IMG/VR virus record: IMGVR_UViG_3300027649_000006
Coordinates: 1-36,117 of that record
DNA: 36,117 nucleotides
Direction: 5' to 3' (one strand)
Origin: a virus
Both the position numbers and the translations under genes were made by a program. Within the stretch, counting starts at the first letter, position 1; each line of letters begins with the position of its first letter. Below, piece by piece: positions 1-36,117 of this stretch. The notes under the pieces were generated by a model, which saw only the letters and a program-made list of their open reading frames with translations, did not search any database and was not told the origin of the DNA.

Positions 1-370
1 AGATATCCTGGAGGCGTTTGACGATGTACATGTCGGATTTGACAGAGCTCATCATATTATCTGGAAGGTAATTTAGAAAAATTAGGAATGGCTTTAGTAC
101 TTCCCACAAATTCTTTTCAATTCGAAAAAACATCATGTGATTGGCCGCCGAAATTGGAAATACATTGTAGATTGATATGATATGATTGAGGATTAGCCTT
201 TCGCGAATCTCTCCACATTCTAGGTATTTTCGAAGAAGACGCTTAATGTATTTGAACTTAGCCAGATCATCGTAGAATTCCTCGATTGATAGGCATTGAG
301 GATTTTGATAATGCCTAATAGCATAAGCTTCAAAGTTGCTCTCCGTAAGCTTGCCAAATAGCTTCAACAT
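1..370 (-). CDS. Conserved phage hypothetical protein, 3' end cut by window edge
   Basis: An ATG at 370 opens a frame that stays open to base 1, giving at least 123 residues. The protein begins MLKLFGKLTESNFEAYAIRH and continues with a region rich in hydrophobic and basic residues (EEFYDDLAKFKYIKRLLRKY near 30-50), so a compact helical protein is likely. I see no catalytic motif or signal peptide. The style (MLKLFGKLTE start, FKYIKRLL) reminds me of a small conserved family in T4-like phages of unknown function; this is memory, not a search. It sits 18 nt downstream of the 83-aa gene at 389-640 and probably shares its late transcript. Partial: the C-terminus lies outside the window. Confidence 0.75.
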   Translation of the reverse strand, partial: MLKLFGKLTESNFEAYAIRHYQNPQCLSIEEFYDDLAKFKYIKRLLRKYLECGEIRERLILNHIISIYNVFPISAANHMMFFRIEKNLWEVLKPFLIFLNYLPDNMMSSVKSDMYIVKRLQDI

Positions 371-388
371 AATAAAGCAGAAGGACTA

Positions 389-640
389 TCAATACATGAA
401 TGTAATTGGCGTGGCCAGAAGTACACCGGAGATAGATGTAAGTGTATCCCCTGCATCCTTGAAGAGATAGGTAGGTTCGGTCGTAAGAATCGTACAAGAC
501 GATGTATTTTGACCCAGATAATTCTTCCTCTGAATCGCGCCAGCTGTCGTTGCAACGACGCGGACAAGTAATGAATCATAGACCGTCGTTGGTGTAGATC
601 CCAGAGCCAATTCCGAATTTATTAGATTTATTGCGCGCAT
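389..640 (-). CDS. Small phage protein, possibly structural, unknown function
   Basis: An 83-residue protein starting MRAINLINSELALGSTPTTV. It is rich in small, beta-prone residues (Thr, Val, Ala, Gly, Ser) and has almost no charged patches, a composition typical of small beta-structured virion or head-decoration proteins, but no domain is recognised. There is no signal peptide or transmembrane helix. A late-promoter variant (GATAAATA, 656-663) lies 16 nt upstream of the ATG, which agrees with late expression of a virion component. The structural role is inference from composition and promoter only. Confidence 0.7.
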   Translation of the reverse strand: MRAINLINSELALGSTPTTVYDSLLVRVVATTAGAIQRKNYLGQNTSSCTILTTEPTYLFKDAGDTLTSISGVLLATPITFMY

Positions 641-655
641 ATTATTATTCGATTC

Positions 656-663
656 TATTTATC
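656..663 (-). promoter_or_regulatory. T4-type late promoter variant (GATAAATA)
   Basis: Reads GGATAAATAG on the minus strand, one base away from the T4 late consensus TATAAATA, 16 nt upstream of the ATG of the 83-aa gene. The variant at 8656-8663 has the same ATAAATAGAAT core, which supports a functional variant class. Confidence 0.5.
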
Positions 664-667
664 CAAG

Positions 668-1045
668 TTATTCATCTCCTACACGATACAGGAACCGGCC
701 GGTTCCAACATCGAGGAAGATGTTGACTTGATTTTCAATGCCCAGATCTTTGAGATAGGAAAGCTGGCGACCCGTCAATTTGACGTTCTTATCGATATCA
801 ACAAATGTTCGAGAAGGCTCATGGACCAGTCGCGCCCATCCACGATGCCCAAGTATTTCATCGGGCGTATATGGCATGCCTTGAAGTTCTTCGGCTTCAT
901 CTCCCAGAATATCCTTGGCTACCTTCTCGTGTTCCATTCTCGATCTGACTGGAAATTCCTTTCCAGAAGGAGAGAGCCATCCACCATAACCGCGGCTCTC
1001 ACAGAGCCAGACGTCGCGAATTGTTTGATAGAGAGTGTGGGCCAT
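668..1045 (-). CDS. Hypothetical protein, 125 aa
   Basis: The frame starts MAHTLYQTIRDVWLCESRGY and ends RFLYRVGDE. It is charged throughout and has a central DEAEELQGMPYTPDEILGHR stretch; I recognise no family, signal peptide or membrane segment. The wording HTLYQTIRDVW suggests an alpha/beta cytoplasmic or internal protein. It sits between the 592-aa repeat protein (62 nt upstream) and the 83-aa gene (27 nt downstream), in one run of same-strand genes, so it is probably cotranscribed with the late block. A minus-strand frame here is better supported than the opposing plus-strand one because its start and stop fit the gene spacing and strand of all neighbours. Confidence 0.65.
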   Translation of the reverse strand: MAHTLYQTIRDVWLCESRGYGGWLSPSGKEFPVRSRMEHEKVAKDILGDEAEELQGMPYTPDEILGHRGWARLVHEPSRTFVDIDKNVKLTGRQLSYLKDLGIENQVNIFLDVGTGRFLYRVGDE

Positions 1046-1107
1046 GATTGGAATTTAACTGTTCTTCACCGTTACTCTATAGAGATCTTTTTTGATAATC
1101 AATGATA

Positions 1108-2886
1108 TCATTGATTATCGAGAAACTCGGCTACCAAAAACAGATTGTCGCCAGCATCTTGAATTTTCTGTATAATGTCTTTGTCAGATTCAACTCTACG
1201 GGAAATCAAACCGGCTACCCGATCGGCGGCCATTACGGCACGATCCGCGAGTTCAGAGCCCTTAGTTATACCCGCACCCTCTTTGAGACTGGAATTGCGC
1301 CGATCGTCATTATCCAACCATTCAGCCACAAACGAAAGAAGTCTTTGAGCTTGCTCAATCTTGCTTTGAATTCCAGGAGGAGCTTCATTTTTTCGATTGA
1401 TCAAACCGGCAACACGCGAAGCGGCTTCTTCACATTGATCGGCGAGTCGAGAACTTTTAGTTTCACCTATATCTTCTTTTACCGTCTTAACTTCTTTGTT
1501 ATTTTCGAGAGGCGGAAGCTTAAAATGTTTTCGAAGTTCATCGCCATAACTGGCAATGAAATGATTGAACTGAGGCATGAGCTCAACATCGATGCCATCT
1601 GTTCCTCGACCGGCTATCAATTGCTTCAAGGATTCAGCATGGTCATTGGCATATTGCTTATCGAAAGTAGTCATAACATCCGCATCTTCACCGAGAAGTG
1701 CCGTCATGGCCATTTCTTTCAAACGCTTGGGCATCGGTTCCGAGAAGCGTTGCTTGGCTTTAGGTTCATCGGCTCCAAGCTTTCCGGAGGGAGCCGTGTT
1801 AGCGACCTTCTCGGCGGACTGGGCACCAGATTGTTTAGAACCAGAAGCCTTGGGATCCGAGGCGTTTCTAGACGCGGATTTTTTAATTGCCGCGATAGTC
1901 TTAATTTCAGTTTTCTCTCCGTCAATCTCATCGATCTTAGGATTCCCCTGAGCCGAAGGAGCCGTTGCATGCTTGGCCGAAGCTTTAATCGCCGCAACAT
2001 TGGCCAGATCATTCTTTTCGCCATCAATATCTTCGGCTTTGGAAAAGCTAGTGCCCATGGGCAACTTCGGTTTACAATCTCCCATGGCCTCAATTCCAGA
2101 CTGATCATCTTGATTTACATTAGCACTTTTATTGATGAGATGGGCGGCTTTGAATTTCTTTTCACCGCCAGCCGCAGGTTCTTCGATACCTTCTCGCACC
2201 GTCGAACCGGTTTTATTAACAGCTTTCTGAGCTTCGAAAAAAGCTGCCATAGCCATGTTGATACGTTCGCCCCTAGATTTCCCCTTGAACTTAGCTTCAT
2301 TGGAATTTACAAAATCGTTAATCCATTCAGAGGTTGGTTTGTCTGCCTTGAGTGCCTCGATAACCATCTCTTTCGACCGATTGGTCGCTTTACGGCCTTC
2401 CGAAACCAGATCCCAATTGCTGCCGCGTAAATTAACTTCAATATCTCCACCATCTTCATCCGTGCAATAGGCCGTATCACCGAGAATTTCATCGACTATA
2501 CAAGGCTTTCCATCAACATGAAGCCATGAGCCAACGGAGATGTCTTCATTGCCGGCCACGTGGCCGGCCATGTGGCCTTCCGAAACCAGATCCCAGTCGC
2601 CATAGACGTCGACTTCGATATCTTCACCATCTTCATCCGTACAATAGGCCGTATTACCAATGATTTCATTGACAGTACAAAGCTTTCCATTGACGCGAAG
2701 CTCTGAGCCAACGGAGATTTCCGAAGACTTATCGTCATCGCTGGCATCATCATCCGTATAGCCGGCCATATGATCGGCAGTATGGCCTTCAGTAGTTACG
2801 ACTTTCGGTTTAAGCTTCTGAGCCGATTCATCGATGACTTGAGAGGCGGCGAGGGCAATTGATTTGGTAATTTTATCGGAAAACAT
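1108..2886 (-). CDS. Large modular repeat protein, probable virion or internal head protein
   Basis: A 592-residue, strongly hydrophilic protein with three kinds of repeat. Residues 57-104 and 116-164 are near copies built around ISVGS, TAYCTDEDG and WDLVSEG. Residues about 183-217 carry a module with SEWINDF and FKGKSRGERINMAMAAF, of a type I recognise from many tailed-phage internal proteins and which recurs in the next gene. Two blocks with IDGEK and AAIKxSA lie in a Lys/Ala-rich middle, and the last 110 residues hold two copies of a helical unit (RVAGLI, then KIQ/E and VAEW/FLDN). No enzyme motif is visible. A perfect TATAAATA lies 22 nt upstream. A structural or capsid-core role is inferred from modularity, promoter and context; the function is unknown. 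Confidence 0.8.
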   Translation of the reverse strand: MFSDKITKSIALAASQVIDESAQKLKPKVVTTEGHTADHMAGYTDDDASDDDKSSEISVGSELRVNGKLCTVNEIIGNTAYCTDEDGEDIEVDVYGDWDLVSEGHMAGHVAGNEDISVGSWLHVDGKPCIVDEILGDTAYCTDEDGGDIEVNLRGSNWDLVSEGRKATNRSKEMVIEALKADKPTSEWINDFVNSNEAKFKGKSRGERINMAMAAFFEAQKAVNKTGSTVREGIEEPAAGGEKKFKAAHLINKSANVNQDDQSGIEAMGDCKPKLPMGTSFSKAEDIDGEKNDLANVAAIKASAKHATAPSAQGNPKIDEIDGEKTEIKTIAAIKKSASRNASDPKASGSKQSGAQSAEKVANTAPSGKLGADEPKAKQRFSEPMPKRLKEMAMTALLGEDADVMTTFDKQYANDHAESLKQLIAGRGTDGIDVELMPQFNHFIASYGDELRKHFKLPPLENNKEVKTVKEDIGETKSSRLADQCEEAASRVAGLINRKNEAPPGIQSKIEQAQRLLSFVAEWLDNDDRRNSSLKEGAGITKGSELADRAVMAADRVAGLISRRVESDKDIIQKIQDAGDNLFLVAEFLDNQ

Positions 2887-2908
2887 AATAGATTATTGTT
2901 ATTTAAAG

Positions 2909-2916
2909 TATTTATA
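2909..2916 (-). promoter_or_regulatory. T4-type late promoter (TATAAATA)
   Basis: Perfect TATAAATACT on the minus strand, 22 nt upstream of the start of the 592-aa repeat protein. This matches the promoter read by T4 gp55-type sigma with the sliding clamp. No Shine-Dalgarno-like string is seen between it and the ATG. Confidence 0.75.
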
Positions 2917-2921
2917 GGTTG

Positions 2922-3842
2922 CTAAATTCCTGCTGAAGGAACTGGAAGAAGAGGAATATTTGTAATATTCGGATTTGCAGGATTTACACATATCATTTCC
3001 GGAGATTCCGTCTTTCCCTTACTCGTTTGCAATAGATAGTAATCATAGACCGATTGAAGTCCCGCATGGAGAGCGGCGATTTTATGTCCAACCCAGGCTG
3101 GAAATTCGGGATAATTCGGCAGCGCCGCAAAGAGATCATCGGCCATATCGGCGATCTCGTCGAGTTCCAGACGAGTTATTTCCATGGAATCGTTATCCTT
3201 TCCGCCGTCCATGCATTCAGTCAAAGGGGCCTGCTCTCTCTTTCGAGGATTTGCTCTATTAAAATCCGATATGGCCATTTTTACTCGAGCAGATTCGGAT
3301 TTCCCGGAGAATCGACTCTGATTTGATTTCTTATATTCTTCGATCAAGTTTTCGATTAACTTTGATTTCGGTGTTGCAGTAGATTTGGTAGGCACCCCGC
3401 GGTGTTTGCTATCACTCTTACTGCCCGCTAAGTTTTCTTTTACACAGTTGTTAACACGCGTGTCGCCTTTAATCTTAGTGCCTTTCTTACGGTACCCCTT
3501 CCAGCACTTAGAGTCTAATCGTTGTTTGGCTTCATTAACTTTCGGTCCTGAAATTAGCTCCAGCTCGAAGTCATACAATTCATCCTTTGTCAGTTCTCTT
3601 GGATATTGAATCGTTCCATGCCGGGCTCGTCCTTCCGGAGGGCCGTCGCTTCCAATGATGAATCCCTTTGGCTGAGCACCCATTCCCATGGGTCGATTGC
3701 GAAGTCCATACGTCCATCGTGGGCCGGTATAATCTTCACTGAAAACCCTATCATCGATCGCTTCATTAACTTTCACTTCACACTTAAGTACTTCATTGAG
3801 CTTGATAAACCCCAATCGAATTTTTTCCAAGGATGTGCTCAT
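2922..3842 (-). CDS. Modular phage protein sharing motifs with its neighbour
   Basis: A 306-residue protein. Around residues 105-140 it carries DSKCWKGYRKKGTKIKG followed by RVNNC, a Cys-basic motif I have seen in many marine phage proteins. At about 160-195 it has RFSGKSESARVKMAISDF, the same F-x-GKS-R-MA module as the 592-aa protein. At about 225-275 it has a helical unit (DDLFAALPNYPEFPAWVGHK then LQSVYDYYLL) related to the C-terminal repeats of that protein. The C-terminus is Pro/Asn-rich. The N-terminal 30 residues contain KLNEV and KVNEA, possible prohead-protease type sites. It overlaps the 312-aa gene by 4 nt (ATGA), implying translational coupling. Probably a virion or internal protein; this is inference. 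Confidence 0.75.
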   Translation of the reverse strand: MSTSLEKIRLGFIKLNEVLKCEVKVNEAIDDRVFSEDYTGPRWTYGLRNRPMGMGAQPKGFIIGSDGPPEGRARHGTIQYPRELTKDELYDFELELISGPKVNEAKQRLDSKCWKGYRKKGTKIKGDTRVNNCVKENLAGSKSDSKHRGVPTKSTATPKSKLIENLIEEYKKSNQSRFSGKSESARVKMAISDFNRANPRKREQAPLTECMDGGKDNDSMEITRLELDEIADMADDLFAALPNYPEFPAWVGHKIAALHAGLQSVYDYYLLQTSKGKTESPEMICVNPANPNITNIPLLPVPSAGI

Positions 3843-4777
3843 ATTTTTTTAGTATTTTCCACGTCGACGTTGGCTGGCGCTAATGTTTTATATTTCTCAA
3901 AGGCCGCCTTTATCTTCACTTCGTCGGTGCCAGGATACATTTCGAGATGTCGAATCTTAAAAACCGAATAATCGAAGTATGGATTAGGTTTGATAGCCTC
4001 TTCATAAACTCCGTCACTTTCGTTGAGCTTCTTCTTGAATCGCTTAAAAGCCGTTTCAATCATCAGAAGTTCGGATTCATGGCCTTCAATGGAATTTAAT
4101 CTCAAGAAGCTCTCAATGATAGTCCGATCAGTTTCGCGAGTTAACAGACCTACAATTTTGATAGCGCGTTCAGAAATCTCAGATTTCGGTTCATTTACCT
4201 CTCTAGAATTATTGATGTAGTGTCCTCGAATTTCTTCGGGAGACCACTTATTCTCCATCGACTTACGGCCCTTGAACCACGTAATTAACTTCCCATCCGA
4301 ATCAATAGACTTCGGCCAATCTACGGCTTCATCGGGATCAGAGGCTTCGAAAGGCTTTCCGTTTACGAAGAGCGAACCATACCTGACTTCAAGCTTGTCT
4401 GTAGCCTTGAGAGCAATTTCGTCATTCTTCGATTCAATCGATTCATTTTTCTTCGAATCAATGTCCTTTGCTCCATCATCTGTCGATTCTGCCGCATCAT
4501 CTTTAGTATTCTTAATCTTCTTATTTCCGAGAAATTCTGCTGCTGCTTGTTTTGCTTTCATGAAAGCCAGGGGAACACCGGCCGGCGTGTGGTAGATTTC
4601 ATTGCCAGATTTGGCATCCTTTGTATAATATACCACCGTGATTTTATTCATTAAATTGAAAATAACAAACTTCGAACCATTGGATAGAACTGCTTCCTGC
4701 GTACCTACATCCGGATCGACTGTTGTCCATTTCAAGTCTTCTTCATTGAGCTGCGTATGTGATTCGATTAAATTCAT
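3839..4777 (-). CDS. Hypothetical protein, 312 aa, acidic linker and N-terminal LIES/LNEE leader
   Basis: Begins MNLIESHTQLNEEDLKWTTV. An N-terminal beta-rich part (VIFNLMNKITVVYY) is followed by a low-complexity Asp/Lys/Ser linker (about 90-125), then a segment KLEVRYGSLFVNGKPFEASD and a helical C-terminal half with two similar helix pairs (FRRLNSIEGHES and YPGTDEVKIKAAFEKYK). No known fold is recognised. The leader contains L-I-E-S and L-N-E-E, which fit a T4 gp21-like cleavage rule (hydrophobic-x-E before a small residue). It overlaps the following gene by 4 nt. A weak late-promoter variant lies just upstream at 4788-4795. Function unknown. Confidence 0.7.
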   Translation of the reverse strand: MNLIESHTQLNEEDLKWTTVDPDVGTQEAVLSNGSKFVIFNLMNKITVVYYTKDAKSGNEIYHTPAGVPLAFMKAKQAAAEFLGNKKIKNTKDDAAESTDDGAKDIDSKKNESIESKNDEIALKATDKLEVRYGSLFVNGKPFEASDPDEAVDWPKSIDSDGKLITWFKGRKSMENKWSPEEIRGHYINNSREVNEPKSEISERAIKIVGLLTRETDRTIIESFLRLNSIEGHESELLMIETAFKRFKKKLNESDGVYEEAIKPNPYFDYSVFKIRHLEMYPGTDEVKIKAAFEKYKTLAPANVDVENTKKI

Positions 4778-4787
4778 GTTATTATTT

Positions 4788-4795
4788 ATTAAATT
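4788..4795 (-). promoter_or_regulatory. Possible late promoter variant (AATAAATA)
   Basis: Minus-strand AATAAATA, 10 nt upstream of the 312-aa gene. It departs from the late consensus at the first base and lies in an AT-rich spacer, so it is weaker than the perfect matches elsewhere. Confidence 0.3.
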
Positions 4796-5832
4796 AGATG
4801 AAAGAATGGAACGTAAGCTATCTCTTTGAATGCTACGGCGCCGTTTAGATTTTTGAATACCTTAAAAGAATCGGCATACTTGGCATCGAGCTTATCTAGA
4901 TTGATCAGAGCATTCTTGATGTCCGAAGACTTGGTGAGCTCAGATTGTTCTTCATATTTATCAATGTAGAGCAATCCTTTGCCGCCGACTTTCTTATAGG
5001 AATCTGTCGCCCAACCTTCTTGAATAGGCTCCACGTCTTGAAGCCAACGTTTTTTTGAATCATTCGTGACTAGGAAATTAGGTCTACGCTCAACGATCTG
5101 CAGAACTTCGCCTCCCTTCAGGCGAACAGAGTCTCCAACATTAAAGATCTCTCCGCGCACGTAGGCTTCGCGAATAGAGGATTGAGGCGTGAGCTGAATG
5201 TGTTCACGAAAGTTGACTGTTTCCTTTAATCCCATGCGCTTACGAACAAGATTAAACACGGAGATTGAATCATCATATCCTTTTGGAAGGCCCTTTGAAA
5301 AGGATCTCAGATCTCCGTCGCGTGCAGCCTGACGCATCTTAGAAGCCGACATGCCTTCGACTGAGTCCGAGTCTGGATCGCGATCGCCGGCCGAGACTAC
5401 ATCGATGCCACCAGGAAAGTCATAGAAGCTGCCATTCTTCTGCTTCTGTCCCTGATACTTCTTTAGCAGATTCGAGAAGTCATCAACTCGATCCTCACCT
5501 ACAACCAGAACGAAACGAACGAATCCATCTTTATATGCTTTCTGGGCAATGTCGAAGATAGTCTTGATGGACTCGTCTTCGATGATATTACGACCATGCT
5601 TTGCAAACATAGAACGCATGAGCTTAATCTTCTCAGAGTAATGAAGAGGATTCTTATTCTCGTCTGTAGACTGAGAGACGTAGATCTTATAGGTGCCACC
5701 GGCCGCTCTAGACGCCATGGCATTCAGAAGCTTTTCATGGCCGATCGTGGGAGGATTGAAGCGACCAAAGGTGACGGTGATCTCCTTGACCGTCGCCTCG
5801 AGGAACTGACGAAATGATTTAATGTGATCCAT
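4789..5832 (-). CDS. HIGH-motif nucleotidyltransferase (cytidylyltransferase-like) with C-terminal extension
   Basis: The frame opens at a TTG at 5838, but the ATG at 5832 (MDHIKSFRQFLEATVKEITV) is preferred because its leader matches other proteins here. The N-terminal domain has FGRFNPPTIGHEKL, the HxGH-type nucleotide-binding loop of the nicotinate/cytidylyl-transferase superfamily, and GMSASKMR about 130 residues later, equivalent to the ISSTxIR loop; LVVGEDRV lies between. These enzymes transfer an NMP to a phosphorylated substrate; related proteins are common in T4-like phages and the substrate is unknown. Residues about 205-349 form an extra domain with a likely SH3-like part (VGDSVRLKGGEVLQIVERR). 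The leader SFRQFLEA resembles the T4 capsid-targeting sequence with an F-L-E-A cleavage site. Confidence 0.82.
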   Translation of the reverse strand: MDHIKSFRQFLEATVKEITVTFGRFNPPTIGHEKLLNAMASRAAGGTYKIYVSQSTDENKNPLHYSEKIKLMRSMFAKHGRNIIEDESIKTIFDIAQKAYKDGFVRFVLVVGEDRVDDFSNLLKKYQGQKQKNGSFYDFPGGIDVVSAGDRDPDSDSVEGMSASKMRQAARDGDLRSFSKGLPKGYDDSISVFNLVRKRMGLKETVNFREHIQLTPQSSIREAYVRGEIFNVGDSVRLKGGEVLQIVERRPNFLVTNDSKKRWLQDVEPIQEGWATDSYKKVGGKGLLYIDKYEEQSELTKSSDIKNALINLDKLDAKYADSFKVFKNLNGAVAFKEIAYVPFFHLI

Positions 5833-5841
5833 ATTCAAATC

Positions 5842-6885
5842 TCAATTCCTAGCTTTAACCATCGGTTTTGGCTTGCCTTGTGAAATACGATCGATCACAA
5901 CGTCTTTGGCTTTCACGTCCATAATGTCGAGAATACGCCCGAGTTTCCCGCCGCCGCCGGAGTCGTTCGTATCCATAAAAACTATGGGGTGTTTCTTGAA
6001 ATAATTATTATATGCCAGGGTTGCATACTCGAGCTCGAGCTTAGCATATTCAGCTTTGAACTTACTCGCGCGGAGCTCATCCAAAGCCGATGAAGGAATC
6101 GATTCACCTGCACGTCCCGCGGGAAGAGTTATATTGGCTTTGATGCAAAGACTCATAATTTTCTTAATCACCTCACCCGTCTCGATCGAGATGCGAAAGT
6201 CTTTGAAGTAACCGCTATTGGTCCGAACCACGGCCTTGACCTCATATGAGGTTTTACCCAGAGCTAAATCGCCAGATGAGTCCGTGCCTGCCAGAGTAAT
6301 TCCATCGATCAGGTAGTACATTAGAACCTCGCCAGGGCCAAATGCATTATTTTTTCCATACTGGTAGAACGTTGAGAAAGCCGAACCAGCGGCCGCACGG
6401 AGGAGATCGATGCCTTTATTTAGAGCCGAAGTGGCCGAATCCAGAGAATTTAATTTACGCAAAGCTGTCAGTGCGGGGATCTGAGGATCGAGGTTCTTAA
6501 AGAATAAATTATTCAGAAGATGCCGAATTTCATTTTTGTATTTCGTGCTCTTGAATCCATCGAGCGGAATATCCACGGACGTGCAAACTTCAAACTGTTT
6601 GAGCCAAACTTTATCCAGGGTTTCTTTCTTCGCGGTCATTTCTGAATTTTGCTGAGAGGCTTCATTCAACTTACTCGATAGACTATGATAGGCTCTAGAC
6701 CTTCGCCGCTCAGCGCGCTCGATTACACGACGAGAATTGGCCTTGCGATAGGGAAGGCCGGCTTCGCGAAGAGGACGACGCTTGTAGGTTTGTAGATTGA
6801 TTAGGCCGTCATCGTCGACGTCATCGAGTGTATAGTCTACCGGCAAACGATCGTTGAATGTGCTACCTGAATTCGTGTTTCCCAT
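5842..6885 (-). CDS. Putative PD-(D/E)XK-fold nuclease, phage hypothetical
   Basis: A 347-residue protein with an Arg-rich N-terminal part (SRRVIERAERRRSRAYHSLS, about 51-70). The middle holds GPGEVLMYYLIDGI (E186), then SSGDLALG (D206) and YEVKAV (E215, K217). This E - D - ExK spacing is the catalytic arrangement of the PD-(D/E)XK nuclease superfamily, in which the acidic residues bind metal and cleave DNA or RNA. The rest is helical and unrecognised; FMDTNDSGGGGKLGRILDIM follows near the C-terminus. The stretch SKLNEASQ fits a prohead-protease site. A perfect TATAAATA lies 14 nt upstream of the ATG, so late expression is likely. The nuclease call rests on pattern alone; it could be a structural protein with a chance match. 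Confidence 0.55.
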   Translation of the reverse strand: MGNTNSGSTFNDRLPVDYTLDDVDDDGLINLQTYKRRPLREAGLPYRKANSRRVIERAERRRSRAYHSLSSKLNEASQQNSEMTAKKETLDKVWLKQFEVCTSVDIPLDGFKSTKYKNEIRHLLNNLFFKNLDPQIPALTALRKLNSLDSATSALNKGIDLLRAAAGSAFSTFYQYGKNNAFGPGEVLMYYLIDGITLAGTDSSGDLALGKTSYEVKAVVRTNSGYFKDFRISIETGEVIKKIMSLCIKANITLPAGRAGESIPSSALDELRASKFKAEYAKLELEYATLAYNNYFKKHPIVFMDTNDSGGGGKLGRILDIMDVKAKDVVIDRISQGKPKPMVKARN

Positions 6886-6898
6886 AAGATATACTCGT

Positions 6899-6906
6899 AT
6901 TTATAC
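6899..6906 (-). promoter_or_regulatory. T4-type late promoter (TATAAATA)
   Basis: Perfect TATAAATACG on the minus strand, 14 nt upstream of the ATG of the putative PD-(D/E)XK protein and 20 nt downstream of a terminator hairpin. The terminator-promoter pair marks a transcription-unit boundary. Confidence 0.75.
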
Positions 6907-6925
6907 GATTTGCAGGTTCAATAAA

Positions 6926-6955
6926 AAACCCCATAGAGGTTAGTCCACGGGGTTT
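6926..6955 (-). terminator. Rho-independent terminator
   Basis: On the minus strand AAACCCC (6955-6949) pairs with GGGGTTT (6932-6926), with an inner GG/CC pair around an ACTAA loop, and the stem runs into a T tract. It follows the stop of the 107-aa gene by 12 nt. The loop side TGGACTAACCTCTATGGG resembles the terminator at 8680-8707. Confidence 0.8.
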
Positions 6956-6967
6956 GAAGAGAGGAAA

Positions 6968-7291
6968 TTATTTTGTTATCTTGCTAACTGGTTTACTAGA
7001 CCACATTTTGCAACTCCAGTAATTAGCTTTCCATTTAGGACCAGGATTCTCACAGTGATGGCGCGCGCGATAGTTTCGGCGTCGACCCGGATTGTCCCGC
7101 TTGATTTCCATATTAGGATCTCCAAATCCCAATTTGATTACGTTACCCTTTTCGTTAGTTACATAGACGGCAAACTTCTTTGGTCCATTTGACGTACGAA
7201 AAGGTTTATTTAATTCAACCTTTCGATTTTGATATTCGGCTTCTAGGAGCTCCGTGAACTCGCGGAATGTAAATAGAATTTCTTTAGGCAT
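6968..7291 (-). CDS. Small conserved phage protein with RARHxC/YWSCKMW signature
   Basis: A 107-residue basic protein. The N-terminus MPKEILFTFREFTELLEAEY resembles the capsid-targeting leaders of this block (FREF then L-L-E-A). The core has VELNKPFRTSNGPKKFAVYV, GFGDPNMEIKRDNPGRRR and RARHHCENPGPKWKANYWSC. I recognise this signature from many tailed phages infecting aquatic bacteria; the conserved His and Cys residues could bind metal, but no function is known to me. A terminator immediately follows the stop codon and a TATAAATA lies 95 nt upstream, so it may be a single-gene late transcript. Confidence 0.75.
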   Translation of the reverse strand: MPKEILFTFREFTELLEAEYQNRKVELNKPFRTSNGPKKFAVYVTNEKGNVIKLGFGDPNMEIKRDNPGRRRNYRARHHCENPGPKWKANYWSCKMWSSKPVSKITK

Positions 7292-7385
7292 GTATTTTAA
7301 AATCAGATCTACTATACTTCTATAGATTCAATCCGGCTTATTTGTGATCCAACAAAGGAACTACACATATCGATGGCATGAAGTT

Positions 7386-7393
7386 ATTTATAC
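7386..7393 (-). promoter_or_regulatory. T4-type late promoter (TATAAATA)
   Basis: Perfect TATAAATAAC on the minus strand in the 126-nt gap between the ligase-like gene and the 107-aa gene. The next start codon is 95 nt downstream, leaving the longest untranslated leader among the late promoters here. Only a 13-codon ORF lies in the leader. Confidence 0.65.
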
Positions 7394-7417
7394 AAACAAC
7401 TTCTCAATTATCATTCA

Positions 7418-8647
7418 TTAACGGTCTTTAGAAAATCCCTTGACGACATCTGGACTAAAGTTGGCCCTCGAAAATCCAAGGCGATCGACAAGCTTTACCG
7501 TGTTGCCACCCATCGGATCTCCGACCACATATCCTTCTTGCCCAGTCTTTTCATATCCGGCCTTAGTCTTGAGGAAAGTATTCACGCCGCCAAGTTGATT
7601 CAGCTTCGAAATCAAAAGCTTCTTGACATCAACCAGAATCTGCTGGAGCGTAAAGATAAGGACCAAGTTATTCACGTTGTCTCCGGCGAAGAACTCCATG
7701 CGAGCCTGACGTCGAAGATCCACGGCTTCTTTGCCCTTAGACGTCTTCTTCTCCGCTTCTTGCTTATCAAAGCGAGCCTTCATCCAGTTCATCAAGCCAG
7801 CTACGTGCTTGGCCGGATCACCGATCTCTTGGCCAGAGCGAACCTTGGAGTTGGCATAGGTTTCTAGTTCTTGAGCCAGATCCGAGCTCGCCTCGATGGC
7901 ATTCAGTGTGTTTGGAGAGATCTTGGAGAGAGTTTGATCGGCCTGCTTCAGAAGCTTATCGATCTGAGCCAGATCTGCAGGATTTATATTTGGAGCGCTG
8001 GTGCTATTGAGATCCGCCGTCTGCCACCAGACCGATGGAACTTGCTTCATAGTCTTCACATTTATTCCGGGAATCGGTTCAAGAGAGCCAATCTTACCAG
8101 CATATGACGTATGAAAGACTACGCCGATCTTGGCCACCGATACTTTCTTGCCGATCTCCGAATCGATCGGAACGGCATAGACGATTGTATTTGGATGGAA
8201 TGTAATATATTCCTGTCCTTCGATCGTCTGGCGGCGCGCTGTGTCTTCCGTGAACATGATGTCGCCTTGAATGATTCCTCGAATACCCAGCTTAGACAAT
8301 TCGGCCAGAGCAACCTTCATCTTGTTATTAAGATCACCGGAGTCGATGGCCGCGTCGATATCCTTAGGAGTCTTATACACTTCCGGGACTTTGTTGAAGA
8401 TTGATTTCTTGGCAACGAAGAATTTATCATCCGCCGGATCGATGCCACAGAAGATTGCTGGCGCTCCATCCCACTTGACCGACACGGACATCGACTTCTT
8501 ATTCTTGCCGAGCATTGAGTCGCGAAGTGTCTTTAAAGTCTGAATAGCTTTCTTAGCACCAGACAAGCCGGAGTATAAGACCGAGTCCTCGACATGAGTG
8601 AGGTGGCCAGCACCTTCAGAGAGAACGAATTGAATAAAGCTTTTCAC
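7418..8647 (-). CDS. Covalent nucleotidyltransferase (ligase-like, DUF6267-type) phage protein
   Basis: Starts at GTG 8647: MKSFIQFVLSEGAGHLTHVE. Residues 57-64 VKWDGAPA give the K-x-D-G of the nucleotidyltransferase superfamily (DNA/RNA ligases and capping enzymes), where Lys58 would carry AMP. GIIQGDIMF (about 124-132) resembles motif III, ITFHPNTIVYAVP motif IV, and EGYVV followed by NTVKLVDR (K385) motif V. The set matches a phage family I recall as DUF6267, annotated without tested function; nick sealing or RNA ligation is possible. A helical insert lies at about 225-335. The first 12 residues match the T4 internal-protein leader (MKTYQEFIAEA), with L-S-E-G as a likely protease site, so the enzyme could be packaged in the head. 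A late-promoter variant precedes it; no Shine-Dalgarno is visible. Confidence 0.8.
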   Translation of the reverse strand: MKSFIQFVLSEGAGHLTHVEDSVLYSGLSGAKKAIQTLKTLRDSMLGKNKKSMSVSVKWDGAPAIFCGIDPADDKFFVAKKSIFNKVPEVYKTPKDIDAAIDSGDLNNKMKVALAELSKLGIRGIIQGDIMFTEDTARRQTIEGQEYITFHPNTIVYAVPIDSEIGKKVSVAKIGVVFHTSYAGKIGSLEPIPGINVKTMKQVPSVWWQTADLNSTSAPNINPADLAQIDKLLKQADQTLSKISPNTLNAIEASSDLAQELETYANSKVRSGQEIGDPAKHVAGLMNWMKARFDKQEAEKKTSKGKEAVDLRRQARMEFFAGDNVNNLVLIFTLQQILVDVKKLLISKLNQLGGVNTFLKTKAGYEKTGQEGYVVGDPMGGNTVKLVDRLGFSRANFSPDVVKGFSKDR

Positions 8648-8655
8648 GTGTATTC

Positions 8656-8663
8656 TATTTATT
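8656..8663 (-). promoter_or_regulatory. Late promoter variant (AATAAATA)
   Basis: Reads GAATAAATAGAAT on the minus strand, 9 nt from the GTG start of the ligase-like gene. It shares ATAAATAGAAT with the variant at 656-663. Both differ from TATAAATA only at the first base or two. Confidence 0.45.
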
Positions 8664-8679
8664 CAAAGTGTAAACTAAA

Positions 8680-8707
8680 AATCCCATGGATGTTGGTCCA
8701 TGGGATT
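8680..8707 (-). terminator. Rho-independent terminator, 11-bp perfect stem
   Basis: AATCCCATGGA (minus 8707-8697) pairs perfectly with TCCATGGGATT (8690-8680) around a 6-nt loop, followed on the minus strand by TTTTAG. It lies 44 nt beyond the stop of the gene at 8751-9050 and in front of the promoter of the ligase-like gene. Confidence 0.85.
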
Positions 8708-8750
8708 GATTGAATGGTTAAATGGAATTATTACTCGCCACGTATATCGA

Positions 8751-9050
8751 TCAATTTTGAGGATCGTACTTGCTGTGTAATTCACGGGCTTTATCGCAGA
8801 GCTCGGAGAGTTTAGTGTAAAACTCAGCTTTCAATCTACGCTCCTCGACTGCCGATCGAGTGATCGTCGACGACCAATTATCCTTCTTGCCGTATGGATT
8901 GTGGGACAGATCATCATATAATTCAGCCAACTTCTCAAAGAAGTCTTCAGCTTCTTGAGTATCGAACTCCTTAAAGGCAACAAAGGCCTTTTGCACGTCA
9001 TTGATATCTTCTTTGATGAGGACTTTTTTAATAGATTCGTTTAGTTTCAT
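8751..9050 (-). CDS. Small helical phage protein, paralogue of its upstream neighbour
   Basis: Best start is ATG 9050 (MKLNESIKKVLIKEDINDVQ), 7 nt after the stop of the previous gene; an upstream ATG at 9113 would lie inside that gene. The 99-residue product shares with the 93-aa neighbour a core of F-x-E-F-D-x-x-x-A-E-x-F-F-x-x-L (here FKEFDTQEAEDFFEKLAELY). The remainder is charged and helical. The MKLNES leader is common to three consecutive genes and contains the L-N-E-S pattern expected for a prohead protease. Function unknown; an internal head or injected protein is an inference. Confidence 0.7.
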   Translation of the reverse strand: MKLNESIKKVLIKEDINDVQKAFVAFKEFDTQEAEDFFEKLAELYDDLSHNPYGKKDNWSSTITRSAVEERRLKAEFYTKLSELCDKARELHSKYDPQN

Positions 9051-9057
9051 AGGCGTT

Positions 9058-9339
9058 TTAATTACCTTTGCGATTCTTAATAATATCAGCAGCTTTGTGA
9101 AGTAATGATTCAAGGGCGCCTAATTCTTCCGCATCTGATCCATGAGAATAAAAATCAGATAACCTGTTAAAGAAAGCTTCTGCCTGTTCGGCATCAAATT
9201 CTTGAAAAAGATCAATGGCCTGATCAACCTCTGGATTCAAATTATCTTCTTTGAGAACCTGGCGGACCGTCGGAGCAGGTTTGGTTGATTTCTTAATTGG
9301 TCCAGACAGAATGTTTCGGGCGGCTTCGTTTAGTTTCAT
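9058..9339 (-). CDS. Small helical phage protein, paralogue of 8751-9050
   Basis: A 93-residue protein starting MKLNEAARNILSGPIKKSTK. After a Pro/Lys/Thr-rich linker and VRQVLKEDN it has FQEFDAEQAEAFFNRLSDFY, alignable without gaps to the neighbour's FKEFDTQEAEDFFEKLAELY, so the two genes look like a tandem duplication that has diverged. The C-terminal helix is shorter than in the paralogue. It is separated by 5 nt from the 176-aa gene upstream and shares its leader, so the three probably form one late operon ended by the terminator at 8680-8707. No known function. Confidence 0.7.
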   Translation of the reverse strand: MKLNEAARNILSGPIKKSTKPAPTVRQVLKEDNLNPEVDQAIDLFQEFDAEQAEAFFNRLSDFYSHGSDAEELGALESLLHKAADIIKNRKGN

Positions 9340-9344
9340 AGTTG

Positions 9345-9875
9345 TTATTTTTTGATTTTGACAAATTCAGCTGGGCACTTTCTTTCACGTCCATCCTGTT
9401 CATAGACGACGGAACCTGAAGAAGTGAATCGAATAAACTTGCGTTCTCGTTCATTGCCCTGGTTATATGTGACGATGATTGCATCTCCACGTTTCAGCGA
9501 AGCCAGATTATTTTTTTCCTGTGCATCGTAATTGGCACTTTTGTTAGCATCCGCGCGATTGGCTCGAGCAAATTTGATATCTCTCAGATCCGCACGAGCC
9601 GCCGTGGCATCACCACGCCCGATGATTTTAGTGATGGCCGTGAGTGGCACGATAGCGATACCCTTTCCAGGAACTGAAATCTTGGCCGTTTCGAGAGATT
9701 TAGGCTTCCACCCGAAGGCGGAATACTTTTTGAGCTTGACTTTGCCGGGAGTGGCAATTCCAAATTCCGCGACGGTTCCTTCCCAAGGCTGATCACGAAA
9801 TAGAAATTTGACTTTGTCGCCAATCTTAGGACGAACGCCTTCCAAGATTGATTGCACGGCTTCGTTGAGTTTCAT
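9345..9875 (-). CDS. Hypothetical protein with likely SH3-like beta domains and MKLNEA leader
   Basis: The ATG at 9875 is preferred over a TTG three codons upstream. The protein begins MKLNEAVQSILEGVRPKIGD, containing both L-N-E-A and I-L-E-G, either of which fits T4-like prohead protease cleavage. Downstream, GDKVKFLFRDQPWEGTVAEF and a C-terminal KRGDAIIVTYNQGNERERKF each look like small SH3/KOW-type beta barrels joined by an Ala/Arg/Asp-rich helical linker (about 105-135). No enzyme motif. A perfect TATAAATA ends 9 nt before the ATG, and there is no Shine-Dalgarno. First gene of a three-gene MKLNE set. Confidence 0.68.
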   Translation of the reverse strand: MKLNEAVQSILEGVRPKIGDKVKFLFRDQPWEGTVAEFGIATPGKVKLKKYSAFGWKPKSLETAKISVPGKGIAIVPLTAITKIIGRGDATAARADLRDIKFARANRADANKSANYDAQEKNNLASLKRGDAIIVTYNQGNERERKFIRFTSSGSVVYEQDGRERKCPAEFVKIKK

Positions 9876-9884
9876 GATATTCAA

Positions 9885-9892
9885 TATTTATA
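9885..9892 (-). promoter_or_regulatory. T4-type late promoter (TATAAATA)
   Basis: Perfect TATAAATATT on the minus strand ending 9 nt before the ATG at 9875. With initiation six or seven bases downstream, the mRNA leader would be only a few nucleotides. Confidence 0.7.
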
Positions 9893-10238
9893 CAACTTCT
9901 TCCTTTGAAACTTTACGAGGTGCCTGATAGTTTGGAATGTTTTCAAGCACGTCGGCTCGATCGCAGCACGTCGAAATCGAAATGTATGCTGGAATCATTT
10001 CATATTCAACCGGTGCTTCAGGATCTTTTTGAGTCTTGGCGAGTCGTGTAGGACCCATGCATCTGGCCGTAGCGCGAGAAGGGCTCACGGATTCAATTAC
10101 ATACTTCGATTCCTTTGTCAGGAAGAACACGTCGCCCACACGCCTCCGCACCTGTCCGGCCGGAACATCTAGCGAATCGAATCTCGAATCAGATTGAATT
10201 GGTTTGATTGTTCTATTAGTCTCTTTCTTGGTTTTCAT
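9888..10238 (-). CDS. Hypothetical protein, 116 aa
   Basis: Starts MKTKKETNRTIKPIQSDSRF and has a strong Shine-Dalgarno (GAGGAAG, about 7 nt before the ATG), one of the few clear ones in the window. The centre, RRRVGDVFFLTKESKYVIES, suggests a beta-strand rich domain, followed by ATARCMGPTRLAKTQ and a Cys pair (STCCDRADVL). I recognise no family. It lies 14 nt downstream of the metallopeptidase gene and overlaps the late promoter of the next gene at its 3' end. Cytoplasmic; function unknown. Confidence 0.65.
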   Translation of the reverse strand: MKTKKETNRTIKPIQSDSRFDSLDVPAGQVRRRVGDVFFLTKESKYVIESVSPSRATARCMGPTRLAKTQKDPEAPVEYEMIPAYISISTCCDRADVLENIPNYQAPRKVSKEEVV

Positions 10239-10252
10239 AAATCTTCCTCAAA

Positions 10253-10696
10253 CTATCTGGCCCAACTATATTTTGTATTCAAACTGTGTTTTTTACACCA
10301 CATCATAAACAGACCCAATTCACGACCATACGCTTCAATTTCAGCGGGGTCGTCGAAGTAGTTCTCATCTAAACATCTCAGCTCATTCGAGCGTTGTTTA
10401 TGTTCGCATAGAACGAATTGCTTAACGTGAACCAATTCATGGGCAACGGCAAGAAGAAGATCGCGAATTGCAATTCCCGAATCGAATGCAATCGTATACG
10501 AATTCAATTCAATATCCGGATCGCTGTAGGCTATCATTCCATCATTCTTCATGAGATTGCGAGTCGAAACATAGTTGATCGTAATCTTGCTAGTGTCGAA
10601 TAAGAATTTATTCATGACGTAGTTAGTTAGAGAGCGAACATATTTCGCCTTTCGCTCTGAAAACGGAACTTCAAATGTGATTTTACTTTGGCGCAT
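10253..10696 (-). CDS. Putative zinc metallopeptidase-like protein (HExxH, SprT-like)
   Basis: A 147-residue protein with VAHELVHVKQ (H86, E87, H90), the zinc-binding and catalytic motif of zincin metallopeptidases, preceded by IRDLLLA. About 30 residues later PAEIEAYGRE supplies a glutamate (E121) that could be the third zinc ligand. Length and arrangement suit small SprT-like or phage gluzincin proteins. No signal peptide, so it would act in the cytoplasm or inside the capsid. The ATG overlaps the end of the 59-codon GTG gene by 14 nt, indicating a shared transcript from the sigma70-like promoter at 10869-10896. Substrate unknown. Confidence 0.72.
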   Translation of the reverse strand: MRQSKITFEVPFSERKAKYVRSLTNYVMNKFLFDTSKITINYVSTRNLMKNDGMIAYSDPDIELNSYTIAFDSGIAIRDLLLAVAHELVHVKQFVLCEHKQRSNELRCLDENYFDDPAEIEAYGRELGLFMMWCKKHSLNTKYSWAR

Positions 10697-10862
10697 ATTT
10701 CTTACAAAGTTTTACGATTTTCCATTCTGGTTGAAAGTGTGTTAGCAAATTTTGCACCTGCGTTCGGCTTCGCCCCTCTCCAGGACACGTCGCACGAAAG
10801 ATGCTTCGAAGGGGTGGAATCTCGTATTCGATGAACCACGTTTCAGTTTTATTCTTTCTCAC
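10683..10862 (-). CDS. Small basic protein, GTG start, 59 aa
   Basis: Read directly on the minus strand: GTG at 10862 opens a 59-residue frame beginning MRKNKTETWFIEYEIPPLRS and ending KLCKKYAPK with TAA at 10683-10685. It overlaps the metallopeptidase start by 14 nt, typical of coupled phage genes. The start lies exactly 6 nt downstream of a TATATT -10 element, so its mRNA may be leaderless. It is basic with two Cys. A short ORF could arise by chance, but promoter position, overlap and a hydrophobic-polar pattern favour a gene. Confidence 0.6.
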   Translation of the reverse strand: MRKNKTETWFIEYEIPPLRSIFRATCPGEGRSRTQVQNLLTHFQPEWKIVKLCKKYAPK

Positions 10863-10868
10863 GATACT

Positions 10869-10896
10869 AATATACCAAGAATTTCGAGGATGTAAA
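10869..10896 (-). promoter_or_regulatory. Sigma70-like early promoter
   Basis: Minus strand TTTACA (10896-10891), 16-nt spacer, TATATT (10874-10869). The -10 is 6 nt from the GTG start at 10862. Upstream sequence to 10939 resembles the cassettes at 27849-27946 and 29166-29271 (shared GAAATACTTTCACT). Confidence 0.65.
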
Positions 10897-10952
10897 TAAA
10901 ATAGTGAAAGTATTTCAACGTTGAATATCAGGCACTTGCATCAGCTCGAAAT

Positions 10953-11040
10953 CTAATTGTATGAAAATAGTCTTTTTTCAGCTCTAATTGTGTGAAAATA
11001 CGCTTTGCGAGCGCCTGGAGAGATCTAGTTGTATGAAAAT
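10953..11040 (-). repeat. Three 16-bp direct repeats in a gene-free region
   Basis: Near-identical copies at 10953-10968, 10984-10999 and 11025-11040; the plus strand reads CTAATTGTATGAAAAT with one change in each of the second and third copies. On the minus strand each contains CATACAAT or CACACAAT, which could serve as -10 elements. Spacing is 31 and 41 bp, too irregular and short for CRISPR. Probable regulator binding sites or stacked promoters upstream of the 10862 gene. Confidence 0.6.
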
Positions 11041-11172
11041 GTTTATTCGCGCATATGACAGTGCAGATCAACGGCTTGCATGAATAGACGTCAAAAAGAT
11101 GAACATGTACACGAACATGTTCCGAAGAGAGAACGACTTTAGGACTTCTTCCTCGTTCCGTATTCGTCCGGA

Positions 11173-12690
11173 TTAGGCATACGTCGAAATCATTCGCACC
11201 AGTTCAGCCTCAGAGAGATTGGCACCACCGGCCGCATACATGTTCAGGCCGCGTGAGAGCTTGCGAAGATTGGCCGTCTGCTTCGATTTTCCCTGTTTAA
11301 GAATGCCGATGACCTTCAGGCGTTCTGGCTTTGAAAGAGAGAGACCGCCTTGTAGAGGAACTTTGTCGCAGATCTTTTCCATGAATTCATAGACTTCTTC
11401 GTCGGTCGGATTGATGTCAATCATGTAGGCTCGAGTGCGAATCGCGCCATCCGGATCGAGTTTGTCCATGTTCAGATTCGAGATGAAGATGACCTTGCCG
11501 GTGAATTCAAAGTAACGAGGAATCTGGCCAGCATCTAGAATCTCTTCATCCGATTGCTCAGAGTCCGGATCGACGACATTGGATCCACGTTTATTCCAGA
11601 CCAGCTTACGAACTTTCTTAGTGTCCGTTGCCGCCTTCAGAATGTTGCGTGCCTCCTGATCTTTCAATGCATCATCGGAATCGTCGAATAGAACCACACC
11701 GTCTTTGTAACGAAAGAGGAGAGTGTACAGACCGGCAGGTGAAGCTGTTCCAGTATTTTTAAAATATCCATCGCCATCTTTAAGTCCAAGTTCATGGAGC
11801 ACTTCCTCGACCGTATGGGTCTTGCCGACGCCACCGCGGCCGGCAACGAAGAGGGCATTCGAGGATCCAGAAATCGTCATCTTGATAAGATGTGTCAGAT
11901 CATCGAGCTGTGTGGTAAAAGGAAGTCGTTCAATTAGCTTTTCCACCTTCTGATCAGTTGCATAACGATCCGGTGATCCGCGAGAAACAGATGCACCAGT
12001 ACATCCCAAGTCGGCCAGAATCTTAGATTTGGCGATGACTAGCTCACGAAGATCCGAAGCCTGACCAGACCAGACAAATCCTTGCCCCTTCTTCGTGATG
12101 TAGTTGGGAAACTCTTTGACCAGAGCATTGAAGATGAGCTCGCCGGTTTTACGATATTGATCGTAGATAGATCCAGCACCATACTTCTTGAATTTGTTGT
12201 CCTTGATCATCGCGATGATGCCATCATAGGCTTCTTCAGGATGTACAGACTCAATGAGGATAGAAGCTCGGCAGAGATCCAAAGACTCATTGAGATCGAT
12301 TTTTTTAGGAGGGGTGAGAAAGTGACCAGATTTCACATCACCCTGGAGCATGTCGACAATCACTGGAAGAATTTGTACCAGAGACAGCTCGGCATCGAAT
12401 TTGGCGTGAAGCGGATTTCCATCTAGCCAAACATCGGCCGAACTAACTCCACTCAGGCCAATTGAATTGGGCGATGACCAGTTGATGCGAACCGAACTAT
12501 TATCGGAAGGAATGAAAAAACGAATGCCATATCCATGTCCAGACTCAGAATTAGTAAATTCCTCGGCTTCTGGAAAATTAAAAAGATCCTTGCCGAGTTT
12601 TCGATGGATGTATGACTTAATTAAAATGGCCGCCTTATGAAGGCCGGCCGGCGATATTCCTTCAGCGAGGTATGATTTGAATGATTTCAT
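11173..12690 (-). CDS. AAA+ ATPase with capsid-targeting-like leader
   Basis: A 505-residue protein. Residues 274-281 GRGGVGKT form Walker A, GVVLFDDSDD (321-330) Walker B, and VIFISNLNMD (about 390-399) a sensor-1 strand with Asn, so the C-terminal half is an AAA+ ATPase core; IRTRAYMIDINP follows with likely arginine-finger residues. The N-terminal 230 residues are unrecognised, with a glycine-rich beta part near 50-90. It begins MKSFKSYLAEGISPAG, like T4 internal-protein leaders with an L-A-E-G cleavage site. A perfect late promoter lies 22 nt upstream. An ATPase in the head or injected with DNA would be unusual; alternatively it is an intracellular remodelling factor and the leader match is coincidental. 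Confidence 0.8.
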   Translation of the reverse strand: MKSFKSYLAEGISPAGLHKAAILIKSYIHRKLGKDLFNFPEAEEFTNSESGHGYGIRFFIPSDNSSVRINWSSPNSIGLSGVSSADVWLDGNPLHAKFDAELSLVQILPVIVDMLQGDVKSGHFLTPPKKIDLNESLDLCRASILIESVHPEEAYDGIIAMIKDNKFKKYGAGSIYDQYRKTGELIFNALVKEFPNYITKKGQGFVWSGQASDLRELVIAKSKILADLGCTGASVSRGSPDRYATDQKVEKLIERLPFTTQLDDLTHLIKMTISGSSNALFVAGRGGVGKTHTVEEVLHELGLKDGDGYFKNTGTASPAGLYTLLFRYKDGVVLFDDSDDALKDQEARNILKAATDTKKVRKLVWNKRGSNVVDPDSEQSDEEILDAGQIPRYFEFTGKVIFISNLNMDKLDPDGAIRTRAYMIDINPTDEEVYEFMEKICDKVPLQGGLSLSKPERLKVIGILKQGKSKQTANLRKLSRGLNMYAAGGANLSEAELVRMISTYA

Positions 12691-12838
12691 GTGTGCTTAC
12701 GGTGTTTATGGTATTTATACACCTCACCTGCTCACTTCTAATCCATCTTCGAGCCTCTTCGCGATCCTCTTCTGTCGGCTGCATGGCAATGAAAATATCA
12801 TCTAGACTCATGTCTGTGACAACAATTTCAGTTTTCAT
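12662..12838 (-). CDS. Small hypothetical protein linking helicase and AAA+ ATPase genes
   Basis: ATG at 12838 overlaps the helicase stop in an ATGA and opens a 58-residue frame starting MKTEIVVTDMSLDDIFIAMQ, rich in acidic residues with a basic tail (EEARRWIRSEQ). The frame runs through the late promoter of the next gene and ends 29 nt inside it, so the last 20 residues may be read-through rather than conserved. The ATGA overlap is the main argument for translation. Function unknown. Confidence 0.55.
   Translation of the reverse strand: MKTEIVVTDMSLDDIFIAMQPTEEDREEARRWIRSEQVRCINTINTVSTHEIIQIIPR
12712..12719 (-). promoter_or_regulatory. T4-type late promoter (TATAAATA)
   Basis: Perfect TATAAATACC on the minus strand, 21 nt upstream of the AAA+ ATPase start and inside the 3' part of the 58-aa ORF. 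It allows the ATPase to be expressed late, independent of the replication operon upstream. Confidence 0.72.
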
Positions 12839-14238
12839 ACTCTGATATTCGAAATTGATATGCTCTTCCGAACTTTATCCCAGGGTTTAATTGAATTAGA
12901 TTCAGATGGAGAATCACTTTCACTTCCAGAATCGATCATCGTCTGAGCCGATGCATTTACATCGTAGAGGCGCATTTTCGCCTTGTCAACGCCAACAATA
13001 AACCTTTTGTTGGTAGTCTTATTTGAATATCGATTCTTCAACTGTTTCACCATATATTGGCCAAGCTTTTCAAGTTGTTCCGTTTCATTGATCGAAATCA
13101 TAAAATCTGCCGTTCCAGTCAAAGCAAATGAATCGGCGACGTCGACCATATCAGGATCCGATGACTTCATTCCACCTCGATTTACCTGTGTTGCCGTCCA
13201 GATTGGAACATTAAATTCAATTGCCAATCCGCGCAACTCTTCGGAAATAGCCTTGACGAACGAATTGGTATTGACAGACCCCGAAAGACCTTTGATGCGA
13301 GCCGATGAACAGATTCCAATGTAGTCGACAAAGATAATATCTGGAATAAAATTCTTCTTCATCTTGAGCTCGTTGAGGAGTGCTCGAAAATGACCAGAGT
13401 GACCGGCCGCTGTTGGATATTCCTTGATGATCAGCTTACCTTGTGTTTTAGCGGAAATTTTCTTTATCTTTGAATCGAAGATATCACGAGGAAGAGATTC
13501 AATTTGATCGAGATTGACGTCGAAAAGGTTAGCATCGATGCGTTCAGCAATCCTTTCCTCTGACATTTCAAGGGTAATGTAAAGAACATTCTTTCCCTGT
13601 GAAAGATATGAAGAAGCCAGATGACAAAGCACCAGAGATTTTCCAACATTCACACCAGCCATGATGATGTTCAATGTTTTCTTGGGAACACCGCCACGCG
13701 TGATTGAGTTAAGCATGTTGATGTCAAAGGGGAATCGCGATTCCTTCTTATGATAATACTCATATCGAGAAGTTGCATCTGAGATATAATCGTGACCCAC
13801 CGATGTATCAAATGTAACAGACAGAGCCTTTTGCAAAATATCGGGAATCGATCCGGGTGCAACATCTTTACGCTTCCCATCGATAATAGCAATCGATTCC
13901 ATGACGGCTAAGAATACAGATCGCTCTTGACAGAACTTTTCTGTGCGATTTAAGAGCCATTCACGATCGACCTTTTCATACTCAACAAGGCCTCCAATAA
14001 TTTCCCCAGCTCGATTCTGTGATTCTATAGAACCTTTACCTCCTGCTTGAAGTTCAATTACAAGAGCCGATGGAGTTGGAAGCCTATTGTATTTAAGAAT
14101 GAAATCGAGGATTAGTTCATAGACAATTCTTTCTCCACCTTCAAAATATTCGGCCTTGACGTGGGGCATTGCTTTTCGACAATATTCCTCATCGTGGAGA
14201 AATGATTGAAGTATTATTTTCTGTAAGTTGGCTTCCAT
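12835..14238 (-). CDS. 41: Replicative DNA helicase, T4 gp41/DnaB-like
   Basis: A 467-residue protein with the DnaB/gp41 layout: a helical N-terminal domain (1-150) and a RecA-like C-terminal ATPase. GVNVGKS (195-201) is Walker A, ITLEMSEERIAERI carries the catalytic Glu region, DIIFVDYIGI (Asp305) is Walker B, and TATQVNRGGM contains the Gln/Arg switch of motifs 3 and 4. It would unwind DNA ahead of the phage polymerase. A Ser-rich tail (SGSESDSPSESNS) precedes the C-terminus. Placement downstream of uvsX and a gp40-like ORF reproduces T4 gene order. Length is close to T4 gp41 (475 aa). A GGAAA Shine-Dalgarno lies before the ATG. Confidence 0.95.
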   Translation of the reverse strand: MEANLQKIILQSFLHDEEYCRKAMPHVKAEYFEGGERIVYELILDFILKYNRLPTPSALVIELQAGGKGSIESQNRAGEIIGGLVEYEKVDREWLLNRTEKFCQERSVFLAVMESIAIIDGKRKDVAPGSIPDILQKALSVTFDTSVGHDYISDATSRYEYYHKKESRFPFDINMLNSITRGGVPKKTLNIIMAGVNVGKSLVLCHLASSYLSQGKNVLYITLEMSEERIAERIDANLFDVNLDQIESLPRDIFDSKIKKISAKTQGKLIIKEYPTAAGHSGHFRALLNELKMKKNFIPDIIFVDYIGICSSARIKGLSGSVNTNSFVKAISEELRGLAIEFNVPIWTATQVNRGGMKSSDPDMVDVADSFALTGTADFMISINETEQLEKLGQYMVKQLKNRYSNKTTNKRFIVGVDKAKMRLYDVNASAQTMIDSGSESDSPSESNSIKPWDKVRKSISISNIRV

Positions 14239-14530
14239 TTAAATTTCCAATTTTATATTCTATAGAATCAGTTAGAATCGAAGTGAGCACATCACCGGCA
14301 TATCGATGGAATTTCAAATCATCTTGAAATTTTCGATTGTGCAATATTGTAAAGTGATATGAAAGTTTAATCGAATCGATTTGAGTTTCCTCGCGGATGC
14401 CGACCCGATCATATTGATAGACTGTTCCTTTATACGGGCCACTCAAGAGAACGATCATTCCACATTGATCGTGTAGAGTGTTAAATACACCGATGCGATA
14501 GTCGATGTCTTTAATTGGCTTCTGCAGCAT
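14189..14530 (-). CDS. Small protein between uvsX and gene 41 (gp40 position)
   Basis: The ATG at 14530 (MLQKPIKDIDYRIGVFNTLH) is preferred; the frame is open further upstream but that would lie deep inside uvsX. The 113-residue product overlaps uvsX by 20 nt and the helicase by 50 nt. It has a beta-strand stretch GMIVLLSGPYKGTVYQYDRV, then a helical part. T4 gene 40 lies in the same place and also encodes a small protein (about 113 aa by memory), so this is a positional counterpart; sequence homology is not demonstrated. In T4, gp40 assists prohead initiation. Confidence 0.65.
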   Translation of the reverse strand: MLQKPIKDIDYRIGVFNTLHDQCGMIVLLSGPYKGTVYQYDRVGIREETQIDSIKLSYHFTILHNRKFQDDLKFHRYAGDVLTSILTDSIEYKIGNLNGSQLTENNTSIISPR

Positions 14531-15614
14531 CCCCATCATTCGAAGAATTTGAATGAGAGGCGAGCATTTCCGTATTGCCCAGAGAAAAGGTTGATTCAAC
14601 ATATTTTTTGAAGTCAGTATTATTAAAGATGACATCCCAGAAACTCTTATCGAAGGTTTGTTCTTCGCGAGTGCTTTTGGAAAGTTCTTTTTTTGTCGAT
14701 GGATTGTAGGCTACATACCATCCATTCTTTGGCTTGATGACAAATCCACCGGCTATAGCTACATCAAGGAGACCTGAATAGCGCTGAATGCCTTTGTCGA
14801 ATCCAACCGTGATCATGATCTTAGATTTTTCCTTGACGAAGCGGGACTTTTCGACATTGATGACAAAGCGATATCCATGGAGACCCTCGTCATCTTTATC
14901 CTGCTGACGGCCAAGAATCCAAATATTGTCTGCCGAATATGTTATGCCAGTACCACCTGACACGATCGTCTTCGAATACATTTCCTGTGTCTCATAGGTA
15001 TGAGCAATTGATATCATTGAAATGTCCTTGAGCTTTAGAATCGGCGTGACCATTCGAAAGAGACCCTTCAGAGCTTTGGCTCGAGTCATGTCGGCTACAG
15101 ACTTTTCATTGATCGCATCTTCAACCTCTTTCTTCGAAGCCAGATTGCCGATGGAATCAATCATGATAATTACCTTGTCTCCTCGATTCAAAGTATTCAA
15201 TTGAGAAACCAAATCAAATTTAAGTTCTTCAATGTTGGTGATAGGCGAATGAAAGACGCGAGTCTCATCGATGCCAAAGGATTTAAAGTATGATTTCGGA
15301 GAACCGAATTCCGAATCGTAGAAAAGACAAGCCGATTCCGGATATTTTTTCAAATATGCTGCGACCATTAGAAGACCGAATGAACTTTTAAAATGCTTTG
15401 ATGGGCCAGCTAAAACAGTAGAACCGGAAGTAATGCCACCATCAATCAAGCCAGAAAGCGCTACATTGATCATGGGAACTTCGGTCGATACCATTTCATT
15501 TTCAAATAGATTGGAAGCTTCTAGAGTTGTAGAGAGAGCCAATTTTGAAGCCGCGCGAATTCTAGAGATTAGTAGCGCAGTGCGAGGATTTTGCAGTGTT
15601 TTATCTTTAGGCAT
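14511..15614 (-). CDS. uvsX: RecA-like recombinase UvsX
   Basis: A 367-residue RecA-family protein. GPSKHFKSS (70-78) is the distinctive UvsX form of Walker A, KVIIMIDSIGNL (Asp153) Walker B, and SIAHTYETQEMYSKTIVSGG with the following glycines corresponds to the L1/L2 DNA-binding region. It forms filaments on single-stranded DNA for recombination-dependent replication and repair. Length suits T4 UvsX (about 390 aa). The tail is Ser/Asn/Asp/Ala-rich and acidic (SSNDGDAAEAN), as in T4 UvsX. It has its own sigma70-like promoter 7 nt upstream of the ATG and is followed by the overlapping gp40-position gene and helicase. Confidence 0.95.
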   Translation of the reverse strand: MPKDKTLQNPRTALLISRIRAASKLALSTTLEASNLFENEMVSTEVPMINVALSGLIDGGITSGSTVLAGPSKHFKSSFGLLMVAAYLKKYPESACLFYDSEFGSPKSYFKSFGIDETRVFHSPITNIEELKFDLVSQLNTLNRGDKVIIMIDSIGNLASKKEVEDAINEKSVADMTRAKALKGLFRMVTPILKLKDISMISIAHTYETQEMYSKTIVSGGTGITYSADNIWILGRQQDKDDEGLHGYRFVINVEKSRFVKEKSKIMITVGFDKGIQRYSGLLDVAIAGGFVIKPKNGWYVAYNPSTKKELSKSTREEQTFDKSFWDVIFNNTDFKKYVESTFSLGNTEMLASHSNSSNDGDAAEAN

Positions 15615-15620
15615 AGAATC

Positions 15621-15648
15621 AATATATCATAGGTTCATTAAAAGTAAA
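15621..15648 (-). promoter_or_regulatory. Sigma70-like early promoter for uvsX
   Basis: Minus strand TTTACT (15648-15643), 16-nt spacer, TATATT (15626-15621); the uvsX ATG begins 6 nt after the -10, so transcription would start at or next to the start codon. No Shine-Dalgarno can fit. Same geometry as the promoters at 10869 and 18487. Confidence 0.65.
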
Positions 15649-15655
15649 CAACCAA

Positions 15656-16858
15656 TTAAAAAAATGTTTCCAATGAAGAAGCTTGTCCAGATTCAATGTT
15701 TCTTCTAACATTATCTTGAACGAGGAAATTGCCAGGGTAATTATCAAGTGAAAGCTTATTTTCTATAAACGCCTTTGCCATTCGAGCCGCATATTCAGCC
15801 GTTGTAACTGGAACATTCTGGCAGATATGATTGAAATTCCTCTTGGCATTATGAATCTGAAAGTCTAGAGGCATTTTCATGATCGAAAGACATTCGCGAA
15901 CCGTGAGGAATCGATCTTCTCGATGATGGGTAAGCATCGTTGGCATGTGACCAACAAAGGCTCCGATGATATCACATGGCACCTCAATTTGCTTTCGCAT
16001 GATGTTTCCACCTAATCCTAATTTCAAGTGAATATCCGCACATCTCTTGGCGAGTTTGGGAAAGCCATGGGCGTCCATCCATTTTCCAACTCGAAGATAG
16101 TCATGACCGGATGCGGCTTCGATTACTCGAAGAACATTGGCCGTTCGTGTCAGCGAAGAAGCAAATTGAGCATGTGATATGCCTCCATGAATTTCTTCGA
16201 GCACGTAACGGTAATAAGGATTTTGCGAAGGTGTTTTTTCATTGAGTGTAATGACCGACATTGGATCGGCATGATGTGCCAATTTGGCGCCATCGATAGT
16301 GTCTTCGATCCGTTCATGGCAGCCAGGATTGCAAGATTCTAACGTTGGAATTTTATCTCCTTGCCAAAAGAAGTAGAACGTTCGTTCACGAACTTGTGAA
16401 AGTCCATGGGTTAAAGATCTGGTTTTGAAGATTGAAAAGGCATAACCATTCTCTCTTCCGATCTGCCGCAGACGCTCCACAACCGGTTCTCCGAGCTTGG
16501 ATGCCAGTCGTGGCGCATTCTCACCATACATTACTCGCGGCTTCATGGAAGAAAGGACGTATTCCGCGGAACGGAACATCCATTCATTCATCGGAGAATT
16601 GCCCGCGGCGGATTGAGATAGTGCCGAAAGACCCGCACATGGACATGTAGTCGAAACAACGTCGACCGCATGAGGATGCTTACCGCCTTCATCTAGCAAA
16701 ATGTAGGGTATCAGATTGTCATAGTAGTTTACCAGATGATAATCATGTGCCTTGAATGGCGAATATGACAGAAGATAGTCTGGCCTTGTGCCAAATATAT
16801 TTTGAGCGGCGATTGTCATTCCGCCGATAAGAGGAACGATTGAGGCGTGTTTAATCAT
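15656..16858 (-). CDS. C5-cytosine DNA methyltransferase
   Basis: A 400-residue protein with ordered C5-MTase motifs: VPLIGGMTIAAQ near the N-terminus (motif I region), STTCPCAGLSALSQ with catalytic Cys74 (motif IV, PCxxxS), GENAPRL (motif VI, E113-N114) and LSQVRERTFYFFW (motif VIII, QxRxR, 145-149). After a variable target-recognition region (about 155-300), REDRFLTVRECLSIMKMP and ICQNVPVTTAEYAARMA correspond to motifs IX-X. It would methylate C5 of cytosine from SAM, protecting phage DNA from restriction or marking it for packaging. The start overlaps the SGNH-like gene by ATGA. Given the hydroxymethylase nearby, its substrate state is interesting. The specificity cannot be read. Confidence 0.9.
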   Translation of the reverse strand: MIKHASIVPLIGGMTIAAQNIFGTRPDYLLSYSPFKAHDYHLVNYYDNLIPYILLDEGGKHPHAVDVVSTTCPCAGLSALSQSAAGNSPMNEWMFRSAEYVLSSMKPRVMYGENAPRLASKLGEPVVERLRQIGRENGYAFSIFKTRSLTHGLSQVRERTFYFFWQGDKIPTLESCNPGCHERIEDTIDGAKLAHHADPMSVITLNEKTPSQNPYYRYVLEEIHGGISHAQFASSLTRTANVLRVIEAASGHDYLRVGKWMDAHGFPKLAKRCADIHLKLGLGGNIMRKQIEVPCDIIGAFVGHMPTMLTHHREDRFLTVRECLSIMKMPLDFQIHNAKRNFNHICQNVPVTTAEYAARMAKAFIENKLSLDNYPGNFLVQDNVRRNIESGQASSLETFF

Positions 16859-17979
16859 AGAAAAAATTCATCGAGACCGCCAGATGTTTGTTGAGTGGCC
16901 ACTTCTAATTTATCCGATCTTTTTTTATCGGGGACTGGAAAATCTTGGGTGCCATTCCAATGAGGATAGAACTCTCTGGAGAGGTGGATAGAATGAGGTT
17001 TCTCCATGAACTTAAAATCAAGCTCGCCCTTTCCATTCAAGAGATAGTCCGTCCAACGAATAAATTTAATTCCACGCTCTTTCGAAAGCGCTTCTACATC
17101 CCGATTGAAAGTTCTACGAATAGCATCTCTCTCGTGCCATGAACCCCAGAATGGTTTGCCTTTGTAATAACCAGTCTTTGGAAGCTTGCGCGATTCATTT
17201 TCAAGTGGAAGTAATTCATAGATAGCCGTGTTTCTGATGGGTAACGCATCAACGGCCTGAACATATCGCTTGGCTAAAGCCGCGGCGTTTTCAAAGGCAT
17301 CACCTTCCAATCGACAGAGATGATGACGTACGTCAATATTGCCAAAGTAAAACTCCGCGGAAGTTACACTGTCGATGGAGGTAAACTCTTCGATGAATGT
17401 ATTAAGCCCCGTTGTCAATGCGCCATTCAGTGTCTTAAATGGAACGGAATTTACGGTCCATCCCGGACGATGCATGCAAATCGAATGAGAGTCTCCAATG
17501 ACAATCCTATCCGTGATGTGCGGAAAGCGAATCTTGGTACTTTCGCGGCGCATGCGCGCGAGATTTTTAATGTCGACATCGAGCCATTCGGCCTGAATCT
17601 CCTTCTTATTACTCGTCGCATTCTGAATGCGTTCTTCAATCATCTCATCGATCTTAGGAAAATCTATGCCCAATGAATACACCTTGCCCTTAAACTTCGA
17701 AAAGTTGCGAATGTTCCAAGCATAGGGAAATGATTGAACACCTCCAAAGAGATTTAATGTCCCGGCCCAATCTGAACCCCAATACACATATAGTACATCA
17801 TATTCATTATGATCTTCATGTGCCGTCCCGGCCCAATTGATATCAACGGCATCATACTTTCCATAGAAAGTATTCTTAGTCTGTCGAATCTGATCCGCAT
17901 AGATGATGCCCTGGGCTGAGCGATGGGATGCCAGACGAGGAACAATCGGAATAAAAGGTGCCGTGACTAATGCTTTCAT
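16855..17979 (-). CDS. SGNH-hydrolase-like phage protein
   Basis: A 374-residue protein. IVIGDSHSICMHRPG (about 160-174) matches SGNH/GDSL block I with nucleophile Ser, YFGNIDVRHH (211-220) resembles the block III Asn loop, and KPHSIHLSREFYP near 338-350 supplies a possible catalytic His (block V). The fold would therefore be an esterase/acyl-hydrolase type. The N-terminal 150 residues are unrecognised. It overlaps the methyltransferase gene by 4 nt and follows the Gly-rich ORF by 3 nt, so it belongs to the putative modification operon; removal or transfer of an acyl group on a modified base is a speculative role. No signal peptide is present. Confidence 0.65.
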   Translation of the reverse strand: MKALVTAPFIPIVPRLASHRSAQGIIYADQIRQTKNTFYGKYDAVDINWAGTAHEDHNEYDVLYVYWGSDWAGTLNLFGGVQSFPYAWNIRNFSKFKGKVYSLGIDFPKIDEMIEERIQNATSNKKEIQAEWLDVDIKNLARMRRESTKIRFPHITDRIVIGDSHSICMHRPGWTVNSVPFKTLNGALTTGLNTFIEEFTSIDSVTSAEFYFGNIDVRHHLCRLEGDAFENAAALAKRYVQAVDALPIRNTAIYELLPLENESRKLPKTGYYKGKPFWGSWHERDAIRRTFNRDVEALSKERGIKFIRWTDYLLNGKGELDFKFMEKPHSIHLSREFYPHWNGTQDFPVPDKKRSDKLEVATQQTSGGLDEFFL

Positions 17980-17982
17980 AAT

Positions 17983-18261
17983 TCAATAACCTACTCCGGA
18001 GCCATCACCATTGCCATAGCCATAGCCATAGCCAGAGCCATCGCCAGAGCCATAGCCATAGCCATAGCTAAGGCCAGAGCCATCGCCAAGGCTAGAGCCA
18101 TCGCCAGAGCCATAGCCGGAGCCGTAGATAACGCGATCGCCATTGCCATAACCATCGCCATGCCCATCGCCATCGCCGAAGCCATAGCCAAAGCCAAAGC
18201 CATAGCCATGAGAGTTCTGAGAATCTTCAAAGTTGATTGCGATTCTAGTTGATCTGTCCAT
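17983..18261 (-). CDS. Gly/Tyr/Asp repeat protein, 92 aa
   Basis: After MDRSTRIAINFEDSQNSHGY the protein is almost wholly Gly with Tyr, Asp, Ser and Asn in GYG/GDG units, encoded by tandem hexamers (GGCTATGGCTAT type). Such low-complexity frames recur in phages and bacteria next to regulatory genes; no role is known to me. The alternative frame gives a MetAla repeat (MAMALAMA), which is less likely because the first 20 residues of the chosen frame look like normal protein and the start overlaps the preceding gene by 17 nt. The array is likely unstable in length by slippage. Confidence 0.5.
   Translation of the reverse strand: MDRSTRIAINFEDSQNSHGYGFGFGYGFGDGDGHGDGYGNGDRVIYGSGYGSGDGSSLGDGSGLSYGYGYGSGDGSGYGYGYGNGDGSGVGY
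18000..18200. repeat. Imperfect hexanucleotide array (GCCATA / GCCAGA)
   Basis: Plus strand reads as 3n-phased units of GCCATA, GCCAGA and GCCATC for about 200 bp. It encodes the Gly/Tyr/Asp repeats on the minus strand. Units vary but frame is kept, consistent with selection for reading frame or with expansion by codon-phased slippage. Confidence 0.75.
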
Positions 18262-18481
18262 ATAGTTTACTATCCGCGGATTCGAAAATTCTAACCGATG
18301 TGCAATATCCTTTCATGACGCAATGAGGCTGGCGCTTTCTATGATTCGTCGCACATGACACATGGCATTGAACATGATCGACGATGTGACATGTCTTATC
18401 ATGATGAATGCTCATCTTCGGAAAACCAGCTTTCTTCGATGCTGGTTTATTGTAATGAAAAAAGAATGATTTAACTTTCAT
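18245..18481 (-). CDS. Small conserved phage protein, Cys/His-rich
   Basis: The ATG at 18481 (MKVKSFFFHYNKPASKKAGF) is chosen over one at 18496 because the sigma70-like -10 element ends 5 nt upstream of 18481, which would leave the earlier ATG outside the transcript. The 78-residue product continues HHDKTCHIVDHVQCHVSC and QPHCVMKGYCTSVRIFE. The FFFHYNKPAS opening and Cys/His pattern are familiar to me from phage and plasmid hypotheticals; metal binding is possible. It overlaps the Gly-rich ORF by 17 nt and begins the SGNH-methyltransferase transcript. Confidence 0.68.
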   Translation of the reverse strand: MKVKSFFFHYNKPASKKAGFPKMSIHHDKTCHIVDHVQCHVSCATNHRKRQPHCVMKGYCTSVRIFESADSKLYGQIN

Positions 18482-18486
18482 GATAT

Positions 18487-18514
18487 AATATATCATGAAT
18501 TCCGATTATGTAAA
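18487..18514 (-). promoter_or_regulatory. Sigma70-like early promoter
   Basis: Minus strand TTTACA (18514-18509), 16-nt spacer, TATATT (18492-18487), then 5 nt to the ATG at 18481. It sits exactly between the ADDT-like gene (stop 18506) and the small Cys/His gene, marking a new transcription start inside the modification island. The -10 is embedded in a TGATATA-TATATCA inverted repeat (about 18481-18496), a possible operator. Confidence 0.65.
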
Positions 18515-19549
18515 TGATAAAACGCCGTCGTCGTAATTCTTTTTCGAAGAACCTTTATCCCAGAGATGCCGAGTCGTATGTCCATTTAATATGACTTTGC
18601 CGGTAGGATGCTTGGCCAAATTGAAACAGTCGGGGAAGATCCAGTTGTATGGAATGCGTTTGGTCGGGCTTTTCACACCATGAGCGATTGCGATACTTTT
18701 CCATAGTAGACAGCTTTTATCCTCCACATTCAACATCTTCTGCCTTTCCATTGGATTCGATGGATGTTCACAAAGCTGTTTCATGTCCTTGAGCCAGTCG
18801 ATGCATTTTTGATTCTTTGGAATAAATTCTCCATCCGCATCGATGACATATTTACATTTGCCATTGTAGTCGCGACCGAAGATTTGAAACATGCCATCGA
18901 AATGGCCAGTTCCTCCATAGAGCACAGATTCTGGATCGACCAGATGCGGGCATGCCATGGCTAAGTAGCGCGCGGCATTTTTACATGGATAGAGAGGAGA
19001 ACGAAATCCTTGTTCAGATTTGAAGTGTGCTTCGAGTATCTTGGCAAATCCCATCATCGTATACCGTTTTCCATTCGTCAGATGCCCCTTAAGTGCGCGA
19101 GCTGCCTGCAGCGGCCCACTCAGAAGCCATTCTTTAACATTGGTTCCTTTCGGATAATAAATTTGAAAGAGATCAGATCGAGCATGTCGATTTGTTTTGA
19201 AGTGCTCTCGCGTAGCATCAACACCTTTGTCCATGAGATGGGTCAGCGTTCCCCAGTGTTCATTGGTAAATGAAAAGACGAGAGTGTAATATAGTCGCTG
19301 TTCCGCATCCGTGATCATCGACATCAGATCAACGAAGGGATGCTCATCCCAATGAAGACGATGGGAGAATATCTGGTAATCATCATGAAGCAGTTTATCC
19401 TCACGAAGGTCGAATTTGGAGCAGAATTCAAAGAACTTCGCTTCACGTTCATCCTGCGTCCAGGTATGCATCCACGAAAGAATCGGTTTCTTGTTGACGA
19501 TTTGAATGGCTCGATCTGTATTTGGATATTCAATATTGTTGTTCATCAT
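18506..19549 (-). CDS. Putative thymidine-hypermodification (ADDT-like) protein
   Basis: The ATG at 19549 is chosen because it overlaps the PLP-enzyme stop in ATGATG. The 347-residue product has no nucleotide-binding loop but shows a conserved-looking core: LYPCKNAARYLAMACPHLVD (about 185-204) followed by YGGTGHFDGMFQIFGR (211-226), then YVIDADGEF and RIPYNWIFPDCF near the end. I recall similar sequences in phages carrying amino-acid:DNA transferase (ADDT) genes of thymidine hypermodification, where an amino acid is attached to activated 5-hydroxymethyl-dU; the match is from memory and needs a profile search. Context (hydroxymethylase, deaminase, PLP enzyme, pyrophosphorylase-like protein) supports a DNA modification role. 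Confidence 0.6.
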   Translation of the reverse strand: MMNNNIEYPNTDRAIQIVNKKPILSWMHTWTQDEREAKFFEFCSKFDLREDKLLHDDYQIFSHRLHWDEHPFVDLMSMITDAEQRLYYTLVFSFTNEHWGTLTHLMDKGVDATREHFKTNRHARSDLFQIYYPKGTNVKEWLLSGPLQAARALKGHLTNGKRYTMMGFAKILEAHFKSEQGFRSPLYPCKNAARYLAMACPHLVDPESVLYGGTGHFDGMFQIFGRDYNGKCKYVIDADGEFIPKNQKCIDWLKDMKQLCEHPSNPMERQKMLNVEDKSCLLWKSIAIAHGVKSPTKRIPYNWIFPDCFNLAKHPTGKVILNGHTTRHLWDKGSSKKNYDDGVLSFT

Positions 19550-20442
19550 GGTAAATTTAATCGCACATCTTTTTTCCATTGCCGAAAGGAATCAGTCTTC
19601 TGAATAATCGATGCATCTCTGAGAATCGGATCCCGCCCAACATTCCACATAAGCCGACGTTTCTTTCCATCTTTGGGAATGAAACGCCACACTTTTGCAT
19701 CGTAAGTTGCCACGGTCGGAAACGGAGGCATGTCTTCCTCTCTGGCAGCTTGGGCAAATTCCAGCGGTTCAGAAATAACCCTCGCCCGTCCTAATTCACC
19801 GGCCTGCAGATTTCGCGCTACGGCGATACATGTAAACTCGGCATTAGGCCAAGCGATCTGCAAAGCTCGCGCGAGCACACCGGTTGAAATCGCCACGTAC
19901 ACTTCATCGGGTTCAGGGATCTTAGATGCCGCATGAATGATCGCGGCCGTCGTCAATTCGTGTTTCAAACCGAGGGGAATGAAGTATGCGCCATTCTTAG
20001 AAGCCCATTCTCTGGCCCACTTATTTAAGTTCGGCATCGCGGCGATTCGTTCGAAGATTGGTCGTGCCCCTCGTTCAATGCAGCATGCCTGATGAAGGGA
20101 AATCTCTTTGGATGCTGGCATGAAAAGAACAACTTGCTTGCCACTATGCCTCTTCACAACATCACAGAGAGAAACTCCGGCCAGTCCTACACGAGGCTGA
20201 CAATAGACGAGTGTTTGATTTGGAATCTTTGAGCAGAGTAAATCGCCGGCTCGAGCTTTGGTTCCTACGATCAAATCATCACGAACGACATCAACTCCAT
20301 CATGATGAATTACCATGGGATCTGGATTATATGGAGTCCAACCTTCACAGAGACTGAGGTAATAATCCCGCGCTTCGAGGAGTCCCATTCCCATGGGAAG
20401 ATCTTTGTTATTTCCATCTATGACGTGTGTATCGTGGCTCAT
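19546..20442 (-). CDS. Fold-type II PLP-dependent enzyme
   Basis: The ATG at 20442 (MSHDTHVIDGNNKDLPMGMG) follows the zinc-ribbon ORF by 4 nt; a GTG at 20484 would overlap that ORF completely. VVRDDLIVGTKARAGDLL has a Lys placed like the PLP lysine of the ACC deaminase/D-cysteine desulfhydrase group, the following GLAGVSLCDVVKRH corresponds to the segment after the lysine that binds the carboxylate, and VVLFMPASKEISLHQACCIE matches the typical cofactor-domain strand-helix. YVAISTGVLARALQ would be the phosphate-binding Gly loop, though Gly-poor. It likely acts on an amino acid, e.g. to supply or trim an amino-acid adduct on a base; this is inference from context. Confidence 0.65.
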   Translation of the reverse strand: MSHDTHVIDGNNKDLPMGMGLLEARDYYLSLCEGWTPYNPDPMVIHHDGVDVVRDDLIVGTKARAGDLLCSKIPNQTLVYCQPRVGLAGVSLCDVVKRHSGKQVVLFMPASKEISLHQACCIERGARPIFERIAAMPNLNKWAREWASKNGAYFIPLGLKHELTTAAIIHAASKIPEPDEVYVAISTGVLARALQIAWPNAEFTCIAVARNLQAGELGRARVISEPLEFAQAAREEDMPPFPTVATYDAKVWRFIPKDGKKRRLMWNVGRDPILRDASIIQKTDSFRQWKKDVRLNLP

Positions 20443-20446
20443 AGAA

Positions 20447-20554
20447 TTATTTAGTCCCGAACATTTTTTTCCAACAAGCCTCACACATTCTGATGAGAGG
20501 AGCTACATCAACTCCGCAGAATAAACATGTCCTGGCTTCTTTAATCTTTTTCAT
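20447..20554 (-). CDS. Zinc-ribbon microprotein, 35 aa
   Basis: ATG at 20554 overlaps the stop of the 400-aa gene as ATGA and opens a 35-residue frame starting MKKIKEARTCLFCGVDVAPL. It contains CLFCG and, 13 residues later, CEACW, a classic paired CxxC zinc-binding knuckle, and ends KKMFGTK. The next gene starts 4 nt after its stop. Tight coupling on both sides and the intact four-Cys motif make it a real gene despite its size. Probably a nucleic-acid or protein-binding accessory factor of the modification operon. Confidence 0.72.
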   Translation of the reverse strand: MKKIKEARTCLFCGVDVAPLIRMCEACWKKMFGTK

Positions 20555-21753
20555 TTGTAAATTTCAGGATCGATCCAGTCAGAATAGTCCGGATGCGTTT
20601 TGACGAGCCTGACATATGCGGCTGGAGTTAAATTATTTGCTTTGATAACTTCATCGTAGTAGAAATTTTGATTCAAATCATTGAAGGTTTTTACGAGTCC
20701 TAGATCGAGCATCGCCCGATGTCTTCCATATGGATGGATGATCTTCGAGGAATTGAATATCTTATCGCGGTCAAGGTGATTATATGCTTCTCCCATTCGA
20801 ACATAGTTTGTCGCGTACCTGATGTAGTCACAGGCAACATCTTCAAGGTTATATGGAACTTCTCCAGTATCGAGACATGCCATTTCCATTACACAATCAA
20901 GGAATTCATTCGTCTTCATTTTCTCAGCCGGTTTAGCCAAGTAGGAAATACATTGCTCGGCATTTGAACCATAGAAGAACATTGAATCGCGCACGACATA
21001 CTGAGGAAACCAATCGGCGATATCTGCTACAACGGCTGCATATTGAAAGTGATATTGCCGAAGACCATTCTGAACATTCCAGTCAAGCATGAACTTGCCT
21101 ACTTCTCGCAGTGTTCTTTTTTCCTTCGAAGCATTCAACCAAGCAAATAAATCTTTGGCTAATCGAGGAGCATATTCAGAGAGGTAATAATCGCCTCCAC
21201 GTTTATATCCAGACGGTGGCTTAGGAAATGCTGGAAATTGATATCCAACAGACGTGTAGAACGTGCCCTGTTCGTTCCGAACCATCTCGACCATCCGATC
21301 TATAGAGTTGGCTCGATGGAGCTTCAGAAGGAGCGTATTGTGATAACCAGAGGGCTTCTGGGCGTAATTGATACCAGATCCACATACTCTGTGCAGAATG
21401 AAAATGTAAAACCATTCGGATGGATAAAACTCCGAAGTTTTTCCAGTCCAATTGTGGGCTACCTCATCACGCTGAGATGTAATCTTACCGGCCTTCATCT
21501 TCTCCCAGTATGGATGTTCCGGAGTCCACCCATAGAAAACATCATTTACGATCTGGGAAAATCCTGCATACTTACGTTCGACGACATCGTAAAGCTCAAC
21601 ATTCTCCATCAAATCATCTCCCATCTTTGAATCTGGGTGGAGAGTCATGCCGTAGGGAGGATTCTTCGAAGTATTGCAAAGCTCCTGCTGCTTCTTGGCC
21701 AGATTGTAATACCGAAGAAAGTCCGTGTAATATGGAGTTGGTGTGATCTTCAT
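20551..21753 (-). CDS. Putative aGPT-pyrophosphorylase/HMUDK-helical family protein
   Basis: A 400-residue, mostly helical protein. The core FYIFILHRVCGSGINYAQKP (about 115-134), the TSVGYQFPAFPKPP segment, and FQYAAVVADIADWFPQYV (about 237-254) remind me of the alpha-glutamyl/putrescinyl-thymine pyrophosphorylase and hydroxymethyl-dU kinase helical families described by Iyer and colleagues as DNA-hypermodification enzymes. These resemble DNA-glycosylase-like helical folds and act on pyrophosphorylated 5-hydroxymethyl-dU in DNA. The match is by recall and moderate. It overlaps the dCMP deaminase stop by ATGA and the zinc-ribbon ORF by ATGA, placing it firmly in the nucleotide-modification operon. 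Confidence 0.6.
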   Translation of the reverse strand: MKITPTPYYTDFLRYYNLAKKQQELCNTSKNPPYGMTLHPDSKMGDDLMENVELYDVVERKYAGFSQIVNDVFYGWTPEHPYWEKMKAGKITSQRDEVAHNWTGKTSEFYPSEWFYIFILHRVCGSGINYAQKPSGYHNTLLLKLHRANSIDRMVEMVRNEQGTFYTSVGYQFPAFPKPPSGYKRGGDYYLSEYAPRLAKDLFAWLNASKEKRTLREVGKFMLDWNVQNGLRQYHFQYAAVVADIADWFPQYVVRDSMFFYGSNAEQCISYLAKPAEKMKTNEFLDCVMEMACLDTGEVPYNLEDVACDYIRYATNYVRMGEAYNHLDRDKIFNSSKIIHPYGRHRAMLDLGLVKTFNDLNQNFYYDEVIKANNLTPAAYVRLVKTHPDYSDWIDPEIYK

Positions 21754-22202
21754 GCTAAAATTTCATCATATTGAATACCCACCTCTTTGAAAAGATTGCG
21801 CGTAAACTCACATGATTCTTTCCATCGTTCCGGAACGTCCTGAATAGGAATGACGACTCGTCTAATGCCAACTTGAATGATACCCTTGGCGCACTCTCCA
21901 CATATTGGAAGTCCGATAACATAAAGAGTTGCACCCTTCAGAGAAATGCCATGAATCGTTGCATTGTAAATAGCATTCATTTCCGCATGAATCATGAATT
22001 TGTACTTCATATCTCGATCATCAAGCCGTTCAGATAATTCATCGATGCCACGTGGAAATCCATTATACCCAGTCGCTAGGATTTTTCGATCGTAGACAGC
22101 AATAGCACTCGTGCGAGTGGATGGATCTTTTGACCATGATGCAATTTCCTTGGCCAGGCAAAGAAATCGTACGTCCCATTTATTATCCGGCGGTATGTTC
22201 AT
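21750..22202 (-). CDS. Deoxycytidylate (dCMP) deaminase
   Basis: A 150-residue zinc deaminase. HAEMNAIYN (H72, E74) and LPICGECAKGIIQ (C101, C104) are the zinc-binding and catalytic signature of the cytidine/dCMP deaminase family; SKDPSTRTSAIAVYDRKIL and GYNGFPRG match the substrate-binding start typical of dCMP deaminases. It converts dCMP to dUMP, feeding thymidylate or hydroxymethyl-dUMP synthesis, and in T4 it is allosterically controlled by dCTP/dTTP. The start lies 20 nt inside the upstream hydroxymethylase gene, so the two are coupled. Length is near that of short bacterial and phage enzymes; T4 Cd is longer (about 190). Confidence 0.93.
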   Translation of the reverse strand: MNIPPDNKWDVRFLCLAKEIASWSKDPSTRTSAIAVYDRKILATGYNGFPRGIDELSERLDDRDMKYKFMIHAEMNAIYNATIHGISLKGATLYVIGLPICGECAKGIIQVGIRRVVIPIQDVPERWKESCEFTRNLFKEVGIQYDEILA

Positions 22203-22890
22203 GGTCGAAATGTTTCTCGATTAAGTGATAATGTTTCGAATAGACGTGAAGCGAACCGACGTTCCAATAGATATTACCCAATTCAACTCGATCGGATTCC
22301 AACACCAGAGAATTGTAATCATCCATCAAATAATTTAGAACGTGATAAGCCCAAGCTCGATCATTTTTATATCCATAGACCAGATCATTGCTCCTCATCG
22401 AAACAGATGCATGCATTTTTCCATCTCGAATTAAATATTGAACGGCATTGGTGCACATGAAATCTGACATGCCATCGCGGCAGAAATCGGTTTGCATCTG
22501 CGGACGAGTGTAGATCATGCTCGCTCTTCGAGTATTTCTATCATTTAAAAGCGCTTCAAGGCAATGATTATACTGATATCCGTTCGACTCTGACCATACA
22601 CACCAGCCATAATTCGAATTGATTAGCCCATCTTTCGAAGCAACATCTTTCCAGATTTTCGGAACTGTTCCCGGAATATCGTTGATAGACAGAGATTGCG
22701 ATTTATACCATGCAATCTCGCGATCGATGTAGTTCATATCCGGATCGCCAAAGATAGAATTCTCATCGGCAATAAATGAAGCATTGATAATTTCCAGAAC
22801 TGTTCCACCACCCTTATCATCGATCGAATTACCATACCGCAAAAGTTTTAAAAACTGATGCCGAATGTCATTTACAGTATTCATATTCAA
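22183..22890 (-). CDS. Thymidylate-synthase-family enzyme, probable deoxynucleotide hydroxymethylase
   Basis: A 235-residue protein with the TS fold signature: NSNYGWCVW (91-99), MSDFMCTNAVQYLIRDGKMH with nucleophile Cys146, RSNDLVYGYKNDRAW (166-180) and GSLHVYSKHYHL. These match the dUMP/dCMP binding and catalytic residues of TS and of T4 dCMP hydroxymethylase. Aligning RSxDxxxGxxxN of TS without gaps places Asp177 where TS has the pyrimidine-sensing Asn; Asp there is the hallmark of dCMP specificity in T4 gp42. It would therefore make hydroxymethyl-dCMP, or possibly hydroxymethyl-dUMP. It overlaps the deaminase by 20 nt and the upstream gene by ATGA. Confidence 0.82.
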   Translation of the reverse strand: MNMNTVNDIRHQFLKLLRYGNSIDDKGGGTVLEIINASFIADENSIFGDPDMNYIDREIAWYKSQSLSINDIPGTVPKIWKDVASKDGLINSNYGWCVWSESNGYQYNHCLEALLNDRNTRRASMIYTRPQMQTDFCRDGMSDFMCTNAVQYLIRDGKMHASVSMRSNDLVYGYKNDRAWAYHVLNYLMDDYNSLVLESDRVELGNIYWNVGSLHVYSKHYHLIEKHFDHEHTAG

Positions 22891-23312
22891 TGATTGGCGC
22901 CACGCTTTGGACGATTGAGGAAGTCATGATTTGGATTCTGACCATCCATCTTTTTACGGCACCATGCAACAATAAAAGAATAGTAGTTAATGGCGTCCTT
23001 TGCCGAATCTTCAATCGATTCAAAATTTGGCTTATACTCGGGATCGTGGACCATCGCGGCGATGACAGATTCCATTCGAAGCTTCTTGGCATGAATCAGG
23101 TCCATGATAGTTCCAACGCCATTTGGATAATAGTCGGCTTGTTTAATTTTCGAATGATCATTTTGATAATCGATAGATTTGCGTTGCTGTAATGCAATGC
23201 ATTCGCCGAGAACTTTAACCGATTCAGATTCTTCATTTACCGAGCCTCGAGGCTTTGCAAATTTAGCCAGTATTTTAGATTCTATTGAGATGCCAGGCAG
23301 TTTATATTTCAT
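22887..23312 (-). CDS. MazG/Nmad1-like (DUF1599-type) protein
   Basis: A 141-residue protein. CIALQQRKSIDYQND, then GTIMDLIHAKKLRMESVIAA and ESIEDSAKDAINYYSFIVAW follow the helical pattern of the nucleotide-modification-associated domain 1 / MazG-like all-alpha NTP pyrophosphohydrolase group: an Asp-Tyr site, a DLI..K helix and an EDSAKDA-type metal-binding helix. Such proteins hydrolyse canonical or modified dNTPs. As first gene of the transcript (promoter at 23322-23350) and coupled to the hydroxymethylase by ATGA, it plausibly removes an unmodified dNTP from the pool. The exact family needs a profile search. Confidence 0.62.
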   Translation of the reverse strand: MKYKLPGISIESKILAKFAKPRGSVNEESESVKVLGECIALQQRKSIDYQNDHSKIKQADYYPNGVGTIMDLIHAKKLRMESVIAAMVHDPEYKPNFESIEDSAKDAINYYSFIVAWCRKKMDGQNPNHDFLNRPKRGANH

Positions 23313-23321
23313 ATTCCATTT

Positions 23322-23350
23322 AATATACAGAAAATTGAGGCGATTGTAAA
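23322..23350 (-). promoter_or_regulatory. Sigma70-like early promoter for the modification operon
   Basis: Minus strand TTTACA (23350-23345), 17-nt spacer, TATATT (23327-23322), then 9 nt to the ATG at 23312. It heads the run of coupled genes from 23312 down to 18506. Confidence 0.7.
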
Positions 23351-23387
23351 TCCTTTAATTTCAAATTTGAGATGATGAAAAGCATGA

Positions 23388-23948
23388 TCAGAATAGCTTC
23401 AGGAATCGTTCAATCCTCCAGAGAGGAAACTTAGATCCGAATCGGCGAATCTGGCGAAAAATGAAGTCGATCGTATTATTATATGGATTCCACAAATATC
23501 GCGAGTGCCACGTCTTTCGAAACGCCAGATATGCATCGAGCTTGCGTTCCTGTTCCAGGCGAATTTTTTTAGATTCTGTGTTATCCGTCGCTTGAAATTT
23601 AGCTAGGCGGATCGATTTAACATTTCCACCGACGACTTTGGCCACAAATTCAATCCAGTAATCGAATCGATTTTCTGGCATTTCCTGAGATGAAATGAAT
23701 TCGTAGAAGTGAATATCGCCGAAAAAATCGTCCATTTCACATGTAAAATCCTTATTGAACACGTCATCGTGCCCCAATATAATTCTAAGTTTTTTATCGT
23801 TGCCAATAGAATAATGATTGAGCGCCGACGCTAGACTCTTGGTTTGATATACCCGCGAATTGAAATTTACATCTTTCAATTCCATCGGATCTTTAATTTT
23901 TGGAAATTTGACTTTAGTTTCACAGATCAGTGTATCGTACATGCCCAT
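23388..23948 (-). CDS. Hypothetical protein, MGMYDT start
   Basis: A 186-residue protein beginning MGMYDTLICETKVKFPKIKD, an opening familiar from many short phage and bacterial hypotheticals, usually followed by a Cys-rich segment that is absent here. The middle has beta-like DDFFGDIHFYEFISSQEM and a C-terminal basic helical region (FIFRQIRRFGSKFPLWRIER). No catalytic motif is recognised. It is separated from its downstream neighbour by 75 nt and from the tandem small ORFs by 54 nt. Function unknown. Confidence 0.68.
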   Translation of the reverse strand: MGMYDTLICETKVKFPKIKDPMELKDVNFNSRVYQTKSLASALNHYSIGNDKKLRIILGHDDVFNKDFTCEMDDFFGDIHFYEFISSQEMPENRFDYWIEFVAKVVGGNVKSIRLAKFQATDNTESKKIRLEQERKLDAYLAFRKTWHSRYLWNPYNNTIDFIFRQIRRFGSKFPLWRIERFLKLF

Positions 23949-24002
23949 ATTTTTTTATAGTTTAGTTGCGTGTTTGAAAAGTGTATCTACTATTATTCGC
24001 TA

Positions 24003-24110
24003 TCATCTGGCTGGCGGGATTTCGCCGGAGTCTTGATGAATTTCTTGCTTGATTTGAGGATGCTTCTTTTGTTTTTCTTCATATTTTATTCTTTGTGCTG
24101 GAATAATCAT
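24003..24110 (-). CDS. Small hypothetical protein, second copy of a tandem duplicate
   Basis: ATG 24110 overlaps the previous stop as ATGA and gives 35 residues, MIIPAQRIKYEEKQKKHPQI then KQEIHQDSGEIPPAR and two consecutive stops. It shares 26 residues (KYEEKQ to GEIPPA) exactly with the 47-aa ORF upstream because both carry the 77-bp exact repeat. The first eight residues differ and the C-terminal extension of the other copy is missing, so this may be a decaying duplicate. Highly charged; function unknown. Confidence 0.5.
   Translation of the reverse strand: MIIPAQRIKYEEKQKKHPQIKQEIHQDSGEIPPAR
24010..24086. repeat. 77-bp exact direct repeat, copy 1
   Basis: Identical to 24156-24232, offset 146 bp. 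It spans the KYEEKQ...GEIPPA coding core of the small duplicated ORFs. Perfect identity at every codon position indicates a recent event or gene conversion. Confidence 0.9.
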
Positions 24111-24250
24111 ACAGCAGTGCCCATAAATTCCAGATTGCAACTTCCGAAGCCGAATGCTGGCGGGATTTCGCCGGAGTCTTGATGAATTTCTTGCTTGATT
24201 TGAGGATGCTTCTTTTGTTTTTCTTCATATTTGCTTTTATTTGCTATCAT
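24107..24250 (-). CDS. Small hypothetical protein, first copy of a tandem duplicate
   Basis: ATG 24250 overlaps the 80-aa gene's stop as ATGA; the 47-residue frame begins MIANKSKYEEKQKKHPQIKQ and ends with a hydrophobic CNLEFMGTAV whose stop overlaps the next ATG. The chain of three ATGA junctions supports this frame over the alternative one starting MKKNKRSILK at 24228, which has no ribosome-binding signal. Charged and probably disordered. The downstream copy shares a 77-bp exact repeat. Function unknown. Confidence 0.55.
   Translation of the reverse strand: MIANKSKYEEKQKKHPQIKQEIHQDSGEIPPAFGFGSCNLEFMGTAV
24156..24232. repeat. 77-bp exact direct repeat, copy 2
   Basis: Identical to 24010-24086. 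Flanking strings (CCAGCCAG-ATGATAGC type) are also similar at the outer ends, suggesting that the original duplicated unit was about 150 bp. Confidence 0.9.
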
Positions 24251-24489
24251 GCTGGCTGGCGGCAGCACCCATCGCAACCGTGCACGGTTAGATATTCACG
24301 GCCTATTTTGATTAGATAGACCACATCATCCGGATCCGGATGACCGACACCGTGTGGACAAATGCGTTCCATGACTCCCTTGTCATCGCGCCAGTTTTGT
24401 GGCCAAGTCTTCATGTGATGGTCCGATGGATTATGAATGCAACAATGCTGACCACTACATTGCGTCTCAGAGTGTGTTTTCAATATCAT
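24247..24489 (-). CDS. Conserved Cys/His-rich phage protein (HGCDGCC type)
   Basis: An 80-residue protein: MILKTHSETQCSGQHCCIHN, PSDHHMKTWPQNWRDDKGVM, ERICPHGVGHPDPDD and a C-terminal HGCDGCCRQPA. The PSDHHMxTWPQxWR and CPHGxGHPDPDD strings are familiar from many tailed phages of Gram-negative and actinobacterial hosts, always unassigned. The Cys/His pairs suggest zinc binding. It starts 30 nt downstream of the tRNA-Thr 3' end and leads the three coupled small genes by an ATGA overlap. Confidence 0.75.
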   Translation of the reverse strand: MILKTHSETQCSGQHCCIHNPSDHHMKTWPQNWRDDKGVMERICPHGVGHPDPDDVVYLIKIGREYLTVHGCDGCCRQPA

Positions 24490-24518
24490 AATGTGTGCGG
24501 CTAAAAATTATCTTAAAG

Positions 24519-24593
24519 TGGAGCCAGTTGTCGGGATCGAACCGACGACCGACGGTTTACAAAACCGTTGCTCTACCACTGAGCTAAACTGGC
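24519..24593 (-). tRNA. tRNA-Thr (UGU), CCA encoded
   Basis: Minus strand: acceptor GCCAGTT pairs with AACTGGC; D arm GCTC...GAGC; anticodon stem ACGGT/ACCGT with loop TTTGTAA giving UGU; T arm TCGGG...CCCGA with TTCGATC loop. Discriminator U at 24522, then CCA at 24521-24519. Decodes ACA. Confidence 0.93.
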
Positions 24594-24597
24594 AAAT

Positions 24598-24671
24598 TGG
24601 AGCGAGTAGAGGGAATCGAACCCCCGTAGCCAGTTTGGAAAACTAGAGCTCTGCCATTGAGCTATACTCGC
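24598..24671 (-). tRNA. tRNA-Gly (UCC), CCA encoded
   Basis: Acceptor GCGAGTA/TACTCGC; D arm GCTC...GAGC; anticodon loop TTTCCAA (UCC); T arm GGGGG with TTCGATT loop. Discriminator U, CCA at 24600-24598. It lies 4 nt from tRNA-Thr and is likely co-processed with it. Decodes GGA. Confidence 0.93.
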
Positions 24672-24676
24672 CATGC

Positions 24677-24690
24677 TCTCGGCGCCGAGA
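24677..24690. repeat. 14-bp perfect palindrome TCTCGGCGCCGAGA
   Basis: Perfect self-complementary GC-rich sequence between the 52-aa ORF stop and the tRNA-Gly 5' end. Could fold as a short hairpin marking a tRNA processing site or act as an operator; no T tract follows, so it is not a terminator. Confidence 0.55.
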
Positions 24691-24693
24691 TAC

Positions 24694-24852
24694 TTATCTC
24701 TCCATAGGCCGCGAGGGGAGATTATATCTAAGATCGGATTTATTTAAGACATATGCGTTATTTAGAATCTTTCTTTCCCACTCAGTCAATTTGACTTTTT
24801 TAAAGGTCTCGCCAGATATTGTATCGATTAGCGTATAATTTTCAGTTTTCAT
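24694..24852 (-). CDS. Small hypothetical protein, 52 aa, between tRNA genes
   Basis: ATG at 24852 gives MKTENYTLIDTISGETFKKV then KLTEWERKILNNAYVLNKSD and stops at 24694-24696. The first half has a short beta-hairpin look and the second half a helix with LTEWERKIL, a normal soluble-protein pattern. It sits in the 192-nt gap between tRNA-Gly and tRNA-Met, 8 nt after the encoded CCA of the latter. No family recognised. Moderate support from composition and fit in the gap. Confidence 0.5.
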   Translation of the reverse strand: MKTENYTLIDTISGETFKKVKLTEWERKILNNAYVLNKSDLRYNLPSRPMER

Positions 24853-24859
24853 TGTAAAT

Positions 24860-24934
24860 TGGTTGACTCAGTTGGACTCGAACCAACACTCGTCGCGTTA
24901 TGAGCACGCTGCTTCGCCTTTAAGCTATGAGTCA
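24860..24934 (-). tRNA. tRNA with CAU anticodon (probably elongator Met), CCA encoded
   Basis: Acceptor TGACTCA/TGAGTCA; D arm GCTT...AAGC; anticodon loop CTCATAA (CAU) on an imperfect stem; T arm GTTGG...CCAAC with TTCGAGT loop. Discriminator A and CCA at 24862-24860. The first base pair is normal, so it is not an initiator. The 5' end overlaps the last 10 nt of the GMD gene, including its stop codon. Confidence 0.85.
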
Positions 24935-25920
24935 ATAATCTTGCCAGACATTTTTTCCTGAAGGGACTGGATATCCGCATCGACCATCAGACGTGCGAGG
25001 TCGGCGAATTTCGTCTTCGGCTCCCAGCCGAGCTTCTGCTTTGCCTTGCTGTAATCGCCGATGAGCAGATCTACTTCGGCTGGACGTAAATAGCGCGGAT
25101 CAATCTCGACGTATTTGTTCCAGTCGAGGCCGGCATGGCCGAAGGCGATTTCCAAAAACTCGCGGATGCTGTGCGTCTCGTTCGTGGCGATCACATAATC
25201 ATCTGGCTGCTCCTGCTGGAGCATCAGCCACATCGCCTCAACATATTCCTTCGCGTAACCCCAGTCGCGCTTGGCGTCGAGATTGCCGAGGAACAACTTG
25301 TTTTGCCGGCCGGCCTTGATGCGCGCGATGGCACGGGTGATTTTACGCGTCACAAACGTCTCGCCGCGCCGGGGCGATTCGTGGTTAAACAATATTCCGT
25401 TGCTGGCGTGCAGGCCATAGGACTCGCGGTAGTTCACCGTAATCCAGTGGGAATAAACCTTCGCGCAACCATAAGGACTGCGCGGATAAAACGGCGTTGT
25501 CTCCTTCTGCGGCACTTCCTGCACCAGACCATACATCTCACTCGATGACGCCTGATAGAAACGTGACTGGAGTCCTGTCTCGCGAATCGCCTCCAGCAGC
25601 CGCACCGTGCCGGTGCCGGTGATGTCGGCGGTGTATTCCGGACTGTCGAAACTGACGCGAACGTGGGATTGCGCGGCTAGATTGTAAATTTCCGTGGGCT
25701 TGATTAAGCTGAGTAGCCGCGCCATTGCACTGCCATCGCTCAGATCGCCGTAATGCAAAAACAGGTGCGGGTCGTTGTAAATGCCGTCGAGCCGTCCGGT
25801 GTTGAACGTGCTGGCGCGCCGGATGACGCCGTGAACTTCATAGCCTTTGCCCAGCAGAAGTTCGGCGAGATAGGAACCGTCCTGTCCGGTGATGCCGGTG
25901 ATGAATGCTTTTTTGCACAT
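24925..25920 (-). CDS. gmd: GDP-mannose 4,6-dehydratase
   Basis: A 331-residue SDR-type enzyme. [16 protein letters not shown] (8-23) is the NADP-binding loop, VIRRAST and [20 protein letters not shown] are GMD-specific, SSSEMYG (125-131) provides active-site residues, and YGCAK (Y150, K154) is the catalytic pair; [16 protein letters not shown] binds substrate. It converts GDP-mannose to GDP-4-keto-6-deoxymannose, precursor of GDP-fucose, GDP-rhamnose and related sugars. Length suits the short bacterial form. Base composition is strikingly GC-rich with GC-ending codons, unlike every neighbour, indicating recent bacterial origin. Its last codons run into the tRNA-Met gene. It may supply the fucosyltransferase-like protein at 31823-32695. 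Confidence 0.95.
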
Positions 25921-26374
25921 ACTAGGTCTATTGAGTTGGCAGGATAAAATGAGGAGATTGCAGCCGGATATAAACCGGCATCTTCAGCTTAGAAAGCTGG
26001 CGTTTTTACGAAGGGTGACCTCAGTCGCGCCCGCCCCCGTCGAGACGTTTCATTCGTAATTTAAACTATGCAATCAAAGGATGGTCCCAGTGCTTATTCC
26101 ATGTCGGCGTCTTTCGATTCCGCTGGGCTCTAGTCATGAATTTTGCTGTAGCGCATCATGATCTATTACCAGCTCTCGGCATCTCGCGACCGCCTTACGG
26201 AGGCTACAGTCACTGAATCCACTGGGACCTGTCAGTCGGTCCCTCATGCGACTCAATGAGAAGCAAGGATCTTAGAGATTGCCGATCTGACAAAATTATT
26301 AAGCCGAATTGAGGTGAGCCCTTTTTAGGAGCAGGGGCATGAAGCCCCGTGTCCCTCAATCCAGCAAATCAAAA
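25921..26374. other. 454-bp region without protein-coding genes
   Basis: Lies between the GMD start and the second CAU tRNA. Contains the structured RNA candidate described above. I find no promoter of either class in it that would serve the GMD gene, which may depend on read-through from the tRNA promoter at 26459-26466. Confidence 0.6.
25950..26350 (-). ncRNA. Structured RNA candidate, tmRNA-like strings, identity unresolved
   Basis: No coding frame. Complementary pairs: 25956-25962 with 26069-26075 (7 bp), 26006-26012 with 26053-26059 (7 bp), hairpins 25985-25999 and 25963-25979, 26083-26092 with 26220-26229 (10 bp), 26146-26152 with 26203-26209 (7 bp), and 26334-26348. Minus-strand TCTCGACGGGGGCGG (about 26047-26033) and CGTAAAAACGCC (26010-25999) recall the 5' part of tmRNA. 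No canonical T-arm or ALAA-type tag was found, and the segment before the GMD gene is too short for a normal tmRNA. Could be a truncated or diverged tmRNA, an intron remnant, or an unknown phage RNA. Confidence 0.4.
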
Positions 26375-26451
26375 TGGTAGCGGGTGAGGGATTCGAACCC
26401 TCGATCTCAACGTTATGAGCATTGCGAGATGACCAACTTCTCTAACCCGCG
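26375..26451 (-). tRNA. tRNA with CAU anticodon (Met or lysidine-type Ile2), CCA encoded
   Basis: Acceptor CGCGGGT pairs with ACCCGCT except for a C-U mismatch at position 1-72; D arm GAGA...TCTC with GG in the loop; anticodon stem CAATG/CGTTG, loop CTCATAA (CAU); T arm GAGGG...CCCTC, loop TTCGAAT. Discriminator A, CCA at 26377-26375. An unpaired 1-72 resembles initiators, but the anticodon stem lacks the three GC pairs. With another CAU tRNA nearby, an Ile2 (AUA-reading) identity is plausible. Confidence 0.88.
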
Positions 26452-26458
26452 TTAAATT

Positions 26459-26466
26459 TATTTATA
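26459..26466 (-). promoter_or_regulatory. T4-type late promoter ahead of the tRNA cluster
   Basis: Perfect TATAAATAAA on the minus strand, 7 nt upstream of the tRNA 5' end and 33 nt past the stop of the preceding gene. It implies late transcription of the tRNA/RNA segment; transcription would begin almost at the tRNA 5' end. Confidence 0.6.
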
Positions 26467-26498
26467 CGTGGCAGCTTTAGATTCACCAAACATTTTTA

Positions 26499-27035
26499 CT
26501 ATGCAATCCAAGCTGGTACCTCTCGGCGTTTCCAAGAAAATAGCTGTCTCTTCTCGCCGAGGTAATACTTTCGATATGACTTTATCGAATCTCCAGACAC
26601 TTTGTATTGCTCGGGCATAGCCGGCGGTGGTTGGGTAAAGGAGCCTTCGGGTATATTATTTGGCGGGCGGCGTAGACATTCCGTCAATCTACTAGTAGCG
26701 TGAACTTTGCCACCATATCGATACGTGTATTCATCCATCAGCGAGACAAACATCTCGAATAGCCATGCATAATTAGAAGAACTATGCCGCACCCAAACAC
26801 TTGAAGGATGATTGATATGAGTAGACTTATAGAGCAGAGACTCACGACTATCGGGAATAATGTATCGAGTTTGCTTTCGACCAGTCTTACTAACTCCGAT
26901 AGACCTAACCCCGTCAAGCACTCTATGGGCAGTCGAGAGTAATTGAGCATACTCAAGAACCATCTTTACCACGTGCTTATCCACGTGCATTTGAGCACAG
27001 TCTTTTGTACCATGCTCCAGATAAAATATGTTCAT
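26499..27035 (-). CDS. Conserved phage protein (MNIFYLEH...CDKHVVKM-type family)
   Basis: The ATG at 27035 (MNIFYLEHGTKDCAQMHVDK) is preferred to a TTG three codons earlier. The 178-residue protein continues HVVKMVLEYAQLLSTAHRVL, then HINHPSSVWVRHSSSNYAWL, DEYTYRYGGKVHATSRLTEC, FTQPPPAMPEQYK and SYRKYYLGEK. I recognise this order of conserved blocks from many phages and bacteria as one uncharacterised family; the many invariant His, Asp, Trp and Tyr residues suggest an enzyme, possibly nucleic-acid-directed. It is the last gene before the tRNA cluster, with a late promoter 33 nt beyond its stop. Function not assigned. Confidence 0.75.
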   Translation of the reverse strand: MNIFYLEHGTKDCAQMHVDKHVVKMVLEYAQLLSTAHRVLDGVRSIGVSKTGRKQTRYIIPDSRESLLYKSTHINHPSSVWVRHSSSNYAWLFEMFVSLMDEYTYRYGGKVHATSRLTECLRRPPNNIPEGSFTQPPPAMPEQYKVSGDSIKSYRKYYLGEKRQLFSWKRREVPAWIA

Positions 27036-27202
27036 ATCGTTCAAAGAGAATCGCCGGACGGCAAACCAATGGTTAAATTATTTGAAATCTATTCACCTGC
27101 CCCATACTTTCTGGTATCCTTTGGGTTGTTCATGCGGAGTTTCCAGACTCATGAGCGGAACGTATTGCTGTCAGATGAATAGATTTCGAAATTTATTCTG
27201 CA

Positions 27203-27514
27203 TCACTGCGACTCACGCCGCGCGACCGCGAGCCGGCTCGCGACGTGGATGCGGACGGGCCCCAGTCGGCCAAGTCTGCGAGACGACCCCTCTCGTTCAG
27301 AGCGAATCCAGTTTCCAGTGATGTCCGAAAGTTCAATCGTGGCCTCGTTCGCTTGAGCGAGGCGATCTACAAAATTGTTTTCCAAGTCTTCCCCATCGTC
27401 CGTAAATGAATCCATTTCTTCTGCGAGGCTGGTCGCAGCCCTAATGTGCTCGACAAACTTCTTCCTCAGCCGCATAAAGTAGGCGTCAGATCGATCAGCG
27501 GTTTTCGTTTTCAT
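27203..27514 (-). CDS. Hypothetical protein, 103 aa
   Basis: The ATG at 27514 (MKTKTADRSDAYFMRLRKKF) lies 2 nt after the stop of the 115-aa gene and is preferred to a GTG or similar codon further upstream. The product is helical and acidic in the middle (SLAEEMDSFTDDGEDLENNF) and basic and Arg-rich at the C-terminus (SRRLGRLGPVRIHVASRLAV). The tail is more GC-rich and looks less protein-like, so the 3' end could be altered. No family recognised. Cotranscribed with the upstream gene. Confidence 0.58.
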   Translation of the reverse strand: MKTKTADRSDAYFMRLRKKFVEHIRAATSLAEEMDSFTDDGEDLENNFVDRLAQANEATIELSDITGNWIRSEREGSSRRLGRLGPVRIHVASRLAVARRESQ

Positions 27515-27516
27515 AA

Positions 27517-27864
27517 TCAATATTGGTACCAAGGATTCCCCATCGTCCGTTTATCCACCCGAACATCCATGACTTTGGCGCGAACCATTCGAACCGCACC
27601 GCAATGAGGAGCATATTGCCCAGTCTCCGGGCAACGATAGTGAACGCGATAGCGAATCGTCGGGTTCAGAGTTTTCAGCGCTTTCAAAATGTTGCGACCG
27701 TCGACATCATTCCTAAGCTTCATGATCGCGTTTGAGGCACCGCGGCCGCGATAGACTACATTCAACATGCCTGGGAGCGAAGAATCTTCGAAATAAGTGG
27801 CGCGATTGCTTCGATGATAGACCAGCCGACGATCTCGATTTCCATTTTCAATTTCTTGTTTCAT
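27517..27864 (-). CDS. Hypothetical basic protein, 115 aa
   Basis: Begins MKQEIENGNRDRRLVYHRSN and contains beta-like VVYRGRGASNAIMKLRNDVD, RYRVHYRCPETGQYAPHCGA and KVMDVRVDKRTMG. Strongly basic (many Arg), suggesting nucleic-acid binding, but no domain is recognised. Its 5' end, leader and promoter form a cassette repeated at 29166-29271, where the same MKQEI start leads a different short ORF. Nine nucleotides separate the -10 from the ATG. Function unknown. Confidence 0.66.
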   Translation of the reverse strand: MKQEIENGNRDRRLVYHRSNRATYFEDSSLPGMLNVVYRGRGASNAIMKLRNDVDGRNILKALKTLNPTIRYRVHYRCPETGQYAPHCGAVRMVRAKVMDVRVDKRTMGNPWYQY

Positions 27865-27946
27865 TCTGAGATAATAATACCATGAAACCTGAGAATGTAC
27901 ACAAAAAAGTGAAAGTATTTTTAGGGCTGATTATCAGGGCTTTGCG
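27849..27946 (-). repeat. Duplicated promoter cassette, copy A
   Basis: Shares a 40-bp exact block (27849-27888 with 29166-29205) covering the start codon region and -10, and a second block with GTGAAAGTATTTTT and TATCAGGGCTTTGCG. Contains a CTGATAATCAG palindrome. The distal end forms the last codons and stop of the truncated epimerase. Confidence 0.85.
27874..27901 (-). promoter_or_regulatory. Sigma70-like early promoter
   Basis: Minus strand TGTACA (27901-27896), 16-nt spacer ending TGG (extended -10 like), TATTAT (27879-27874), 9 nt from the ATG at 27864. Part of cassette copy A. Confidence 0.65.
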
Positions 27947-28163
27947 CATGCGCGCAGGCATCTACATTGGGCTTACCAGTATATCCAGCAACATTGATTG
28001 CACAATCGATGATAGGACATCCGGCATTCTTATACCACTTCTGTAAATCGGAAAATGTCGTCGTATGAGTATTCGGCCAGAAAAATGTAGGAATGCGAGC
28101 AGTCTTTAACTGCGCGGCAAATTCGCTGCCAACGTAACCAGTTGAACCGAATAATATGATCAT
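27921..28163 (-). pseudogene. Truncated NAD-dependent epimerase/dehydratase-like ORF
   Basis: The 80-residue frame starts MIILFGSTGYVGSEFAAQLK, a Rossmann GxxGxxG dinucleotide-binding start of the extended SDR (sugar epimerase) family, continues to CPIIDCAINVAGYTGKPNVD and then ends abruptly in AHAQSPDNQP. Family members have about 300 residues including a YxxxK site that is missing here. The last dozen codons coincide with the repeated promoter cassette, so the gene appears to have been cut by arrival of that cassette. It may have been the partner of GMD or another sugar-modifying enzyme. A short functional binding protein is possible but less likely. Confidence 0.7.
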
Positions 28164-28210
28164 AACTTATTTTGATTCTGATCAGAAGTACATAATAAAG
28201 TGTAACTGAA

Positions 28211-29023
28211 TTACAAAGTTTTTGAATTCCATTGTTTTGCTCGATCTTCTGGAATAATGCGTCGTAAAGTATAAATGTCTGACTTCATAAGATCCTCATG
28301 AAGCTCAGGCAAATTGTGCCAAGGATCCCAAGGAGCGCTAATAAGTTTGCCACTAATACCATCGCTCTTCGAAGAAAGTAACATTTCAATAAGACCTAAA
28401 ACTTTTTGCAACTTCAATGAATTATCGCGTGACATTTTAGTAGCACATTCAAATTCTTTAATGGTTGCTAATTTTTCACCATGCGCCAAAACTTCTTCAG
28501 TCATCTTTGTAAATATTGCACCGGGAGCAATTGCATTGATGTCCGGTGAATTGCCTATCCATTCAGCCGAAAGTGTTTCAACAAGTCGAACAATGCCAGT
28601 CTTAGCTACAGCATAAGCAGCAAAATTTGGCCGTGGATTGGTAGATCCACCACCTGAAAAACAGATTATTTTCGATCGAATTGAAGATTTTTTTAATAAT
28701 GGATATAGTGCGCGAATGGCAAAAAATGTTCCATCTAAATTCGTCGACAGATTTTTACGCCATTCAAGTGGATCAATTTCCATCGTAGGGCCAATAGGAC
28801 CTTGAATTCCAGCACAACAAATAAGTGCATCGATTGAATTCCATTTTATACTAATTTTTTTAGCACAATCTTCAATTGCATTCCAATCACTAACATCACA
28901 TTGGAAACTAAATCCATTCTGAGGAGAGCGGGCGATTCGACAAACTTCATGGCCATGCGTAGAGAGTATATCAGCAAGAAATTTACCTATTCCACTACTT
29001 GCTCCAGTCAAAACAATTTTCAT
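28211..29023 (-). CDS. Short-chain dehydrogenase/reductase (SDR)
   Basis: A 270-residue classical SDR: TGASSGIGK (6-14) binds NAD(P), CDVSDW is the adenine-site Asp, LICCAGIQG contains the NAG-like motif, CFSGGGST supplies the Ser of the catalytic triad and YAVAK (Y137, K141) the Tyr/Lys. DINAIAPGAIFTKMTEEVL is the typical post-catalytic PG loop. The C-terminal 50 residues (after SAPWDPWHNL) are an extension. The substrate is unknown; in this glycan neighbourhood it may reduce a keto-sugar or act in precursor synthesis. It starts 15 nt downstream of the 47-aa cassette ORF. Confidence 0.88.
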   Translation of the reverse strand: MKIVLTGASSGIGKFLADILSTHGHEVCRIARSPQNGFSFQCDVSDWNAIEDCAKKISIKWNSIDALICCAGIQGPIGPTMEIDPLEWRKNLSTNLDGTFFAIRALYPLLKKSSIRSKIICFSGGGSTNPRPNFAAYAVAKTGIVRLVETLSAEWIGNSPDINAIAPGAIFTKMTEEVLAHGEKLATIKEFECATKMSRDNSLKLQKVLGLIEMLLSSKSDGISGKLISAPWDPWHNLPELHEDLMKSDIYTLRRIIPEDRAKQWNSKTL

Positions 29024-29037
29024 CTATATAATTTATT

Positions 29038-29181
29038 TTAGAACCCCCAAAAATTGCCATCGACAACATCGATAGATAAAGAATTCAAATTCGCAAATTC
29101 TATAACAGCTTTATTTAGACCAGAAAAGGATCGAAAATCATCTCCAAACATACGACCACCATTTGCAATTTCTTGTTTCAT
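29038..29181 (-). CDS. Small ORF led by duplicated MKQEI start, 47 aa
   Basis: ATG at 29181 opens MKQEIANGGRMFGDDFRSFS and the frame ends IDVVDGNFWGF at 29038. The first five codons and the upstream promoter are copied from the 27864 gene region; the rest differs, with FGDDFRSFSGLNKAVIEFAN looking like a genuine protein C-terminal fragment (similar ends occur in nucleotide-sugar epimerases and reductases, weakly). Either a small gene or a chimera of the cassette with a leftover gene 3' end. Confidence 0.45.
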   Translation of the reverse strand: MKQEIANGGRMFGDDFRSFSGLNKAVIEFANLNSLSIDVVDGNFWGF

Positions 29182-29271
29182 TCTGAGATAATAATACCAT
29201 GAAACATGTACATGTCAATGTAAATAAAAAAGTGAAAGTATTTTTTAGAGGCTGAATATCAGGGCTTTGCG
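29166..29271 (-). repeat. Duplicated promoter cassette, copy B
   Basis: Counterpart of 27849-27946 with about 8 extra bases between the blocks. Contains a CTGA-TAT-TCAG palindrome. Its distal end supplies the last codons and stop (HIPAKP) of the CgeB-like gene, paralleling copy A at the epimerase end. Confidence 0.85.
29191..29218 (-). promoter_or_regulatory. Sigma70-like early promoter with consensus -35
   Basis: Minus strand TTGACA (29218-29213), 16-nt spacer ending TGG, TATTAT (29196-29191), 9 nt from the ATG at 29181. Best -35 match in the window; drives the small ORF, SDR and downstream genes. Confidence 0.7.
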
Positions 29272-30185
29272 GGTATGTGCAAGTCGTTGATAATCAGTGA
29301 ACCTGCTTTGGACCGATGAATGGAAGAGACGGAGGAGAGAAGTTGACGAGCTCGAGCGCGATATGAATGTTGACGAGCCAAGATGAGACCGGCCGCTCCG
29401 ATCTTTTCACGTGCCACTGGGTCAGCCAGATATGTTTTGCACAACTCGATGGCTTCGTCTGGAGTTTTGTACATCAGGCAATTTTCACCGTGAATAAATC
29501 CGAGTTCCTCATATTGGTAATTGTAATTCGTGAGGAGAGGAATTCCACACCCCAGAGTTTCGAATGAACGGTAGTTGATGTCATCGGCGATGTTGAAGTT
29601 AAAGTGAATGCGATATGAATTGATCGTGCGAACCATTTCATCACCCAGAATCCAAGCATCATGACGAAAACTGGACCCAAGTTTCATTTTCAAATATTGC
29701 AGAAATGCCTGGCGTTTTTCCGTGGCCGGACATCCACAGAATCCGACGTCGAGGATATTATCCACACGAAGCGGCTTGATCAGAGTGTCATCGTAGGCAT
29801 TCGGGAACCAGATTCCCTTTGGGCCGATGTGATGCTTGATCGTATTCAGAACCAAATCATATGCACCTTTTTCTCGAAGATCTTCATAGTAATGGGCGCC
29901 GCGCACGTGAGAATCGACGGCCCATAGAACCTTGAAAGCCTTTGACTTTTTAATTTCTTCGTGCGGCACCCAAGATTGACCGTAACATCCATCATATTGT
30001 TCGAGCTGAAGGATTATGTCATATGAATCGAAATCAGGCTTCTTTGAAAAATTCGCATGCCGATTTCCCCATACATCAGCCGAAACGTTTTCCATCTCTT
30101 GAAATGCTCTCTGAAATGAGTAGCATTCTCGATAGATGCGATTGCCATCATGATGACCATTTTCCTGAATGATAAGGATGTTCAT
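29259..30185 (-). CDS. Glycosyltransferase, CgeB-like/GT-B C-terminal domain
   Basis: A 308-residue protein. The N-terminal half (MNILIIQENGHHDGN, then SYDIILQLEQYDG and VLWAVDSHVRGAHYY) suits a Rossmann-like acceptor domain. The C-terminal half has DVGFCGCPATEKRQAFLQYL, NINYRSFETLGCGIP-type order (DDINYRSFETLGCGIPLLTN), GFIHGENCLMYKTPDEAIEL and REKIGAAGLILARQHSYRAR, the signature of the CgeB/Glyco_trans_1_2 group of GT-B enzymes. It transfers a sugar from a nucleotide donor; acceptor unknown, perhaps a virion glycan or modified base. Last codons come from promoter cassette copy B. The gene lies 4 nt downstream of the DxD glycosyltransferase. Confidence 0.82.
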   Translation of the reverse strand: MNILIIQENGHHDGNRIYRECYSFQRAFQEMENVSADVWGNRHANFSKKPDFDSYDIILQLEQYDGCYGQSWVPHEEIKKSKAFKVLWAVDSHVRGAHYYEDLREKGAYDLVLNTIKHHIGPKGIWFPNAYDDTLIKPLRVDNILDVGFCGCPATEKRQAFLQYLKMKLGSSFRHDAWILGDEMVRTINSYRIHFNFNIADDINYRSFETLGCGIPLLTNYNYQYEELGFIHGENCLMYKTPDEAIELCKTYLADPVAREKIGAAGLILARQHSYRARARQLLSSVSSIHRSKAGSLIINDLHIPAKP

Positions 30186-30189
30186 GATT

Positions 30190-31086
30190 TCAAAGCATTC
30201 CGGCCGCCATCAAAAGTTTTTCCGTCGCTCCCATCCATGTATTGAATGGTCGGCCAGCATGAACATCCACCCAATCGCCTCTCCGAAGGGCCGCCAACCC
30301 TTCTGGAGTCATCTCTGGCCCATAGAAATACTCTGGCCGAGCAGGAACATTCCTTTCACCATCGAAACGCTGGGGACCAGTCATTCCAAATCCGGTGAAT
30401 TCAATCAGACCATTCTGAACACTTCTATGAAGAGCCGCACTTGAACGATTTTCTTCCGCGCACCAGAGATTATGTTGCTCAATTGGATCATCCGGTCGAA
30501 AATCTCGCGTACATCCATAGATTCCAGCTTTGATTATTTCTCGAATCTCGTCATTGAATGAGCGATGTTGTTCCAGAGCAAGCTTGTAAACATCTCCGCG
30601 GGCGACGTGGTAATGACCCGGAATTGGCGAAGGTTGTGCAACTCCACGGAAAGACGACCAATGTGATGCCGGTGCCGTTAGCGCGGAGGCTTTCTTGGCA
30701 CCAATCCAGCTCGGTTGACCTTGAAGTCTGGTTATTCCTTCCGCATCCAGATGAACATAATGACTATCTGGAACATTGGCAATCTGATCAATGAACCATT
30801 TTCGTTGCAGAGGATAGAGATCAATGTCGCCGATTATCCAAGTCGTTGCAGGTTCAAGTGTTGGCCAGAAGAACTTCGACCAAGTAATCTGAATGAGAAG
30901 AGGCAGAGAAGGCTCAATCGGCATGTCAATGATTTTCCCATACTCTTCCGTCATGTCAGTTTTCGACCGATCGCCAAAGAAAAGACAGACCGGTTCGATT
31001 CCCATTGCATGCCAAACTTTGGATTGAAGATTCCAGTTCGGCGCAAAGGTTTCGCCCGTTGAGAAGATAGCTTTATCGATTTTCAT
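30190..31086 (-). CDS. DxD glycosyltransferase-like protein, paralogue of 32698-33561
   Basis: A 298-residue protein starting MKIDKAIFSTGETFAPNWNL. WIIGDIDLYPL (84-94) contains the metal-binding DxD of GT-A enzymes inside an IGDIDxxPL strand, preceded by LIQITWSKFFWPTLEP; later blocks are SPIPGHYHVARGDVY, WCAEENRSS and DWVDVHAGRPFNTW. It aligns along its whole length with the 287-aa protein at 32698-33561 (shared TDMTEExGKII, WSKFxxPTLEPxTTWI and WCAEExRSS), so the two arose by duplication. The sugar donor and acceptor are unknown. It is in a run of glycan genes with 4-9 nt gaps. Confidence 0.75.
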   Translation of the reverse strand: MKIDKAIFSTGETFAPNWNLQSKVWHAMGIEPVCLFFGDRSKTDMTEEYGKIIDMPIEPSLPLLIQITWSKFFWPTLEPATTWIIGDIDLYPLQRKWFIDQIANVPDSHYVHLDAEGITRLQGQPSWIGAKKASALTAPASHWSSFRGVAQPSPIPGHYHVARGDVYKLALEQHRSFNDEIREIIKAGIYGCTRDFRPDDPIEQHNLWCAEENRSSAALHRSVQNGLIEFTGFGMTGPQRFDGERNVPARPEYFYGPEMTPEGLAALRRGDWVDVHAGRPFNTWMGATEKLLMAAGML

Positions 31087-31094
31087 ATATTTAA

Positions 31095-31823
31095 TTACGT
31101 TGTTTTAATGATCGCCGGAAGATGACCGGCGATAACATCATAGGGATGTTCCCAATCTGCCGCCAGACCATATTTAGTAGCTAGCAGAGTGAAGATGCTT
31201 TGTTCATGGCGATGATCATCATATTCAGGAAAGTTTTGGTATTTCCCTTCGCCAATCATGATTGCAAAGTTTGAAGCATATGCGAGCCATTGGGCAATGA
31301 ATGCCGTGATGGGTGCGGATTTTTTGAAGACCATTACGTTGACTTGCATTTGCCGGGCATTCCAGTATTTCGCTTCATCACATGCCATTCCGACAAACAT
31401 ATCACGCCGAGTCCATTGCCTGTTGAGATTTGCATTAGAGCCATGTTCATGAGCATAAATTCCACGCTCATCGGCCACGGCAAAAAGACGGGCCGGATCA
31501 CCTTGAAAGACATCATTGGAATCCACCCACATCAAATAATCTCCATCCGAAATTGTTTCCATGCCCGCGGCGATCGCGGCTGGTTTGAACATCCAGCCAA
31601 ATGAAGGTTCATTAATGACGCGAATAGATTCAGGTGTGCAATACTTTGAATTTCTGAGCCAGGCATCATCGTACATGATCATCCTGTCAAATCCATATGG
31701 CTTGGCGGATTCGAATAGGCGTTCAACTTCCCGCGAATAGTTTCGATATGTCCGGCACGCCGGATCACCACAATGTCTATTTGCGCCCTGTTGTTTTCCG
31801 CCAAAGCTTAAAAGTGTTTTCAT
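31095..31823 (-). CDS. Putative glycosyltransferase, GT-A-like (DxxD)
   Basis: The ATG at 31823 shares a base with the stop of the upstream gene (TGATG). A 242-residue protein with YLMWVDSNDVFQGDP, a hydrophobic strand ending in Asp-Ser-Asn-Asp that resembles the GT-A metal site, preceded by EPSFGWMFKPAAIAAGMETI and followed by QVNVMVFKKSAP and EYDDHRHEQSIFTLLATKYG. The last block, with acidic and His residues near the C-terminus, is typical of glycosyltransferases that bind the acceptor there. Substrates unknown. No transmembrane helix, so it acts in the cytoplasm. Confidence 0.68.
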   Translation of the reverse strand: MKTLLSFGGKQQGANRHCGDPACRTYRNYSREVERLFESAKPYGFDRMIMYDDAWLRNSKYCTPESIRVINEPSFGWMFKPAAIAAGMETISDGDYLMWVDSNDVFQGDPARLFAVADERGIYAHEHGSNANLNRQWTRRDMFVGMACDEAKYWNARQMQVNVMVFKKSAPITAFIAQWLAYASNFAIMIGEGKYQNFPEYDDHRHEQSIFTLLATKYGLAADWEHPYDVIAGHLPAIIKTT

Positions 31824-32695
31824 CAACCGCGTATTAGTGGTTCATAACGATCTACATTCTCAACGATTCTATATGAGGTCGTAAAATTGCCATTTCCAAT
31901 TAACGAAGGAAACATTCCGAATGAGGAATATTTCATGGCCGTTACGATTGAATTGGCCTTGCTCATTATAGCCAGATCATAATAAGTCTGTTTCCATTTT
32001 TCCATTTTTGGAGTCTGAATAATGGCAAATCCCAAACTCAAAGCATAATCGTGAAATGGTTTGGTTTTTTCATCTTCATCTCCACAGATAAAAATGATTT
32101 TCAATCCGGCGGAATTAAAGTAATCAATAGTCTTGTACGTCAGAGTATTGAGGTAATCGACTTCACTTAAGTGACATTGATATTTATCAGCCGTTCCTAA
32201 AGTATAGCAGATCTTATCACCTCGCCGAATATGAAGAGCCACAAAATTCTTTGGAAGGTTTTTGAGGTAATCCGTAATTTCCGCGGAGAATCCAAACATC
32301 GTCTTTACCTTGCTTACGGCAGCTTCGAATTCTGGAAATGAACGAAGGCATAAATGCGGATTCACGTATCGATCGAAAAACGTTTGAGTCGTAAATGCGC
32401 CTCCAACATATTTGTTGAAAATGACATCACTTTTACTGAGAGAAGGTGGCTCTAGAATATTTTTAGGTTCATCGAAAACGATTGCGGGAGGAAGCTTAAT
32501 ATACTTCAGAACATTCTCCAGAAGAATATCCGTCTGACGATGGGGCGCGTCGACGGCTTTGATTTCAAATCCTGGCCAGAATGTGCGAAGTTCTGAACCA
32601 ACCATCTCGGCAAATGCACGAACAAAGAGAAGATCACAGAGGCGGTCACCGAGGCCAGATGCCGTTGGTGCTTGCCAAATTACTTTCGAATTCAT
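31823..32695 (-). CDS. Fucosyltransferase-like protein (HxRRGD motif)
   Basis: A 290-residue protein. FVALHIRRGDKICY (residues 151-164) contains H-x-RRGD, the donor-binding motif of alpha-1,2/alpha-1,6-fucosyltransferases and protein O-fucosyltransferases. The N-terminal SGLGDRLCDLLFVRAFAEM and the later KIIFICGDEDEKTKPF, DLAIMSKANSIVTAMKYSSF and GMFPSL match the GT-B order of this superfamily (motif II and III positions). It would move fucose or a related GDP-6-deoxysugar onto an acceptor glycan. The GMD gene in this window makes the precursor of GDP-fucose, a notable functional pairing. The next gene shares its last base pairs. Confidence 0.8.
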   Translation of the reverse strand: MNSKVIWQAPTASGLGDRLCDLLFVRAFAEMVGSELRTFWPGFEIKAVDAPHRQTDILLENVLKYIKLPPAIVFDEPKNILEPPSLSKSDVIFNKYVGGAFTTQTFFDRYVNPHLCLRSFPEFEAAVSKVKTMFGFSAEITDYLKNLPKNFVALHIRRGDKICYTLGTADKYQCHLSEVDYLNTLTYKTIDYFNSAGLKIIFICGDEDEKTKPFHDYALSLGFAIIQTPKMEKWKQTYYDLAIMSKANSIVTAMKYSSFGMFPSLIGNGNFTTSYRIVENVDRYEPLIRG

Positions 32696-32697
32696 AA

Positions 32698-33561
32698 CTA
32701 TTTCAAGATACCTGATATTTCAATGATGCGTTCGCATGCGTCTTTCTGACGTTTATATGGTCGCACACAATGAATGTCGACGTAAAGTTTCTGCGCGAGT
32801 CTTTCAGCATGATATCCATAATCATCATATGCCCACGTAGATCGATCGATTCTCTGATTGGAAGTATAATATCGCGGAACATATGTCACTTGGCCGTTCT
32901 TAATCGCATCATACATCAATTCTGAACTTCGCATTTCTTCCGCGCACCAATAATATGAAGCTGGATTAGCAGAATTATACGAAGGACTTTTAGTTGGTCC
33001 CAGACCATAGAGATCTGCTTTGACAATCTGATCTACTTGTTTTTCAAATGGTTTACCTTCCGTGAAAATTTCAAATCTCTTTCCTTTGCCAGTCCAATAA
33101 TGACCGGGGAGATCAACACCTCCAGGCCTACGTCCATTCAGTTTACTATCAATCTGACTTCCATATTTGAAAAACTTGGCACAATCTCCATCATACACAT
33201 TGCCCGAAGCATTTAGATGCGCAAAGGCGCTATCGGGTATGTCGGCGATAAACTCCGTAAAAAACCTCTTTGAAAGTGGAAGCATATCGATATCTCCCAT
33301 AATCCAAGTAGTATCTGGTTCGAGGGTCGGATAATTGAATTTCGACCATGTGAGTTGCAGAATCTTTGGAAGATCTGGGAGGTATTCCATTTCAATGATC
33401 TTCCCATGTTCTTCCGTCATGTCCGTATTCTCTTTCTTGCCATAGAGAAGACAGATTGGTTCAATGCCCAATCCAACTTTCCAAAGTTTGGATTGCATAT
33501 TCCAAAAGCTGGAATAATATTCATCTTCCGAAGAAGCGAAGATAACTTTATCGATTTTCAT
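32698..33561 (-). CDS. DxD glycosyltransferase-like protein, paralogue of 30190-31086
   Basis: A 287-residue protein beginning MKIDKVIFASSEDEYYSSFW. IMGDIDMLPL (87-96) is the DxD strand; PGHYWTGKGKRFEIF, YYWCAEEMRSSELMYDAI and YVDIHCVRPYKRQKDA match the same landmarks in the 298-aa paralogue. Overall identity looks about one third by eye. The pair brackets two other glycan genes, so the duplication was followed by insertion or rearrangement. It lies 2 nt upstream of the fucosyltransferase-like gene and overlaps the next gene upstream by 14 nt. Confidence 0.75.
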   Translation of the reverse strand: MKIDKVIFASSEDEYYSSFWNMQSKLWKVGLGIEPICLLYGKKENTDMTEEHGKIIEMEYLPDLPKILQLTWSKFNYPTLEPDTTWIMGDIDMLPLSKRFFTEFIADIPDSAFAHLNASGNVYDGDCAKFFKYGSQIDSKLNGRRPGGVDLPGHYWTGKGKRFEIFTEGKPFEKQVDQIVKADLYGLGPTKSPSYNSANPASYYWCAEEMRSSELMYDAIKNGQVTYVPRYYTSNQRIDRSTWAYDDYGYHAERLAQKLYVDIHCVRPYKRQKDACERIIEISGILK

Positions 33562-34009
33562 ATTTTAGAACGGCTTTGTGCGGAAAGTCTGTGCAAATGG
33601 CTGCCATTTCTTCACCGGTGTAAGCATCTAGTAATTCAGAGGTTATCAGAGGAACAATACAATTTGGTTTGACATTCGAACTTAAGTTGTGTAACCACAT
33701 AAAACCCTGACTTGTTATTGTGTATGGATCGGACGTATGACAGAAGAAATGTAACTCTGTACGCGATAACCATTGAGCCGCCGCAAAGTTTTTTGCATGA
33801 ATCAACAAACTGATACTTCGATTGCAAAGCCATTCCCAATCAATTAAGTATTGGGGAAAGTCGTGGCCTAAAAACAAATCGTAGCCAATTTGATGAAGAT
33901 CTACTTCGACTTGGAAACCTTCAGCAATTGCTTTATCGATATAGTCCGGAGAATTCTCCCTCTCTGGAATGCGGCCATCCAAATTACCTCGATGTGAAAT
34001 GTAGTTCAT
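33548..34009 (-). CDS. Glycerophosphodiester phosphodiesterase-like protein
   Basis: The ATG at 34009 (MNYISHRGNLDGRIPERENS) is preferred because it overlaps the nucleotidyltransferase stop in ATGA. The 153-residue product carries ISHRG (catalytic His), PERENSPDYIDKAIAEGF, QVEVDLHQ (metal-binding Glu/Asp) and LFLGHDFPQY (second catalytic His), the ordered motifs of the GDPD TIM-barrel family. It is shorter than typical GDPDs (about 230-250), with a compressed C-terminal half ending in AVLKYENR. It may cleave phosphodiester-linked glycerol or sugar groups, perhaps in polymer precursors or host envelope. Activity is not certain given the shortness. Confidence 0.72.
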   Translation of the reverse strand: MNYISHRGNLDGRIPERENSPDYIDKAIAEGFQVEVDLHQIGYDLFLGHDFPQYLIDWEWLCNRSISLLIHAKNFAAAQWLSRTELHFFCHTSDPYTITSQGFMWLHNLSSNVKPNCIVPLITSELLDAYTGEEMAAICTDFPHKAVLKYENR

Positions 34010-34821
34010 GACAAATATCCCTTCCAATAATCATACAGTTTAATGAGATCGTGTGTGCTTTTGGTGTGAGTGTTACGAACGATTGTCAACCATGCTTCAT
34101 AGTTTCTAACTTCTTCTGGAGTTCCAAGGATCAACACATACTTAGTGTCATAAAATCCAACGTTGAGCTTATCGCCTATGAGTAGATTGTAAACTAAAGT
34201 AATATAGTGTTCTCCATTATAGTTCAAATTCTCCTCAATTGCCCGTCGAAAGTACTTCTTCAAAATAGCCCCAGACTTAAAATAATAGATGCCAGATGAT
34301 GCATGTTCATTCTGAGGATTATCAGTATAGTGTGCTTTTTCCTTCACTTCAAGAACTCGACCATCGGCTTCTTTGATAAATGCCATCTTTGTCTTAGACA
34401 AACTGTGCGGATGAAATCCGGTATGAGTGAAGATACATCCATCTAAATCATTTTCAATTAGATACTTCTTAAAATGCTCATAGTCAAATTTTACAGTACC
34501 ATCACAATAAGCAACAATAACTGGCGCGTCATCATCAATGTGATCAAATGCGGGAATAACTGAATAAACTGGACCCTTCTTATGAGGAGGGATAATAATA
34601 ATATCAGATCGTGATCGTAAACCCTTTAGCGTGGGTATCAAAGTAGGATGATCTTCGTGATCTCTATTTACAATAAAGATAAACTTGTCATGTTGCGCAA
34701 AAACATCTATCACGTGTTGAACTATCTTCTTTCCGTCAACGATGATTGCCGGTTTTGGATCGGCGTATCCAGCATCTTGAAATCTTTGGCCACAACCAGC
34801 CATGGGAATTACTATATTCAT
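34006..34821 (-). CDS. Sugar-1-phosphate nucleotidyltransferase
   Basis: A 271-residue protein of the NTP_transferase family: MNIVIPMAGCGQRFQDAGYA followed by DPKPAII is the G-x-G-x-R-x-x-P/K nucleotide-binding loop. APVIVAYCDGTVKFDY holds a metal-binding Asp; CIFTHTGFHPHSLSKTKMAF and SSGIYYFKSGAILKKYF are sugar-binding regions typical of capsule-type enzymes. It makes an NDP- or CDP-sugar (or alcohol) from NTP and a phosphorylated substrate. It overlaps the GDPD-like gene by ATGA, which suggests linked roles, e.g. CDP-glycerol- or CDP-like precursor metabolism. Length fits the family. Confidence 0.82.
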   Translation of the reverse strand: MNIVIPMAGCGQRFQDAGYADPKPAIIVDGKKIVQHVIDVFAQHDKFIFIVNRDHEDHPTLIPTLKGLRSRSDIIIIPPHKKGPVYSVIPAFDHIDDDAPVIVAYCDGTVKFDYEHFKKYLIENDLDGCIFTHTGFHPHSLSKTKMAFIKEADGRVLEVKEKAHYTDNPQNEHASSGIYYFKSGAILKKYFRRAIEENLNYNGEHYITLVYNLLIGDKLNVGFYDTKYVLILGTPEEVRNYEAWLTIVRNTHTKSTHDLIKLYDYWKGYLS

Positions 34822-34831
34822 ATCTTAAATT

Positions 34832-35560
34832 TCAAACATGTTCGCAAAAATAATCAGAACTTTGTGGTAAACTAACTACTGAATATCCAAGATCATTCCT
34901 TAAATAATTGAGTAAAATTTCTTGAGTAATTTGAAAATGCGCAAGCTGATGCCATTCAATTTCAATGATTATTTTGGGATGCCATTTGTCGATAAGCATT
35001 TTTGCGCCCTGTAAAATCATAAGTTCCGATCCTTGGGCATCTATTTTCATGAAATCCAATTTAGCAATTTCCGGCAACATGTCATCAAGCCGGCGGCGTT
35101 CAACACACTCCTTACTCTCCAACATATTTAAGTGAATGCGTGTATCACCACAATTGGTTTTAGTGTTTACAAAATCCTTCGTGGAAATGCCTACGATATC
35201 ATTTTTATCTCCCAATGCAGTATTAAACGTAGCCACGTTAAATATCTGATTTAGAAATATGTTACCTGAAAGCTGTTGAAAAATAATTCGCTGAGGTTCA
35301 AATGCAAATACCATGCCGTTATCACCTACGGCATTTCCCATTGTTAGAGTGTGATAACCACAATTGGCGCCAATATCAATACAAATATCTCCAGGTTTAA
35401 CATGCGCCATGATTAGATCCGTGATCCATGGTTCGTATCCTTCCATAATTTTATCCGTGATGCAATCATTCTGAATGAGAATCATGTTTCGATTGGATAG
35501 AGTGTGTATCTTAATATTTGAGTTAATCATAATAATAATATATTTAATAATATCTATCAC
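34832..35560 (-). CDS. FkbM-family SAM-dependent methyltransferase
   Basis: The frame opens at a GTG (35560) within GTGA overlapping the upstream stop; an internal ATG at 35530 (MINSNIKIHTLSNR) is an alternative start. CIDIGANCGYHTLTMG is the SAM-binding Gly loop, MVFAFEPQRIIFQQL the acidic post-strand region, and LDFMKIDAQGSELMILQGA the FkbM signature. WHPKIIIEIEWHQLAHF follows. These enzymes O-methylate sugars or polyketides; in a glycan cluster it probably methylates a hydroxyl of the phage-directed glycan, which can block host recognition or glycosidases. About 230-242 residues, normal for the family. Confidence 0.88.
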   Translation of the reverse strand: MIDIIKYIIIMINSNIKIHTLSNRNMILIQNDCITDKIMEGYEPWITDLIMAHVKPGDICIDIGANCGYHTLTMGNAVGDNGMVFAFEPQRIIFQQLSGNIFLNQIFNVATFNTALGDKNDIVGISTKDFVNTKTNCGDTRIHLNMLESKECVERRRLDDMLPEIAKLDFMKIDAQGSELMILQGAKMLIDKWHPKIIIEIEWHQLAHFQITQEILLNYLRNDLGYSVVSLPQSSDYFCEHV

Positions 35561-36117
35561 ACCACGACTGGCCTGTCATTGACGAACGCTTGACCAACAA
35601 ATGTTCCACCGTTTAGAATTGGACGATGAGGAGGGAATGGTATCTTCTCAAAGAATGGATCGTGCACACATGCATCCATTCTCATGAATGGATAGAAGCA
35701 CGAGAGAAATGCTTCATCACACCCATACCGATCCCAACTTGGCCAACGATCGATGAATGGAACAATCTTGATCAGCGGACGGGCACCACCCCACGGCCGC
35801 GCCCAACCACCCCACATGCCAGCCTGAATTGGTTTATTGTGATAAGGATGATCACGCATGAAGTGATATGCTTTAGCACTAAAAATCCATGCATCTATCG
35901 CCGCGCGTTCGCGCCAGTTTAATCGAGAGTCGCAATCTCGAATAAGGAAACGGCCAACGGTTTCATCATCGTGAACATGAAATCTCCAGGAACTTCCATA
36001 GAACGGTCCACGATTGTTTTCCGCCAGACGAACATCGACGTCATATACTTCTTGGAATTTCTTTCTCGCATCGGCCGGGACCGTCTCATCGCAATATAGG
36101 CGACACTTCCAATTCGG
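35557..36117 (-). CDS. Glycosyltransferase-like protein, 5' end outside window
   Basis: The frame is open from the window end (36117) to the stop at 35557, giving at least 186 residues. Blocks: CRLYCDETVPADARKKFQEV, VGRFLIRDCDSRLNWRERAA, WIFSAKAYHFMRDHPYHNKP and IQAGMWGGWARPWGG. The RDCDSR...E...W..S....HxMRDHPxH...GMWG order is familiar from proteins in bacterial capsule and phage glycan clusters and contains a DxD-like acidic pair, so a sugar transferase role is likely but unproven. It overlaps the FkbM gene by 4 nt (GTGA). The N-terminus lies beyond the window, so the start cannot be judged. Confidence 0.65.
   Translation of the reverse strand, partial: PNWKCRLYCDETVPADARKKFQEVYDVDVRLAENNRGPFYGSSWRFHVHDDETVGRFLIRDCDSRLNWRERAAIDAWIFSAKAYHFMRDHPYHNKPIQAGMWGGWARPWGGARPLIKIVPFIDRWPSWDRYGCDEAFLSCFYPFMRMDACVHDPFFEKIPFPPHRPILNGGTFVGQAFVNDRPVVV

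Follow-up and report, generated by a model that had tools for sequence, protein, structure and literature searches.

A conserved cassette in an uncultured T4-like phage encodes a probable DNA-hypermodification pathway predicted to act on 5-hydroxymethylcytosine

The DNA analyzed here (the window) is a 36,117-nucleotide stretch, positions 1 to 36,117 of IMG/VR virus record IMGVR_UViG_3300027649_000006, and its source is an uncultured T4-like phage. It contains a real and conserved operon that probably encodes a DNA-hypermodification pathway. The cassette is considered likely to make hypermodified 5-hydroxymethylcytosine (5hmC) by adding an amino acid to the hydroxymethyl group; cytosine as the modified base, the amino acid as adduct and the order of the steps are inferred, while gene identities, conservation, gene order, the Asp179 signature and the absence of kinase hits in the records searched are computational results. 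An earlier note, made from the sequence alone, had placed a base-modification island at these same coordinates, 15656-23312, on what is the minus strand. Its coupled genes, with amino acid:DNA transferase-like and PLP enzymes, find support in their conservation, in the predicted folds and in the homology to M6, a phage with modified thymidine, whereas its zinc ribbon is not part of the system and its C5 methyltransferase (C5-MTase) is optional. The features are listed below.

22887..23312, minus strand: 141-aa Nmad1/MazG-like protein, first cassette gene (sub-cut-off PF07659, Nmad1, matches of relatives)
22183..22890, minus strand: dCMP hydroxymethylase (TS superfamily), predicted 5hmdCMP maker (T4 gp42 similarity, Asp177)
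21750..22202, minus strand: dCMP deaminase (PF00383, phrog_174)
20551..21753, minus strand: 400-aa helical protein, amino acid:DNA transferase / HMUDK_hel-like (predicted fold)
19546..20484, minus strand: fold-type II PLP enzyme, M6-PLP homologue (phrog_7093, hhalign)
18506..19579, minus strand: 357-aa helical protein, amino acid:DNA transferase-like (predicted fold)
17983..18496, minus strand: variable interval with an 83-aa ORF and a Gly-rich 92-aa ORF, outside the conserved system (homologues absent among relatives)
16855..17979, minus strand: 374-aa protein with an N-terminal T4 beta-glucosyltransferase-like segment and SGNH-like motifs (hhalign, motifs)
15656..16858, minus strand: C5-MTase-like protein, optional member (PF00145, catalytic motifs)
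14511..15614, minus strand: UvsX recombinase, flanking T4-order marker (phrog_97, E 1e-79; 53% identity to T4 uvsX)
12835..14238, minus strand: DnaB-like helicase, T4 gp41 relative, flanking T4-order marker (phrog_19, E 6e-119; 42% identity to T4 gp41)

Genes of the cassette overlap at their junctions by 4, 20, 4, 34, 17 and 4 bases or are separated by small gaps of 66, 9 and 3. Stop-free runs reach 403 codons, as compared to a maximum of 230 among 200 shuffles. The cassette occupies the site, upstream of uvsX, where T4 has gene 42 and the beta-glucosyltransferase (beta-GT) gene. T4 displays the gene order 43-42-[b-gt]-uvsX-40-41 and cassette loci the order 43-Nmad1-42-dCD-400-PLP-SGNH-uvsX-41, so that the cassette loci match a T4-type order of 43-42-X-uvsX-41; the window itself shows the uvsX-41 side only. 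A glycan-synthesis block is also present in the window, at 24925-35560.

Relatives of the 400-aa protein are encoded on at least 498 IMG/VR stretches. In the 33 loci with enough flanking sequence, the PLP enzyme was present in all 33, the SGNH-like protein in 31, the hydroxymethylase in 27, the Nmad1-like protein in 24, the dCMP deaminase in 21 and the C5-MTase in 10; these absences are soft because many relatives are fragments. The tight core of these loci consists of transferase-like, PLP and SGNH-like genes, with glycan genes outside it. Among bacterial and archaeal genomes only four relatives were found, each in a metagenome bin, and the bins belong to unrelated taxa. A tblastn search of 50,697 phage records with the 400-aa and 357-aa proteins gave zero matches.

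The hydroxymethylase points to the base that is modified. Its placement in the TS family by the earlier note stands (PF00303, E 9e-11) and can be sharpened, as by sequence the enzyme is a T4-type dCMP hydroxymethylase: it is 53% identical to T4 gp42 and matches gp42 structures with an E of 2.5e-75, versus 1e-9 for TS. The catalytic Cys (T4 Cys148) is found in 57/57 cassette hydroxymethylases, and the dCMP-selecting Asp (window Asp177, equivalent to T4 Asp179) in 56 of them. This Asp is also present in 44RR, IME13 and phiAS4 but not in M6; reading the sequences by eye, an Asn is seen near this position in M6, ViI and W-14. Asp177 is reported to mark cytosine-modified phage contigs (PMC8670742). 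A dCMP-type enzyme suggests that the base would be 5hmC and not the 5-hydroxymethyluracil (5hmU) of M6, ViI and W-14, and the pyrimidine adduct that had been left unspecified is corrected to one on 5hmC.

The dCMP deaminase was identified as previously proposed (PF00383, E 1e-17; phrog_174, E 7e-37). The Nmad1/MazG-like label of the 141-aa protein draws on relatives, whose PF07659 (Nmad1) matches of E 1e-4 and 5e-4 do not reach the family cut-off; the window protein itself falls below threshold and counts as unmatched. As a candidate T4 gp56-type dCTPase, the same protein gave no significant hhalign result. A T4-type dNMP kinase, gp1 (PF21448), was not found in 12 cassette records, and the dCTPase gp56 was found in only 1 of 93 loci; the synthesis of hmdCTP is therefore not fully accounted for. 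A MazG-like ORF lies near the cassette in 28 loci and may serve as a substitute.

The 400-aa and 357-aa proteins are predicted to share an amino acid:DNA transferase / HMUDK-helical / aGPT-Pplase fold. AlphaFold models of moderate confidence (pLDDT 75 and 76, respectively) were compared by Foldseek, and the top named matches of both were amino acid:DNA transferase, aGPT-Pplase1 and 5-hmdU kinase helical-domain proteins. The 400-aa model matched the 'Amino acid:DNA transferase' entries A0A6J5L8T5 (E 4e-31) and A0A6J5LCY1 (E 5e-3); the 357-aa model matched A0A6J5LCY1 (E 3e-28), aGPT-Pplase1 (E 1e-2) and HMUDK_hel (E 0.04-0.09). Where a named match lies outside the protein's own family, the fold similarity is weak (E about 0.005-0.1; TM 0.33-0.48 when normalized to the query length and up to 0.57 when normalized to the target), and comparison of the 357-aa model with PDB folds returned zero matches. 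The ADDT-like and aGPT-Pplase/HMUDK-like descriptions given earlier are thus supported by predicted fold but not by sequence. The profiles that the earlier note had named for checking them, PF18723 and PF18724, do detect M6, ViI and W-14 and gave zero matches at E<=1, whether in the window, among the aligned members (20 and 17) or in related records. Pfam, PHROGs and NCBIfam searches placed neither protein in a family, Pfam on all aligned relatives gave nothing useful, and a PDB sequence search with the 400-aa protein gave no meaningful match. W-14 proteins used as scan queries matched W-14 alone. Profile-profile comparison (hhalign) of shallow and deep alignments of both families with HMUDK_hel and ADDT was not significant, and sequence membership is therefore not claimed; the same test also fails to link HMUDK_hel with ADDT.

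The PLP enzyme is of fold-type II, as had been noted (phrog_7093, E 2e-37), and has Lys76 in 61 of 62 aligned sequences, the remaining one having a gap. A PDB sequence search gave no meaningful match. Sequence comparison identifies it as a homologue of the M6 PLP enzyme (hhalign 97%, E 2e-11), with which it has a C-terminal YDxKxW...WN motif in common. The M6 gene lies directly beside the ADDT gene, among the M6 base-modification genes, so a fold-type II PLP enzyme is not new to such pathways.

In the case of the 374-aa protein, the SGNH-hydrolase-like assignment is retained by motif only: GDSH, GNID and a His near the C-terminal end are present, while PDB and Pfam searches gave no match. Ser164 and His332 are invariant in 60 aligned sequences, 10 of which have Ser in place of the Asn of the SGNH block. 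The N-terminus aligns with residues 24-101 of T4 BGT in a one-to-one test (hhalign E 6.5e-5; controls >0.1). Homologues occur in T4-like Aeromonas phages, and in the hmC-type phage 44RR the SGNH-like protein is fused to an HMUDK_hel-like domain (E 0.0036, below cut-off); when profiles were compared, the 44RR C-terminus showed no significant similarity to the HMUDK_hel family. The beta-GT-like and fusion signals are individually weak, and the role of this protein in the pathway is speculative. T4 alpha-GT (PF11440) had zero matches in the records searched, and beta-GT (PF09198) sub-threshold matches only, five of them inside the SGNH-like gene.

The C5-MTase belongs to the family named earlier (PF00145, E 1e-11). 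The match begins at motif IV, and the catalytic Cys, Glu and QxRxR align with M.HhaI and are invariant. The equivalent of HhaI Asn304 is N348, an Asn that all 7 aligned members share; CmoX-type carboxymethylation was rejected as the window enzyme keeps Asn where CmoX has Arg (criterion from PMC12783734).

In the proposed pathway, the dCMP hydroxymethylase would make 5hmdCMP, which would be polymerized in place of some or all C, while the deaminase and the Nmad1/MazG-like protein would manage the dCMP/dCTP pool. The 400-aa and 357-aa proteins would attach an amino acid to the hydroxymethyl group on DNA, and the PLP enzyme would then rework the bound amino acid, as its M6 homologue presumably does. 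The beta-GT-like/SGNH-like protein may recognize 5hmC, activate or trim the group, and stand in for the HMU DNA kinase of thymidine pathways. An M6-type HMU kinase was not found in nine cassette records nor in 93 loci, using a query that does detect M6, ViI and W-14, although the records may be fragments. Amino-acid hypermodification of 5hmC perhaps proceeds without a kinase; a version in which the beta-GT-like/SGNH protein or a SAM-degenerate C5-MTase activates, the transferases attach and the PLP enzyme remodels is tentative and open to real doubt.

A conventional, merely diverged 5hmdU-based thymidine hypermodification like that of M6 or ViI would fit what the cassette has in common with M6: a TS-superfamily enzyme, a dCMP deaminase, a PLP enzyme and transferase-like proteins, as well as a UDG-like ORF that lies near the transferase gene in cassette relatives and in M6. 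However, the hydroxymethylase is gp42-type with Asp179 and only ~20% identical to the M6 enzyme, and together with the lack of HMU kinase matches in the records searched and of PF18723/PF18724 matches in the window or relatives this makes such a pathway very unlikely. It is also unlikely that 5hmC is made but finally receives a sugar or other group, with nucleotide-pool compounds, cofactors or host molecules as the targets of the transferase-like and PLP proteins. The glycan-synthesis block, the beta-GT-like N-terminus and a UDP-galactopyranose mutase, which lies near the cassette in 4 relatives and, in IME13, close to the SGNH homologue, are consistent with a sugar, but over-threshold T4-type glucosyltransferases were not found in the records searched, glycan genes lie outside the conserved core, and the M6 PLP relative sits among base-modification genes.

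In vitro, C5-MTases can join thiols to 5hmC, and the C5-MTase could be the main activator, its Cys activating 5hmC for attack by an amino-acid nucleophile at a degraded SAM site. The invariant catalytic residues, a motif I reading VPLIGG and a Pfam match only from motif IV agree with this. However, the degeneration was judged by eye, the gene occurs in 10/33 loci only and is absent from the 183-kb and 260-kb relatives, and the protein could be a simple methyltransferase; this role is considered highly improbable. Attachment of an amino acid to 5hmC by the transferase-like proteins is the preferred reading.

The modified bases of M6, ViI and W-14 are 5-NedU, 5-NeOmdU and alpha-putrescinylthymine, respectively. 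The cassette resembles these pathways in its TS-superfamily hydroxymethylase and paired transferase-like helical proteins, and M6 also in its homologous PLP enzyme and dCMP deaminase; it differs in that its hydroxymethylase is of the dCMP and not the dUMP type, an HMU DNA kinase was not found, its transferase-like proteins fall outside PF18723/PF18724, and its SGNH-like protein has a beta-GT-like N-terminus. With the T4 system for 5hmC and glucosyl-5hmC (gp42, beta-GT, alpha-GT) it shares the gp42-type enzyme, the 43-to-uvsX position, the dCMP deaminase and a beta-GT-like segment, but alpha-GT, over-threshold beta-GT and dNMP kinase were not found in cassette records, and transferase-like, PLP and SGNH-like genes stand in the place of beta-GT. 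The known fates of T4-type 5hmC are glycosylation and carbamoylation. The 5hmC carbamoyltransferase system (5-carbamoyloxymethylcytosine, PMC8670742) likewise has an Asp177-type hydroxymethylase, a dCMP deaminase and a second 5hmC-acting enzyme, but a carbamoyltransferase stands where the cassette has transferase-like, PLP and SGNH-like proteins. The CmoA/CmoX/CmoY system for 5-glycylcarboxymethylcytosine (PMC12783734) also places an amino acid, glycine, on the cytosine C5 side chain and includes a C5-MTase homologue; unlike it, the window ORFs scanned had no match to a Cx-SAM synthase or ligase, and the predicted site of 5hmC synthesis by the cassette is the nucleotide pool.

The pairing of a dCMP hydroxymethylase with transferase-like and PLP enzymes predicts a 5hmC counterpart of the amino-acid-modified bases. 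To our knowledge, and in the literature searched, amino-acid decorations of phage bases are tied mainly to 5hmU made from dUMP. Glycine on 5-carboxymethylcytosine is an exception (PMC12783734). Three features are unusual and had not been seen in the earlier note: the setting in an hmC-type phage, the fact that an HMU kinase could not be detected, and the connection of the SGNH-like protein with T4 beta-GT and HMUDK_hel. If true, the pathway would offer a new base, new DNA-tailoring enzymes and an escape from 5hmC-directed defenses such as McrBC-type restriction, and the SGNH-like proteins of T4-like Aeromonas phages would gain a testable role in base modification.

The 83-aa ORF at 18245-18496, described earlier as a zinc-ribbon microprotein, contains no CxxC and had no homologue in the relatives searched, including one with 94-98% identical neighboring genes. 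The nearest relative carries different ORFs at the interval of the 83-aa and 92-aa ORFs.

The cassette lies in an IMG/VR virus record of 36,117 bases, where minus-strand genes run from 23312 to 15656 with short overlaps between them. The long reading frames exceed the expectation from shuffled-sequence comparison, and the TS-family protein, deaminase, PLP enzyme and MTase were all assigned by Pfam and PHROGs.

Gene order from 23312 to 15656, minus strand throughout
141-aa protein
22183-22890 (-), TS-family hydroxymethylase
dCMP deaminase
20551-21753 (-), 400-aa protein
PLP enzyme
18506-19579 (-), 357-aa protein
variable interval
16855-17979 (-), 374-aa SGNH-like protein
C5-MTase-like protein
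downstream of the cassette: UvsX, then a gp41-type helicase

The TS family proposed for the hydroxymethylase in the earlier note was correct, and the key correction is that the enzyme is specifically of the T4 dCMP hydroxymethylase type. In a solved-structure search it matched T4 dCMP hydroxymethylase at E 2.5e-75 and thymidylate synthase at E 1e-9. The dCMP-selecting Asp179 of T4 gp42 corresponds to Asp177, and PDB gp42 chains with Asn at this residue align there. All 57 relatives have the catalytic Cys, and 56 of the 57 have Asp at the T4-179 position, the remaining one having a gap. This Asp also occurs in the T4-like phages 44RR, IME13 and phiAS4 but not in M6, a phage with 5hmU-based thymidine hypermodification; reading the sequences by eye places an Asn one position beyond the site in M6, ViI and W-14. 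Sequencing-based selection has identified Asp at this position as a marker of cytosine-modified phage DNA (PMC8670742). From the gp42-type match, Asp177 and this selection result, the predicted base is 5hmC.

As its most likely function, the cassette is predicted to hypermodify 5hmC by adding an amino-acid-derived group. This reading retains the adduct suggested earlier and, from the gp42-type enzyme, specifies its pyrimidine. A working similar to the thymidine pathways of M6 and ViI is proposed, but on the T4 base; the cassette departs from the 5hmU pathway in two tested features, hydroxymethylase type and kinase. An M6 HMU kinase query found ViI and W-14 and none in 9 cassette records, and 93 loci gave 0 matches. 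Either activation is different, or a kinase exists that has diverged too far to be recognised or lies outside the fragments. A T4-type dNMP kinase was searched for and not found, so hmdCTP supply is only partly accounted for. A MazG-like ORF, found in 28 loci, may act on the nucleotide pool. For the 141-aa protein, the Nmad1/MazG likeness holds through relatives only, as Nmad1-like below the family cut-off.

The T4 order is 43, 42, beta-gt, uvsX, 40, 41, and that of cassette loci is 43, Nmad1, 42, deaminase, 400, PLP, SGNH, uvsX, 41; the place of T4 gene 42 and beta-gt is taken by the cassette. A search of 12 cassette records found neither a T4 alpha-GT nor a beta-GT match above threshold.

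Single-protein query scans yielded 30 loci and 13 loci, and the family alignment of the 400-aa protein as query reached at least 498 stretches. Presence was counted over the 33 loci that had sufficient flanking sequence: PLP 33, SGNH 31, hydroxymethylase 27, Nmad1 24, 357-aa protein 23, deaminase 21 and MTase 10. On these counts the core is the hydroxymethylase, 400-aa, PLP and SGNH-like proteins, usually with the 357-aa protein, and the C5-MTase-like protein is an optional member. Mosaicism was seen at 18506-19579 (the 357-aa gene), which is 80-82% identical to relative L001 with neighbours at 92-98%, and in the PLP gene, 39% identical in relatives L002-L005 with cassette neighbours at 58-84%.

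Neither the 400-aa nor the 357-aa protein matched PF18723 or PF18724 in sequence profile searches. Profile-profile comparison was not significant, and the same method also fails to join HMUDK_hel with ADDT. When AlphaFold models (pLDDT 75 and 76, respectively) were compared using Foldseek, the proteins matched outside their own families carried the labels amino acid:DNA transferase, aGPT-Pplase1 and 5-hmdU DNA kinase helical domain (probability 0.8-1.0, E 0.005-0.1). The aGPT-Pplase/HMUDK-like and ADDT-like calls are supported by predicted fold and not by sequence profile, and the two proteins are taken as distant members or analogues of the transferase superfamily by predicted fold.

The fold-type II PLP enzyme is present as the earlier note described, with the presumed cofactor Lys76 in 61/62 aligned sequences. 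It is no novelty of this cassette, however, because M6 has a fold-type II PLP gene directly after ADDT; in a profile alignment the PLP family of the window matched the M6 enzyme at 97% probability (E 2e-11). In Erythrobacter phage R6L (L045:8804-11235) and Microcystis phage Mae-JY30 (L044), a related PLP domain either forms a fusion with an N6/N4 DNA methylase or adjoins ParB/Srx genes, which may represent a further DNA modification that depends on PLP.

The SGNH-like protein keeps GDSH, GNID and the C-terminal His, with the GNID Asn replaced by Ser in 10/60 sequences. Its first 100 residues matched residues 24-101 of T4 beta-GT at E 6.5e-5 (other-family controls, at least 0.13), and in five relatives PF09198 gave matches below threshold that fell inside this gene. 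Homologues occur in T4-like Aeromonas and Stenotrophomonas phages. The 44RR version has 795 aa, and its C-terminal stretch contains AGPGA, as in M6 HMUDK_hel, and matched HMUDK_hel at E 0.0036, below the cut-off; profile-profile comparison of this stretch with that family was not significant. These signals, singly weak, together suggest a tie to both 5hmC and the transferase-like family. A UDP-galactopyranose mutase lies near the SGNH-like gene in an uncultured relative (L094:1324-2316, by eye) and in IME13 (L060:3270-4334).

The Cys, Glu and QxRxR motifs of the C5-MTase-like protein line up with those of M.HhaI. Its Pfam match does not start before motif IV, and its motif I has the sequence VPLIGG. 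A CmoX-like identity, after the carboxymethyltransferase of the 5-glycylcarboxymethylcytosine pathway (PMC12783734), was ruled out because the Asn304 equivalent is retained. The supposed zinc-ribbon microprotein was rejected: the 83-aa ORF lacks CxxC and has no homologue in the fetched relatives, even where neighbouring genes are 94-98% identical. At 17983-18261 lies a Gly/Tyr/Asp-rich low-complexity ORF of short repeats, with an altered form in L001.

In 38 loci (e.g. L139:4920-5429), a UDG-superfamily-like ORF (by eye) precedes the 400-aa gene by about 500 bases, and M6 has one near ADDT (L047:6833-7339); the window has none. Elsewhere in the window, 2922-3842 encodes a domain matched by PF18789 at E 3e-8 (DarA_C, defence against restriction). 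The product of 26499-27044 is pyrimidine-dimer-glycosylase-like, matching phrog_624 (DNA binding protein) at E 1e-54 and PF03013 at E 7e-4, below the family cut-off. A glycan block at 24925-35560, with GDP-mannose dehydratase, short-chain dehydrogenase, glycosyltransferase, nucleotidyltransferase and FkbM methyltransferase genes, could serve surface or DNA glycosylation.
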